From contig PHBQ01000008.1 of the NCBI GenBank assembly GCA_002841975.1, positions 1-52,909 of the forward strand: a stretch of 52,909 nucleotides of DNA, written 5' to 3'. A program made the translations under genes and the position numbers. The DNA is from Candidatus Cloacimonetes bacterium HGW-Cloacimonetes-1 (GTDB lineage: Bacteria > Cloacimonadota > Cloacimonadia > Cloacimonadales > Cloacimonadaceae). Shown piece by piece: positions 1 to 52,909 of this stretch. Each line of letters begins with the position of its first letter. The stretch's first letter is position 1. Below the pieces are notes generated by a model. The model saw only the letters and a list, made by a program, of their open reading frames with translations. It was not told the DNA's origin and did no database searches.

Positions 1-1718
1 ATCCGGCAGAGTGGCATCAAGCCAGAGATGGTAGTAAGTTCGTATCTGAACGGATCATCAAGACCATTATGCGGGATGATAGCAGCTTGGCAGTGGGACA
101 GGTATGGGTAGCGGATGGACATACCCTTTCCTTCGATATCCTCAATCCTCAGACCGGAAGAGCACAGCGCATGACGATGATCATGGTTATGGACTGGGCA
201 AGCAGGTATCCCGTGGGAGCATCCCTTGCCTTCACTGAAGATAGCCAGCATATCCTCACAGCCTTCCGCAACGGCTTCATTAACTGCTCGCAGATAGCCG
301 ATAACAATAGTGGAACCATGGCTGTACTACCGGAGTATGTCTATCTGGATAATGGCAAAGCCTTCAGGGCTAAGTTATTTCATGAGAGCTGGGAAGAGCA
401 TGATCTGAACAAGGAACTGGGTGGCATCTTCCCTAGGCTAAATATCGGAGTGAGATTCGCAGAAAGTTACAATGCCAAAGCCAAAGTGATCGAACGCTTC
501 TTCAAGACCTTCCAGGAACAGTTTGAGAGGTTCATTACCACCTTCAGAGGAGCTTCGATTGCCGATAAGCCCTCAGTGCTGCATCGCAACGAGAAGTGGG
601 CAAAGAAGCTCTATACCGGCAAGCCACCGACCATCGAAGAGACCATGCAGATGATCGCCTTCTATGTGAGATTCTGCTATGGTGAGACACCGCATACATC
701 ACTTAATAGACGGACTCCTTATGAGGTCTTCAGCGCTGCCAGAATAGCTGAGAATCGCCAAGTGGAGATATCCAGACTCAACTTCCTGATGATGGCGATG
801 GAGCGCAAGAACATCCGTAGTGGAGGCATCAGACTGGATAAGAAGGTTTACTGGCACCGGGAGCTAGTTAACCATGTGGGACAGCCCTGCATCATCAGGT
901 TCGATTACAGCGATGCCAGATGGATAGTAGTCTATGACAAGAACGATGTCTTCATCTGCCAGGCTGCTCTCCGCAAGACGCAGCATCCGTTCATTGAAGT
1001 CTCGATGGATAAGGCAGTATCGCATAAGGAACTCAATAAAGAATACAACGAGATCAAAGGCTTAAAGCGGGAGAAAGAACGCAATGCTAAGAAGTGGGTA
1101 GTGAACTCACAGAAGGCAGTTGATAGAATCTTGAGCAACTCCACAGCTAAGCAAGAGAAGCTTGTGGATCAGGGTGCCAGAGCAATCTTTAGCAGTCCTC
1201 CCATGCTGGAGGCTCCACCTAAGGATAGTGATGAGATCATTGATGAGATGACCAGAAAGGCGATGATGAACCTGCCAAAGCATCCAGAGATGATGAGCCC
1301 TGAAGAGCGGGAGAAGCTGGATGCAGAGGAGAAAGAGAGACTGGCAGAATTAGAGATTAACCGCATAATAGAGCAAGAGATCAAGGCATCTTTTGATAGG
1401 ATAGGACTAGATTATAATGATAGCAATGGTGAAATGCCCATATCTATGAAGATAGCCTTCAGTAAGACAGCGAGAGAGCATTACAAATCGCAACAAACAA
1501 CCTTAGCAAGACAAGATTCCGCAGATCAAGCCGGAACTACTATAACCGATGAGCCGAGTCCCATAGCCGAAGAGATCGATCAATCTGATGCCACTCACAA
1601 CACAACTGATATGCCAGAAGAGAATAAACAAACACCTGATGCGGTAGAGAAAGAGCAGTCTCCATTCGCACACCTCTCCAGAGCAGAACTTCTCAAACGA
1701 ATCGGGATAACCAATTAG
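1..1718 (+). CDS. Mu/Tn7-type DDE transposase (5'-truncated by window edge)
   Basis: DDE-superfamily transposase that would cut and join the ends of a mobile element. The reading frame is open back to base 3 without a start, so the N-terminal DNA-binding part lies outside the window. Counting from the first internal Met (base 69), the catalytic triad reads D16 (VADGH), D94 (YLDNGKAF) and E142 (KVIERFF), with the 48-residue D-to-E spacing fitting an integrase-core (rve) fold. A Mu-C-like beta domain follows at about residues 250-330. The charged C-terminal tail could contact the ATPase, as MuA and TnsB tails do. It is followed 9 nt later by an AAA+ ATPase, the arrangement seen in Mu A/B, TniA/B and TnsB/C. 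It ends in TAG. The class is certain; the exact family (Mu, Tn5053 or Tn7-like) is not. Confidence 0.93.
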   Translation, partial: PAEWHQARDGSKFVSERIIKTIMRDDSSLAVGQVWVADGHTLSFDILNPQTGRAQRMTMIMVMDWASRYPVGASLAFTEDSQHILTAFRNGFINCSQIADNNSGTMAVLPEYVYLDNGKAFRAKLFHESWEEHDLNKELGGIFPRLNIGVRFAESYNAKAKVIERFFKTFQEQFERFITTFRGASIADKPSVLHRNEKWAKKLYTGKPPTIEETMQMIAFYVRFCYGETPHTSLNRRTPYEVFSAARIAENRQVEISRLNFLMMAMERKNIRSGGIRLDKKVYWHRELVNHVGQPCIIRFDYSDARWIVVYDKNDVFICQAALRKTQHPFIEVSMDKAVSHKELNKEYNEIKGLKREKERNAKKWVVNSQKAVDRILSNSTAKQEKLVDQGARAIFSSPPMLEAPPKDSDEIIDEMTRKAMMNLPKHPEMMSPEEREKLDAEEKERLAELEINRIIEQEIKASFDRIGLDYNDSNGEMPISMKIAFSKTAREHYKSQQTTLARQDSADQAGTTITDEPSPIAEEIDQSDATHNTTDMPEENKQTPDAVEKEQSPFAHLSRAELLKRIGITN

Positions 1719-1727
1719 GAGGTAATC

Positions 1728-2438
1728 ATGAAACAGGGAAAACTCGTCAGAACTCAGAACGTAATAGCTGCTGATAAATGCATAGAATACCTCCTAACCC
1801 GACCCAAATTGGAGATGGTGGGACTCGGGTTGCTGTATGGCAGACCTGGGCTGGGAAAGACCACTTATGCCAGTCGGATTGCATTCAGTAAGGGTTATGT
1901 CTATCTCAGACTGGAAGCCACTACCACACCTAAAGCGTTTGCCTCCAAGCTACTCTTAGCCTTATACAAAAGGTTTGGCATGGGAGAGTACATCCCATAC
2001 GGAACAGCCAATGACCTCTTTATGCTATGCTTATCGACACTGGAAGACCATCGTGATACGATCATAGTGGTTGATGAGATAGACTATGCCTTCCGGCATC
2101 CCCAGCTCTTAGGTGCGATCAGGGATATCGTGGATGAGACCACAGCGATAGTGATCCTGGTCGGGATGCAGAATGCCAAGGATAAGCTCAACCAGATCAA
2201 TGAGTATTACTTTGATAGATGTAACTTCTTCTATGAGTTCCAAGATCTGCCCAAGAAGGACATCGCCCAGTTATGCAGTGAGATTCTGGAAATCAAGTTC
2301 CATCCAGATATTGTTGAGTATGTCCACTTCCACTCTTGCGGCAATGTACGTAAAGCTATGAAACTGATCCGCTCAATCGAGGAGATAGGTATCTATAAGA
2401 ACCTTGAACTGGTCACCCAAGCTGATCTGGATAACTAA
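1728..2438 (+). CDS. AAA+ transposition ATPase (MuB/TniB/TnsC-like)
   Basis: A 236-aa ATPase that probably binds target DNA and activates the upstream transposase. Walker A is GRPGLGKT (residues 38-45) and Walker B is TIIVVDEID (residues 111-119, with D116 and E117). The length fits the compact MuB/TniB type. A Shine-Dalgarno-like AGGAGG lies just before the ATG, inside the gap to the transposase stop, so the two genes are almost certainly co-transcribed. Known family behaviour is ATP-dependent filament formation on DNA and target-site choice; that role is inferred here from homology and synteny. Confidence 0.9.
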   Translation: MKQGKLVRTQNVIAADKCIEYLLTRPKLEMVGLGLLYGRPGLGKTTYASRIAFSKGYVYLRLEATTTPKAFASKLLLALYKRFGMGEYIPYGTANDLFMLCLSTLEDHRDTIIVVDEIDYAFRHPQLLGAIRDIVDETTAIVILVGMQNAKDKLNQINEYYFDRCNFFYEFQDLPKKDIAQLCSEILEIKFHPDIVEYVHFHSCGNVRKAMKLIRSIEEIGIYKNLELVTQADLDN

Positions 2439-2446
2439 AGGATAGT

Positions 2447-2950
2447 ATGACAGACAGAGAACTAATCCTCAACTTCATCAATCAGTATGATCGACCGTTT
2501 AATACTGATACAATAGCTCAGTTGACCAGTATTCAAGCAGACATTATAGATCAGATATTGCCTAAACTGCTCCAAAGCCAGGCGATAAAACCGATAGAAG
2601 ATAGTCCTCCCATATACGTCCGAGCCAACCGCTACCAAGCCAGGATCGGCTATCAGCACTACAAGGGTTGGACATTCAGCATAACAGATTCCCATAAGCT
2701 TCTGGACATCCTGGAACAAGGCAGATACAAGTCCATCCGTGAGATTGCTCAAATCATCGGTAAGTCAAGACAGTGGGTCTATATCTATCTGGAAGCAATG
2801 GCATCGATTGAAGTGGTTGATCTGAGAGGCTACATATATGTGGTTATTTCCCGCCAAAACGTGCCCAAAATCGGCAGAAAAGTCCAGAAAGGTATATTGG
2901 GTCAACTCAGGAGTTTGAATAGGATTGGTGGGCATAGATCGCAAGACTAG
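2447..2950 (+). CDS. Small HTH protein, third gene of the transposition module
   Basis: A 167-aa protein that starts 8 nt after the ATPase stop, with AAGGA upstream, so it is the third gene of the transposase operon. I do not recognise a named family. The N-terminal half (about residues 3-50) looks like a helix-turn-helix or winged helix (TDTIAQLTSIQADIIDQIL). A second HTH-like segment lies near residues 95-125 (IREIAQIIGKSRQWVYIYL). Two tandem DNA-binding domains would suit an end-binding, target-selection or regulatory role. It lacks the Cys/His zinc-ribbon pattern expected of TniQ/TnsD, so it should not be called TniQ. It ends in TAG. Confidence 0.7.
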   Translation: MTDRELILNFINQYDRPFNTDTIAQLTSIQADIIDQILPKLLQSQAIKPIEDSPPIYVRANRYQARIGYQHYKGWTFSITDSHKLLDILEQGRYKSIREIAQIIGKSRQWVYIYLEAMASIEVVDLRGYIYVVISRQNVPKIGRKVQKGILGQLRSLNRIGGHRSQD

Positions 2951-3161
2951 ATTATTCTTTCAATTCAATTCTTTTCGACACATATATCATAAATTTAAGC
3001 TAGTCCTGTTTCTTACATTATTGAGAACTAAGTTTTACTTGACTTTTTCTTGGTACCATGGATAAAGGATTTGTGTGGATAGGTGCGGATAGTATCTTGC
3101 ATGAAGTACCTCGTATCTCATTGATCCACAGTTGTCTAAAGATTGACAAAAGGAGTTCAAG

Positions 3162-4118
3162 ATGCATCGAGTTAATGTCAAAAACGTGGCTTTGTTAAGC
3201 TTGTTGCTGTTGCTTACTGTAATAACTTTGACTGTCGTTGGTTGTAATAAGCAAAAAAAAGTAACGAGTCCTGAATTTGTTGTCGGTATCAATCAGTATG
3301 TTCAGCATCCTATACTGGACTCAGTCTTTGTAAGTTTGAAGAATGAACTTGCAAAATATCCCAATATCAAGCTCATTGAAAAAAATGCAGCCGGCAATGC
3401 TCTGACTTGTAAACAAATTAATGATCAGTTTGTTCAACAGAAAGTGAATGCTATTGTTGCCTTAGGCACTCCAGCAGCTCAGTCAGCTATTGAAACAACT
3501 ACTGTCATTCCTGTTGTATTTGGAGCGATCACTGATCCAGTTGGTTCAAAACTAGCTGATTCAATTGAATTACCAGGTGGAAACAAAACTGGTACAACAA
3601 ATAGATGGCCTTTCGAAAAGCAAGTTAGTTTAATAAAAACTATGTTACCCAATGCTAAGAATGTTGGGATATTGGTTAATCCTGCAGAAGCAAATTGTGA
3701 AGCTGGTATGAAGATTATTAGAATTGAAGCAGCAAAATACAATTTAAAATTAGTCGAAGTCAATATATCCAATTCATCAGAGATTTCATCTGCAACTGAA
3801 TCATTGAGAAAACGTGTTGATGTTATTCTGATAAGCCCTTCAAACGTCCTCTTTTCAGGCTTAGATTCAATGTTTAAGGTTGCTAGTAAGTATAACATTC
3901 CAGTTTTAGGCGGGGATGTTTCTTCTGTTGATAAAGGCTCAATAGCAACGTATGGCTTTAACAATAATGATGTTGGTAAAATGACAGCAGAGATTTTGAT
4001 GAAAGTGCTGAATAGCAAGGAGCTAGCGGGTACTATTCCAGTAATGGGGCCTCCGCCTTCAAAATTATATATGAATTCAGATATGATGAAGAAGTACAAT
4101 TTAACGAAACCACTTTGA
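3162..4118 (+). CDS. ABC transporter substrate-binding lipoprotein (COG2984/TrpX-like)
   Basis: A 318-aa extracytoplasmic solute-binding protein of the ABC_sub_bind (PF04392) type. The N-terminus is a lipoprotein signal: a hydrophobic run followed by the lipobox TVVGC (Cys29). The binding-protein fold is suggested by FVVGINQYVQHPILDSV, ALGTPAAQSAIE, PVVFGAITDPVGS and PVLGGDVSSVDKG, all typical of the family. AAAGGAG lies 6 nt upstream of the ATG. Family members that have been studied bind aromatic amino acids or remain orphan, so the ligand here is unknown. It heads a cassette with a permease, an ATPase and a radical SAM protein, which suggests the transported compound is the substrate or product of the radical SAM enzyme. 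Base composition is clearly more AT-rich than that of the transposition genes. Confidence 0.88.
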   Translation: MHRVNVKNVALLSLLLLLTVITLTVVGCNKQKKVTSPEFVVGINQYVQHPILDSVFVSLKNELAKYPNIKLIEKNAAGNALTCKQINDQFVQQKVNAIVALGTPAAQSAIETTTVIPVVFGAITDPVGSKLADSIELPGGNKTGTTNRWPFEKQVSLIKTMLPNAKNVGILVNPAEANCEAGMKIIRIEAAKYNLKLVEVNISNSSEISSATESLRKRVDVILISPSNVLFSGLDSMFKVASKYNIPVLGGDVSSVDKGSIATYGFNNNDVGKMTAEILMKVLNSKELAGTIPVMGPPPSKLYMNSDMMKKYNLTKPL

Positions 4119-4148
4119 TTCCAGCATAAGATTTAACATTGTGTTCTA

Positions 4149-5042
4149 ATGCTTGATGCTTTAGGTGTTCTTTTTCTAAGTCCCAATATACTCAGCCAAG
4201 GGCTGATTCTTAGCCTTGCTGTTTTAGGGTTTTCAATATCATTAAGACTTTTAGCATACGCTGATTTAACACTCGAAGGTTCGTTTGTTTTAGGTGGTGT
4301 CATTGCGTCTATGATTATTACCAAAGGGATGAGTCCTTATATAGCATTATCATTATCATTGGTAGGGGGTATGCTTACAGGTATTTTTACGGCATGTCTT
4401 CATTGTTATGCTAAGATAAATAAGCTTCTCTCAGGTATCATCACCCTGACAATTCTGTATTCTGTTAACCTCCGGTTACAAAATGGTTCAAACAGTTCAT
4501 TCTATAACCTTACAACCGCATTTTCCGATTTGACAGATATAGGAATACTCACAAAAGTTGTTGTGTTCTCTTTATTAGCATTTTCGATTATTGCTACAAT
4601 TCTATATACCAGATATGGACTGCTGTTAAGGGCATGCGGCGAAAATGTAAAGATCATACAAAGATCAGGTCACAACAAGAATGTCCTAATTGTATCTGGT
4701 CTAGCGATTTCAAATGCTTTGATTTGTTTTTCGGGATCGTTATTCTCACAGTATTTTGGTTTTAGTGATGTTAGCTTGGGCAATGGACTGATAATTTCAA
4801 GCTTAACTGCATTGATAATTGGAGAAATCATCATACGCCCAAGAACTGTAATCACTTTTATTTGCGCCGTTGTTATAGGTTCTTTAGTTACACAATTCAT
4901 ATACTCTATTTGCTTGTATGTTAATTTGAATCCTTCTGATTACAAGGGGATTGTGGGTGTTGTTTTGATAGTTCTGATCATTGTTAGAAGATATGCAAGT
5001 AAGGGCAAAGATACTGTTACTTTTGGTTCTGAGGTTTTCTAA
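4149..5042 (+). CDS. ABC transporter permease (COG4120-like)
   Basis: A 297-aa integral membrane protein with about eight or nine hydrophobic segments. It matches the single-gene permease of COG2984/4120/1101 transporters, in the BPD_transp_2 superfamily. Family-like stretches include YADLTLEGSFVLGGV near the N-terminus and YGLLLRACGENVKII in the middle, the latter being the likely coupling region that docks on the ATPase. It starts 30 nt after the lipoprotein stop and its TAA is 1 nt before the ATPase ATG. The Shine-Dalgarno is weak, so translational coupling is likely. The substrate is unknown. Confidence 0.87.
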   Translation: MLDALGVLFLSPNILSQGLILSLAVLGFSISLRLLAYADLTLEGSFVLGGVIASMIITKGMSPYIALSLSLVGGMLTGIFTACLHCYAKINKLLSGIITLTILYSVNLRLQNGSNSSFYNLTTAFSDLTDIGILTKVVVFSLLAFSIIATILYTRYGLLLRACGENVKIIQRSGHNKNVLIVSGLAISNALICFSGSLFSQYFGFSDVSLGNGLIISSLTALIIGEIIIRPRTVITFICAVVIGSLVTQFIYSICLYVNLNPSDYKGIVGVVLIVLIIVRRYASKGKDTVTFGSEVF

Positions 5043-5043
5043 C

Positions 5044-5754
5044 ATGAATAATACAATGTTAACTCTTTCCAATATATCCATGATATTCAAACAGTCCGAT
5101 GTTGAAGATAAAACAGTGTTAACAAACCTAAACCTCGACATTCTCAATGATAAGTGGTATTACTTGATTGGTGAGAATGGTAGCGGTAAATCGACTATAT
5201 TAAAGGTAATCGTCAATGAATTAGCACCTACAGTAGGTTCAGTTGTTTACAAGCAGATTCAGGTAAAAGACATATGCTTTATTGAGCAAGAAATATCAAA
5301 AAATCTAGTATTGTCGATGACGGTTTTTGAAAATATGATAATTGCGTTGTCTGCTTTTTCGAAATTTAAGAACAACTTGAGTTTCTATCATAGAAAAGAT
5401 TCAAAAGAGAAATGCAAAGAGATACTAAGTGAATATGAGATGGGTATAGAAACTCAGTTGAATAAGCAAGTAAAGTATCTATCATCCGGACAACAGCAAG
5501 CCCTTGTGATAGCAACTGCATTATGCAAGCAACCTAAGTTAATATTGGCTGACGAATTTACAAGTGCTTTAGATTATAAGGTAGCACCTAATGTTCTAAA
5601 AATTATGTTTAATTATAAACAACAAACTCACTGCAGTATCATCTCAATTTCACACAACAAGAAGGAGATTATCGAAAGCGCTGAAATTGTGTTAAACCTG
5701 AGAAACGGTACTGTTGAGATAGTAACTGATGTATCTGGTTGCTTAGCAAGATAG
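5044..5754 (+). CDS. ABC transporter ATP-binding protein (COG1101-like)
   Basis: A 236-aa ABC ATPase for the preceding permease. Walker A is GENGSGKST (residues 43-51), the signature is YLSSGQQQA, Walker B is LILADEFTSALD and the H-loop is SISHNK. I chose the ATG at 5044, one base after the permease stop, because the upstream in-frame extension overlaps the permease. The signature differs slightly from the usual LSGGQ (LSSGQ), as also happens in other functional ABC proteins. The stop is 14 nt before the radical SAM start, so all four genes probably form one operon. Confidence 0.9.
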   Translation: MNNTMLTLSNISMIFKQSDVEDKTVLTNLNLDILNDKWYYLIGENGSGKSTILKVIVNELAPTVGSVVYKQIQVKDICFIEQEISKNLVLSMTVFENMIIALSAFSKFKNNLSFYHRKDSKEKCKEILSEYEMGIETQLNKQVKYLSSGQQQALVIATALCKQPKLILADEFTSALDYKVAPNVLKIMFNYKQQTHCSIISISHNKKEIIESAEIVLNLRNGTVEIVTDVSGCLAR

Positions 5755-5768
5755 CCAAAGGGGTAAGT

Positions 5769-8588
5769 ATGAGTGTATCAAAACCGACTACTATCAATAC
5801 CAATCATTTTTTGACCAAAGCCCATGTTGATTTGAACATTAATCCTGTAAGCAAATCTCTTTGGCTCGAAATACCAGCCTTTTGTCATCTTAATTGCAGT
5901 TATTGTTTTGCCAGTGCAGAGAGGTGTTCCCAGAACAAATCAGATGAATATTATCAGCGGTCACAAGAACAGCTTAATCGTTATTATTACAATATTTTAG
6001 ATCAGTTTGCAGCTAGTGAATATCAGGGGAAATACCTAGGTATTCCAGGGAATGGCGAGCCATTCCACCCAAGAAACCGAGATCTCACTATGTCTATTTT
6101 AAAAAGGGCAAAAGAGTTAGGCATTACCACAACTGTTTTCACAACAGCAGATGCGATATTTTATGATCTTCCAGGCGGAGAATACAAGAGACGCACTAGT
6201 GTTGATATTGATAAAAAATATGCAGAACTATTGTTTGATATGGATGTAATCCTTCTGGTTAAATTTAACTCACAAAAGGATGATATACAAGATGGTATTG
6301 TCGGACAACCTGGATACACGCAAGCGCGTAATAGGGCAATGAAAGCACTTTTTGATATGGGGTTCAACAAAGAAAGCCGTAGATTAGGTATTGTGACATC
6401 AATACTGGAAGAGAATAAACTAGAAATCATTAGTCTCTTTGAATATGCGCAAGAAAACAACTTAATCTTCGATTGTGATACCATTTTACCGAGAGGTAAT
6501 GGAAAATCATATAGGGATATACACAAACTCGGTTTGGAGGATGCAACTTTAAAAACGATTTATAAGGATTTAGCCGAAGCATCTGGAGACAATTTTGCTG
6601 CAGGAGGTTCTTACGTTGGAGTTGCATGTGATCGGGTCAAACATCATTTGTACATAGATATCGAAGGTAATGTATACCCATGTATTGGGTGTGTCGACAA
6701 ACCTTTTGATCTCATTCTCGGTAATGTGAATGAGAATACTTTGTTAGACTGTTGGAACAACCCGATCAGAAAACAGATACGAGAAGATTATGAAAAAATT
6801 GTTACAGGTCCTTGCTCATGGTGCAATAACTTTCAAGTATCGTGCTGGAGTTGTTTGGGACGGGTAGTAGAGAAATGTACCCGTGTTGACGACTATATTA
6901 CTCTCCATACAGAGGGGTGTTTTTGCCACAATTCTAATTACACTCGTTGGCTGAGAGCCTGTAGTAATTTTGTTCGAACATGTATTACTCTTCCCGGGAA
7001 GGAGGGTTTTAAAAATCTGCATAAAACAACAACAGGCCAATTAAAGAATTCTGATATGGAGATATTTTGGGAAAATGGGCTAAATGATCATCCTTTTTTA
7101 AAAGACATTACGTTTTCATCATTGCAAGTACTTGGATCCTCAAATTGGAGATTAATTGATCTTGAAAATGTTTTTTCTAATATAAGAGATTTTCAAGCCG
7201 TATTTCGGAGTATTCTCCCTAGAGTCTTGATACCCTCAATGTATAATCTTATCGAACAGTATGACGTTAAATTTGAGCCATCTTCAGACTTGAAAAACAT
7301 AACTACGGCTGATACGGGGAAATGGGGGCTGATCCAGTTTTGTCTATTTATGTTCTATATGCCATCAGAAAAGCAACGGTACTTTTATCGAACGCTTTCG
7401 TGCAATTCGCTCGATCCCCAAATATTATCATCTCCTCACTCAACATATGAGATAACAAAGAATGAGTTAGATCTAGATTCATGCAATGTAACATTTATCC
7501 ATAGGAATAGAAGAATTCTGTTACTACAAAGATGGGCAGAAGCCTATGAAAACGGTTTTGATAAAGCACCTTTATTACCTATGATAACAAATCTAAGCTC
7601 AGATTTTGAAGACAAGCATATCACCAGTTATGAGCTAATATTGTCAAACAGGCTGTTTGAGGCAGAAAGAAACAATATTGACAGAGATATATTAGTTCAA
7701 AAGAGACACGTATTATTTATCGGCGATCTACTGGACATGCCTGTAATACAGGATAAAGTAAATAGTCTTTCGGTATATTTTGATGCTATAGTGACAGATG
7801 ATAAAAAGTGGAATGATGTTGCTAAAGGTATATCAAGCACGATTTTTGCATCTAATCCTTCCGAAGTCGAAGCTCTCAGAACATTCTACGATGGAGCAAA
7901 CAATCAATTGTTTCCTACAAATGATTCGGGCACTGTTGAGCTCAATAATCTGATTGCGAAGGTCAATATAGTATTAAAGAACATACTATTGAAACACTCA
8001 AGAATTCAAAACAGTTTTCTAACCGATAAAGATCTGCATAATGAAGATATAAAGTTTATAATTGAACTATCGAAAAAGCACCAACATATTGAATACAATG
8101 GAGATATACCTGATTGGGCCAAAAGCAACAACCCTGTGGAACAGATACAGATATTAACGCGTCTCAAGGATCCCATCCTTTTTCAGTTTATCTTATTGTT
8201 TGTAAATGAAGAAATAAAGAGTCAATCTTCATCTATCAAGGCATTGAACTATTTCGTATGGCTGGGCTATTTGAAAAAAGTATTGAATATTGAAGCATAT
8301 ACCGTACTGCATACTCCAAACTTTTTATTGATGTGCCAGCAAGCTTTGAACATGCCATTTAAAAAGATCCCTTCAAGTGGAATGATTATCAGTAGCATAG
8401 GAAGACTACCTAAATCAATGATTGAAGAAAGTGAAGAGGTCTTTTCATCGATTCTTTATCCTTTAGAAGAGATCATTGGCGTTCAAACCGTATATCCAAC
8501 TGCACCATTATCTGAAACTGACACAAAAAATACTGGTAAACAACCAAAACTCAAAGTCATAATAAACCCTCCAATAAAGCATGAGTAG
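5769..8588 (+). CDS. Radical SAM/SPASM protein with large uncharacterised C-terminal region
   Basis: A 939-aa protein. The N-terminal radical SAM domain carries the CX3CX2C motif (C39, C43, C46 in CHLNCSYC) and a GNGEPF element (94-99) for SAM binding. A cysteine-rich SPASM-like region follows (C287, C305, C308, C328, C349, C352, C359, C362, C370), enough for one or two auxiliary 4Fe-4S clusters. SPASM enzymes usually modify peptides or anaerobically mature sulfatases. The remaining ~560 residues match no domain I know and may hold a substrate-binding or effector function. Start at 5769 is chosen for the AAAGGGG just upstream; an earlier ATG at 5739 overlaps the ATPase. No precursor-peptide gene is obvious nearby. 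It is convergent with the gene at 8610. Confidence 0.85.
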   Translation: MSVSKPTTINTNHFLTKAHVDLNINPVSKSLWLEIPAFCHLNCSYCFASAERCSQNKSDEYYQRSQEQLNRYYYNILDQFAASEYQGKYLGIPGNGEPFHPRNRDLTMSILKRAKELGITTTVFTTADAIFYDLPGGEYKRRTSVDIDKKYAELLFDMDVILLVKFNSQKDDIQDGIVGQPGYTQARNRAMKALFDMGFNKESRRLGIVTSILEENKLEIISLFEYAQENNLIFDCDTILPRGNGKSYRDIHKLGLEDATLKTIYKDLAEASGDNFAAGGSYVGVACDRVKHHLYIDIEGNVYPCIGCVDKPFDLILGNVNENTLLDCWNNPIRKQIREDYEKIVTGPCSWCNNFQVSCWSCLGRVVEKCTRVDDYITLHTEGCFCHNSNYTRWLRACSNFVRTCITLPGKEGFKNLHKTTTGQLKNSDMEIFWENGLNDHPFLKDITFSSLQVLGSSNWRLIDLENVFSNIRDFQAVFRSILPRVLIPSMYNLIEQYDVKFEPSSDLKNITTADTGKWGLIQFCLFMFYMPSEKQRYFYRTLSCNSLDPQILSSPHSTYEITKNELDLDSCNVTFIHRNRRILLLQRWAEAYENGFDKAPLLPMITNLSSDFEDKHITSYELILSNRLFEAERNNIDRDILVQKRHVLFIGDLLDMPVIQDKVNSLSVYFDAIVTDDKKWNDVAKGISSTIFASNPSEVEALRTFYDGANNQLFPTNDSGTVELNNLIAKVNIVLKNILLKHSRIQNSFLTDKDLHNEDIKFIIELSKKHQHIEYNGDIPDWAKSNNPVEQIQILTRLKDPILFQFILLFVNEEIKSQSSSIKALNYFVWLGYLKKVLNIEAYTVLHTPNFLLMCQQALNMPFKKIPSSGMIISSIGRLPKSMIEESEEVFSSILYPLEEIIGVQTVYPTAPLSETDTKNTGKQPKLKVIINPPIKHE

Positions 8589-8609
8589 CATTAATTATTC
8601 GGACCATTA

Positions 8610-9404
8610 TCATTTAGATCCCTGCAGTCTAGCCCTGGCATTAATAAAAGTCGCCAAATAATTCTCTAATGCTTCTTTTTTATCTGCATTTGTAATTGTA
8701 TATAGAATACTGATGCACTCATTAAGCGCAGTTAGGTCAAAACGTTCCAGCCCATTATCAATAATAGCCTGGTAATTATCTATCACTTCGTTAAATTCGG
8801 TTTTTGCATAAGAGTCTGTATCATCCATAAGCATCCTTTGGTACTGAATTCGAAGATATTTCGTATACCAGAGCAAGGCTTCTGCTGGCCTATCCTGACC
8901 ATTGAACAGTTCGAATAGACTATAATACGAAACTGCTGCCACGTAGAGGTTTTCTTTTTGATACTTTCTATGGAAATCCTGGACTTCCGATTCTAATAAT
9001 CCAAATCGCTTAAAAATTTCTTTTCTTTCCTTTCTTACTTTCTCATCAAGTTCTTTTTCCTTGCTGTTGAAATCCATCTTCATATATGTCCCAATCAACC
9101 CAAGAAATAGAATAACAATAAACGAAAATATTCCTGTTTGCATCGAAAGACTAGCTGAATAATTCCCTTGTTTTATTGCGTAATTTAAGGCGGTGCTATT
9201 ATCAGATGCCAGAGTTTCCAATTTACTGTTTGATAGAGATTTGACTGCATAGATAAGTTGTTGATTATTATTGCTGGAGATGACAATTAAGTACAGCGAA
9301 AGACTAAGTAATGCAAGACAAAACAATCCCATGATAACATCTACAACAAGATTTCTACTACCCTTTGTCATCGATTTTGTGTGATTTACCTTTGTGTTTT
9401 CCAT
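8610..9404 (-). CDS. Two-TM membrane protein of unknown function
   Basis: A 264-aa protein with two hydrophobic segments near the N-terminus (about residues 22-48 and 80-104) separated by a short polar loop. A cytoplasmic, largely helical C-terminal half follows (about residues 115-264), with features resembling a helical-repeat fold (YYSLFELFNGQDRPAEALLWY). I chose the ATG at 9404 because GGAGAAAT sits directly upstream; the longer frame has no ribosome-binding site. It is the last gene of the minus-strand run, 73 nt after the methyltransferase stop. It might anchor or sense for the kinase/HNH/methyltransferase module, or be independent. No family recognised. Confidence 0.65.
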   Translation of the reverse strand: MENTKVNHTKSMTKGSRNLVVDVIMGLFCLALLSLSLYLIVISSNNNQQLIYAVKSLSNSKLETLASDNSTALNYAIKQGNYSASLSMQTGIFSFIVILFLGLIGTYMKMDFNSKEKELDEKVRKERKEIFKRFGLLESEVQDFHRKYQKENLYVAAVSYYSLFELFNGQDRPAEALLWYTKYLRIQYQRMLMDDTDSYAKTEFNEVIDNYQAIIDNGLERFDLTALNECISILYTITNADKKEALENYLATFINARARLQGSK

Positions 9405-9477
9405 TATTTCTCCTTTAGTATTCAATAGGTATTTTACATACCTTAATAGACAAGTACAAAAGACCATGCATAGTCTG

Positions 9478-11034
9478 TTAACTTGGATTTCTTCTGTCTA
9501 CTCTTCTTGCAATGAGTTTCATTCTTGCAGCTTCTAGAATGCTTAGCTCACGTTGAGAAAACTTAGCTTTGTTGTCTACATACTTAATGACTTGATTCTG
9601 AGTCGAACTAGAAAGTAAATCCCGTTCATAATCATTAAAACTTAGATAATATATGGGAAGAGATTGGAACTCAGAGGGTACTAACTCTAGCACTCCTCCA
9701 CCATAGAATCTGCCCAGTAACTCAGCCATAACCAATGTGTAGGAATTATAGAAAGAATAGACGAAATCATAAATGCAAGTCTTTGGTTTAGGATAAACTA
9801 GATAAGCAGTATCTGTATAGTATAGACCGTCGGGATTCAGTAAGAGTTTTATGTTCCTATGTGAACGCTTGAAGAAAACCGCTGGTGCTGTTGCGATGTT
9901 TGGGACAGCATACCATACACATCTATGCCTCGCTTTGTAGCTCATTTGATATTCACGAGACTCTCCAAGTGCAATGTATTTTTTGACGGACATGTTTATT
10001 TGGTCACTATTAATGCCATTCAAATCAAGCAATAAGCATGGTCTGTTTCTAATCCTTAACTCCTCATGTGTTCTCCTTACCACTGAAGGAAAATCCTTAA
10101 CATATGATGAGCGATTAATTATCGGTTTAACATAATCGTAAGCTGCAAGACTTATCACCTCGGATTCAGGTAGGATAAAGAAATTGTTGTTGCCAGTTAC
10201 AATCCCTGGTTTCGTCGTAACATAATCACCAATAGGCTTACTCCTTTTACCTAACGTTTCTATACATGACAATTCTTCTTTTGTAAGAATTGATGAAGTC
10301 CATTTGTTGTTTCCTGCGCTCATCTTGTACCCATTGTTTTCACAGTACGTCGAATTCCCAGTATCGACTTCAAAAAGAGACTCTCTGAATCCGCTCAAGT
10401 TATGTTTCTTGTAGCACAGAATTCCAATAACATCCTGTAGAATATCTTTATAAATAGGCTCATTGAAGTGGATCAGTTCAATGTACTGGAAGTTATCCAT
10501 TAGATAACTTCGAAGCCTCTCTGCATATCTAACCTGAAGCAATTCGACAGGCAAAATATAACAAAGTACTCCATCTGCCGATAGCTTAGTTACACCGCTT
10601 ATAAGAAATGGTTCCCATATATTTGTTATACTGCGTTTCCCCAAATTACTTTCATTAATGATTAAATTCCCGAGCTTTACCTGTTCCCTGTTGAGTTTAG
10701 TATAAGATATGTATGGAGGATTTCCTATTACTAAATCGAATAAAAGATTGCACTCAAAATGGAATTCTAAATAGTCCTTATGCACAATTTTAAAACTATC
10801 TATGATACTTGAGGATTTTAGGAAATCAACTTCTTGTTCATTAATCTCGACGGCGGTGATATCGCACTTAGCATTTAACTTGATGATACTCTTAAGGAAA
10901 ACACCACTACCACAACTCGGTTCTAGTATCGAAATCCGTCTGTCCTTATGGAAATGAGATAGCGTTTTTTCCACCAAATAATCTGCAATAATTACTGGAG
11001 TATAAAACGCACCTAGTACTCTGTCATTAATCAT
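9478..11034 (-). CDS. N6-adenine DNA methyltransferase, TaqI/Eco57I-like class
   Basis: A 518-aa class I SAM-dependent methyltransferase. The N-terminus shows GAFYTP. Motif I is EPSCGSG (about residues 38-44) and the catalytic motif IV is NPPY (105-108), diagnostic of amino-methyltransferases acting on adenine. The C-terminal half (GIVTGNNNFFIL onward) resembles the target-recognition region of TaqI/Eco57I-type enzymes. No nuclease motif is seen within it. I chose the ATG at 11034, one base after the HNH gene's stop; a longer frame to 11148 would overlap that gene heavily. The likely role is protecting host DNA from the neighbouring HNH nuclease. Confidence 0.86.
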   Translation of the reverse strand: MINDRVLGAFYTPVIIADYLVEKTLSHFHKDRRISILEPSCGSGVFLKSIIKLNAKCDITAVEINEQEVDFLKSSSIIDSFKIVHKDYLEFHFECNLLFDLVIGNPPYISYTKLNREQVKLGNLIINESNLGKRSITNIWEPFLISGVTKLSADGVLCYILPVELLQVRYAERLRSYLMDNFQYIELIHFNEPIYKDILQDVIGILCYKKHNLSGFRESLFEVDTGNSTYCENNGYKMSAGNNKWTSSILTKEELSCIETLGKRSKPIGDYVTTKPGIVTGNNNFFILPESEVISLAAYDYVKPIINRSSYVKDFPSVVRRTHEELRIRNRPCLLLDLNGINSDQINMSVKKYIALGESREYQMSYKARHRCVWYAVPNIATAPAVFFKRSHRNIKLLLNPDGLYYTDTAYLVYPKPKTCIYDFVYSFYNSYTLVMAELLGRFYGGGVLELVPSEFQSLPIYYLSFNDYERDLLSSSTQNQVIKYVDNKAKFSQRELSILEAARMKLIARRVDRRNPS

Positions 11035-11035
11035 G

Positions 11036-11644
11036 TTATTTAAAGAAGTATGATTTGAGTTTGTTTTGTATACTGCGCCCTTGAGTGTATACATTCCACA
11101 GTTGATTCCATCGTCCAGCATCAAGGGAGCTACTATACTTCGAAACAACAGACTCTAGTTTATCCATGACATTATCGATTTGTTCGAGAGACCAAACGAT
11201 CCCATATTCAATTCTGAATAGCTTTAACTTCTTAATCATGTAAATAGCAACAGGTGTACATCCTATGATATTCCCATTAGAATCTCGGTCGAAGCATTCG
11301 CTGAATTCATCTGAGCAAGGGTCTAAATACCCATTATCATCTACGATGGTTTGGGTCGCTGAATCACTTACCCAATCATCACTTTTTGCTATGTTACATC
11401 TCGAACATGCATAAACCAGATTCGAATACTCGTTCTCAAGCAAGGGGAACCTTTTCCTCGGAGCGAAGTGATCAATATGATATTGTGCATTACCAATTGA
11501 TGCAATATCTTCCCGTGAATCACAGTACCCGCATCTGCGGTTAAAATCTAACCTAAGCTGCTGCCTATAATCTCTATAGTTGCTTCGTTTTGTTACACCT
11601 ATGGTTCTTACCGGTTTTGAATATCTAAACATAAGCCTACTCAC
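11036..11644 (-). CDS. HNH endonuclease
   Basis: A 202-aa protein with a zinc-ribbon HNH nuclease domain: C38xxC41, HIDH (56-59), N75 and C80xxC83 followed by N84 and K87 (CSRCNIAKSDDW). The arrangement is typical of metal-dependent DNA nucleases of the McrA/HNH class. The listed start is GTG at 11644, overlapping the receiver gene by 8 nt; ATG at 11632 is an alternative that keeps the whole domain. Its position between a receiver gene and an adenine methyltransferase suggests it is the cutting arm of a restriction system controlled by the kinase. That functional link is inference. Confidence 0.85.
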   Translation of the reverse strand: MSRLMFRYSKPVRTIGVTKRSNYRDYRQQLRLDFNRRCGYCDSREDIASIGNAQYHIDHFAPRKRFPLLENEYSNLVYACSRCNIAKSDDWVSDSATQTIVDDNGYLDPCSDEFSECFDRDSNGNIIGCTPVAIYMIKKLKLFRIEYGIVWSLEQIDNVMDKLESVVSKYSSSLDAGRWNQLWNVYTQGRSIQNKLKSYFFK

Positions 11645-12281
11645 CTTGTTCCAATTGAGAAACCAATTTATTCACTGATTCTATCCACTCATTTAATTCT
11701 TGCTGGATATAGTAATCTTTTAACTCTTTTGGTAACTCTAATGGGTGACTTTGAGATCTGCCTAAAATACTGTCACAATTCAGCAATTCTTCTCTTTCTC
11801 TGCTGCCCAGATACCCTTGTGTCCTCCACTTAGTCAATAACTCGTTATACTCAAACAAAGCTTTGGTATACTTGTTATTGGTATCTTCAATGTCTATTTT
11901 CATTTTTGAAATGAAGTCTTCAAATGATTGTTTATTATCATTATTAATAACAAGGCCTTTTTCAAAACTTGTCCAAACATCATCCGTTTCTTCATGGAGC
12001 TCATCAATGTAATGGGAAAACAAATAGACGGGTTTTATAGTATTTTCTTGCTTAATGGCTTTTCTTAAAACAACCCCGTTGTAGTTTATCCTCATTTTAT
12101 CATTCAAACGATAATCAATTATAACAACATCACTTGAAATTTTACATACTTCAATTACCATCTCATTAAGATCATTAATAGGTGCTAAATCAACTATCTC
12201 GAATTCATGATAATCATCGAACTCACTAACAAAAGTGCGACGCGTTTCTGGATCTTCGTCAATGAATAGTATTTTATACAT
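11637..12281 (-). CDS. Stand-alone receiver (response regulator) protein
   Basis: A 214-aa protein with an N-terminal phosphoreceiver domain. Visible are the acidic cluster D8-E9-D10 (FIDEDPE), the phospho-acceptor D56 (VVIIDYRL), a Ser on the beta-4 strand (YLFSH) and a conserved-position Lys (FEKGL, K108). The C-terminal ~90 residues are helical and show no DNA-binding motif I can name. AGGAGGG lies upstream of the start. The gene overlaps the kinase stop by 8 nt, so the two proteins should be a cognate pair. Output is probably by protein contact, perhaps with the next gene product, an HNH nuclease. Confidence 0.83.
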   Translation of the reverse strand: MYKILFIDEDPETRRTFVSEFDDYHEFEIVDLAPINDLNEMVIEVCKISSDVVIIDYRLNDKMRINYNGVVLRKAIKQENTIKPVYLFSHYIDELHEETDDVWTSFEKGLVINNDNKQSFEDFISKMKIDIEDTNNKYTKALFEYNELLTKWRTQGYLGSREREELLNCDSILGRSQSHPLELPKELKDYYIQQELNEWIESVNKLVSQLEQGE

Positions 12282-14823
12282 ACCAGCCCTCCTGTTTGGT
12301 GTTGATTGGGATATTCAGTTTTAATGAGAACCCGTCATTAGCCTTATCAATTTGTAGTGTTCCCTTGTAGTCATCTATTATACTTTTCAAAATCCACAAT
12401 CCCAAACCTGTCCCAGTTTGATTTCCTCTTTTATCGTGCTTTGTAGAAAATTCGTACTCGAATATTCTGTCTGTATCATCTATAGAGTGCGATAGCCCCG
12501 GCCCATTATCTTTATAAACTAACTCAATGACTGAGCTCTGCTGCCCGACTTCCATATCGATAGAGATCACTCTATCATAGGCTTGATCTTCATCAATATC
12601 AAAGGCATAGATTGAATTAATGATCAGATTATTGAAGACACTGTCTAGATCAATCGTAAAGCAACGCTTCTTTATTCCGCGATATTTTGATGTATTGATT
12701 GGTGTAACTAGTTGTATATCTCTACCTGCCAATATATCGCCCCAACTTCTTTTTAAATCGGCAAAATACAAGTACAAATCTTGAGATTTTCTGAGCCTTC
12801 TATCTTTCTTCAACTGAAACAATGAAAACTCGATCCAATGCTTCATGTTCTTTATATTTGATTCGAGATCTTGAACAATTACTAATGGATTCTTATAACT
12901 GCTCAAACCGAGGAGATTGCCTGGAATGTTACGTGCTAGATTCTTTTTGAGCTTCTCGATATTTCCCATTTTATCGCTTATTGATTTCAACTCGTGAGCC
13001 ATTGTAGCCATTACTAATGATGAACTTGATAGTCCACGGAGGATTGCGTTTTGTCCCAATACTGAATCATATTCGCTTTCTAATTGTCTATAAGCGTTAA
13101 TGATATTCCTTTCATTATCTGTTGTCCCTCCTCCTCTTATTAGGTTACTCGCTTTGCGCCTAATATCCTCGCCAAGGTTGTTCTTATAAAATAGCTTGTC
13201 TAGAGCAACTGATAGTGTTTGTCGATCGTTTTCGAAAATCTCGAGAATTTTTATTATAACTCTTTTTAATGCATCTGTGTGTTCGTTTTCTATGAATCCT
13301 TCTCTGCTGGACTTGTCATCTATGTAACGGTTTTCAGATTTAGACAATTGTACATATCCAGATATCTGGTTCGGTCTTACTTGCCATTTCCCAGATTTAC
13401 TAGAAGATGGTGCTGCTGGGCTCTTAGCTGCTCTTGCACCAAGACCTAGCCAATCAAATGAAGAGCCTTCAGGTTCGCCATAGGGTCTGATTTTAAATCT
13501 ATCCCTATAAATTTTTATCCCCCCATAGTTCTTAAACCAATGTTTACGTTCATGTGACTTGATCGGATAATGATAGAATTTATCTCTGTCGCTCTTTGTA
13601 TCAGTATTCTTCATAAAGAAGTAAACAAATTTAAAGTCTCCTAGGCTACGAAACAACTCAAAGTCTAATTTATCAGAATGAAAAAGCCTAGATAACTGTA
13701 AAGTAGTATGATAGAATTCCTTTTTGAAACTTTCAATTAAAAATTGGGGCTTAGTAGATAGTTCAGGATAGCCAAAAATTTCTTGATATTCGTCTATTCT
13801 CTCAATATCGAATTCTTTCCTAATCATCTGGAACTCTATTTCTGGCTCAATGCTATAAGGATCTGTGCCTTTAGCATTATAGTTTGCTATAACTTGATAA
13901 TCGAAGTCATCGCAATTGTAAGGAAGTATCTCGAAGTCATCAAGGTGTTTGGAGAACAGATAAATATTAAACTTATCCTCACTATCATCCACCTCTGGCG
14001 GGATCAGAGTTCCAAGGCTTGTTACAAGATTTTTGATACTCTTCCCAGACCATTTATCTCTAAGTCCCGATATCTGAAGGATAGTCCCTGTGGAAAATGA
14101 CTTTATTGAGTAATCATACTTATCAAGATAGCTATTCACTGCACTTTTCAAATCTATGTCACTCTCATCAATTTCAGCATACATTGAAGTAATGTTAGCA
14201 TTGATATCACTTATGGCATCCCAATTCATAAACCATCTATATAGTTGTCTATCCTGACGTGAGTAAGTGAATAACTCTGTTAAGCTTCCTAGCCTATCAA
14301 GGGCAAATCTTCCGATTCCTTTCGACCCAACTTTTATTCTATTTTTGCTCGAAATCATGTTTTCAACTTTATCACTAGTCCCGATAGTCATCCACTTTGT
14401 TTCTAGAGTGTGCAATGTCATTCCACAACCGTTATCGATGACTATTATTCTATTATACTGATTGAAAACTGCCCATAACCTGACGCGAATATCCTCATCA
14501 TAGGAATTACTGATACTCTTTGAATTGGATTTTTGTGCTTTATTTTCAAAAGCCTTAAGATAAAAATCATCCTGCTCACTGCTATATTCATACAGTTCAG
14601 AGATTAAATTGCTGTCCTCTCGTGAAAGATCTTTGTATTCTGTATTAGATATCCGGTATGGGATATCATCATACTTAATATCAAATATTATTATTGCGTT
14701 CTTTGCATCAGCATCATAGCAGTTCTTAACCAATTCAATGAGCGCGCTATCAGCGTTTGCAACGTTCTCTTTCCCAAGAAGATGAGATGTTCTTGCGGAA
14801 ATGTTCCATTGAACTTTTGCCAT
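12274..14823 (-). CDS. Histidine kinase-like protein with two GHKL ATPase domains
   Basis: An 849-aa soluble protein with two ATPase modules of the GHKL superfamily. The N-terminal one (HATPase_c_3, MutL/Hsp90/MORC style) shows E30 and N34 (IELVKNCYDADA), the DNGCGM loop (130-135) and GSKGIGRFAL (166-175). The C-terminal one is histidine-kinase-like: an H-box near H610 (MATMAHELKS), an N-box at about 730-742 (FNNLIINSIYAF), DNGPGL (772-777) and GTGLGL (804-809). No transmembrane or classical sensory domain is seen; the region between them (about 200-600) is unfamiliar. AAGGAG precedes the ATG. The next gene encodes the receiver. The double architecture suggests that ATP- or DNA-dependent clamp-like sensing is coupled to phosphotransfer. 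Confidence 0.85.
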   Translation of the reverse strand: MAKVQWNISARTSHLLGKENVANADSALIELVKNCYDADAKNAIIIFDIKYDDIPYRISNTEYKDLSREDSNLISELYEYSSEQDDFYLKAFENKAQKSNSKSISNSYDEDIRVRLWAVFNQYNRIIVIDNGCGMTLHTLETKWMTIGTSDKVENMISSKNRIKVGSKGIGRFALDRLGSLTELFTYSRQDRQLYRWFMNWDAISDINANITSMYAEIDESDIDLKSAVNSYLDKYDYSIKSFSTGTILQISGLRDKWSGKSIKNLVTSLGTLIPPEVDDSEDKFNIYLFSKHLDDFEILPYNCDDFDYQVIANYNAKGTDPYSIEPEIEFQMIRKEFDIERIDEYQEIFGYPELSTKPQFLIESFKKEFYHTTLQLSRLFHSDKLDFELFRSLGDFKFVYFFMKNTDTKSDRDKFYHYPIKSHERKHWFKNYGGIKIYRDRFKIRPYGEPEGSSFDWLGLGARAAKSPAAPSSSKSGKWQVRPNQISGYVQLSKSENRYIDDKSSREGFIENEHTDALKRVIIKILEIFENDRQTLSVALDKLFYKNNLGEDIRRKASNLIRGGGTTDNERNIINAYRQLESEYDSVLGQNAILRGLSSSSLVMATMAHELKSISDKMGNIEKLKKNLARNIPGNLLGLSSYKNPLVIVQDLESNIKNMKHWIEFSLFQLKKDRRLRKSQDLYLYFADLKRSWGDILAGRDIQLVTPINTSKYRGIKKRCFTIDLDSVFNNLIINSIYAFDIDEDQAYDRVISIDMEVGQQSSVIELVYKDNGPGLSHSIDDTDRIFEYEFSTKHDKRGNQTGTGLGLWILKSIIDDYKGTLQIDKANDGFSLKLNIPINTKQEGWYV

Positions 14824-14881
14824 TATTACTCCTTATTCATATTAAAAGATACTACTCATATCACAATCATTATTTATATCT

Positions 14882-15559
14882 TTACACATCCAACCCCGCC
14901 CCATATTCCTTCAGCCACTGCACTTGTTTCTGATAGTCCGGCAGTATCTTATCCACTTCATTCCAGAAATCTTTGCTGTGCCGTTTATGCTCGAAGTGCG
15001 CCAGCTCATGCACGATCAGATAGTTGATCACGCTCACTGGTGCCATCATGATCTTCCAGTTGAAATTCACCTTGGGTCGCTGCACTGAGCATGATGCCCA
15101 TCGGTTCTTTAGCTCGATAATGGCCACAGCTTCCACTTTCAATCCCATCATCTCAGCAAAGCGATGCACACGCGGTTCTATGAACTTCTTGCCACGCTGT
15201 CTGTAGAATTCCTTGAACATTGCTTTCAGCTTATCCTCAGAGCCCTCGGGAGCATAAAAGTGCCTTCCCTTGAACTGTATGCCATCCACCTCGTCACTAT
15301 ATTGCAGATAGTAGTTTCTACCCAGATATAGGAAGGATTGCCCGTTTACCAGTTCCCGTTTGATGGCTTTCTCATTCAGCAATGCCCGTTTTGCCTGATA
15401 TTTGTAAATTTTATACTCGTTTTGTTTGAGGAGGTTTTGTACCTCAAGTTCAGTAGTTCCATCGGGAACGATCACCGTAATGGAGCTATCCCTCTCAATA
15501 TAGATTGATGCTGTCTTGCGCTTGCTGTGTTTGATTACTACTTTGTAATCCAGACTCAT
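14882..15559 (-). CDS. YgjP-like (DUF45) zinc metallopeptidase
   Basis: A 225-aa protein with the YgjP-like pattern HELAH (184-188) followed by H194 and FW (HKRHSKDFW), giving three zinc ligands and a catalytic Glu. The WASCS motif upstream of the zinc site is also typical. Family members are very often encoded directly beside hsdR in type I restriction loci, as here, where the start overlaps the hsdR stop by 4 nt. Their exact role in restriction is not established; processing or regulation of the restriction complex is a plausible guess. Confidence 0.88.
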   Translation of the reverse strand: MSLDYKVVIKHSKRKTASIYIERDSSITVIVPDGTTELEVQNLLKQNEYKIYKYQAKRALLNEKAIKRELVNGQSFLYLGRNYYLQYSDEVDGIQFKGRHFYAPEGSEDKLKAMFKEFYRQRGKKFIEPRVHRFAEMMGLKVEAVAIIELKNRWASCSVQRPKVNFNWKIMMAPVSVINYLIVHELAHFEHKRHSKDFWNEVDKILPDYQKQVQWLKEYGAGLDV

Positions 15560-18500
15560 GAGCCTTTCACCTCGGCTTCTCGTTTATGAGCCAGGCTGAT
15601 CAGTTCTGCGGTCAGCTTGGCTGCCACAGCTTTGAGGGGTTCTATGGTGCAATATTCAAGCTCATCCCGGATATCGCCTTCCAGCCTTCTGCGCTCATTG
15701 GGCTTCTGCCAGAAATTGGGTATTGAGAGAGATTCCTTGATTCTGGCATATATGAATTCTGATATCTTTACAGCCTCTACAGCAGTATCGGTGTTACCCT
15801 TGTCAATTCCCGCCTCCATCAGCATAAGCTCCAGGAATGGCGCAATAGGAGCATCAACAATGCTGTCTTCCGCCTTGCGTCCTTCTCCGATCTCTTCTCT
15901 CAGCTTGGTAAGCTCTTCGATAATCCTATCCCAGTGTTCTTTGTAAGAATCAAGAATTCTCTGCAGCCTCTCGTGGAAACCTGTATAAAGTGCCGGGTCT
16001 TTATCCATATTCACTTTGATGTGCCAGCGGATGGCATGCTCCATCTCGGATGCCTTAGCTTTTCCGGTTTTATTATGATCTTTCAACGTTTTGGGGAAAT
16101 CATCCGAGAGCAGTTTCACAGGGGCAATCTTGGGATTGATACCTTCTGAGATCAGATACTTGTCAATAAGCTTGCGAACCTTTGCCCCAGCCCATTTCAA
16201 ATCAAGCGTGCCGTCATGGTAGCGGTTGCGCATCCTCATCAGGATATAACCCAGTCGCTTTGCCGGGACGTAGTAGTCTCTTGCCAGGGATGCATTAAAG
16301 AGCAGCTCCAAGCTATCAAAGAATGCTTTGATATAGGTATCAAACTGCGCTCGGAATTTCACATCTGCACCAAGCTGAAGGCAGTTCTCCACCAGTTCCC
16401 ATTCCTCGTCTTTATCTTCGATCTTCTGTTTGATAAAGGCTTCGATCCTGATAACTCCCTTTTCTTCAAAGAGATGAATCAATCTTCTAAAGCGGGATTC
16501 CAAGACCGGAATCTCCTTGTCCAGCCCTCTGAAATATGCACTCAGGTCTTCCAGCTCCTGCACATCAGTATCAGTGAAGATCGCCAAAGCCTCTTTCAGA
16601 TGCGATGCCACTCCAAAATAATCCACCACAATGCCATGCTCTTTTACATAGCCGGATTTCATTACCTTGGTGCGGTTGACCCTAGCAATTGCCTGCATCA
16701 GCTTATGTTCTCTCAGGTTCTTATCAAGGTACATCACCTGTTCAATCGGTGCATCAAAACCCATCAGAAGCCTGTCACAAACACAGAGGATAGCTACTCC
16801 ACTCTCCGGTTTGTTATAGTCAAAGTCCTTTTTAAAGCTCTCTACGGCATCGATATCCAGAGCTTGCTTGCGCGCCAGAGATACATAACCCGGCTCATTG
16901 TTATCCATCATAGTAACTACGGCACAGATCTTGACAAATCTCATCTGCTTTAGCAGTTCTTCATCCCGCTCAGCTTCAGGTTTTGTCTCTTCACTCAAAA
17001 TCAACCCTTTTAGCGCATTTTCCAGCTCATACTTATACCGGCATGCAGCTATGATAGAACTCGCCACCACCTGCCCCTTAAGGCCGTTTTGGAGGATTTC
17101 CTGCGTATAGTGAGTCATGATATCTTCCGAGATTGCTTTGATCCTCTCCTTGGATTCCAAATATGCCATCTCTGTCCCATAGCGTTTTTGAATCTCCAAG
17201 CGCTCAGCTTCCGTCCTCTCCCGAAACATATCCTCAAATTCTTTTTTGAACAGTTCTGAATCAGTAAGCTTGTCCTGACTGGTTCTGCCGATATAAAGAA
17301 TATCCACTGTGGCTCTGTCTGCCACAGAGTCGTTCATTTTGTAGACATCTATGAAGTTGCCGAAGCGTTCATGGGTCTTCTGTTTATGCCTTTCCGTGAG
17401 TAATGGTGTTCCTGTAAATGCGATCTTCACAGCATTCGGAAAAGCCAGGAAGAGGTTGTCTCCCATTTCACCCCCCTGATCCTGATGAGCTTCGTCTATC
17501 AACAGCAGTATTCTCTCGCTGGTATTCAGCTCCGGAAATTCTTCATACTGTGGGATCACTCCGGCTGCCAGCAGAGATTGAGCCGAGATGGCATTATTGA
17601 TCAGGAACTTATGTAGCATCACCATGTTGAGGTTTGAGCTGGTGTTCTTTAGCTTATCAAGGTCTCGCTTATGTTGTATCATAGTAACGCTTTCGCCACT
17701 ATAGCCTGCAGTGTTGGATAGCTGATCTTCCAAATCCAAACGGTCATTCACCATGATGACCTTGTAGTCTTTTAAGTCTTCAGAGTCTCTTAGCTTCTTG
17801 ATCAAAAATACCATCGTCAGGGATTTACCTGAGCCTTGGGTATGCCAGATCACTCCGCTACGTTCAAATGGAGTTTTACCCATTCGCAAGCGATTCAATA
17901 TCTTGCCTACTGCCCGGTATTGCTGATAGCGGCAAACGATCTTTACCTGTTCACCTTTCTTGATTTCCATAAACAGCGTGAAGTTTTTAAGGATATCCAG
18001 CAGAATGGCTTTATTCAGCATCCCCTGGATCATTACTTCTTGTCGCTCTTCATCCGGAGAGACCTGGATAGTCTTATACTCCTCAGGAAAGATGTCTTTC
18101 CAGTTCAGGAAGTGATCAAACTCTCCGGTGATCGTGCCAAATCTGGCTTCAGAGCCATGTGTAACGATGCTGAAGAGATTGCTGTGAAATAGCTTCTCCT
18201 CACCCTCTTTGATGCCATAATCATCCACTCTCAGGTTCGCATAGCGGTTGAGCTGAATGAATGCCTCACTCAGTGGTTGTGCCACATCCATATCTTTGCA
18301 TTCTACCACAATGATCGGTAAGCCATTGATGAAGAGCACAATGTCCGGCACAATCGCCTGTCTGCTGGCACCGGGAGTCTCGATCTTGAACTGGTTAATG
18401 GCAATGAAGCTATTGAGTTCGGGATTGGCATAATCTATCAAGCGCACCTTGGGGTTTTGCTCTCCGGTAAGCTCATTCATATCAACTGTAGTATTCTTGG

Positions 18501-18798
18501 TCAGCAGTTCATATACTACCTGATTTGCCTTTAGCAGTCCAATGCCGGGGTGCCAGGTCAGCTCAGAGATAACTGCATCAAGCTGCTTAACCGTAAGCCA
18601 GCTTCTGCCATCCTCAGTAAGATTGATCCGCTTTAAAGCATTCTTAAACTCCTGCTCCAGGATCACTTCCCTGAAAGAAGCCCTTCTGCTGATACTGGGA
18701 TCAAAAGGAGTAAATCCAGTTCCCTGATCTATCACTTCCCAGCCAAGTTGACTCAGCTTATCCAGGAACGGGCGTTCGACATTGGTGTATTCAGACAT
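15556..18798 (-). CDS. hsdR: Type I restriction enzyme R subunit (HsdR)
   Basis: A 1080-aa motor-nuclease subunit. The N-terminal PD-(D/E)xK nuclease is visible as PDIVLFINGLPIIVVECK (D152, E166, K168). The superfamily 2 motor has Walker A HTQGSGKS (319-326), DEAH (435-438), FTGTPLL and the late helicase motif QAIARVNRT. A long helical C-terminal domain would bind the HsdM/HsdS core. Its length and motif order fit intact HsdR proteins. Its ATG overlaps the DUF262 protein stop by 1 nt and its stop overlaps the peptidase start, so it lies within one operon. Known action is ATP-driven DNA translocation and cleavage remote from unmethylated sites. Confidence 0.96.
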   Translation of the reverse strand: MSEYTNVERPFLDKLSQLGWEVIDQGTGFTPFDPSISRRASFREVILEQEFKNALKRINLTEDGRSWLTVKQLDAVISELTWHPGIGLLKANQVVYELLTKNTTVDMNELTGEQNPKVRLIDYANPELNSFIAINQFKIETPGASRQAIVPDIVLFINGLPIIVVECKDMDVAQPLSEAFIQLNRYANLRVDDYGIKEGEEKLFHSNLFSIVTHGSEARFGTITGEFDHFLNWKDIFPEEYKTIQVSPDEERQEVMIQGMLNKAILLDILKNFTLFMEIKKGEQVKIVCRYQQYRAVGKILNRLRMGKTPFERSGVIWHTQGSGKSLTMVFLIKKLRDSEDLKDYKVIMVNDRLDLEDQLSNTAGYSGESVTMIQHKRDLDKLKNTSSNLNMVMLHKFLINNAISAQSLLAAGVIPQYEEFPELNTSERILLLIDEAHQDQGGEMGDNLFLAFPNAVKIAFTGTPLLTERHKQKTHERFGNFIDVYKMNDSVADRATVDILYIGRTSQDKLTDSELFKKEFEDMFRERTEAERLEIQKRYGTEMAYLESKERIKAISEDIMTHYTQEILQNGLKGQVVASSIIAACRYKYELENALKGLILSEETKPEAERDEELLKQMRFVKICAVVTMMDNNEPGYVSLARKQALDIDAVESFKKDFDYNKPESGVAILCVCDRLLMGFDAPIEQVMYLDKNLREHKLMQAIARVNRTKVMKSGYVKEHGIVVDYFGVASHLKEALAIFTDTDVQELEDLSAYFRGLDKEIPVLESRFRRLIHLFEEKGVIRIEAFIKQKIEDKDEEWELVENCLQLGADVKFRAQFDTYIKAFFDSLELLFNASLARDYYVPAKRLGYILMRMRNRYHDGTLDLKWAGAKVRKLIDKYLISEGINPKIAPVKLLSDDFPKTLKDHNKTGKAKASEMEHAIRWHIKVNMDKDPALYTGFHERLQRILDSYKEHWDRIIEELTKLREEIGEGRKAEDSIVDAPIAPFLELMLMEAGIDKGNTDTAVEAVKISEFIYARIKESLSIPNFWQKPNERRRLEGDIRDELEYCTIEPLKAVAAKLTAELISLAHKREAEVKGS

Positions 18799-20570
18799 TA
18801 TTGCAAGGCATCCTTTAACTGCTCATCAGTCAGTTTTATCCCATAGAAACCAAGAGTTCTAACCAGCATTTCTTCATGGTTCTTCTTCAGGTCTTTCAAC
18901 TCCCAAGTTGGATAGTCTTTCATTATTCTGACAGAGTTGCTGAACAACTCGATGTTTCCCTTGAAGTATTTATCCCTTTTCTTTGAATACTCGTAGTTGC
19001 TTTGAGCAGTGTTTTTCCTGCGAGATAGAAAGATTAGGTTTCCCAGTCTGTTTGTCCACTTTTCTCTATCATCATCAGAGAAATCTGTGCACCATTGGCT
19101 GCTTAGTTCAGGAGTTTGGGGAAGGATATGTTCAATGCTGATTAACTCTGGAGGATTGAGTTTGGTTGTATTCCCAAGGTAAGACATATCTATCTTAAGT
19201 AGGATATACTTTGCGAATTTTCTCCCATAGATACTGCCGGTAAGCACTCTTGCTAAATCATCTTTATTGAAATCAAACACCGTCGATGCTAAAAGTGCTT
19301 TAGTATCTGAACTGCTCTCAATTTCTTTGATAATCAGATTTACATTCTCGACTCTGTTCGTAGGTGATAAACTGGTTATCCAATCTGCCGAAAACTTCAG
19401 TTCCAGTTTCGTTAGAAATTCAAGGATATCTTGTGTTTTGTACTTATCATAATATCTCAATGCGGGAGCAATCCAATAATCAGCTTCAAATCCTTTCATC
19501 ATAAGAGTTACTTGATTAGCAATATCAAAACACTTGCTCACATTGAAGTTATCATTTACCAACAGAGATTGGTAATGATTAAAGTACGTTTTTATGTAAT
19601 CAAATGTGCCTTTCCCCTTTGTTAACAAAGCAGGCTTGCTAACATACTCCTTTGTAGATTTGTTATAGTCCCTTGGGGCATAGATGTTTTCTTCAAACTC
19701 TTTTAACAGGTTGTACCCAGCTTTTTGTTTAACTAATATGGTCCTTAAATGAGAGAGAAAGTTATCAAAATCTTCAGCAAAGTATTCTTCTATGCCTTCC
19801 CACATTTTTGCGTACTCAGTACGTGTTGTATCATCAGTGATCTTGGCTAAGTTTTCTACCTTCAGAATGTCGCTATTGCGCAGCTTGACCCCTCGATTGT
19901 TCATGACAGTAAACAAGTGAAACGCATCTTCCAACTCTTCAGCAGCTACATATATCATCAGCACATTAGACCGCAGGAATTTAAAAAATTCATCTATTGA
20001 GCGACCATTGCTAAAGTAAGCATGTATCGTAAGGATAGCATTGGACATATTCCTTATCGAAATATCTTCGTCTTTGTCCTCAGCCATCCTTTTTAGCTCA
20101 GTAGATTGCATAGTGGATTTATAAGGTTTGATGTAAGTTAGCACAAAATCCCTAACTTTATTCCTGATATCAAATACAATTCTGAGCCTTTCAGGTTTGT
20201 TATCATCGGGTATTGCCATTTGATAAACAGCGTCTTTACAAATCTTAATTCTGGATTCATTGTCAGCGGGTGTGAGATCTCGAATGACTGAAGTGATCAA
20301 AAAAAGTGTAGTTAATCTCTGTTGCCCATCAAGCAGATCATACTCTGTAAATTTCATAGAGCCCTCAATCTTGCTGCTCTTTTTCAAGACCATAGAGCCA
20401 AGAAAGTACTGGGAATCCGGGTTAGACTGATTCGCCTGATAAATATCATCAAGAAGCTCAACCACTTGATCAGTTTCCCATACATAAGGTCTTTGATATT
20501 CTGGTATTCTGTACCATCGTGTGAACACGTCCATAACAAATAGTTTTTCGCTTTCAATCTTCTGTGCCAT
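18798..20570 (-). CDS. DUF262/DUF1524 (GmrSD-like) nuclease inside the type I locus
   Basis: A 590-aa protein. The N-terminal DUF262 domain shows IPEYQRPYVW (22-31) and DGQQRLTT (81-88), a ParB-like NTPase motif set. The C-terminal DUF1524 domain carries the HNH-type core IEHILPQ (about 479-485), NRLGNLIFLS, and the trailing N/K/R residues (SNYEYSKKRDKYF). The architecture matches single-chain GmrSD, which cuts modified DNA, and BrxU-like proteins. GGAGGA for this gene lies over the hsdS stop, 3 nt away, so it belongs to the operon. It could add a type IV activity against phage that escape type I restriction through DNA modification. Confidence 0.88.
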   Translation of the reverse strand: MAQKIESEKLFVMDVFTRWYRIPEYQRPYVWETDQVVELLDDIYQANQSNPDSQYFLGSMVLKKSSKIEGSMKFTEYDLLDGQQRLTTLFLITSVIRDLTPADNESRIKICKDAVYQMAIPDDNKPERLRIVFDIRNKVRDFVLTYIKPYKSTMQSTELKRMAEDKDEDISIRNMSNAILTIHAYFSNGRSIDEFFKFLRSNVLMIYVAAEELEDAFHLFTVMNNRGVKLRNSDILKVENLAKITDDTTRTEYAKMWEGIEEYFAEDFDNFLSHLRTILVKQKAGYNLLKEFEENIYAPRDYNKSTKEYVSKPALLTKGKGTFDYIKTYFNHYQSLLVNDNFNVSKCFDIANQVTLMMKGFEADYWIAPALRYYDKYKTQDILEFLTKLELKFSADWITSLSPTNRVENVNLIIKEIESSSDTKALLASTVFDFNKDDLARVLTGSIYGRKFAKYILLKIDMSYLGNTTKLNPPELISIEHILPQTPELSSQWCTDFSDDDREKWTNRLGNLIFLSRRKNTAQSNYEYSKKRDKYFKGNIELFSNSVRIMKDYPTWELKDLKKNHEEMLVRTLGFYGIKLTDEQLKDALQ

Positions 20571-20573
20571 AAT

Positions 20574-21842
20574 CTATTCCTCCATAGTTAGTTTGATTCT
20601 TATTCTACCAGTTAAGAGATCGTGCATCAGGCCTTGTTTTAAGGATAAGTTTTTTACAAGAGTCATTTCTTCCTTTTGTATTGTCTTATCCATGTAAATC
20701 AACACATGAGATATCGCTTTTTGCTCATTGTGATCAATTGCAATAGGAAGCATGATTTTCTCAATCTGTGATTTTGTTATCTCCGCAAATGTTGAACCAC
20801 TGCCGAGCCTTAGAAATAACCCAACATTATGAAGCATGTTGTAATATTGATATTCTGCATTTTGCCCTTCTGTAAGGTTGAAAGATTTACATCCTTGATT
20901 TGTAGTAAACGGTTCCAGCCCAATAGCAAAGTATCCTATAGGAGCTCTAGAAGACATAACAATTGAGTTCACAGGCAGTAGTGTTGCAGAGCAACTCATC
21001 ATTCCTTTTGTTGTGATTCTTCTATCGGTATCTGAGAAATACTGATGCTGTATTTTGCTCATATCCGCTGGGGTTATCCAGTTTATGTCTCCATTCCAAT
21101 ATTCTTCATTATTGGTTGTGGGTGTTGATCCAGAGACAATCTTCGAAAAATCTTTGATAAGCCTCACTTCCCATTCCTTGGGTATCCATCCTAAATTTGT
21201 CTCTTTGTATAGCTCCGGAGCTTCTTGATATGATGGTCTCAATTTACCGGTTTTCACATCGATGCCACGAGTAAACAAATCCTGCAACATCCCAGCTTTG
21301 ATTGCTTTGTACTTTTCAATCGCAGCCTCGGTCATTTCAATCACTTTATCAACTGTGCTGAGGATAGTGGCAATTTTGTGCTGTTCTGCTCTATCTACTG
21401 GTATTAAGAAACTTAATCTCTCGATATTCGCCTTTGAAATCTCCATGAAGGTCGAACCACTACCATACCTTTTAAAGAGTTCTGTATGAAATAAAAAGTT
21501 GTAATAGTGGTATTCTGGGTCATGTTTATCATTGAATACAAAAGTCTTACATCCTTGGTTTGTAGTGAAATCCCTTGTCGGTAAAGCAAAATAGCCGATA
21601 GGTGCACGTGAGGACATTACTACGTTTCTCGCTGGAATAATTGTGGTTGAAGCAGACCTCTGCCCTAGAGAACTTATCTTCCGCTCAGATGAATGGATGA
21701 ATCTTGATGTCGTGCTACTAAGATCATTAGGGGTAACCCACATGATGTCGCCATCCCAGTATTCTTTTATATTTGTCGCTGGGGTTGCTCCGCTGACTAT
21801 TGAAGCAAACTCTGGTATATTAAGGTTTTTCCACTCACTCAT
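20574..21842 (-). CDS. hsdS: Type I restriction specificity subunit (HsdS) with two related recognition domains
   Basis: A 422-aa DNA-recognition subunit. The two target-recognition domains (about 1-150 and 226-380) are clearly related to each other. Both contain IVSG(A/S)TP, EYW(D/N)[23 protein letters not shown] and a GSGSTF(M/A)EI segment. Each is followed by a helical spacer ([23 protein letters not shown] and the equivalent at the C-terminus). Such a duplicated layout predicts two identical or near-identical half-sites, that is, a nearly palindromic bipartite target. It overlaps hsdM by 8 nt. No frameshift or inverted partial copy, as found in phase-variable hsdS loci, is present. Confidence 0.94.
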
Positions 21843-24417
21843 ACCCGAGTTCCTTGAGATAATTTGCCAATTCAGAGACTGCTGTGTCTCTTGCTTTTAG
21901 GATACTATGCAGAGGCTGATCATACTTCTCCCACAAGCTTTCCAGGGCTGCCCGGAATTGTCTGCTATATTGGATCAGGTAATCATTCACTTTAGCATAG
22001 AGAGTCTTTTCCCAACGTGCCAGGATCAGTACTTCTGCTTCCGCTTCGCTGATCTTGCCTCTTGCCTGCTCCACCAGTTGCTCTCTAAGGTCTTTAATCT
22101 CTTTGATCTTCTTGCGGTTATCCTTCAGATCCTTTTCCATATCCAGATGTTTAGTGATACGCTTTCCCTGCTCTTCAATTATCTTAGCAAGTTCCGTTGC
22201 ACGGGGCATGAGTCTCTTGATCTCAATCTCGATATCTGCGTAGGTATCACCGCTTTTCTTAAGTGCTTTTATCTGCTTCTCTTTGTTTTTAATGTCCTTG
22301 CTGATCTCTTTTAGCTCTGCACCCAATTCTTTGATGCTTGCCTTCACTGCTGCCAGTTCATCTTTGGGAAACACATCGTAATCTTCCTCAGTCCAGGCAT
22401 CTTCTTCCAGATCGTTCACTTCTGCAAACAGGGCTTCAAGTTCAGCCCGACGGGCTTCGCATTCATTCAGCTCTTTAATCACCTCCGGAAACTGGCTCTG
22501 CAATATCTCCTCATCTGGTATCAGTTCAGCATTCCATCCACTGGCTGCCACGCTGCGCAGGTCATTGAATATATCGCTCCAGAATCCAGCAAATGCCCCA
22601 CGGCATTTAAACTCATCCAGAATGCCGAGAGAGCTTATTTTAGCAGTTATCGTGGCAGAAAAGGCATGATATAGGTCATAAACATTTCGCTGCTTGGGAA
22701 GTGCTTCCAGTTTGGGTTGGTGCTCATCCCACCATACTTTCAAAGCTCTCATGTATGTCTCATGTTTGCGTTTTATCTCATCAGCTTCATCCAGATAGCC
22801 TTTGATCGCTTCCTTGTCACTGATGATTGTAGTAAACTTCAGACAGTTGTCTCTATCATTGGTAAAAAGCTGTTCTCTGATGCCCGGGTAGTTATCCCAA
22901 TAGTGTTTAAGGAATTCAACTTCCGAAACTGGAATACCGCCTTGCAGATGGGCTTTCACGTCATGAGGCTCTGCCGGAGGGCTATTGTCCACATATCTTC
23001 TGATGTTGCAATTGAATTCTTCTGCTTCCAATTCTGCATGGCTTACTTTTCTGCTGTAGGCAGCAAGTTCCCGCTTGATTCGATAGACATAGGTGATCTT
23101 TTCGATGTCTTCAGGACGCAGGATATTCTGCACCTTGCCAACTTTAAACTCATGATCGGCATTGGTGAAAAGCACTTCTTTACGGGTTGAAGCTCCGGTT
23201 CTATTGATGATCAGGATGCAGGCAGGAATACCGGTTCCGTAAAAGAGAGCTGGAGGCAAGCCAATAATGGCTTCCAGAAATCCTTCTTTGATCAGCCATT
23301 CCCGCATTCTGCGTTCTTCACCACCCCGGAAGAGAACCCCATGCGGCATTATGACAGCCAGGCGTCCTGTGGATTTCAGAGTGCTGAACATGTGCTGCAC
23401 AAACATGAAATCAGCTTTGCCTTTCACTGGCATCCAATATCGGTAACGCTCCTTGAACTTCATTCCGTCTGTAGAATAGTTTTGGGAAAAGGGAGGATTG
23501 GCAATCACGATGTCAAAACGCTTCAGCTCTCCACCTTCCACATGTTTAGGTTCCATCAGAGTGTCACCGTTCTCGATCTGAGCATCCAGGATATTGTGAA
23601 ACAGCATATTGAGTTTACACAAGCCCCAAGTAGTACCATTCTTTTCCTGTCCGTAGAGAGTCATGTTTCGGGCAGTGCCGTATTTACTCTCAACGTAATT
23701 GTATGCTTCTATCAGCATGCCACCAGAGCCGACTGCCGGATCGCAAATCTCAGCATCTTGTGCAGGATCGAGGATATTTACCAAGAGCTTTACCACGGTT
23801 CTGGGAGTATAGAATTCTCCACCTTTCTTGCCTGCGCTATCGGCAAAGTATTTGATCAGGTATTCATAGGCAGAACCTAAGAGATCTGGGAATTCCAGAT
23901 TGTCATCGGTGAGAACTACTTTATCAAAGTGAGTAATGATCTCCACCAGGTCTTTATCAGTGATGCGCTTGTTATTCTTGCCAAAGGTCTTGTTGAAGTC
24001 GATGGGTTTCAATACCCCTTCCAGAGTATCGCTATTGCTGTCCTCTAGAGCTTCAAAGGCTTTCTTTAGTTCATCTCCGATTTCTTTCTTCAAATGCCGG
24101 ATATTCTCCCATCTGGCACGAATGGGCACAAAGAACTTGTAGCTGGCTTCACTTTCTAAACCTGCTTCCAGTGCCTCTCCGCTTACTCCCCTTTTCTCCA
24201 GAGTTGCCTTGCGATTGATTCTTTCGATATTGAACAGGTCATTCACCCGTTTCAGGAAAAGCATGGCGATCACGTATTCTTTGAATTCTGAAGCATCCAT
24301 GTTTCCCCGCAGGGATTCACATGCCTCCTCCAGAAAGCGTTCTAGCCACGATAATGATAGTTTATGAGCCATTTTCAAATACTCCGGTGTTATATCATTC
24401 TCTTGGTAATTAGCCAA
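21835..24417 (-). CDS. hsdM: Type I DNA methyltransferase subunit (HsdM)
   Basis: An 860-aa modification subunit. The N-terminal HsdM helical domain (about 20-160) is followed by [10 protein letters not shown] (200-209), the SAM-binding motif DPAVGSGG (226-233) and the catalytic NPPF (307-310), typical of N6-adenine methylation. It is longer than usual HsdM (about 500-550 aa) because of a ~300-residue C-terminal region (roughly 540-860) that is mostly charged coiled coil. This fits the long HsdM subfamily often seen with DUF45 peptidases and DUF262 proteins. It is 88 nt downstream of a small HTH gene. Confidence 0.95.
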
Positions 24418-24505
24418 GCGATTTGTTACTTAAGTCCACTTTTTAATGGTGTTCCACAGGAAAGCGTTTCTAAATGATATTCTATAAGTGTGTTTTATGC
24501 AGCGC

Positions 24506-24718
24506 TTAGCTTTTTGATCTCGTTTTAATGGCTTTAAGGTTTGCTCCGCCCGCTTTGACCCACTCATCAATCTCATTTATCTTGAATTTCCATAGACGCC
24601 CCATCTTGTGGGTTGGCATATCGTGAAACTTTATCCAGCGATACACCGTGTCGTCGCTCACCCCGAGGTAAGCGCATATCTCTTTGATGGACAGCCACCT
24701 GTCCTGCAGATGATCCAT
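24506..24718 (-). CDS. Small excisionase-family HTH DNA-binding protein
   Basis: A 70-aa protein with one MerR/excisionase-type helix-turn-helix (HTH_17). The recognition core reads WLSIKEICAYLGVSDDTVYRWI, followed by the wing GRLWKFKINEIDEWV. GGAGA lies just upstream of the ATG. It is the first gene of the minus-strand restriction operon and sits at the divergent intergenic region, so it is a good candidate for the controller of the type I genes. It could also be a recombination directionality factor, although no integrase is present in the window. Confidence 0.85.
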   Translation of the reverse strand: MDHLQDRWLSIKEICAYLGVSDDTVYRWIKFHDMPTHKMGRLWKFKINEIDEWVKAGGANLKAIKTRSKS

Positions 24719-24967
24719 TGTCTCTCCTTAAGAGCTATATTGGCAATAGATTAAGCATCTCCAAAAAGCACCAAACCTATACCTTTTTTATCTGATTTCA
24801 TATATTGCAAAACCCTTGCTTATTGTCAATCGTTAAATTACGCTTATCTCCGCAGATACCCGCATAGGATTGGTTAAGAATCAATAGAAATGGGATTGCT
24901 ATTGACAATGAGAGCCGTGCATAAATATTTGCAGAATTGAGTAAATAACTGTTTGAAGGGAGAGTGA
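24719..24967. promoter_or_regulatory. Divergent intergenic region between restriction operon and DUF6508-like gene
   Basis: These 249 bases lie between two divergent genes and must hold the promoters for both. A perfect -35 TTGACA occurs at 24902-24907 on the + strand; the best -10 candidates (AATATT or ATATTT, 24924-24930) are weak. The small HTH protein made from the left side is the likely ligand of an operator here, but I could not define a clear inverted repeat. Confidence 0.4.
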
Positions 24968-25270
24968 ATGCATCAGTATGACAAGGTTCTAAGCTATATC
25001 GACTTCTTCTCCACTGCTGGAGAAGAGGTAGGAACCTTGGTGCACAAACCTCCTGATTTCCCATATGTGAACTACTCACCAGAGATGAACTCATTTATCC
25101 ATGAAGTTTATGAAACTGACCTCATGGACACAGAATATCTGCCTTATTTGGAAAGCCATCTCCCTCGTGATGTAAACTTAGCTGATTACATAGAGAATGC
25201 AGACCTGCGACTGCTTAGAGCCATCTTGACCTATTATGTGAGGCAGGAGAGATTCCAGGAAGGGCTGTAG
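24968..25270 (+). CDS. DUF6508-like small protein
   Basis: A 100-aa acidic protein. The C-terminal pattern ADLRLLRAILTYYVRQERFQEG resembles the DUF6508 signature (a Leu-rich helix followed by VR.ERF.EG). Such proteins are often found beside restriction genes, but no activity is known. GGGAG lies 6 nt before the ATG. Its position directly across the divergent promoter from the type I operon suggests co-selection with it. Confidence 0.7.
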   Translation: MHQYDKVLSYIDFFSTAGEEVGTLVHKPPDFPYVNYSPEMNSFIHEVYETDLMDTEYLPYLESHLPRDVNLADYIENADLRLLRAILTYYVRQERFQEGL

Positions 25271-25358
25271 GTGGTGGCGGTACAGGATGGAAGCTTCAGT
25301 AAGGTTCTAAATAGATTAATGACAATACAAAGACAAGACAGTTTCCAGAGGTAATACT

Positions 25359-26141
25359 ATGGCAATACAACTACATCCATCAGAAGTAAGTATTCTGGTT
25401 CGAGACATTAATATCTACTTTGATCACTACCAGCAATATGAGAACTTTTTTGTTGGTGTTAACATCTTGGATTATGCTGACCCGCGAGAATACGGTAAAA
25501 GAGGTGGTTTTATTCACGAGTTTACCAATAGATATGACCATGAGTTATTCAATATGCTTACGGCAATGAAACAGTATATCCGTGATTGTCAGAAAGAAAA
25601 CACTTATGGCAACTTCAATAAAGAAGCCTCGATAACTCTCATTGATAGACTAATTAACAAGTATTTCCCCGGAGTGTCTGCAAGCTTGCTTACTGCTCCT
25701 GTTCAGTCCATTGAAAGCGTTCAAGTGGCATGTGACGATGCAAATAGGTTAATCTCAGATGGGCAGTATTCAATAGCTATCGACAGAGTGCACACCTTCT
25801 TTCAAGGTTACATCAGGAATAAGTGCTCTCAATGGCAAATAGATATTGAAGCTGAGGCCAACATAAAAGACGCCCTTCTCTCCATCATCGATAATCATCA
25901 GTATTTCACCGAGATAAACAGAGTAACGGAGCTAAAGAATATATTCAAATCATTGAGCAACATGTGCGATAGGTTTGACACATTTCGCAATCACCATAGC
26001 CTTGCTCATCCGTCCGAATCTTTGCTTGCAAGTAATGAAGCGAAGTTAATGATAAACGTCATCAGGTCTCTGTATGACTACTTAGAGAATATTGGAGAGA
26101 ACAGGAGCTTAAATCAGATGATAAGTGAGGACTTGTTTTAA
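25359..26141 (+). CDS. Abortive-infection-like protein with HEPN C-terminal domain
   Basis: A 260-aa protein. The C-terminal half matches the Abi C-terminal (PF14355-like) HEPN domain: DDANRLISDGQYSIAIDRVHTFFQGYI, a Leu-rich middle, then R210-X6-H217 (RNHHSLAH), the catalytic RX4-6H motif of HEPN ribonucleases. The N-terminal half (about 1-110) is not recognised and may be the sensing part. Its stop is 1 nt before the start of the PIN-like gene, so the two are tightly coupled. The likely role is RNA cleavage leading to growth arrest on phage infection; this rests on the family and the motif. Confidence 0.82.
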   Translation: MAIQLHPSEVSILVRDINIYFDHYQQYENFFVGVNILDYADPREYGKRGGFIHEFTNRYDHELFNMLTAMKQYIRDCQKENTYGNFNKEASITLIDRLINKYFPGVSASLLTAPVQSIESVQVACDDANRLISDGQYSIAIDRVHTFFQGYIRNKCSQWQIDIEAEANIKDALLSIIDNHQYFTEINRVTELKNIFKSLSNMCDRFDTFRNHHSLAHPSESLLASNEAKLMINVIRSLYDYLENIGENRSLNQMISEDLF

Positions 26142-26142
26142 A

Positions 26143-27054
26143 ATGATGGTCGTATACCTTGATTGGAACATCTACGCACATTTCAGGGATTGGAAATTTA
26201 AAGGAGAGGAGTCTTACTCAAAGTACAAAATCCTTGAAGATTTGAAAAATTCGGGACAAATCCAGACTTACTATTCGGATGCACACATATTGGATCTAAT
26301 GCCTGAAAATGTCGATTCGCGCTATCTTAGTAAAGATTTAGAAACGATATCCCTTCTTACTGATAATATCTGCTCAGTGAGTGCGCATATTGGTGAAATC
26401 AAGTCAAAGTTTAACCCCGAAGTCATGTATAACAATGTGCGAAAAAACTTCTCGATGGTACATACTCTTGAAACCATAAATCAAAGCTGTGAGTATATAA
26501 GGAATTTGCTACAACCTTATTTAGTAACCCTTGCTGAACAGGGGCTTGAGAAACAGGCCTCTGAAACTAGCGATGACAAATCAAACATGATTTTAGAACA
26601 GATGTTCGAAGAGCATAATGAAATGTTGAACAACCCGAAATATTTCAGAGAACAAAGATCAGAGCAACTCAAGAAATTGAAGAATAACCCGATGATTAAA
26701 AAAAAGCTCTCGGGAAGTGACGAAGATAAACTGAAAGTATTCTTTGCTTTGATACCTTTCTTTCTTAAGGAAATGCCTTCTTGTACGCAAAATAAGAATG
26801 ATCTATGCTTATACATATTTCTGATTCTTGACCAGTTGAATCTTTGGACAGATAAAGTATACAAAAACTTGATGATTGACGCTCTGCACGCCGTTTACGC
26901 ATCTCACTCCGATACAAAAATTCTGATCACAAATGATAATAATTTCCGAAACAAAGCCATTGTTACCTATCAGGTGCTAGGCATTGATTTACGAGTCGTA
27001 TGCTTCGATGAATTCGAAACAGATATAATTGATACTCATGAACCCCAGAGTTAG
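26143..27054 (+). CDS. PIN-like nuclease-type protein
   Basis: A 303-aa protein. The N-terminus VVYLDWNIYAHF (D7) and the C-terminal IDALHAVYA and ILITNDNNF resemble the spaced acidic residues of a PIN-domain nuclease, with a long helical insertion (about 60-220) between the first and last motifs. The start at 26143 (ATG, possibly 26146) is 1 nt after the HEPN gene stop; a longer frame from 26125 overlaps it. A HEPN-PIN pair in one operon would join two RNase-type folds and could act as a toxin pair or toxin plus regulator. The PIN call is from motif spacing only. Confidence 0.65.
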   Translation: MMVVYLDWNIYAHFRDWKFKGEESYSKYKILEDLKNSGQIQTYYSDAHILDLMPENVDSRYLSKDLETISLLTDNICSVSAHIGEIKSKFNPEVMYNNVRKNFSMVHTLETINQSCEYIRNLLQPYLVTLAEQGLEKQASETSDDKSNMILEQMFEEHNEMLNNPKYFREQRSEQLKKLKNNPMIKKKLSGSDEDKLKVFFALIPFFLKEMPSCTQNKNDLCLYIFLILDQLNLWTDKVYKNLMIDALHAVYASHSDTKILITNDNNFRNKAIVTYQVLGIDLRVVCFDEFETDIIDTHEPQS

Positions 27055-27223
27055 GTTTTTTGATAAATCTACTAGGTTGGCCAAAACAGCCTATGATGAT
27101 GTGTATTCTTGGTTACTATAAATGATAAACATTATAAAAACTGTTTTTATACAGAAAAGCTCTTTTGATACCAGATAGGTAAGTTAAAGATATCTAATAA
27201 TATTCTGTACAACAAGAGGGGAA

Positions 27224-28153
27224 ATGATCGAACCATCAACAAACCTTAATATGGAACTATTGAATCCATTACAACTTATTCATTATCAAGTCATTACTGA
27301 TGCTGTTAAACTGATTAATTATCACATTACGGGCATTCAAAACAACCGTTTAGAAATCATTGATGGAATTGAATGGCGCTGTGAGAGAAGCAAAAGAACT
27401 GGTTTAATCACGATATCTATAGGCTGTTCTGAGATTCTCATAGACACTTTCGAAGCCTTCTATGCCACGTTACAGATAGAAACACATAAACCAGATACAT
27501 CTACATCAATCGGCTTGAATGCAGTTGAAATTTGCCGCAGTTACCGTTTGTTCTCTCATAAAAGACTACATCGTTTGCACAGTAGATATCCCGGTCTTGT
27601 GCTTGATCAAACACAGCGCTCAAAAGTCATTAAGAATAACACGATACTTATGAATATGGGACGACAGATGATTGCTTTCCTTCTTCTTCATGAAGTGTAT
27701 CATGAAACAACCAGCAATGAATACAGTTGCGACAGATATGCAATAGATTTAATGCGAAAGCACATCCCCCAATTTAACGGATTTGAGGATTTGTATGTAT
27801 TTGCCTTACTGATTCATTCAATTAAGGAAACACGATATAAAAAGTTCCCCAAAAATCATCCTTGTAGTATAATGCGAATTCACAGAGCATTAAGTGTTCT
27901 GGGAAAATCGTCTCAAGCTTGGACGTATATTTCGGTTTGGTTGTTGTTGGAGAATCCTAACATAATCAAACCAGAACAGCTATCTGATGTGCGTGATTGT
28001 TACGAGCTGTTTTTCCGAATGGCTTATAAGTGTATTCCACGAAGATATATCTGCCAGAAATCCAATATATATGTTAGATATGTATTGCTAAGGATAAAAT
28101 ACTCAATTAATAAAATGGTGGTCTCAACAAAGATATCTGGTGTTTCAAATTGA
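27224..28153 (+). CDS. Gluzincin-like metallopeptidase (Lit/M48-like zinc motif)
   Basis: A 309-aa protein with a zinc-peptidase motif HEVYH (156-160) in a hydrophobic helix (MIAFLLLHEVYHE). This is followed by NEYSCD (165-170) and RYAIDLM, which fits the ExxxD third-ligand pattern of gluzincins. No signal peptide or clear membrane segment is seen, so it is likely cytoplasmic. Phage-exclusion protease Lit (U49) uses the same HExxH logic to cut EF-Tu after infection, and this gene lies at the edge of a defence cluster; that link is an analogy, not a sequence-level identification. It is preceded by a GAGGGG ribosome-binding site and about 170 nt of AT-rich spacer. Confidence 0.72.
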   Translation: MIEPSTNLNMELLNPLQLIHYQVITDAVKLINYHITGIQNNRLEIIDGIEWRCERSKRTGLITISIGCSEILIDTFEAFYATLQIETHKPDTSTSIGLNAVEICRSYRLFSHKRLHRLHSRYPGLVLDQTQRSKVIKNNTILMNMGRQMIAFLLLHEVYHETTSNEYSCDRYAIDLMRKHIPQFNGFEDLYVFALLIHSIKETRYKKFPKNHPCSIMRIHRALSVLGKSSQAWTYISVWLLLENPNIIKPEQLSDVRDCYELFFRMAYKCIPRRYICQKSNIYVRYVLLRIKYSINKMVVSTKISGVSN

Positions 28154-28301
28154 GCAGGAGATATGGATATTACCCCAGTCTTGTCTAAATGAAGCTCAAC
28201 GCGGATTCACGCCAATGCAGCTGATCGAGTTTGAGCATGTAGAAGTAAAAAAACTCGAATTGTCTGAACTTCTATCACCCAAAGCAATTTCCTAATCTAG
28301 C

Positions 28302-28480
28302 ATTTGCAGATATCGTGTCACAATTTGCAATTTTCGGTGATCTTATTTGCAGAAATCCTGTCAAAAACACTCAAATTGGTCTTGTAAAGGATGTCCTACG
28401 ATGCATAAGGATGCGACAGTTTGCAGATTTGCCTGCACAATTTGCAGTTTTCGTTGTCACGTTGCAGCTACGCTGTATAC
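28302..28480 (+). repeat. Array of degenerate 20-22 bp direct repeats (candidate transposon end)
   Basis: Units start at about 28302, 28323, 28345, 28419, 28440 and 28461. The best-conserved core is ATTTGCAG followed by about 5 variable bases and TGTCA (for example ATTTGCAGATATCGTGTCA, ATTTGCAGAAATCCTGTCA, ATTTGCAGTTTTCGTTGTCA). Neighbouring units are spaced 21-22 bp, two helical turns. The gap between 28364 and 28419 could hold two weaker units. Multiple spaced transposase-binding sites of this size are typical of Mu, Tn5053 and Tn7-type element ends. No protein gene covers them. Confidence 0.65.
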
Positions 28481-28591
28481 GTTGTGCGGACGTTTGACTT
28501 CTTTACTCTGTGTCATCATGTATCTCCTTATCTTGATTAGTGTCAACTTATTTAGGACGACACATCCCTCCTTTTTGCAACACGGTTGCAA

Positions 28592-28663
28592 TACGGACTC
28601 ATTACGGACCCAATACGGACTAAGTCCGTATTGGGTCCGTGTTGATACCGTAATGAGTCCGTA
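28592..28663. repeat. Long nested palindrome
   Basis: The inner hairpin has perfect 18-bp arms, 28604-28621 (ACGGACCCAATACGGACT) and 28623-28640, around one central base. Outside it the 16-bp arms TACGGACTCATTACGG (28592-28607) and CCGTAATGAGTCCGTA (28648-28663) are also perfect complements; only the right side has a 7-base insertion (GTTGATA). The unit is built from repeated ACGGAC words. It could be a REP-like element or a bidirectional transcription end, though no T-run follows. Confidence 0.85.
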
Positions 28664-28852
28664 ATGCGAGTAAGGGCAAAAATGACAGAATTGTGGAGTG
28701 GACGGCACAAAATCCCATATATGATGGTACAGCAGAGAAAAGATACCGGAACCATTGTGTCGCCCACAAGGGGCTAACTCATTTTTAATTATGGCGTTAC
28801 GAGGGGCTCCGCTGCGCTGCGCACCCTCGCTAATACTACAACGCCCATTCAG

Positions 28853-28939
28853 GGCTTCAAGTCGCGACACTGCGTGTTATGGGGATGGTTTATTGCACAT
28901 TGGCTTCAAGTCGCGGCACTGCGTGATATGGGGATGGTT
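28853..28939. repeat. Two near-identical 38-bp direct repeats
   Basis: Copies at 28853-28890 and 28902-28939 begin GGCTTCAAGTCGCG and end ATGGGGATGGTT, differing at three or four positions, with a period of 49 bp. The sequence is GC-richer than the island to the left. No gene covers them; they look like a dispersed intergenic repeat of the host. Confidence 0.8.
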
Positions 28940-29050
28940 AAAGCTATCGCAGACGAGCCAGAGAGTCCCGATGAGACTTTATCAGCAGCATGCAACCCCT
29001 AGGCTGGCAGGAAATGCCCCAAAGCCAAACTGAAAGGTAGAATGGTAATG

Positions 29051-31741
29051 CTATTTCAGCATCAGCAGCTTGAGGGTTTCGCAAAAATCCTGGCTGCTGA
29101 GGCGATACAAATAGACCCCACTGGGGCAGGGTTTTCCCCGATCATCCCTGCCATCCCACTGCAGACTCATGCTACTGGCAGCGGGCTTGCCCGCATACAG
29201 ACAGCGCAGCAATTGCCCACGTGTATTATAGATCTCCAGACGGATGGGCAGAGATGGGTTTTTCACGCTAAAGCTAATAGTAGTACTGGGGTTAAAGGGA
29301 TTTGGGAAATTGCGATGCAGACTATTGCTGAGCGCGGGCAGAAGGTTCTCTTCGAGGGCTGTCCCATTGCCGGTGGTAAAGCGCCAGATCTGAGAATAAT
29401 TGCTATTTCCTGCAGCGTTTGTAGCTCCCACCCGCCAATAGTAGATCCTATTTGGCAACAGAGGGGCGGGAACCCAGGAGTTTTGGGTGATGCCTTGTAC
29501 TTCTTCGACCAGGGTGGAAAAGTAACCATCCGTTGCTATCTGCACCCGATAGGCATCAGCCTGGGCCACACTTTGCCAGCTCAGGGTGGGAGTAATGGAA
29601 GTGCCTGTGGTAAAGTTTGGAGGTGAAATCTGGTTGGGTACAGCAGGGACCTCACTTACTGCACCGGTACAAAAGCTCTGGACCGGGCAAAACATAGAGC
29701 TGGCCTCTCCACTGACACTGGCTACCCGCCAGTAATAGGTAGTAAAGGGAAGCAGCAAAGAGCAGAGATAGCTGGCTGTAGGAAAGGTGATGAGATTATA
29801 CGTGGGGCTATCAAAATTCGGAGTACTGGAAAGCTGGAAGTGGTAGCCCGTAGCGCCGGATACGCTTTGCCAACTGATCAAAGGATTGGTGGCAACGCCT
29901 GTGGCAAGATTATGTGGCAGGAGAGGGATGGGCACGGCCAGAGTGCTATTGATACTAAAAGGATAGGTGCTACTATCCTGCTGCGAGGTACCGATGAGGC
30001 TAATCCTGATCTGGCATTGCTCCGAATCCTGAACAGGGATATGCTCCCAAAGATAAGAGCCGGTATTGGGAGTACTCTCTGTGATCACAATCCAGTTCTG
30101 TCCCAGATCAGCAGAGTATTCCACACTAATATCTCCACTGTAGTTTTTGGCTTTCCAAGTGACCAGCTTATCGGTTCCGGAGATCATGGCATCACCCCAA
30201 TACGGAGCTGTAAGCTGGATCTGCGAGATCTTTACTTTAAAGCTGATAGTGTCACCGGCAAATCCTACATCATAGAGGTTTAAGCCACCCGGAGTGTTGA
30301 GGCTGGAATATCCACTGGGGGTGCTCACTTCGTTGATGACTTTGCGTCTGGATTCTGCCGAAAGAAAGGCTAACAAGATGTTGCCATCCTGGTTATTGTT
30401 TGCAGAATTTGGACGGTAGATAAACAATTCATCCGGTGGACCGTTGGAATTTCCCTGGGTATTTCGGTTCAATCGATATACCAGCAAGCCAGAGCCAGGA
30501 ATGTTTGAATCGAAGAACTCCCCAGCTTTCCGGTATTCCAGGATGTAAAATTCGTTTGCCACCCAAGAAGGAATGCGGTAAGAATTTGCGGAGGCTGATG
30601 TATTTATGGGCTGCAGAGTATAGGTGCCGCTTTGGTAAATGGCCGGAGGCGGATCTGTCCAATGTCCATACTGGTATCTCATCCAGGCTCCCGTGGTCAG
30701 ATATGGATTGCCGGTGTATGCCATGATGTCCCAAGCTCCCACAGGGCTTATGCTTTGATTGTAATAACGGTAGAGATCAGGAGCACCCAAAGTATGGAAA
30801 ATTTCATGTTTTAATACTATTGATCCATAGGCCGCTGCCTCGGACTCCATTGTTAAGGTATAATCGCTTATCCTGATCCCGTGAATATCGACATTTACAT
30901 TCCAAAGTGAATATTGATGTCCCCATAGCATCTCTGCCCAAGCACCGGAAGACCCTTGAACAATAAAGCAGACACTGTCCACCAACCCGTCACCATTGGC
31001 ATCAATCACCAGATCAGTGGCGATCTGTTGCTCTACATCGCTTACAGCCCTGCTTATCAATTCTGTTTCGCGGACCACCCAATATTCAAAACCGCCAGCT
31101 GGATAACCTTGGGGGTTGCTGGCAGAATAGGGCTGGTAATAGCCTCTGGGATAGATATCGGTGTAGGCTACTACGACATCAGCATGGGGAGCTGGAAAGA
31201 ATCTGGTGTCAATCTCCAATTGACCATAGGAAACAGCCAGAAAAAAACTCTTCAAGGAGTTATCCGCTTGAGCCGGAGAATTGAGCATGTCGTCAAAGGT
31301 GCTGAAGGGCAAGTTAAAATCGGGATCATCGGCAAACTTGATGAAGATGGAGATATTTTTAACCAACCCGGTGGTTGGGGTATTCCTGCTGCCATAATTA
31401 CGGCGCACAGCTTCAGCTCTGGCATACTTCTGCTCCAGCTGGCTGGGGCTGATGTTGATGCCCGGTTGCAGTGCCATAGGGTGATCTCTGCCAGCTATGA
31501 GGTCTGTGGGTACCAAATATTCACCTTCTCTGCGGCAATATACGTAATAGCCTTCATCATTTTGGACAATGGTATAGTTTTCGGCATCATGCACCCAGTT
31601 ATGAAACTCATCACCTGAAGCATATATTCGAAGCGCAGTGCCATCCGGCTGATATACATCCAGAGGCATCATCGTAAGCGGTGCTGCAGCTAAAGCAGCA
31701 ATAGCAGTAAGACATAGGATCACGCAGAATAGGCTTTTCAT
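29051..31741 (-). CDS. Secreted M6-type metalloprotease with FN3 domains and C-terminal sorting domain
   Basis: An 896-aa secreted protein. The start at 31741 gives a clean signal peptide (MKSLFCVILCLTAIAALAAA) with GGAGG upstream; an earlier in-frame Met lacks both. The M6 (immune inhibitor A-like) catalytic site is HEIFHTLGAPDLY (312-324), with HEIFH as the zinc motif. After it come Ig/FN3-like modules (two related blocks starting PIPLLPHNLATGVATNPLISWQ and PNQISPPNFTTGTSITPTLSWQ). At the end is a type A-like sorting domain (NFPNPFNPSTTISF, YNTRGQLL, WDGRDDRG, SGVYLYRL). It is predicted to be exported and surface-attached or released. It is followed (upstream on the chromosome) by the repeat-rich gap. 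Confidence 0.9.
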   Translation of the reverse strand: MKSLFCVILCLTAIAALAAAPLTMMPLDVYQPDGTALRIYASGDEFHNWVHDAENYTIVQNDEGYYVYCRREGEYLVPTDLIAGRDHPMALQPGINISPSQLEQKYARAEAVRRNYGSRNTPTTGLVKNISIFIKFADDPDFNLPFSTFDDMLNSPAQADNSLKSFFLAVSYGQLEIDTRFFPAPHADVVVAYTDIYPRGYYQPYSASNPQGYPAGGFEYWVVRETELISRAVSDVEQQIATDLVIDANGDGLVDSVCFIVQGSSGAWAEMLWGHQYSLWNVNVDIHGIRISDYTLTMESEAAAYGSIVLKHEIFHTLGAPDLYRYYNQSISPVGAWDIMAYTGNPYLTTGAWMRYQYGHWTDPPPAIYQSGTYTLQPINTSASANSYRIPSWVANEFYILEYRKAGEFFDSNIPGSGLLVYRLNRNTQGNSNGPPDELFIYRPNSANNNQDGNILLAFLSAESRRKVINEVSTPSGYSSLNTPGGLNLYDVGFAGDTISFKVKISQIQLTAPYWGDAMISGTDKLVTWKAKNYSGDISVEYSADLGQNWIVITESTPNTGSYLWEHIPVQDSEQCQIRISLIGTSQQDSSTYPFSINSTLAVPIPLLPHNLATGVATNPLISWQSVSGATGYHFQLSSTPNFDSPTYNLITFPTASYLCSLLLPFTTYYWRVASVSGEASSMFCPVQSFCTGAVSEVPAVPNQISPPNFTTGTSITPTLSWQSVAQADAYRVQIATDGYFSTLVEEVQGITQNSWVPAPLLPNRIYYWRVGATNAAGNSNYSQIWRFTTGNGTALEENLLPALSNSLHRNFPNPFNPSTTISFSVKNPSLPIRLEIYNTRGQLLRCLYAGKPAASSMSLQWDGRDDRGKPCPSGVYLYRLSSQDFCETLKLLMLK

Positions 31742-31805
31742 GGTGCCTCCAGACTTTATCGTGGCGCTGAAGCCGGATCTTGGGTTCATGACATTATTGT
31801 GTGCA

Positions 31806-34013
31806 TTACTTGATCAATACTATCCTGCGGGTCTGGCTTACAGTCCCGGCTTTGATGCGGATAAAATAGATACCAGATGCTACTTGTTTATCCAATGCAT
31901 CTTTGCCATCCCAGATCAGGGCATGCTCTCCTTTGGGGAGGATGCCGCTATGCAGGAGTCTTACTTTCTGTCCCTTCAGGTTATATACTTCCAGCTCAAT
32001 CGGGATTTGCTCTGTGAGTTTCAGTTCCAGTGTAGTGAAGCTTTTGAAGGGATTGGGATAGGGCAGTCCCATGATACCGGGCGCAGCGGGAATGACAAGA
32101 TCGTTGTTTGCTACCCAATCCTCATGCTCAAGGATTATCAAGCCACTTCCATCACATACCAGAAGACGATTGCGACCGATATAAAAAGGCTTTTCAGCTC
32201 GAAATGTGTTGATCCGAGAAAAATCCGCATTTAGGATATCGAATCCCATATCTTGCCGGCCCATGATAAAGCGCTGTTCACCATCGTAAGACGCAAAACG
32301 ATTATCAATGCATGTACTGGGTAAAACGCCGCTACTGATAGGGATATCCGGATTTGATACGTTGAAAACAGGGCTATTGGGTGAAATGGACATAATCATG
32401 TGATCAGCGCTGAACAAGCCGTTGGAGGGAGGGAGGGGAAATTCACCAAGGATCTGCATATCACCGGTGGGGTTTATGCGATAAAAGCGCATACTGTTAC
32501 CATTGGGATATTCATACATCAGTGCTGCAAAATGATGGGGGCTATAGAACATCATGTCTATGACGCTGGATTGCCCAATAGAGCAGCTGGCATAATTGGT
32601 AACGACACCATTATTTAGCTGATATGCTTTGATCGCAAAGTTACTATTTTCTGTCACGACAGATAGGATAGTATTACCCCAAGTGCTTAGATTTAGGTAG
32701 CTTTGGGGTATGCTAAAGCTCTGAACGGTATAGCTGCCATCAGGATCCAATCTCAATAACTCACAGGATGTGCCATTGCTGAAGATCAGTTGGTTTTCTG
32801 CATATCGAAAGCTGTTCTGCTTCAAACTGAGGGTGTTGCTAAAATCCAGCCAACCGCGAGCCTCAATATCATAAAGCTTCTTCTGACTATACAATTGACT
32901 ATCAGAAAACAGCACATAGCGATTGAGCAACACAGTTTCAAATAAATGACCCTCACCCTCCCAGAGCAATTGTCCAGGGATGAAATTGTGATCAAATCTT
33001 CTTACCTCGGTGGATCCGATGTGTATGTAGCCTCCGCTAACCGCATGAAAAACACCCGGTACAAATATATCCCGTTGAAACTCAAAGCCCCACTCTCCCT
33101 CTGAGGGCGTGTAGCAACGCAGTATTTGTATGTAGCTGCTACTGGCCATGCCATGAAGACTTACCCGGTTATCCTCCACGATACAATCCCAGATCACCAG
33201 CATCGGGACATACATCATCCAGTCTATTGATAACAGAACTGTATCCGTGGAAGAGCAGCGGATGATGTTGCTCCCGAAAGAGTTCGCTGTGGCGAAATGC
33301 AGTTTCTCATTATGTACAAAGGCAGCAGAAATCATCTCTCCTTCTGGCAGTGTGGGCAGTATTGTCGTGTAATTTATTTGTAAAAGATCTGGGCTAAAGT
33401 ACAGGTCTCCCCTGGCAAGTAAGATGCAGTACCCGCCACCGTAGGGTAAAATTTGCGCGACTATCCCATTGGTTCCCGGGATTTGATGGCGTGCCAACAG
33501 CGCACAGCTTCCGGGAGTGGAGATATCGTAAACATCGAGGTAATAAGTATATTGGTAACCTTGACCGTCAGGACTTGCCACATTGCTTACCAGCATGAGA
33601 TTTCCGATGATCTGAAAATATGATAGATCAATGAACCCAACCATAGCTTGCAGAGCCAGCTCCTCTTGAAAGGCCAGAGCATGGTTTGAGATCTGATACA
33701 CCAATACACTGCCACACTGGGTAGGAACATAAACCCGATCTCCATATAGGCCAAGTTTCCGCACCATTGCATGGGGTTTGTGGTAGAACAATTGCTGGGT
33801 TCGGATGCATTGATCTCCAGCGATTTCATACATGCTAATGCTATAATATCCATAGGCTATGAAATGTGTTTCATCCAGGGCAATCACTCCGGCGAAATCG
33901 TAAGATCCCAGACCGAGAGTATCCACTATGCTGAACTGGACCTCGGCTTTTAACTGCCAACTAAGTAGCAAGAAAGCGGCGCATAGAATAATTACTAATT
34001 TCTTCAATTTCAT
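31806..34013 (-). CDS. Secreted protein with propeller-like repeats and C-terminal sorting domain
   Basis: A 735-aa protein with a signal peptide (MKLKKLVIILCAAFLLLSW...KA). The body (about 25-640) is built of repeated beta-rich segments of the LVIVD/propeller kind, for example YDFAGVIALDETHFIAYGYY and GLYGDRVYVPTQCGSVLVYQI. The C-terminal ~90 residues form a sorting domain (YPNPFKSFTTLEL, YNLKGQKVRLL, WDGKDALDK, SGIYFIRI). No enzyme motif is visible. It lies 64 nt upstream of the protease gene on the same strand, so the two may be co-transcribed. Confidence 0.82.
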   Translation of the reverse strand: MKLKKLVIILCAAFLLLSWQLKAEVQFSIVDTLGLGSYDFAGVIALDETHFIAYGYYSISMYEIAGDQCIRTQQLFYHKPHAMVRKLGLYGDRVYVPTQCGSVLVYQISNHALAFQEELALQAMVGFIDLSYFQIIGNLMLVSNVASPDGQGYQYTYYLDVYDISTPGSCALLARHQIPGTNGIVAQILPYGGGYCILLARGDLYFSPDLLQINYTTILPTLPEGEMISAAFVHNEKLHFATANSFGSNIIRCSSTDTVLLSIDWMMYVPMLVIWDCIVEDNRVSLHGMASSSYIQILRCYTPSEGEWGFEFQRDIFVPGVFHAVSGGYIHIGSTEVRRFDHNFIPGQLLWEGEGHLFETVLLNRYVLFSDSQLYSQKKLYDIEARGWLDFSNTLSLKQNSFRYAENQLIFSNGTSCELLRLDPDGSYTVQSFSIPQSYLNLSTWGNTILSVVTENSNFAIKAYQLNNGVVTNYASCSIGQSSVIDMMFYSPHHFAALMYEYPNGNSMRFYRINPTGDMQILGEFPLPPSNGLFSADHMIMSISPNSPVFNVSNPDIPISSGVLPSTCIDNRFASYDGEQRFIMGRQDMGFDILNADFSRINTFRAEKPFYIGRNRLLVCDGSGLIILEHEDWVANNDLVIPAAPGIMGLPYPNPFKSFTTLELKLTEQIPIELEVYNLKGQKVRLLHSGILPKGEHALIWDGKDALDKQVASGIYFIRIKAGTVSQTRRIVLIK

Positions 34014-34315
34014 GCAGCGTAATATCTGTTACGATGATTAGACTGTCAAGTAATAATAATTTTGGATGTTTCATTATTTTGAGATAACTTGATAGTATTC
34101 CAGATCCAGCCCTGCTAAATGGATCATTGACTTCCGGGGCACTGAACTCTTGGTTTGAAAACTCAGTTTCATGAAAACCAAAGTTTCAAACCTAATGGAA
34201 GCAGAGGATAAGCTAAGATTTTGGTAAAATGCCTTGACTGAATTGTGAACAGAGATCTGGCTGAATCTTTCAGCTATCAAATTATTTTACACATACATAA
34301 TGGGATGTAATCGCT
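34014..34315. promoter_or_regulatory. Divergent intergenic region with inverted repeat
   Basis: This 302-bp gap separates the minus-strand secreted-protein gene from the plus-strand kinase gene. It holds an inverted repeat with 9-bp arms, GGTTTGAAA (34152-34160) and TTTCAAACC (34184-34192), enclosing a smaller palindrome TTTCATGAAA (34167-34176). This could be an operator or a dyad binding site. A TTGACT (34233-34238) may be a -35 for the kinase gene but no good -10 pairs with it. No GG-N10-GC sigma-54 site was found on either strand. Confidence 0.45.
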
Positions 34316-36250
34316 ATGGAAAAGCTGCTCAAAAAGGATCGGAAAATTGCACCTGAAGTAGGTGCGCTCATTCAGAAAGCATATCAGTTCATGACATCTG
34401 ATCCTGCGGAATGCATCCGTCTCGGCCAGGAAGCGCTGGAACTATCTAAAAAACACAAGTTCGATTTTGGGATGGGTCACGCCTATATCCATATCGGACT
34501 GGGGCACTATCATCGCGGTGAACTGGCTCCAGCAATGGAGAATAACAAACTGGCAGAAGCTACATTCAGGGAAATTGGTAACATTCATGGCCTGCGATCC
34601 GTATATAACAATATCGGAACAATTTATGATGACTGGGATGACCGCGATAAAGCCCTGCAATACTACAAAATGAACCTGGATTTACAGCAAGAGGGTGACG
34701 ACCCCAAGCTGAAGTGTAATATTTTGCTCAATATCGGCATTATTCATTACCGGTCACTGGATTATCAGGCTGCCCGCCAATGTTATCAGGCTTCCCTGGA
34801 TCTGTCCCGAAGCATAGGCTTTGCCTATGGTGAGAGTAATGCTTTACACGTTCTGGGCAAAATCCGGCAAAGCGAGAATGATCTTGAGGGAGCTTTAGTT
34901 CTTTTCCGGCAAGCACTCCTCATAGCAGAGCAGGAAAACCTGACCACCCGGGTTATTTCGATTCTTGATAACATTGCCAAGGGATATCTGAAGTGCCAGG
35001 ATTATCAAAGGGCAATAGACTACTTCAGCCGGGCCAGAGAAAAAGCTCTAAATATCAATGACAAGCAAACACTTTCCTGGATTGCGTTACAATTTGCCAC
35101 GATTTACCAAGCAACCGGTGACCGGGAAAATCAAAAAGCCAATCTGGAGCTATGCCTATCCCTGGCTCTCCCGGGGCAGTACAGATTGTTTGCCGTCAAT
35201 GCTCTGCGGGAGCTTGCCCAAGTATATGAAAACGAAGGCGATTATAAAAAAGCGCTGGAGACATACTGGCAATACCAGGAAATGAACAATTACCTCACAG
35301 ACCAATCCCGGGTCAATCACATTGAACAGCTCCGGGTGCAGATGCAGGTTGATGAAAAAGAGCGGGAAATGGAACTTAGCCGCAAAACGAACCTGGCTTT
35401 GGAAAAGAAAAACAAACTGATAAACCGGCAAAAAAACAAGCTGGAAAAAGCGGAAAAAGCCTTGAAAGAATGGAATCATACTCTGGAAACACGCGTGCAG
35501 GATGAGATCAAGAAGAGGCAGCAACAGGAGCAAATCGTCATCCAAAAATCCAAACTGGAATCTTTGGGCAGTTTGGCAGCGGGAATTGCACACGAGATCA
35601 ACCAGCCGCTCGGGATGATAAATATCGGTCTCCAGAATTTGTTTAACAAGCTCCGCTCGGGTGGTGTCACTCAGGAATATACTGCCGAAAAGGCTGCGTA
35701 TTTCACGGAAAACATAGACCGTATCAGTAAAATTATCGATCATATCCGCATATTTTCCCGCGATCAGCAATCCGAAACCCCGGAAAAAACCGATGCCCGG
35801 ACCGTGATCAGCAACGCCCTATCCATGATGCAAACTCAATGTAAAGAGCATAATATCAAGATCGATCTCGACCTGCCGGAACTGCCCATGCCTGTTTTCG
35901 GCAATAAATACAGGCTGGAGCAGGTGATCCTCAACCTGCTTTCCAATGCCAAAGCTGCAGTGGAAGAAAAGTACGACAGCTATGATGATACAAAACGGAT
36001 TACAATTCGAAACTACCTTTGCGAGCAGCAGATTTGCATCGAAGTGGAGGATAATGGCAGTGGAATTCGGAGTGAACATCTCGACCGCATCTTCGAGCCG
36101 TTTTTTACTACCAAAAGCGAGAGTATGGGTACCGGTCTGGGGTTATCTATTTGTTATGGGATCATTCGGGATATGAACGGCACGATAGATTGCCGTAGTG
36201 AAAAGGGCCAGGGTACTGTGATGACTATCGAATTGCCGGTTTGTACCTAA
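34316..36250 (+). CDS. Cytoplasmic TPR histidine kinase
   Basis: A 644-aa kinase without transmembrane segments. Residues about 15-330 are TPR repeats (for example [48 protein letters not shown], and several more). A coiled coil follows at about 335-410, then the dimerisation H-box with H426 ([17 protein letters not shown]), an N-box ([11 protein letters not shown]), the DNGSGI loop and [12 protein letters not shown]. It should sense a cytoplasmic or protein partner through the TPRs. It is 13 nt upstream of the NtrC-type regulator, its obvious partner. Confidence 0.93.
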
Positions 36251-36263
36251 AAAGGAGAGTATG

Positions 36264-37655
<1,392 letters not shown>

Positions 37656-37669
37656 TAGATGGGGATGTG

Positions 37670-37687
37670 GTAGGATCGTAATCCTAC
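37670..37687. other. Short palindrome after the regulator gene
   Basis: GTAGGAT-CGTA-ATCCTAC has perfect 7-bp arms with a 4-base loop, 15 nt after the regulator stop. There is no T-run after it, so it is not a standard intrinsic terminator; it may be a weak terminator, an mRNA-end structure or a protein-binding site. Confidence 0.5.
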
Positions 37688-37696
37688 CCTACGTCC

Positions 37697-37867
37697 GAAA
37701 GCGTTCAGCTGGCTGAACGGAATTGGATATCACACTAAGGCATTGGCAACTATCCACTTACTGTCTGTTAAGCCTACATTTAACCTCAAGTCCGCTGCAC
37801 GAAAGCGTTCACCTGAATCACATCATATTGTGCTATTTGATCATTTAACAAGCGTTTAGCTACACGG
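37697..37867 (+). promoter_or_regulatory. Candidate upstream activator sites for the NtrC-type regulator
   Basis: Three related sites share GCGTT(C/T)A: a perfect dyad CGTTCAGCTGGCTGAACG (37702-37719, 8-bp arms), GAAAGCGTTCACCTGAATCA (37801-37820) and AAGCGTTTAGCTACACGG (37850-37867). The first two also share the prefix GAAAGCGTTCA. They lie about 10 to 175 bp upstream of the sigma-54 site, the usual range for NtrC-family enhancers. Binding by the adjacent regulator is inferred. Confidence 0.55.
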
Positions 37868-37872
37868 ATTTC

Positions 37873-37890
37873 TTTGGCTCCGCATTTGCT
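37873..37890 (+). promoter_or_regulatory. Sigma-54 promoter (-24/-12)
   Basis: TTTGGCTCCGCATTTGCT matches the TGGC-N7-TTGC(A/T) consensus, with GG at 37876-37877 and GC at 37888-37889 separated by exactly 10 bases. Transcription would start near 37901, just before the GAGG ribosome-binding site of the gene at 37912. The adjacent sigma-54 activator gene and the upstream repeat sites support it. Confidence 0.75.
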
Positions 37891-37911
37891 CTATATAGAA
37901 CTGAGGTGCAA

Positions 37912-38244
37912 ATGGAAAAAGTGATCGTCTATCTATCTCGATATTTAGAAAGCAATGAGATGTCTGAGTATTTTCACAATCAAGGTTTTGAAGCGCTGAT
38001 TACAGATCAGCGTTCAACCCTGCTCACGGCTTATAGCCAGGAGACTTTTGCGAAAGTTTATTTGGAAATCAGCAACTTTTCGGACATCCTGTTGATAAAT
38101 TCTATCAAGGAGATCAATAGTGATGCGGACATAGTGCTGATCGTGAAACCCCACTTGAGAGACATAATAGGCGTTCTGCAAAATAACAACTATCGGGTCA
38201 TCAACAATATCATGAACGGTTCAAGCTCGTACCATAACCCATGA
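37912..38244 (+). CDS. Receiver-like (degenerate) small protein
   Basis: A 110-aa protein with the alternating strand-helix pattern of a receiver domain (KVIVYLSRYLESNEMSEYFHNQGFEALI, DILLINSIKE, DADIVLIVKPHLRDIIGVLQNNNYRVI). The acidic pair after beta-1 is replaced by Y-L-S and the beta-3 Asp position lacks the usual D-x-x-x-P context, so it probably cannot be phosphorylated. The start at 37912 (ATG) has GAGG 5 nt upstream; a GTG at 37906 overlaps that site. It is the first gene after the sigma-54 promoter and 88 nt before the giant secreted protein. A pseudo-receiver partner of the kinase/regulator pair is plausible. Confidence 0.6.
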   Translation: MEKVIVYLSRYLESNEMSEYFHNQGFEALITDQRSTLLTAYSQETFAKVYLEISNFSDILLINSIKEINSDADIVLIVKPHLRDIIGVLQNNNYRVINNIMNGSSSYHNP

Positions 38245-38332
38245 GTAGCATAGTGCGCCCTCATCACCGATGTGCCGGGGACAATGTACCGCACGTCATA
38301 GAATAGATAATCTAAATTATACAGGAGAAAAA

Positions 38333-41300
38333 ATGAAAACGAAACTCAAATATTTGTTATCCTTACTGTTCTTGATGGTAGTAACACTACCTGTTTTTGC
38401 TCTTTTCCCGGGTAATTGCCTCAATTTTGAGAGTGGTGATTATGTGTCGGGCAGTGGAATACCGGCGAGTTTTAGCAGTGGTGTCACCATTGAGGCATGG
38501 ATCAACCATTCCAGTTTAAGCCCCAACATTCAGCGCTACTTTACTGTTCTGGGTGAGAATATGGTGATTCGTTTGGATGAGGGCAGGTTAGATTTTTACA
38601 TCAAAGCCAGCTCCGGAGTGCAATATCGTATTCGCCCTGCTACACAGCTGGCCGTGGGACAATGGTATCATGTAGCAGGAACTTATGATGGGACCACTAT
38701 GAAACTGTATATGAATGGCACTCTTGTAGGTTCAGCTACTACGTCCGGTGGTATGTACGCCATTGGTGGCACTTTTAACATCGGTAATGGTGGTGAACCC
38801 ATGATCGGCAAAATCGATGATGTCCGGCTGTGGAATGTGGTACGCACTCCGGCCGAGATTGCCAATAACCGCAGTATTGAGCTTAGCGTACCTCAAACCG
38901 GACTCCAATCCAATTGGAAATTTGACGAAAGCAGCGGAACCACAGCAATAGATGCCTGTGGTCACTCCAATGGTACTTTGGTAAATATGACCAATGCAAA
39001 TTGGATAGCATCCAGCGTGCCTTACTCAAGCATTAGCGGAACAGTTTCCACCAATACTACCTGGAGTGCGGCCACGATAAACATCGCCGGGGATGTAACT
39101 ATTGCCAGTGCAGCCACTTTAACCATCAATCCCGGTGTTACGGTGAACTTTCTGGGAGCTTACAAATTGACGGTTGCAGGAAAACTGTTGGCTGTAGGTA
39201 CGGAGCAGGATTCCATCCGCTTTACCGGTTCCACATTACCTGCGTCAAAATGGAAAGGTATCAAGATGCTCAGCGGAAGCAGTGGAAGCTCGATCAGCTA
39301 TGGTGTAATCGAAAATGCAAGTGCAGACGGGGTCGAAACTTGGGGTGCTGTTTCTCTGGTGGGTGTCAACTCTGTAAATATCAGCTATACCAGGTTTTTT
39401 CACAACTACACGCTGAACTCCGCTGCATCGAATACTAACGGCGGTGCTGCTATCAACTGTGCCTACAGTTCTGCAAACATCTCCCACTGTACCTTTGAGG
39501 GAAATTATAGTACTGCAGCAAATGGAGGTGGTGCCATATATGCCCATCAGCAAGAAACATCTCCGTATGCCGTCTGTGCAAATCTAACAATAGAAAACTG
39601 TATATTCATCAATAACACTGCGGACAAATCTGGAGGAGCTATTACAGCCTCTGATGCCATGAGTGTAAACAACTGCTTATTCAAAGGTAATGTTACATCT
39701 GGTTTTGGTGGTGCAGTGTGCATTTATAATGGCGTTGCTCTTCCATTGACATACAATGTCAGCATAAATAACAGCATCTTTGACTCTAATGCCGCAAATG
39801 ATAGATATCTTAATCAAGCACTTGTCGCTTCCGGCACAGGGGGAGCAATATACATCTATTACAAAGGCGAGCACAACGTTACAAACTGTACCCTGATCAA
39901 CAATACTGCCACGTATGGCAACGATCTCTGGGTAGCGTCGGGCGGATATTCAAACACTGTACAGAATTTCAAAAATTGCATATTCTGGGGATCTGGTATA
40001 CGAATCATGACTTCCATAGCTCCCGGGATACATTTCTATTATTGCAACATCAAAGATATGAATGCTGTGCTTGGTGCCTGCGTAAACTGCTTTGAGCTTG
40101 ATCCTTTGATCTCCTATGCCGAGGGCAACCCCGGTTCAGGCTATCTGATGGATAGTTTTTCTCCCTGCATCAATGCAGGTGATCCCGCTACGATATTGAC
40201 AGGGTCTGCCCTTTATGACATCAATGGTAACCCTCGTTTCAAAACCTTTGCTTGGGCTGAAGGTAGCTTGGCTACTTCGCTGAATAGAATAGACGTGGGG
40301 GCTATTGAGGTCCAGGGTGATAGAGCTATCCTGTTAGACGGAACTGTAATAGATACAAATCAGAACATCCAGGATGATCTATATGTGATCAATCAGCGAA
40401 CCGTGAGTATAAATCCGGGGGTCTCGTTGGCTTTTACTCCCGGTAAACAGTTTATCGTCAATGGAAATCTGATCGCTGAGGGAACATATTCCAATCCGAT
40501 CACTTTTACCCAAATGACCCCAGAAACCGGATGGGGAGGATTGTCTTTTGACGGAACTATATCCGGTACCAATACCTCCAGTAGCCTGAAATATTGTACC
40601 GTGGAGCACGGCACAGAAAATGGTAATATCCGGGCAAACGCCTATCCCTTGCTGCAAATACAAAACTGTGTCATCCGAGCCGGGCAGGCAGAAAATGGCG
40701 GGGGAGTCAGCAACCTTCACTCCACTGTAAAAATGTCTAACTGCATCCTCGACAGCAATACTGCCCAGCAAGGTGGAGCCTTGTATCTCAACAATCCTGT
40801 AGTTGCAGAGGTGAGCAATTGCACTGTGGCAGATAATACATCGAGCAATGGGGGAGCAATCTATGCCACTGCGCTGGGCACTCCACCGCAAATCCGGAAC
40901 AGTATATTTTGGGCAAACGGCAGTTCACCCTTTGCCGGAAGTAGCCTCAGCGACGTTCAATATTGCGATATAGAGGGCGGATATTCGGGAACCGGGAACA
41001 TCAATCACGATCCGGAATTCACAGGTGAAGCTGCTAATCCGTACAACATATCCAACTCGTCTTTTTGTATCAATGCGGGTACAGCAGACATCAGCGAACT
41101 ATTTTTGCCGGTGAGCGATCTTAAGAACAATCCCCGGCTATATATACCCACTACCTCTTCTTCCGGTCGTATCGATATGGGAGCCTACGAGTATCAGGGG
41201 TATTTGTGTCCCGGAAACTTTAATGCTTCTGATGGCAGTAACTTGTATCCGGGATATGTTCATCTGAGCTGGACTTTTAACCCCAATTACAATCCTGCAA

Positions 41301-44300
41301 TTTCAGGATTCAGAGTCCTGCGCAACGGGACAATTCTGGCAACAACAAATAATCAGACTTATACATATCTGGACTATACTGCTTTGGGGGGCACTATTTA
41401 TGTCTATCAGATAGAGGCTTTCAATCAAACCGCAACAACTTTATCCACCGAAGACACCGGCTATATCAAGCCCAATGGTGTGATCTCCGGCCAAGTAAAG
41501 ACATCCAACGATAACCCCGTGATGGGAGTGAAAATATCCCTAGCTCCCTCCGTGGGCAGATGCATACAATTTGCGTACAATTCCTCCATATCCTTTGCGA
41601 ATCCAGAGGTGGAAATGAATCAGGACTTTACTCTGGAAATGTGGGTGAAAACCAACAGCACCAATGTAACCCTTCTGAAATCCGGCAACCAACGTCTGCA
41701 AATCGACCCTTCCGGGAAAGTCAAATATATGGATGGAATACAGTCTTTGGTTCAGCAGGACACATCGATTAACGTAAATGATAATAGCTGGCATCACATT
41801 GCTATGGTAAACGATGTTACTACCAACAATATGCACATGTATATTGACACTATCCAAGTTGCTGAGACTATGAACAGACATTTTGGTTTATACATGGCAG
41901 AAGACTTCGTCGTTCCCACGGGATTTGTAGGCTATATGGATGACATCCGGATTTGGACAGTCGTCCGAGATTCCTCCCAGATAGTAGAGTCAATGAGCAT
42001 CGTAGTACCCAGCAATTCACCCGGACTCAAGGGCTATTGGGCTATGAATGAAGGAACGGGATCCACTTTGTTTGATGCCACGAACTATGCACATAATGGG
42101 GTGGTGAGCAATTGCACCTGGTCTTCCAATGATGCAGGTATGTCTCTGGGTGCCCTTACCGATGGCTGGGGAAACTATATAATCTCCGAAATACCCTATG
42201 GCTCTGCCATCACATTCACGGTTACTCCCTCCAAGCTGGGGCATTTGTTCCAGCCGGAACAACGAATGGTGACCCTTAGTTCCAGCAATATCGCTGCCAA
42301 CAATGTGGACTTTACAGATAACTCTATGATTCCCATTTCCGGGTATATCAGGTATGATAATTCACTTATACCGGTGGCAAACGCCAGCATCTGGGTGAAT
42401 GGAGTACAAGCTATTCCGTTGGTGCTTACGAACGCGGACGGCTACTATGTATTGGAAGTGGAACATGGAACTGCTTGCGTTGTTTCAGCCCACTTTAATG
42501 AACATACTTTTGACCGCGTACAGAATCTGGGGACGGTTACCCATCCCTGGTCCAATATTAACTTCTATGATATGTTTAAAACAAATGTGTGCGTGCAAGT
42601 GGTAGGTGGTATCGAATCTTGGAGTATTGGTACTTTTGATCTTGCGCTTAGTTCAGCAACCAACTCGTACGATTATAGCCGGACCGTATCCGCAGCAGAG
42701 CTAGACTGGACCAGCGGGCAGGTAGTAATCGGCAACGTAATCCCGCTAAACTACAATATCACCATTGATCCTGTTGAAGATCCCTTTAACCTTGCCAATG
42801 ATGTTACGTTTACAATGACTCTGAACCTGGATCTGACCAATGCAGATGCTGCCGGGGATACTTTGCGTTTTGAGTGGCGGGCTCCACTCCACATTGCTGT
42901 GGCCTGGCCGGATTCCGTTTCTCTGGATCATTTTGAAGGCCAATACGCTGATTCACTTTTCTATGTAGTGACCCAGAACGAATGGTATTCGGTAGCTGTT
43001 TCAGCCTTTGAAGATTACAGCTTTACCGGTCATCCAAACCAAAAAACATATCTGACTGAATTTGATCTTAAAATCAAAGATGAAATAGGCACCAAGGGCA
43101 CTACAAATGTAAGCATAGCGGATACTACTGTCTATGTATATAGCTTTGTGCCTCATCTACCAAACATTCAGGCCGATTATGCTCGGCAATACCAGAAACA
43201 GATCGAATTTACGGTAAGAGATAGAGCTTCAAATCGAACGGTAACCAAAAGTGACTGGGCTCTGACGGAAGGAGTGAAACCACTTGAAAGCACTTTTGCT
43301 ACTACTTCACCGGCGCTTCCTCTCCTGATAATGCATGATCCTCCCGGTGATGGGAGCTTTGCTTCCTTCGCTACTCAAAGCAGTGTTTCCCAGTCTTTCA
43401 GCGTTAGCGCGTGTAAAGACAGGACAACTGATACCTTTGCTAAATTGCACTTGGGTACCGATATCACCTTTCAAGCAGGCACCGGCTTTTTCAACAAAGA
43501 AACGAAGATAGACATCACTGCTGATATGGAATCCGGTTTATCTGTGGAAAAGAAACAGAGCAGTAGTAAGGAGCAAACCTATACTTTTACCACCTCCGAA
43601 GCATATACCACCTCCAATGCTGATGCCATCATCGGTGATGGAGCCGATGTATTTGTAGGTGCAGCTATCAATCTGGTATGGGGTAGTACAAAGTTAGTAT
43701 CTTGGGATGCAGTGGCTCATAATGTAGTCTTGGAGAACGATTGTATGATCACTCCCAATGGCTTTGCCACAGTTTATATTTATACGGATAGCCAAATCCG
43801 CAATACTGTAATACCAAATCTTGTGACAATCGGGGATACCACCTCTGCTAACCTGTGGCGACAGTATCTGGTAATGAATGAAGATAACAAAGCAAATGCC
43901 ACAACCAATCCCAATCATCCCGGTAATTATTCTTTCAATGCCGGTCCCTCCTATACATATACAGAATCTAATGCTGTATCCGGAAGGCAGACATTTGAAT
44001 TTGAACAAGTGGTGAGTGCTACACTTGGGGCAACATTAGGTATCAGTGTAGATGGTATGGGTGTTGAGGGTGGAACCAGTATTAAAACTGCCATTACTTT
44101 AGGTAGTTCAGAAACATCGACAACAGAGGCTACCACCACTTCATCCTTCACTTTGGCAGATGATGATATTACCTCTGCCCTCTCCGATAATTCTGACTAT
44201 TTCTCGGTAGATGTAGGGGTAGATCCTCAGTATGGAACTCCGGTATTTCATTTAGTCTCCGGTGCATCCTCCTGCCCATGGGAGCCCAATACACAACCTC

Positions 44301-46585
44301 GTGAGGGTGTGATGATGACGGCGAATACATATTCTGTCAGTAATTTGCCCATGGGCTCTACCGCAGCTTTTCTGTTGTATCTCAGCAACACGAGCCAAAC
44401 AAATGAAGCTCGCAGATACTTCCTGGAAGTGATGAATGCCACAAACACCACGGGAGCAACCGTCAAAATCAACGGTGCTACCGTTGGTGGGAGGATGGCA
44501 TTTGATCTGGAAGGCGGTCAAACTACCCAGGCTGTTTTGACAGTAGATCCGGGTCTCTTTGGTTATGAGATGGAAGACTTGACATTGGAGTTCTATGCCG
44601 AGGGAGATAGAGGTTCTGAGGGGCCACCAGATCATTACTTTGATGTTTTCAAATCCTTTGATATCTCTTGGGAAGCTCCATATAGCAGAGTTGCTATTCG
44701 GAACCCACAGAATAACTGGATGGCAAACCAGGCTCTAAACGACACGTTGGCAATTGTCTTGCAGGATTATGACCTCACCAAAGCAGACTTCACATCCATC
44801 AAACTGCAATACAAACATCCGCAATCCGCCATCTGGCTACCTGCTTTTGAAGTAATGAGAGATGCTCTGGAAGGCCATCCCTACTATATTACAGTTCCCT
44901 GGAATATCTCCACTTTGGCAGACGGTGCTTATCAGCTTCGGGCTACAACTACTCTAAACAACATTCCAGTTGATTGGTTTACGGATACCATCACAGGAAC
45001 CATCGACCGCAGCTCTCCTGTGGTGTGGGGTTTGCCCCAACCATCAGACGGAGTGTTACAATTGGGTGATGTAATATCCCTTACTTTTACAGAGGATATC
45101 GATCCCAACTCCATTTATCCGGAATCCGTTTCAGTGCTTGTTCTCCGAAATCAATTGGATATTGATGTAAATGTACAGGTGAATGGAAGCTCAGTTTCGA
45201 TTGTTCCTCGTACAACAGCCAATTATTATATGGAAAACGAAAACGTAAAGGTTACAGTTTCCGGCCTCAAAGACATGTTTGGAAATCCTATGGCGGAAGC
45301 GGTGGAGTGGGAATTCTATGTAAACGCCAATCCGGTTGCTTGGGCTCAGCCTCGGCTGGAGATCATCAAACCGCTGGGACAATCGTTAGAAATCACTACC
45401 TATCTGCACAATTCCGGTGGTCAGATGACTTCATTTACCATCACAGATTTACCGGAATGGCTTACTGTGAATACCGGCAGCGGAAATATCTTGCCCTTGG
45501 GCTCGCAAACTCTGGTGTTTACGGTAAGCAATCAGTTGGGTTACGGTACCTTCCGGGACACTGTCTATGCCGATATTCCCAGTTTGGGCAAAGAACCTCT
45601 CATCTTTGAAGTAAATGTGTTGGCAAATCCTCCTGTCTGGGCAACCACCCAACTGGATAATTTTGATTACTCCATGACCATCACCGGGCAACTGATGATG
45701 GAAGGCGAAATCTCCTCTGATGCCAACGACATTATCGGAGCTTTTGTACTGGATGCAAATAATGATTATGTCTGCCGTGGCTATGCCAATATCAAGAGCG
45801 TGCCATACTCGGGAGGAGCTTATCTGTTCTTCCTGACTATCCACAGTAATGAAGAAGACCCGGAAGAACTCTACTTCAGGGTTTGGGATTCTTCTACCAA
45901 CAAGGAGCATTTTGGCATCACGGAATCCTATAGCTTCAGCTCCGGAGAGGTTTACGGTACGCCGATTTTGCCGGTGACCATTCATGTCAGCCCCACTTTG
46001 TTCCGCTCTATACCTTGCCGTAGCGGCTGGAACTGGATTTCGGTGAACTTACTCAATTCTACCTCAATGCAGGTGAATGATGTACTGGCGACTCTTTCTC
46101 CTGCGGAAAATGATGTCATAAAAAGCCAAACGGCTTATGATCAATACCACACAGGCATAGGCTGGATAGGAAATCTGAATACCATTGCTACCACAGAAAT
46201 GGTGAAAATCAAGCTCACTAATCCTGATGAATTGCAAGTGATCGGAAGCCTGGAACCGCCTCTCACCACTCCGCTTGCTTATGGCAGCGGCTGGAACTGG
46301 ATTGGATATCTGCCACATGTGAGCATCAGTGTCACACAAGCGCTGGCAAACATTCCCAATCCTGTGACCGGAGACCTGATCAAAAACCAAACCGGCTACT
46401 CTCAATACATAGATGGATACGGTTGGTTCGGATCCCTGCTCTTTATGGATGCCGGGAAAGGCTATATGCTGAAGACTATAAACAGTGGTTCTTTTACCTA
46501 TCCGGATTATGTAATACCTCGCGAGGAAACACCGGACTGGAACAAGGCTCCAATAGCCACCCTACGCGAACCGGACGGCTGGTAG
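38333..46585 (+). CDS. Giant secreted LamG / beta-helix protein, ended early by TAG
   Basis: A 2750-aa protein. The start at 38333 gives a signal peptide (MKTKLKYLLSLLFLMVVTLPVFA) with AGGAG upstream. Domains in order: LamG (about 25-190); right-handed beta-helix of Pmp type with many GG(G)AI and NxxF/CxF repeats (about 230-900); a second LamG (about 1040-1240); a CarboxypepD_reg-like Ig module (about 1310-1380); a long beta-rich region; a Big_5-like Ig domain (about 2230-2330); and repeated GWNWI modules near the end. It is predicted to be exported to the cell surface. The TAG at 46583-46585 is followed in the same frame by 211 sense codons of a module homologous to one inside this protein (see next entry), so the gene is probably interrupted. 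Confidence 0.9.
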   Translation: MKTKLKYLLSLLFLMVVTLPVFALFPGNCLNFESGDYVSGSGIPASFSSGVTIEAWINHSSLSPNIQRYFTVLGENMVIRLDEGRLDFYIKASSGVQYRIRPATQLAVGQWYHVAGTYDGTTMKLYMNGTLVGSATTSGGMYAIGGTFNIGNGGEPMIGKIDDVRLWNVVRTPAEIANNRSIELSVPQTGLQSNWKFDESSGTTAIDACGHSNGTLVNMTNANWIASSVPYSSISGTVSTNTTWSAATINIAGDVTIASAATLTINPGVTVNFLGAYKLTVAGKLLAVGTEQDSIRFTGSTLPASKWKGIKMLSGSSGSSISYGVIENASADGVETWGAVSLVGVNSVNISYTRFFHNYTLNSAASNTNGGAAINCAYSSANISHCTFEGNYSTAANGGGAIYAHQQETSPYAVCANLTIENCIFINNTADKSGGAITASDAMSVNNCLFKGNVTSGFGGAVCIYNGVALPLTYNVSINNSIFDSNAANDRYLNQALVASGTGGAIYIYYKGEHNVTNCTLINNTATYGNDLWVASGGYSNTVQNFKNCIFWGSGIRIMTSIAPGIHFYYCNIKDMNAVLGACVNCFELDPLISYAEGNPGSGYLMDSFSPCINAGDPATILTGSALYDINGNPRFKTFAWAEGSLATSLNRIDVGAIEVQGDRAILLDGTVIDTNQNIQDDLYVINQRTVSINPGVSLAFTPGKQFIVNGNLIAEGTYSNPITFTQMTPETGWGGLSFDGTISGTNTSSSLKYCTVEHGTENGNIRANAYPLLQIQNCVIRAGQAENGGGVSNLHSTVKMSNCILDSNTAQQGGALYLNNPVVAEVSNCTVADNTSSNGGAIYATALGTPPQIRNSIFWANGSSPFAGSSLSDVQYCDIEGGYSGTGNINHDPEFTGEAANPYNISNSSFCINAGTADISELFLPVSDLKNNPRLYIPTTSSSGRIDMGAYEYQGYLCPGNFNASDGSNLYPGYVHLSWTFNPNYNPAISGFRVLRNGTILATTNNQTYTYLDYTALGGTIYVYQIEAFNQTATTLSTEDTGYIKPNGVISGQVKTSNDNPVMGVKISLAPSVGRCIQFAYNSSISFANPEVEMNQDFTLEMWVKTNSTNVTLLKSGNQRLQIDPSGKVKYMDGIQSLVQQDTSINVNDNSWHHIAMVNDVTTNNMHMYIDTIQVAETMNRHFGLYMAEDFVVPTGFVGYMDDIRIWTVVRDSSQIVESMSIVVPSNSPGLKGYWAMNEGTGSTLFDATNYAHNGVVSNCTWSSNDAGMSLGALTDGWGNYIISEIPYGSAITFTVTPSKLGHLFQPEQRMVTLSSSNIAANNVDFTDNSMIPISGYIRYDNSLIPVANASIWVNGVQAIPLVLTNADGYYVLEVEHGTACVVSAHFNEHTFDRVQNLGTVTHPWSNINFYDMFKTNVCVQVVGGIESWSIGTFDLALSSATNSYDYSRTVSAAELDWTSGQVVIGNVIPLNYNITIDPVEDPFNLANDVTFTMTLNLDLTNADAAGDTLRFEWRAPLHIAVAWPDSVSLDHFEGQYADSLFYVVTQNEWYSVAVSAFEDYSFTGHPNQKTYLTEFDLKIKDEIGTKGTTNVSIADTTVYVYSFVPHLPNIQADYARQYQKQIEFTVRDRASNRTVTKSDWALTEGVKPLESTFATTSPALPLLIMHDPPGDGSFASFATQSSVSQSFSVSACKDRTTDTFAKLHLGTDITFQAGTGFFNKETKIDITADMESGLSVEKKQSSSKEQTYTFTTSEAYTTSNADAIIGDGADVFVGAAINLVWGSTKLVSWDAVAHNVVLENDCMITPNGFATVYIYTDSQIRNTVIPNLVTIGDTTSANLWRQYLVMNEDNKANATTNPNHPGNYSFNAGPSYTYTESNAVSGRQTFEFEQVVSATLGATLGISVDGMGVEGGTSIKTAITLGSSETSTTEATTTSSFTLADDDITSALSDNSDYFSVDVGVDPQYGTPVFHLVSGASSCPWEPNTQPREGVMMTANTYSVSNLPMGSTAAFLLYLSNTSQTNEARRYFLEVMNATNTTGATVKINGATVGGRMAFDLEGGQTTQAVLTVDPGLFGYEMEDLTLEFYAEGDRGSEGPPDHYFDVFKSFDISWEAPYSRVAIRNPQNNWMANQALNDTLAIVLQDYDLTKADFTSIKLQYKHPQSAIWLPAFEVMRDALEGHPYYITVPWNISTLADGAYQLRATTTLNNIPVDWFTDTITGTIDRSSPVVWGLPQPSDGVLQLGDVISLTFTEDIDPNSIYPESVSVLVLRNQLDIDVNVQVNGSSVSIVPRTTANYYMENENVKVTVSGLKDMFGNPMAEAVEWEFYVNANPVAWAQPRLEIIKPLGQSLEITTYLHNSGGQMTSFTITDLPEWLTVNTGSGNILPLGSQTLVFTVSNQLGYGTFRDTVYADIPSLGKEPLIFEVNVLANPPVWATTQLDNFDYSMTITGQLMMEGEISSDANDIIGAFVLDANNDYVCRGYANIKSVPYSGGAYLFFLTIHSNEEDPEELYFRVWDSSTNKEHFGITESYSFSSGEVYGTPILPVTIHVSPTLFRSIPCRSGWNWISVNLLNSTSMQVNDVLATLSPAENDVIKSQTAYDQYHTGIGWIGNLNTIATTEMVKIKLTNPDELQVIGSLEPPLTTPLAYGSGWNWIGYLPHVSISVTQALANIPNPVTGDLIKNQTGYSQYIDGYGWFGSLLFMDAGKGYMLKTINSGSFTYPDYVIPREETPDWNKAPIATLREPDGW

Positions 46586-47221
46586 GTCAATCCTCTGGAA
46601 TATGAATACTCTGCCAATATCACATCCGTAGTAAGTAGCAACAATACTCTGCTTAATAGCCAAAACATCTTGCTGGCCGCGTTTTACGGCGACGAGTGCC
46701 GCGGGATCGCCACCCCGGTCCGAGTGCTCGACCAATGGGTGTTTTTTCTCACCCAGTATTCCAATGCGCAGAACCAACCCCTTACCTACAAGATCTATTG
46801 GGCTGACAGCGAAGAGATTATGGATGTACAGGAGAGCTTGCCCTTTGTCAATAATCAAATCTTGGGCAATCCCCTGGAACCTTATACCTTCCATCTTCCC
46901 ATGGCTACTTTGAGTGCTCCTGCCAATGTCTGTCTGGAGTTGGTAGAAAATCAGATCAAACTAAGCTGGGAAAGCGTCGCCGGTGCCGTCTCCTACAAGA
47001 TCTTTGCAGCAGATAGTCCGGAAGGACCTTTCACGGATGTATCCCAACTCGGCTCCTTTGCTCGCAACACAGCAATTCCAAGCGGAAATGAATGGGACAG
47101 ATCCGCAAAAGTGAACGCGGTTCGCAATTCCTCCGAACGAGCCTACCTTTACTGGAGTTGTGAGATTCCGATTCGTCCCGCTCAATTCTATTACATCGCA
47201 GCTTCCACGGATATTCCCTAA
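46586..47221 (+). pseudogene. In-frame 3' continuation of the giant secreted protein after TAG
   Basis: Directly after the TAG the same frame reads VNPLEYEYSANITSVV and continues for 211 codons to TAA at 47219-47221. The segment YEYSANITSVV, LLAAFYGDECRGIATPV, WVFFLTQYSN, YKIYWADSEE, FVNNQILGNPLEPY repeats the layout of an earlier module of the giant protein (YSMTITGQL, IIGAFVLDANNDYVCRGYA, YLFFLTIHSNEE, LYFRVWDSSTN, GTPILP). An FN3-like domain follows (APANVCLELVENQIKLSWESV). No ATG or ribosome-binding site suits separate translation; the first usable start would be TTG at 46670. No C-terminal sorting domain is present, which is unusual for this protein family. Confidence 0.8.
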
Positions 47222-47272
47222 GTTTTAGGGTGATGCCAGTCGCATCATTTATCTGCAGGCTAACAAATCCAG

Positions 47273-47304
47273 CCCGTCTGCTCAGTTTAGCAGGCGGGTT
47301 TTTT
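47273..47304 (+). terminator. Rho-independent terminator of the giant-protein gene
   Basis: Stem CCCGTCTGCT (47273-47282) pairs with AGCAGGCGGG (47289-47298), with one G-U pair and a 6-base loop CAGTTT, and is followed by TTTTTT (47299-47304). It lies 52 nt after the final TAA at 47221 and separates this gene from the membrane-complex operon. It therefore treats the post-TAG segment as part of the transcript. Confidence 0.9.
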
Positions 47305-47323
47305 CTCGAACAGGAGTTACCAG

Positions 47324-47433
47324 TCCGTAGCCGGAGGACACCGATCCTCCGCACAGAAAATGTAGGGGCGAATGGTGGTTCGCCAGTTTTCATTGCGTTT
47401 CAATCCGTAGCCGGAGGATGCCGATCCTCCGCA
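47324..47433. repeat. Two 30-bp hairpin repeats with period 80
   Basis: Copies at 47324-47353 and 47404-47433 read TCCGTAGCCGGAGGA..CCGATCCTCCGCA with two differing bases; each folds through GGAGGA and TCCTCC. Between them is a short GGGGCGAATGGTGGTTCGCC palindrome-like element. Further GCTC-rich inverted words (AGCTCGGAGCTTCAGCAAGCTCCGG) follow to 47480. This is a REP-like intergenic repeat cluster with no gene. The rest of 47222-47577 also shows nothing codable. Confidence 0.75.
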
Positions 47434-47577
47434 AAGACAAAAGCTCGGAGCTTCAGCAAGCTCCGGTACGAAAAGCTCCGGTATGGCAAGCCAAAAATAA
47501 CTTTACAAGATTACTTGTTTATTGATGGTGGGCAGTAAAGCAAAATTGAGGAGTGTAATCCTTTTTTGGATGAAGAT

Positions 47578-49056
47578 ATGGCTGATTGCAGATCATCTGT
47601 GGAGTTTTCGCCCGGAATCCCAATAATCACGGACGATATACCCATCCTGTCGACTGTTGAATTTATTGAAAAGTGTCTGAGCCTCGCAGCTCTGTCCTAT
47701 CTGCCTTTGGTGTATTGTGGCAGTCGGGAGCGCTTGATCCTGTGTATCATGGGTAGTCGGGACGGAAAGGACACCGCTGTCTTTAGCACTCCCTTTCCGG
47801 AGGGGCACAGCTATGCCTCGCTCACACCTCTGGCACCGGTGTTTCATATCTTTGAGCGAGAGCTGTGGGAAGAATGGCAAATCGTGTCCACGGGCCACCC
47901 TTGGCTGAAACCGCTGCGTTATTCAGATCCCGATAGACATGCCATCAAAGATTATCCCTTCTTTTCCTCTGCGTCTCCGGAATTGCATGAAGTGGCGGTG
48001 GGGCCTGTGCATGCGGGAGTCATCGAGCCCGGTCATTTCCGCTTTATTTGCGACGGCGAGACCGTGCATCACCTCGAAATCCAACTGGGCTATCAGCATC
48101 GGGGAGTGATGGAACTCTTTTTAGAGGGAGATATTTGTGCCCGGATGCAGCTGGCAGAACAAATTGCCGGTGATAGTGTGATCGGACATGGCATGGCTTA
48201 TGTGAGGCTCATCGAAGCGCTGAGCGGGATCACGGTTACGGATCCTGTACACAGGGTACGAGCCATAGCTCTGGAACTGGAACGCATTGCCATGCATCTG
48301 GCGGATCTTTCTGCCCTGGCCGGTGACATTGCCTATCTCTCCGGTCTCAATTTCTTTGCCGCACTCCGCACAAACGTGATCAATCTCTGCCTCCAATTTT
48401 GTGGCAGTCGCTATGGCAAAGGCTGGCTCTGCCCGGGTGGGATCAATTTTGGCATTGATGCCGAACACAACAGTTATGCCGTCAATGTCCTCCGAAAGGT
48501 GCGCTGCCAAGTGATGTATTGTGGAGATGCGATGTTTAATAACGGGGGAGTGGACAGTAGATTTGATAGCACCGGTATAGTAAAAAAAGCTGATGCGCTC
48601 AGCCTCGGATTTCGGGGGATGGTGGCACGCAGTTGTGGAATCTCTCGCGACGCCAGAGCAGCGTATCCATTTTGTCCCTATCAGGATTTTGAGCCAATAT
48701 GCCTGGAATCCGGAGACGTCTATGACCGGGCTTATCTACGTTATCAAGAAGTTTTGGCATCACTCGAGATGATTTTGAACTGGCTCTCAACTCTGCCGGA
48801 AGTCGCTCCCCAGTGCATCTCTCCGACGCAGTTACTGCCAAACCGGACAGCCTATAGCATCGTGGAAGGTTGGCGCGGGGAGATCGTGCATGCCCTCCGC
48901 ACCGATGCGGATGGCAGACCAGTGTTTTACCGCATCTATGATCCTTCTTTTCACAACTGGACTGCCCTGGCTTTATCTGTACGAGGCAACGGAGTTTCGG
49001 ACTTTCCGGTCTGCAACAAGAGTTTTAACCTCTCCTACTGTGGTCACGATTTATGA
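47578..49056 (+). CDS. Group 4 hydrogenase-like large subunit (HyfG/NuoCD-like) lacking Ni-binding cysteines
   Basis: A 492-aa fusion of a 30-kDa (NuoC/HycE N-terminal-like) domain and a 49-kDa large-subunit domain. HLEIQLGYQHRGVMELF (about 165-181) and GDSVIGHGMAYV are typical. In [NiFe] enzymes the L1 motif is RxCGxC; here it reads QIAGDS (about 195-200), with both Cys replaced. The C-terminus SFNLSYCGHDL lacks the L2 CxxC. So it should not bind the NiFe centre and probably belongs to an energy-converting hydrogenase-related (Ehr) complex. Start is uncertain: ATG 47578 or TTG 47566 (GAGGAG lies 12 nt before the TTG). Its stop is 9 nt before the small-subunit gene. Confidence 0.85.
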   Translation: MADCRSSVEFSPGIPIITDDIPILSTVEFIEKCLSLAALSYLPLVYCGSRERLILCIMGSRDGKDTAVFSTPFPEGHSYASLTPLAPVFHIFERELWEEWQIVSTGHPWLKPLRYSDPDRHAIKDYPFFSSASPELHEVAVGPVHAGVIEPGHFRFICDGETVHHLEIQLGYQHRGVMELFLEGDICARMQLAEQIAGDSVIGHGMAYVRLIEALSGITVTDPVHRVRAIALELERIAMHLADLSALAGDIAYLSGLNFFAALRTNVINLCLQFCGSRYGKGWLCPGGINFGIDAEHNSYAVNVLRKVRCQVMYCGDAMFNNGGVDSRFDSTGIVKKADALSLGFRGMVARSCGISRDARAAYPFCPYQDFEPICLESGDVYDRAYLRYQEVLASLEMILNWLSTLPEVAPQCISPTQLLPNRTAYSIVEGWRGEIVHALRTDADGRPVFYRIYDPSFHNWTALALSVRGNGVSDFPVCNKSFNLSYCGHDL

Positions 49057-49065
49057 GGAGGCAGG

Positions 49066-49818
49066 ATGTTTGATCTGATCAAGGCACGCCTCGGTCACGG
49101 CTATCAAGCTGTGAAGGACCCCACTACTGCAACGCTCGACCCTGCCTATCAGGGCTTTCCACAGATCTTGAGGGAGGATGCGGAGGACTTTGCGGCTGCT
49201 GCCAAATCCTGTCCTACCGGGGCTATCGCAGCCTATAGTATGGATCTGGGAAAGTGCATATTTTGTGGATTGTGTAGCAGAAATTTTCCCCGGACCTTTA
49301 GCTTTGCCAACGAGCATCAGACAGGCGCTAGCAGTCGGGAAGCACTGATCGTCCACAAAGGACTGAGTTTTCAGGAATATCGGGAGCGGGCAATCGCTCC
49401 TAGCCCCTCATTTGCCAAGATCTGCAAGTATTCTTTGGCACTGCGCAATGTATGTGCCGGAGGCTGTAACGCCTGTGAACTGGAACTCAATGCCTGCAAC
49501 AATGTAAATTTTGATATGGGACGCTATGGCATCGAAGTGGTGGCATCTCCCCGGCATGCAGATGCGGTGATAGTGACGGGACCGCTCACCCGCAACATGG
49601 CATTTGCCCTCGAACAAACATATCGGGCTATCCCGGAACCAAAGGTAGTGATCCTGAACGGGAGCTGTGCCATCTCCGGAGGTATTTTTGCAGAATCTCC
49701 TGCCTTGGAACGCAGTTTTTTGGAGCGCTATGCTGCTTGTCTCTATTTACCGGGGTGTCCGGTGCATCCGCTTAACCTCATCAGCAGCCTGATGCGGCTT
49801 TTGGGACGGTGTAAATGA
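49066..49818 (+). CDS. Hydrogenase-related small subunit fused to a ferredoxin domain (HyfI/NuoB-like)
   Basis: A 250-aa protein. The N-terminal ferredoxin-like domain keeps C49 (SCPTGAI) and C64-C67-C70 (CIFCGLC), the four ligands of one 4Fe-4S cluster. The Cys of the second cluster, expected near residue 74, is Phe (SRNFP), and the first CxxCxxC is missing. The NuoB-like domain keeps C134xxC137 (GGCNACELEL), C201 (NGSCAISGG) and C231 (PGCPVHP) for the proximal cluster. It should pass electrons to the membrane arm. GAGGAGG is just upstream of the ATG. Its stop overlaps the next start in ATGA. Confidence 0.9.
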   Translation: MFDLIKARLGHGYQAVKDPTTATLDPAYQGFPQILREDAEDFAAAAKSCPTGAIAAYSMDLGKCIFCGLCSRNFPRTFSFANEHQTGASSREALIVHKGLSFQEYRERAIAPSPSFAKICKYSLALRNVCAGGCNACELELNACNNVNFDMGRYGIEVVASPRHADAVIVTGPLTRNMAFALEQTYRAIPEPKVVILNGSCAISGGIFAESPALERSFLERYAACLYLPGCPVHPLNLISSLMRLLGRCK

Positions 49819-51734
49819 TAGCGGGATTGCTGATTATCTTGTTGGGAACCCTGTTGTCCTTTACCCGCAAAACTGCAGTATTTGCGACGCTGGTGAGTAT
49901 TGCCGGCATATTTCTGTGTAGAGATTACATCTCGGTTCTGAGCGGTCAACATCATGCCGCATATGTATTGACTCTTCCGGGGATGCTGGGAACTGCCGAG
50001 CTGTCCTTAAATCCGCTGTCTGCTCTTTTTGGACTGATCTTTGCCGTAGGTATCCCGCTGGGAGCGTGGTATGGCCATGCATATCTGGCTCAATATCCCG
50101 ATAAAGGCTTAGGCGCACACCTCTTTTTCTTGGGCTTGATGAGCGGAAGCTTGCATCTCTTGGTCTGGGCGCAGCATAGTGTGCTGTTCTTTGCGGCTTG
50201 GGAGATCATGAGTCTTTCATCGTTTTTTGCCTTGATGTACGACCAGGAAAAGCCGGAAACAGTCCGCAGCGGCTTGTATTATTTTATCATGATGCACGTG
50301 AGTGCCTTGTTTTTACTAGCCGGGTTTGCATTGAGTTATCTCCACAGCGGCAGCTTTAACTTTTCGGACTACAAAGGGTTACCGCTATTGCCAGCGACCT
50401 TGCTGATGGTTGGTTTTGCGTTCAAGGCAGGTTTCTTTCCCTTTTATTCCTGGCTACCCAAGGCTCATCCCGCAGCACCCAGTCACATCTCCGGGCTCAT
50501 GTCCGGGCTCATCATCAAAACAGGGATATTTGGTATCTTAATGGTACTCAATCTATGTGTGATGTCACCTTGGCTGGTTCTGGGCTTCGGCATAGTATCG
50601 TTATTAACGGCATTTTTGGGAGTAATCCATGCCCTGGTGGAAACCAATATCAAGCGGATTTGTGCATATTCCTCGATCGAGAATATCGGGATTATTGGCT
50701 TGGGTATCAGTGTAGCTTTGATGGGCAAGATCTATGGCTATCCCTGGATGGCTGCCTTGGGCATCTGTGGCGCTTTGCTCCATGTCGTAAACCACTCGCT
50801 CTTCAAAGCCTTGTTGTTTTATCTGATGGGAAATGTCTATTGCCAAACCCATTGCCTGGAATTGGATCACTTGGGAGGTTTACAGAAACGGATGAAATAC
50901 AGTTCAGTGCTGGGTTTGGGCGGAGTGATGGCGATCTCGGCATTACCGGGCTTCAACGGATTTGTCTCCGAACTGCTAATTTATCTGGGTATTTGTTGCG
51001 GATTCCAGTTGGGAGACCTTGCAGTAAACGTGGGATCCATCATTGCAACGGGCGGCTTAGCATTTATCGGAGCTTTGGCACTTTTTGCTTTTCTGCGACT
51101 CTACTCTTTTATCTTCCTGGGTACTGCCCGTTCTCCGCAAGCGGCTGCTGCCGTGGAAGTTCCTGCCTTGATGCTGATTGTGCCAGCAGTGTTGGCAATC
51201 CTCTGCCTGGGCTTGGGACTGTTTGCGGTTTTGGGTATATATTTGGTCAATCCCGTAGCAGTTTATCTGGGCTATCCCTCCGTGTTGAGCGGTAGCTTGT
51301 GGCAGGTGCTGAAGGTATTGAGCATCGTAATTCCGGTATTTTTTGCAATCTTCGTAGCCTTGTATCTGTCCCGTAGCCGTTTCTTGCGCAAAACCTGCGA
51401 GCCCACCTGGGGCTGTGGCTATGAGCATCCCACGGCGCGCATGCAATACAGCGGCAATTCTTTTATCGGTCCCATCGCTTATTTTCTCAAACCATTTATG
51501 CGCAGAAGAACACGGCTGCATACTGTGACAGATATCTTTCCCCAGCAGCTGGAATCTCACACCGAACTCCGGGATTTTGTGGATAACGGCGGGATCCGCC
51601 CACTGGTGGACAAAATCGCTTCCGTATTCAGGTTCTTTGCCCGGATTGATAGCGATAAAACCCAGGTTTACATCACTTATCTGCTGATCTTTTTGATCGC
51701 TTTGCTATGCATCGTAGTTTTGGGGGTGAGATGA
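49815..51734 (+). CDS. NuoL/HyfB-like proton-pumping membrane subunit
   Basis: A 639-aa integral membrane protein of the complex I NuoL/M/N and Mrp antiporter type, with many hydrophobic segments. The conserved region GFAFKAGFFPFYSWLPKAHPAAPSHISGLMSG carries the Lys and His residues of the channel. VETNIKRICAYSSIENIGII and HVVNHSLFKALLFYLMGN hold the following conserved Lys and His. The C-terminus has the HyfB/HycC hallmark WGCGY...RMQYSGNSF and a long amphipathic tail with a last TM. It starts in an ATGA overlap with the small-subunit stop and ends in ATGA with the next gene. Confidence 0.93.
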   Translation: MIAGLLIILLGTLLSFTRKTAVFATLVSIAGIFLCRDYISVLSGQHHAAYVLTLPGMLGTAELSLNPLSALFGLIFAVGIPLGAWYGHAYLAQYPDKGLGAHLFFLGLMSGSLHLLVWAQHSVLFFAAWEIMSLSSFFALMYDQEKPETVRSGLYYFIMMHVSALFLLAGFALSYLHSGSFNFSDYKGLPLLPATLLMVGFAFKAGFFPFYSWLPKAHPAAPSHISGLMSGLIIKTGIFGILMVLNLCVMSPWLVLGFGIVSLLTAFLGVIHALVETNIKRICAYSSIENIGIIGLGISVALMGKIYGYPWMAALGICGALLHVVNHSLFKALLFYLMGNVYCQTHCLELDHLGGLQKRMKYSSVLGLGGVMAISALPGFNGFVSELLIYLGICCGFQLGDLAVNVGSIIATGGLAFIGALALFAFLRLYSFIFLGTARSPQAAAAVEVPALMLIVPAVLAILCLGLGLFAVLGIYLVNPVAVYLGYPSVLSGSLWQVLKVLSIVIPVFFAIFVALYLSRSRFLRKTCEPTWGCGYEHPTARMQYSGNSFIGPIAYFLKPFMRRRTRLHTVTDIFPQQLESHTELRDFVDNGGIRPLVDKIASVFRFFARIDSDKTQVYITYLLIFLIALLCIVVLGVR

Positions 51735-52648
51735 TTATCAATGTTCTCTTGATGCTACTGATGCCCTTTGTCTTCATTGGGATCGTGAACAAAACCAAAG
51801 CCGTATGGGCAGGTCGCAAAGGTGCACCGGTGTGGCAGCCATTCAGTACGTTTTTCAAGCTGCTCCGCAAGTCAGAGGTGCAGAGCAGGTCCACCGGTTT
51901 TATCTTCAGCATTGCCCCCTCTATAGCCGTCGCCGCAATATTTTGTGCCGGACTGTTTGTGCCCTTTGGCTATTACCGGGCGATCCTGAGTTTCCAGGGT
52001 GATTTCATCCTCTTTGCCTATTTATTGGCTCTGGCCAAAGCCGTGATGGTACTCAGTGCGATGGATACCGCCAGCAGTTTTGAGGGGATGGGTGCCAGTC
52101 GGGAGCTGTCTTTTACTGTGTTTTTGGAACCTGCAATGTTTCTGGTGGTGGCATCGCTATCCTATCTGGGCGGGCTGCAGAGCTTGAGCCAATTGGTGGC
52201 GTTTCACACGATCAGTATCTATGATGAATGGTCTGTCATTATTGCCATTTTAACGGCACTGGCACTCTTCATCATGCTCTTGGTAGAAGGTGCCAGAGTT
52301 CCCTTTGATGACCCCAATACGCATCTGGAATTGACAATGGTGCATGAGGTAATGGTCTTGGACAATTCCGGGATCAATCTTGCTTTCATTCATTATGCCG
52401 CAGCACTCAAGATGCTGATTTATGCATCGTTGATCTCCTACTTTTTGATTCCCTGGGGTCAGAGTGTGCTGCTGGTGACAACGCTCTATCTGGGGATAGT
52501 AGTCGGCTTGGCAATTCTGACGGGACTGGTGGAATGTGCTCTGGCTCGTTTTCGGATGAATCGTAATTTAGAATTTGTGGCAGTACCCTTATCGGTAGCA
52601 ATCTTAGTTTTGGCGGCATTAGTCGCAAAGCATTATGGAGGTATCTGA
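51731..52648 (+). CDS. NuoH/HyfC-like membrane subunit
   Basis: A 305-aa membrane protein that would couple the soluble arm to the antiporter-like subunit. The region LVEGARVPFDDPNTHLELTMVHEV matches the conserved loop of HyfC/NuoH with its acidic residues. KSEVQ and the multiple hydrophobic helices also fit the family. I chose ATG 51731, which overlaps the previous stop in ATGA; the frame extends to 51707 but without a ribosome-binding site. Its stop is 2 nt before the next gene. Confidence 0.92.
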   Translation: MIINVLLMLLMPFVFIGIVNKTKAVWAGRKGAPVWQPFSTFFKLLRKSEVQSRSTGFIFSIAPSIAVAAIFCAGLFVPFGYYRAILSFQGDFILFAYLLALAKAVMVLSAMDTASSFEGMGASRELSFTVFLEPAMFLVVASLSYLGGLQSLSQLVAFHTISIYDEWSVIIAILTALALFIMLLVEGARVPFDDPNTHLELTMVHEVMVLDNSGINLAFIHYAAALKMLIYASLISYFLIPWGQSVLLVTTLYLGIVVGLAILTGLVECALARFRMNRNLEFVAVPLSVAILVLAALVAKHYGGI

Positions 52649-52650
52649 TA

Positions 52651-52909
52651 ATGGCAGATATATTAGTCGTAATCTTTGGAGTCACCTTACTCTTTGCATC
52701 GGTGACCAATATGCTGACCACCATTATCAAGATCCTGATTGTGCAAGGTTTGATCCTCTTTGCGCTGACGATCCTCAATACCAACGAATTTAACCTCATC
52801 CAATTCATCTTTGTGGCGGTCGAAACTCTGCTCTTCAAGGCTATTCTGATCCCCTACTTTCTGGCAGATACGGTCAAACGCAACAATATCGTCCGCGAAG
52901 TAGAGCCCA
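52651..52909 (+). CDS. HyfE-like small membrane subunit (cut by window end)
   Basis: Open frame from ATG 52651 to the window end (86 codons visible), with GGAG about 10 nt upstream inside the previous gene. The sequence starts MADILVVIFGVTLLFASVTN and shows three hydrophobic helices (about 2-20, 23-40, 49-72), then a polar stretch (ADTVKRNNIVREVEP). This is the layout of the NuoK-like N-terminal half of HyfE. It continues the HyfB-HyfC order, so the operon goes on beyond the window, probably with a HyfF-like subunit. Confidence 0.82.
   Translation, partial: MADILVVIFGVTLLFASVTNMLTTIIKILIVQGLILFALTILNTNEFNLIQFIFVAVETLLFKAILIPYFLADTVKRNNIVREVEP

Follow-up and report, generated by a model that had tools for sequence, protein, structure and literature searches.

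A stretch of 52,909 nucleotides from Candidatus Cloacimonetes bacterium HGW-Cloacimonetes-1 (hereafter the window) carries on its minus strand, at 9478-14823, a unit of four overlapping or abutting genes that encode, in this order, a histidine kinase (HK), a receiver protein (RR), an HNH nuclease, and an N6-adenine DNA methylase (MT). We show that this unit is conserved, that its catalytic residues are intact, and that its nuclease follows the phosphorelay rather than the methylase, because HK, RR, and HNH co-evolve whereas even closely related cassettes may have exchanged the methylase, unlike what a classic pair of restriction enzyme and methylase would do. On balance, and with limited assurance, we favour a restriction-like defence system in which the HNH protein would be switched by phosphorylation and the methylase would be an exchangeable self/specificity module; the defence role itself is inferred from the type of the genes and from their context (Table 1).

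Table 1. Position of the cassette genes and of their neighbours in the window.
Feature	Coordinates	Strand	Description
Histidine kinase (HK), soluble	12274..14823	-	849 aa; Pfam domains and residue conservation
Receiver protein (RR)	11637..12281	-	214 aa; REC fold and three-helix C-terminal extension
HNH nuclease	11036..11644	-	~200 aa; PtuB-like fold, two long C-terminal helices
N6-adenine DNA methylase (MT), M.Eco57I/M.BseCI/M.TaqI (gamma) type, own C-terminal TRD	9478..11148	-	
Two-TM protein	8610..9467	-	285 aa; neighbour, judged outside the system
Codirectional neighbours: YgjP-like protein, HsdR, Orf5/HEC-06 homologue, HsdS, HsdM	14882..24417	-	type I R-M; context only

The first-pass annotation of the window, made from sequence alone, had described five minus-strand genes at 8610-14823, adding the two-TM protein to the four above, and the arrangement of the open reading frames held. 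The HK and RR genes, like the RR and HNH genes, overlap by 8 nt. The HNH frame starts with GTG as listed, an ATG at 11632 being a possible alternative. The methylase frame as listed has 556 aa and overlaps the HNH gene by 113 nt; the start is more likely the ATG at 11034 (518 aa), 1 nt past the HNH stop, which fits the homologues better. The two-TM frame, which begins 10 nt beyond the methylase stop, failed as a fifth member of the system: no relative of it was found among 60 related genomes or at the other cassette loci, and it is therefore judged a mere neighbour.

The same annotation had recognised a kinase with two GHKL domains, a receiver without visible output domain, an HNH nuclease, and an adenine methylase, all of which Pfam and AlphaFold confirm, and it had placed the phosphorylation sites correctly at H610 and D56. 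In the kinase, Pfam places the two GHKL domains, HATPase_c_3 and HATPase_c, at 104-212 and 725-839, respectively. The N-terminal part has all the features of an active GHL ATPase module of the MutL/MORC type (E30, N34, the DxGxGM motif from D130, and the KGxGR motif as K168GIGR) and is followed by a transducer region, while the C-terminal HATPase_c (N732/N736, D772xGxG, G804xGxG) is preceded by a DHp with H610-E611. From the DHp through the CA domain, the protein matches kinases of known structure, e.g., ZraS and HK853, at 1e-26 to 1e-29. H610 is invariant in 57/57 kinases, and so are N732, N736, the G1 and G2 glycines, E30, N34, D130, G132, G134, and M135; both ATPase sites are intact by these conserved residues.

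The receiver matches Pfam Response_reg only weakly (E 0.002, under the Pfam cut-off). AlphaFold predicts with confidence a REC fold followed by helices (mean pLDDT 92), and the PDB entries that the protein hits are response regulators, with PorX at the top. The key residues are D8, E9, D56, S89, and K108, and a helical C-terminal extension spans 117-213. Across 75 receivers, D56 is invariant (75/75), D8 is kept in 69, position 89 is T or S in 74, and position 108 is K or R in 69. The residues of a two-component pair (phospho-His, N/G1/G2 boxes, acidic pair, Asp, Thr/Ser, Lys) are thus all present, and phosphotransfer from H610 to D56 is inferred from them, without biochemical data. Neither the Pfam search nor the AlphaFold model revealed a DNA-binding output domain in the receiver; only helices follow the REC domain, and we therefore rejected a role as transcription factor.

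The HNH protein scores above the Pfam HNH cut-off and has the residues C38/C41, D58/H59, N75, and C80/C83/N84/K87, of which C38, H59, N75, C80, N84, and K87 are invariant across 72 HNH proteins. Its predicted structure (pLDDT 95) has no visible recognition domain. Sequence and fold comparisons with the PDB put it nearest to PtuB from the complexes of Septu and retrons, from which we infer a PtuB-like effector; the PtuB family model NF041761 is not satisfied (29.7 bits for a cut-off of 150), and the relation is one of fold only. The methylase matches the Pfam families Eco57I and M_Eco57I_C, has the NPPY motif, and finds its nearest solved relatives in M.BseCI and M.TaqI.

Scanning 84,980 species genomes with the kinase alignment gave at least 430 relatives, and our analysis is restricted to the best 80, many of them from metagenome-assembled genomes. 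All four genes were present in 60 of the 63 kinase-found loci with enough flank (more than 5.2 kb past the kinase, seeds and window counted in). Since the loci were picked by the kinase alone, the neighbouring genes are not a selection effect. One of the three exceptions, L090, contains an HNH gene, a methylase gene, and a receiver-like frame missed by the profile. Median gaps are 2 nt between HK and RR and -4 nt both between RR and HNH and between HNH and MT, and dozens of distant genomes share the gene order, far beyond chance. The first-pass annotation had stated that its idea would be refuted if kinase and receiver occurred mostly without HNH and methylase neighbours; the test was run and did not refute it. 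The co-occurrence check that it proposed gave a concordant answer, as queries with the receiver and with HNH, run independently on 396 Flavobacteriales genomes, converged on seven loci, each of them a complete cassette, one being the Kordia locus already in the kinase set (L023) and six being further ones. The remaining HNH matches in these genomes were weaker (1e-13 to 1e-15) and lay in different contexts, three of them in frames of ~740 aa, and we rejected a stand-alone use of this HNH elsewhere.

The cassette is found in bacteria of many phyla, and its occurrence is sporadic: a kinase match is present in 3/125 genomes of the phylum of the window, its own genome included, and the cassette in 7/396 Flavobacteriales. 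It is also found in viral contigs, with the methylase at the 3' side (L115, L117) or at the 5' side (L118-L122, L125). Two plasmid relatives, in Salipiger and Bacteroides (~30% kinase identity), are annotated as kinase, hypothetical protein, HNH, and N-6 methylase, and integrase or transposition genes accompany the cassette on these plasmids.

The association of the nuclease with the phosphorelay is seen in the pairwise distances of 64 complete cassettes, where the correlations are high among the three core proteins (HK-RR 0.91, HK-HNH 0.89, RR-HNH 0.84) and low with the methylase (HK-MT 0.35, RR-MT 0.38, HNH-MT 0.25). Two caveats apply. Co-inheritance of adjacent genes gives the same signal as co-evolution, and methylase distances saturate across families, which lowers the MT correlations; the latter does not affect the comparisons of close pairs. 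In L078/L087, identity is 82% for HK, 75% for RR, and 66% for HNH, but 19% for MT; in L038/L063, it is 75% for HK, 66% for HNH, and 29% for MT, and the methylase has moved from 3' to 5'; in L023/L048, it is 65% for HK and 18% for MT. The opposite case also exists, since L061/L068 share 90% of the MT and 51% of the HNH. The methylase lies 5' or 3' of the HK-RR-HNH core, with at least eight changes on the kinase tree. The two halves of the methylase correlate with each other at 0.94, and each of them with the kinase at only 0.29-0.38; whole genes were therefore exchanged. The methylase, which the first-pass annotation had taken as a coupled fourth partner, is thus an exchangeable module. The suggestion that the relay may gate the nuclease fared better, as the co-evolution of kinase, receiver, and HNH fits it; control by phosphorylation remains an inference. 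When the HK distance is removed, a correlation of 0.22-0.24 is left between the receiver extension and HNH, against 0.07-0.11 between REC and HNH and -0.10 between HNH and MT. They hint at a contact of the extension with HNH, but the evidence is weak, since the values are small and phylogeny is left out of the permutations.

These observations can be assembled into a mechanism that is inferred, and for which there is neither an experiment nor a model of the receiver-HNH interface. The kinase would be a cytoplasmic sensor whose GHL ATPase, of the MutL/MORC type that clamps DNA or complexes, picks up a signal inside the cell, the probable trigger being foreign DNA that lacks modification or a methylase complex that has stalled. 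H610 would then be phosphorylated by the C-terminal kinase, the phosphate would pass to D56, and the phosphorylated receiver, by means of its helical extension, would release or activate the PtuB-like nuclease. The adenine methylase would mark self DNA and might also be the recognition unit. If it is the exchangeable specificity module, the nuclease itself would read no fixed site, and its gating by the phosphorylated receiver would take place in a complex, or in a state of the cell, that the kinase judges. A need for self-protection is favoured by the presence of the methylase in every HNH cassette with enough flank (60/60), and defence, including the putative restriction of phages, by the codirectional type I R-M genes in the window.

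Other explanations must be weighed against this one. The cassette could be a classic type II R-M system, with HNH as the restriction enzyme, the methylase as its cognate partner, and a two-component pair that only tunes expression or timing. The constant company of HNH and m6A methylase (60/60 cassettes with enough flank) speaks for it, as does the speculation, published in 2021, that pairs resembling two-component systems control R-M systems (PMC8011034). We regard it as unlikely: the receiver lacks a DNA-binding output domain, the HNH distances track HK and RR but not the methylase, and the HNH stays while the methylase is replaced, which is hard for a pair sharing one site. A nuclease tied to the phosphorelay is here never without a methylase, and type II systems need matching sites, hence our preference for a gated nuclease without a site of its own. 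A phosphorelay-triggered abortive defence is only slightly less unlikely; in this reading the kinase would sense infection (the nucleotide pool, a phage protein, or DNA intermediates), HNH would degrade host and phage DNA indiscriminately, and the methylase would be a separate regulator or a self-mark of the complex. The PtuB-like effector, the exchangeable methylase, and the lack of a visible recognition domain in HNH are compatible with it, but the methylase in 60/60 cassettes suggests that self-marking of DNA matters, and the kinase carries a GHL module of the DNA-clamp type.

Two-component proteins mostly regulate host physiology, and it could be argued that the relay alters genome methylation or competence, with HNH involved in DNA processing. 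This non-defence reading is very improbable given the sporadic occurrence (3/125 and 7/396 genomes), the presence on plasmids, amid mobile-element genes, and in viral contigs, and the R-M neighbours.

R-M enzymes are normally seen as constitutive and restrained by methylation alone. If the favoured reading, that of a nuclease gated by phosphorylation, is true, the cassette would restrict DNA in a modular and switchable way, its relay inseparable from the nuclease and its methylase freely exchanged. A bolder version, to which we give rather less credence, is that recognition and cutting are joined by the phosphate signal: any suitable adenine methylase would plug into the conserved kinase-receiver-HNH core, specificity would change by swapping methylases, and the phosphorelay would time the cutting.

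The first-pass annotation knew of no named system with this gene set, which holds in part. The cassette is absent as a system from PADLOC-DB 2.0, where the kinases are matched only weakly, by profiles of REase_II and MzaB type, the methylase is a generic MTase_II, and HNH a weak PtuB. No paper in the largely open-access literature that we searched describes the gene set; the searches led no further than two related papers (PMC8011034, PMC2292703), and a report in subscription journals or preprints may have escaped us. What must be added is a sister system, the HEF_HK (PF19191)/Response_reg_2 (PF19192) pairs, which resemble two-component systems, lie near R-M genes, and were suggested to control them (Bellieny-Rabelo et al. 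2021, PMC8011034). Like the cassette, they combine a soluble kinase of HATPase_c_3, DHp, and HATPase_c with an adjoining receiver gene, close to R-M genes. The control loci (L105-L110) begin with a gene of 359-418 aa that looks like a C5 methylase at its start, followed by a kinase (~990-1010 aa) and a receiver (540-634 aa); they lack both an adenine methylase of the cassette type and an HNH gene next to it. Membership of the cassette in these families was rejected: PF19191 matches 0/57 cassette kinases at E<=0.01 and the positive control L105 at 99.6 bits, while PF19192 does not match the receiver of the window, matches 3/75 of its clade at E<=0.01, and gives 62-111 bits in controls. Against the cassette kinase profile, the control kinases score 1e-62 to 1e-76, and almost every main-set kinase 1e-130 or better. 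In the kinase tree, the HEF_HK kinases are separate from those of the HNH cassettes, which make up a single large group (60 rows), except for the pair L080/L093 on the other side; three rows in this group carry the label of lacking HNH, of which two are short contigs and one is L090.

GHKL ATPases of the paraMORC/MORC type have been described in R-M operons, with the proposal that GHL ATPases of this type loop DNA (Iyer et al. 2008, PMC2292703). There, too, an N-terminal GHL ATPase is associated with nucleases and methylases, in the case of paraMORC1 sometimes with an HNH, but the text of that paper mentions no receiver or response regulator, and the cassette of the window lacks the SF2 helicase gene of MORC/paraMORC operons. 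Our reading, if true, would assign a function to the paraMORC-type kinases that have been noted close to R-M genes, first in 2008 and again in 2021. With Septu and the retrons Ec78 and I-A (PtuA-PtuB), the cassette shares the PtuB-like HNH nuclease, yet it has a kinase and a receiver instead of a retron or a PtuA-type ATPase, which Pfam and PADLOC-DB profile searches did not find at the window cassette. Detocs is also based on a histidine kinase and receiver proteins, reportedly with a TPR kinase and a PNP-type effector (Rousset et al. 2023), whereas here Pfam matches no TPR in the kinase and no effector of that type, and HNH and methylase take its place. Finally, type II R-M systems with M.Eco57I/M.BseCI-like methylases also keep a nuclease and an m6A methylase together, but in the cassette the kinase and receiver are obligate and the nuclease shows no co-evolution with the methylase.

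Two related kinase-receiver cassettes in other genomes (loci L083 and L085) encode receivers of 350-367 aa and an adenine methylase, and the position of the HNH gene is occupied in both by a 242-251 aa protein without family assignment, which could conceivably be a different nuclease. The cassette at the Rhizobium plasmid locus L016 has an XRE-like gene along with a distant 425 aa methylase instead of the usual methylase. At L088, another locus with a related kinase, the kinase-receiver pair is preceded by the last part of a C5-type methylase and followed by a gene whose product resembles a MutY-type glycosylase, as judged by reading and without a family search. Transposition genes lie close to the cassette of the window, and also upstream of the same kind of cassette on a Salipiger plasmid (L013).

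Coordinates of neighbouring genes and related cassettes, by locus
Locus	Position	Feature
Window	69-2438	Mu-transposase C-terminal and TniB-type genes
Window	5739-8588	949-aa radical SAM/SPASM protein
Window	15556-24417	Type I R-M operon (HsdM, HsdS, HsdR)
Window	25359-26138	Abi_C (abortive infection) domain protein
Window	38270-46585	2771-aa ORF
L013	1-2379	Mu-C, TniB, TniQ genes
L016	11118-13814	Variant cassette
L083	10141-13852	Variant cassette
L085	4339-7994	Variant cassette
L088	3876-4529	MutY-type glycosylase-like protein

Within the window, the radical SAM/SPASM gene is convergent with the cassette; its product shows only weak similarity to viperin models (E 1.5e-6, far under the cut-off), and a large C-terminal part remains without assignment. 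The 2771-aa ORF starts with laminin-G and Chlam_PMP-like repeats. The type I R-M operon runs in the same direction as the cassette, with a YgjP-like gene plus 58 nt lying between the two. Within the operon, an Orf5/HEC-06-like gene separates HsdS from HsdR. Given the Abi_C-domain protein, the region resembles a defence island.

Follow-up and report, generated by a model that had tools for sequence, protein, structure and literature searches.

Kinases with two GHKL ATPase modules encoded beside restriction-modification (R-M) genes have already been published (PMC8011034). In that work, Bellieny-Rabelo et al. (2021) described kinases with the domain order HATPase_c_3, HEF_HK and HATPase_c that are paired with Response_reg_2 receivers near R-M genes, and they suggested that the N-terminal ATPase is the sensor of the HEF_HK kinases (PMC8011034). 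GHKL ATPases of the MORC and paraMORC kinds were reported in R-M operons by Iyer et al. in 2008 (PMC2292703), and for the Shedu protein VcSduA, which has a GHKL N-terminus, a clamp has been proposed to control the defence nuclease (PMC12137116). In addition, PtuAB of retron-Eco7 depletes tRNA-Tyr (PMC11555353), and an unvalidated DefensePredictor prediction with HATPase and REC domains may or may not be the family analysed here (PMC13092281).

In the stretch of DNA analysed in this work (the window, 52,909 nucleotides), a double-GHKL kinase gene heads a cassette of about 5.3 kb, in the order kinase, receiver, PtuB-like HNH nuclease and Eco57I-family adenine methylase (Table 1). The kinase and receiver genes overlap by 8 bases, as do the receiver and HNH genes, and the methylase gene begins 4 bases after the HNH gene when read from the conserved Met, which is codon 40 of a longer ORF (9478-11148) and the consensus start of class B. 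The initial annotation of this DNA described neither the conserved nuclease and methylase partners nor the published family, which has the same domain order and the same proposal of an N-terminal HATPase_c_3 sensor (PMC8011034). On balance, and with somewhat better than even confidence, we read the four genes as a phosphorelay-gated restriction-modification (anti-invader) cassette.

Table 1. Features of the four-gene cassette (positions in the window)
Feature	Position	Strand	Evidence
Eco57I-family N6-adenine DNA methylase	9478..11031	-	M_Eco57I_C E 1.7e-27; Eco57I E 1e-15; PADLOC type II MTase E 3e-118
Methylase NPPY motif	10711-10722	-	
HNH nuclease of PtuB/TIGR02646 kind, 202 aa	11036..11644	-	Pfam HNH E 5e-8; PADLOC PtuB E 3e-16; PDB PtuB 8ee7 E 2e-4
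Response-regulator-like protein, 214 aa (receiver 1-115, phospho-acceptor D56; helical C-terminal domain 117-213)	11637..12281	-	REC match, conservation, model
Double-GHKL sensor kinase, 849 aa	12274..14823	-	Uninterrupted ORF, Pfam, conservation, predicted structure
N-terminal GHKL (Bergerat) ATPase domain, residues 1-275	13999..14823	-	HATPase_c_3, conservation, Hsp90 N-domain profile, MORC/Hsp90 fold
N-terminal ATPase motifs: E30/N34 N-box, D130xGxG, G166xKGIGR lid	within 13999..14823	-	
Transducer/S5-like (Hsp90 middle-like) domain, residues 276-548	13180..13998	-	Conservation; residues 10-543 match MORC and Hsp90 N+M structures
Coiled-coil/DHp region, residues 569-676	12796..13119	-	H610 in 77/77, HK853 phospho-His alignment, modelled helices
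H610 codon	12994-12996	-	Within DHp region
C-terminal CA (HATPase_c) domain of histidine kinase, residues 677-842	12298..12795	-	Pfam E 6e-17; ZraS/HK853 fold

The initial annotation had placed two GHKL ATPase modules in one polypeptide, the first with the E30/N34, DNGCGM and GSKGIGR signature and the second with histidine-kinase boxes and H610, and had seen no sensory domain of a known kind. All of this holds. Both domains score above the curated Pfam cut-offs (HATPase_c_3 at residues 104-212, E 8e-13; HATPase_c at residues 725-839, E 6e-17), and the Pfam search returned no known sensor domain besides the two ATPase modules. The signature motifs were located at D130-N-G-C-G-M135 and G166-S-K-G-I-G-R172, together with the C-terminal N, G1, F and G2 boxes. 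Conservation was followed in an alignment of 77 rows, that is, the window kinase and 76 relatives (29-37% identical to it) drawn from plasmids, the window's phylum, 80 genome loci and viral contigs. E30, N34, D130, G132 and G134 are kept in all 76 rows that cover them, the 77th being truncated, and the lid residues G166, K168, G169, G171 and R172 and the C-terminal N732, N736, G774, G804, G806 and G808 are kept in 77/77. H610, which a profile alignment places on the phospho-His of HK853 ('HEL'), is likewise present in every row and is followed by Glu in 48 rows and by Asp in 29. As judged from the alignment, conservation on this scale far exceeds what chance matches to motifs would give; the two ATPase modules are genuine and strongly constrained.

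In the transducer region, R440, R446, P447, a DWLxL motif and R507 of the stretch D-K-S-x-R507-E-G are invariant, and R507 stays invariant after more distant double-GHKL kinases are joined to the alignment. This stretch is similar to the catalytic-arginine loop of Hsp90; judged by its motif, R507 would be the catalytic Arg/Lys finger. In its N-terminal half, the kinase carries both parts of the split clamp-ATPase active site in full, namely the Bergerat fold and the transducer/middle domain.

Structure comparison splits the AlphaFold2 model of the kinase, a monomer built on the 77-row alignment (mean pLDDT 83.7, pTM 0.81), cleanly into two modules. Residues ~10-543 match MORC3, MORC2, SMCHD1 and the N plus middle domains of Hsp90 with Z scores of about 15-17.5 over 280-307 residues, for example MORC3 (5ix2, Z 17.5) and Hsc82 (Z 16.8). 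At the level of sequence, too, a profile made from the N-terminal half matches the Hsp90 N domain (E 1.4e-5). Residues ~591-842 match the DHp-CA kinases ZraS (Z 16.4) and HK853 (Z ~16), and the DHp helices are modelled at residues 569-616 and 646-669. The H-box His, the N, G1, F and G2 boxes and the DHp-CA fold of a two-component histidine kinase are all present, and autokinase activity is predicted. A non-GHKL fold of the N-terminal region, or loss of the H-box His in orthologues, had been set beforehand as grounds for abandoning the two-module reading; the fold is that of MORC and Hsp90, and the His is kept throughout the alignment, so the reading stands.

By model and structure comparison, the window kinase contains a MORC-type GHKL plus S5 ATPase module. 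It resembles the prokaryotic MORC and paraMORC proteins in having GHKL and S5/transducer domains beside nucleases and methylases and in its structural match to MORC2/MORC3, paraMORC being compared by the general GHKL plus S5 architecture; unlike them, the family has a histidine kinase as its C-terminal part, and the cassette has no helicase gene. The MORC signature GhXhhpXXRhl of the S5 domain is absent in 77/77 rows, and MORC in the strict sense was rejected on that account; a near form with the Arg one residue later occurs in 64/77. With Hsp90/HtpG, the kinase shares the N plus middle fold (Z ~15-17), the N-domain profile match and an S-R-E motif with an invariant Arg, whereas the C-terminal dimerisation domain of Hsp90 is replaced by DHp-CA.

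The likeness to the HEF_HK/Response_reg_2 pairs extends to the N-terminal HATPase_c_3, a DHp-like helix with His-Glu/Asp, the C-terminal HATPase_c, the soluble nature of the kinase, the adjoining receiver-like gene and the strong R-M link; 54/54 window-family kinases have HATPase_c_3 in the N-terminal and HATPase_c in the C-terminal position. On the other hand, HEF_HK (PF19191) gave no match in the window kinase at E 1, and none at the kinase gene in a genome search at E 10, and it does not appear in the lists of families that the 54 kinases match with E of 1 or less. Similarly, Response_reg_2 (PF19192) gave no match in the genome at E 10 and is missing from the corresponding lists (E of 1 or less) for 74 receivers. 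Since neither model matches the window family, membership in HEF_HK/Response_reg_2 as defined in Pfam was rejected. The partners also differ: C5 methylases, Vsr and HNH_2 are stressed for the published pairs (PMC8011034), whereas the window family has a fixed PtuB-like HNH nuclease and an Eco57I-family adenine methylase. Within the open-access PMC literature, the window family thus appears to be a variant of the published double-GHKL architecture that lies outside the HEF_HK/Response_reg_2 models.

With profiles seeded from the window proteins, all four genes were found at 74 of 80 genome loci. Four of the six incomplete loci lie at contig ends, one is interrupted by a stretch of N within the receiver gene, and one, L091, has a split kinase ORF and was left out of the complete-cassette count. 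The assembly gap in the receiver lies in L063 near 2500-2760, and a kinase split into two overlapping ORFs is seen in L091 (509-3140) and in L095/L103. At most loci, adjoining cassette genes overlap or sit a few bases apart. The hosts belong to at least nine phyla, mostly Bacteroidota, and the four-gene set is also carried by plasmids of Bacteroides, Salipiger and Deinococcus; ten near relatives come from viral contigs, and the set is complete in nine of them, the other stopping at the contig edge after the HNH gene. Because the methylase gene comes first at six loci (methylase, kinase, receiver, HNH), the kinase, receiver and HNH genes form the constant core. The 112 ORFs that immediately flank the cassettes contain no family with more than three occurrences, so a fifth conserved partner was rejected and the four genes are taken to be the whole unit. 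Promoter and terminator scans gave nothing beyond chance, and no close E. coli copy was found with the Enterobacter cassette as DNA query, a search reaching down to about 65% DNA identity.

Directly upstream in the window and on the same strand (14882-24417, -) lie genes for a YgjP-like metallopeptidase, type I HsdR, a GmrSD-type (DUF262) protein, HsdS and HsdM; the cassette therefore adjoins a GmrSD-containing type I R-M operon, which we count for the restriction reading. Upstream of hsdM, the product of 25359-26141 (+) ends in an abortive-infection domain (Abi_C). On the other side, immediately downstream of the methylase, the protein of 8610-9467 (-) has hydrophobic, probably membrane-spanning stretches; it matches no Pfam family above cut-off, and none of the other cassette loci encodes a relative. 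A Mu-type transposase (Mu-transpos_C) followed by a TniB-like ATPase is encoded at 69-2438 (+). TniB/TniQ genes also lie near the cassette in L008, and TnsE or TniQ occurs among the flanking ORFs; these Tni/Tns neighbours suggest Tn7-like carriers of the cassette. At 38270-46585 (+), an ORF of 2771 aa with laminin-G/lectin-like domains and PMP-like repeats probably encodes a large surface protein. In L011, on a Chlorohelix plasmid, a related double-GHKL kinase (8001-10433) stands beside genes annotated as cysteine desulfurase, DUF4007 and PAPS-reductase-like; from this Dnd-like (phosphorothioation) setting, the control module may serve other DNA-modification systems.

According to the initial annotation, the kinase could report closure of a clamp by phosphorylating a receiver, and the gene next to it, with its 8-base overlap, encodes one. 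The REC match of the 214-aa protein (E 0.002) is below the Pfam cut-off; its model (pLDDT 91.4) consists, by structure search, of a REC fold followed by a three-helix C-terminal part. The phospho-acceptor Asp is kept in 74/74 receivers, and the acidic pair, the T/S and the K in at least 90% each, so that the residues of a cognate receiver are all present. Full-length matches to RcsB/VraR are poor (rmsd 8-14) and carried by the receiver domain. Neither the model nor the fold search revealed a DNA-binding domain, and an output by regulation of transcription was rejected for this reason.

The methylases fall into two main classes, with 43 and 30 members, plus a pair, and the classes match different PADLOC type II families. 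When the classes are mapped on the kinase tree, at least 11 changes are needed, versus 25.5 +/- 2.1 for shuffled labels; the methylase is therefore partly inherited and repeatedly swapped. Individual loci give the same picture: L027 and L069 share 94% identity in the methylase, 43% in the kinase and 51% in the HNH protein; L086 and L037 share 86% in the methylase and 30% in the HNH protein; and L086 and L070, with 63% identity in the kinase and 61% in the HNH protein, have methylases of different classes. The methylase is exchangeable, and the kinase, receiver and nuclease stay together. Inside each class, conservation is about equal in the target-recognition and catalytic halves, so the whole family may have one target site in common; an HNH protein with a fixed site of its own is hard to reconcile with the swaps unless the two classes recognise the same target.

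These results bear on whether the cassette is a plain type II R-M system whose HNH protein and methylase act on the same site, with an accessory two-component system serving only to regulate expression or copy number. All complete cassettes encode an HNH nuclease and an N6-methylase together, as a type II system does; HNH nucleases and Eco57I-type methylases are common in such systems, and the conserved target-recognition halves would allow one shared site. Nevertheless, the receiver lacks a DNA-binding domain, and every uncut locus has both the kinase and the receiver, which are tied more tightly to the HNH gene than the methylase is; we hold this explanation to be rather improbable. In PADLOC 2.0.0, no model covers the kinase (weak partial type II REase matches) or the receiver (no match).

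In the alignment of its relatives, the HNH protein has invariant C38, H59, N75, C80, N84 and K87, which include putative metal and zinc ligands. As proposed for Shedu VcSduA, a GHKL clamp would control a nuclease, but VcSduA has clamp and nuclease in one polypeptide and is described without a phosphorelay (PMC12137116). By its sequence matches, the HNH protein is nearest to PtuB of Septu and retrons; it is of the same kind as the nuclease of Septu and type I-A retrons, whereas the cassette lacks the PtuA-like ABC ATPase or reverse transcriptase of those systems, and the partner of the HNH protein is the receiver protein.

Detocs is a defence system built on a two-component relay. With this precedent, the main rival to our reading is an abortive-infection module in which infection is sensed by the clamp kinase and the receiver then sets free the PtuB-like HNH protein, which would act not as a restriction enzyme but as a general toxin (a tRNase or non-specific DNase); the methylase would be an antidote, self-signal or invader sensor. 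The kinship with PtuB, the depletion of tRNA-Tyr by PtuAB of retron-Eco7 (PMC11555353), and a nuclease core that stays unchanged while two methylase classes swap, as expected if the nuclease is not site-matched, all favour such a module; yet no uncut cassette lacks a DNA methylase, the hallmark of restriction, and we regard abortive infection as unlikely.

Partial correlations of distances connect the kinase DHp region with the receiver (0.31) and the receiver C-terminus with the HNH protein (0.36), and no part of the core correlates with the methylase target-recognition domain. Because these correlations follow gene order, recombination between adjoining genes could produce them; that caveat aside, they count for phosphorelay-gated restriction. 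The top receiver-HNH pairs in residue coupling (receiver 170-189, HNH 144-146) are weak, with Neff about 38, and were set aside as support for partner contacts.

MutL and MORC close on DNA. In the phosphorelay-gated restriction cassette that we favour, the kinase would dimerise through its DHp helices, and its N-terminal Hsp90/MORC-like arms would bind ATP and close transiently, probably on DNA or another invader-linked target. The state of the clamp would set the autophosphorylation of H610, and the phosphoryl group would pass from H610 to D56 of the receiver protein. Finally, the helical C-terminal domain of the receiver would engage the HNH protein and switch the nuclease on (or release it), and the methylase would mark host DNA, which keeps the system off or protects that DNA. 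The input would thus be the N-terminal ATPase and the output the HNH nuclease. We infer ATPase activity, clamp closure, phosphotransfer and nuclease control from conservation and gene context; the gene linkage, the general-base Glu with the ATP motifs and transducer, and a receiver with no output domain save its helical C-terminus count for this scheme.

The N-terminal clamp might instead work as a MutL-like matchmaker, activating the nuclease by ATP-driven contact, with the histidine-kinase part as a dimerisation scaffold only and without phosphotransfer. The MutL/MutH and paraMORC precedents (PMC2292703) and the MORC/Hsp90-like fold of the N-terminal module agree with it, but a scaffold needs neither H610 nor the N and G boxes nor the receiver Asp, all of which stay the same across at least nine phyla; we hold a pure matchmaker to be very improbable. 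The invariance of the His and Asp over these phyla argues for real phosphotransfer.

In the phosphorelay-gated restriction cassette, it is possible, at less than even confidence, that an Hsp90/MORC-like ATP clamp, dimerised by its histidine-kinase core, examines DNA and, via His-to-Asp phosphotransfer, permits cutting by an HNH nuclease that is not site-specific, with the exchangeable methylase only marking self; this would be a distinct class of restriction. To our knowledge, no restriction system has been shown to be under histidine-aspartate phosphorelay control. The methylase exchange raises the question of how the nuclease knows its target. If the cassette is under such control, GHKL clamps, two-component signalling and restriction, which have been studied separately, would be tied together. 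The cassette is small, mobile and widespread, so the role of prokaryotic MORC/paraMORC-like ATPases could be addressed with single-residue mutants in one construct.
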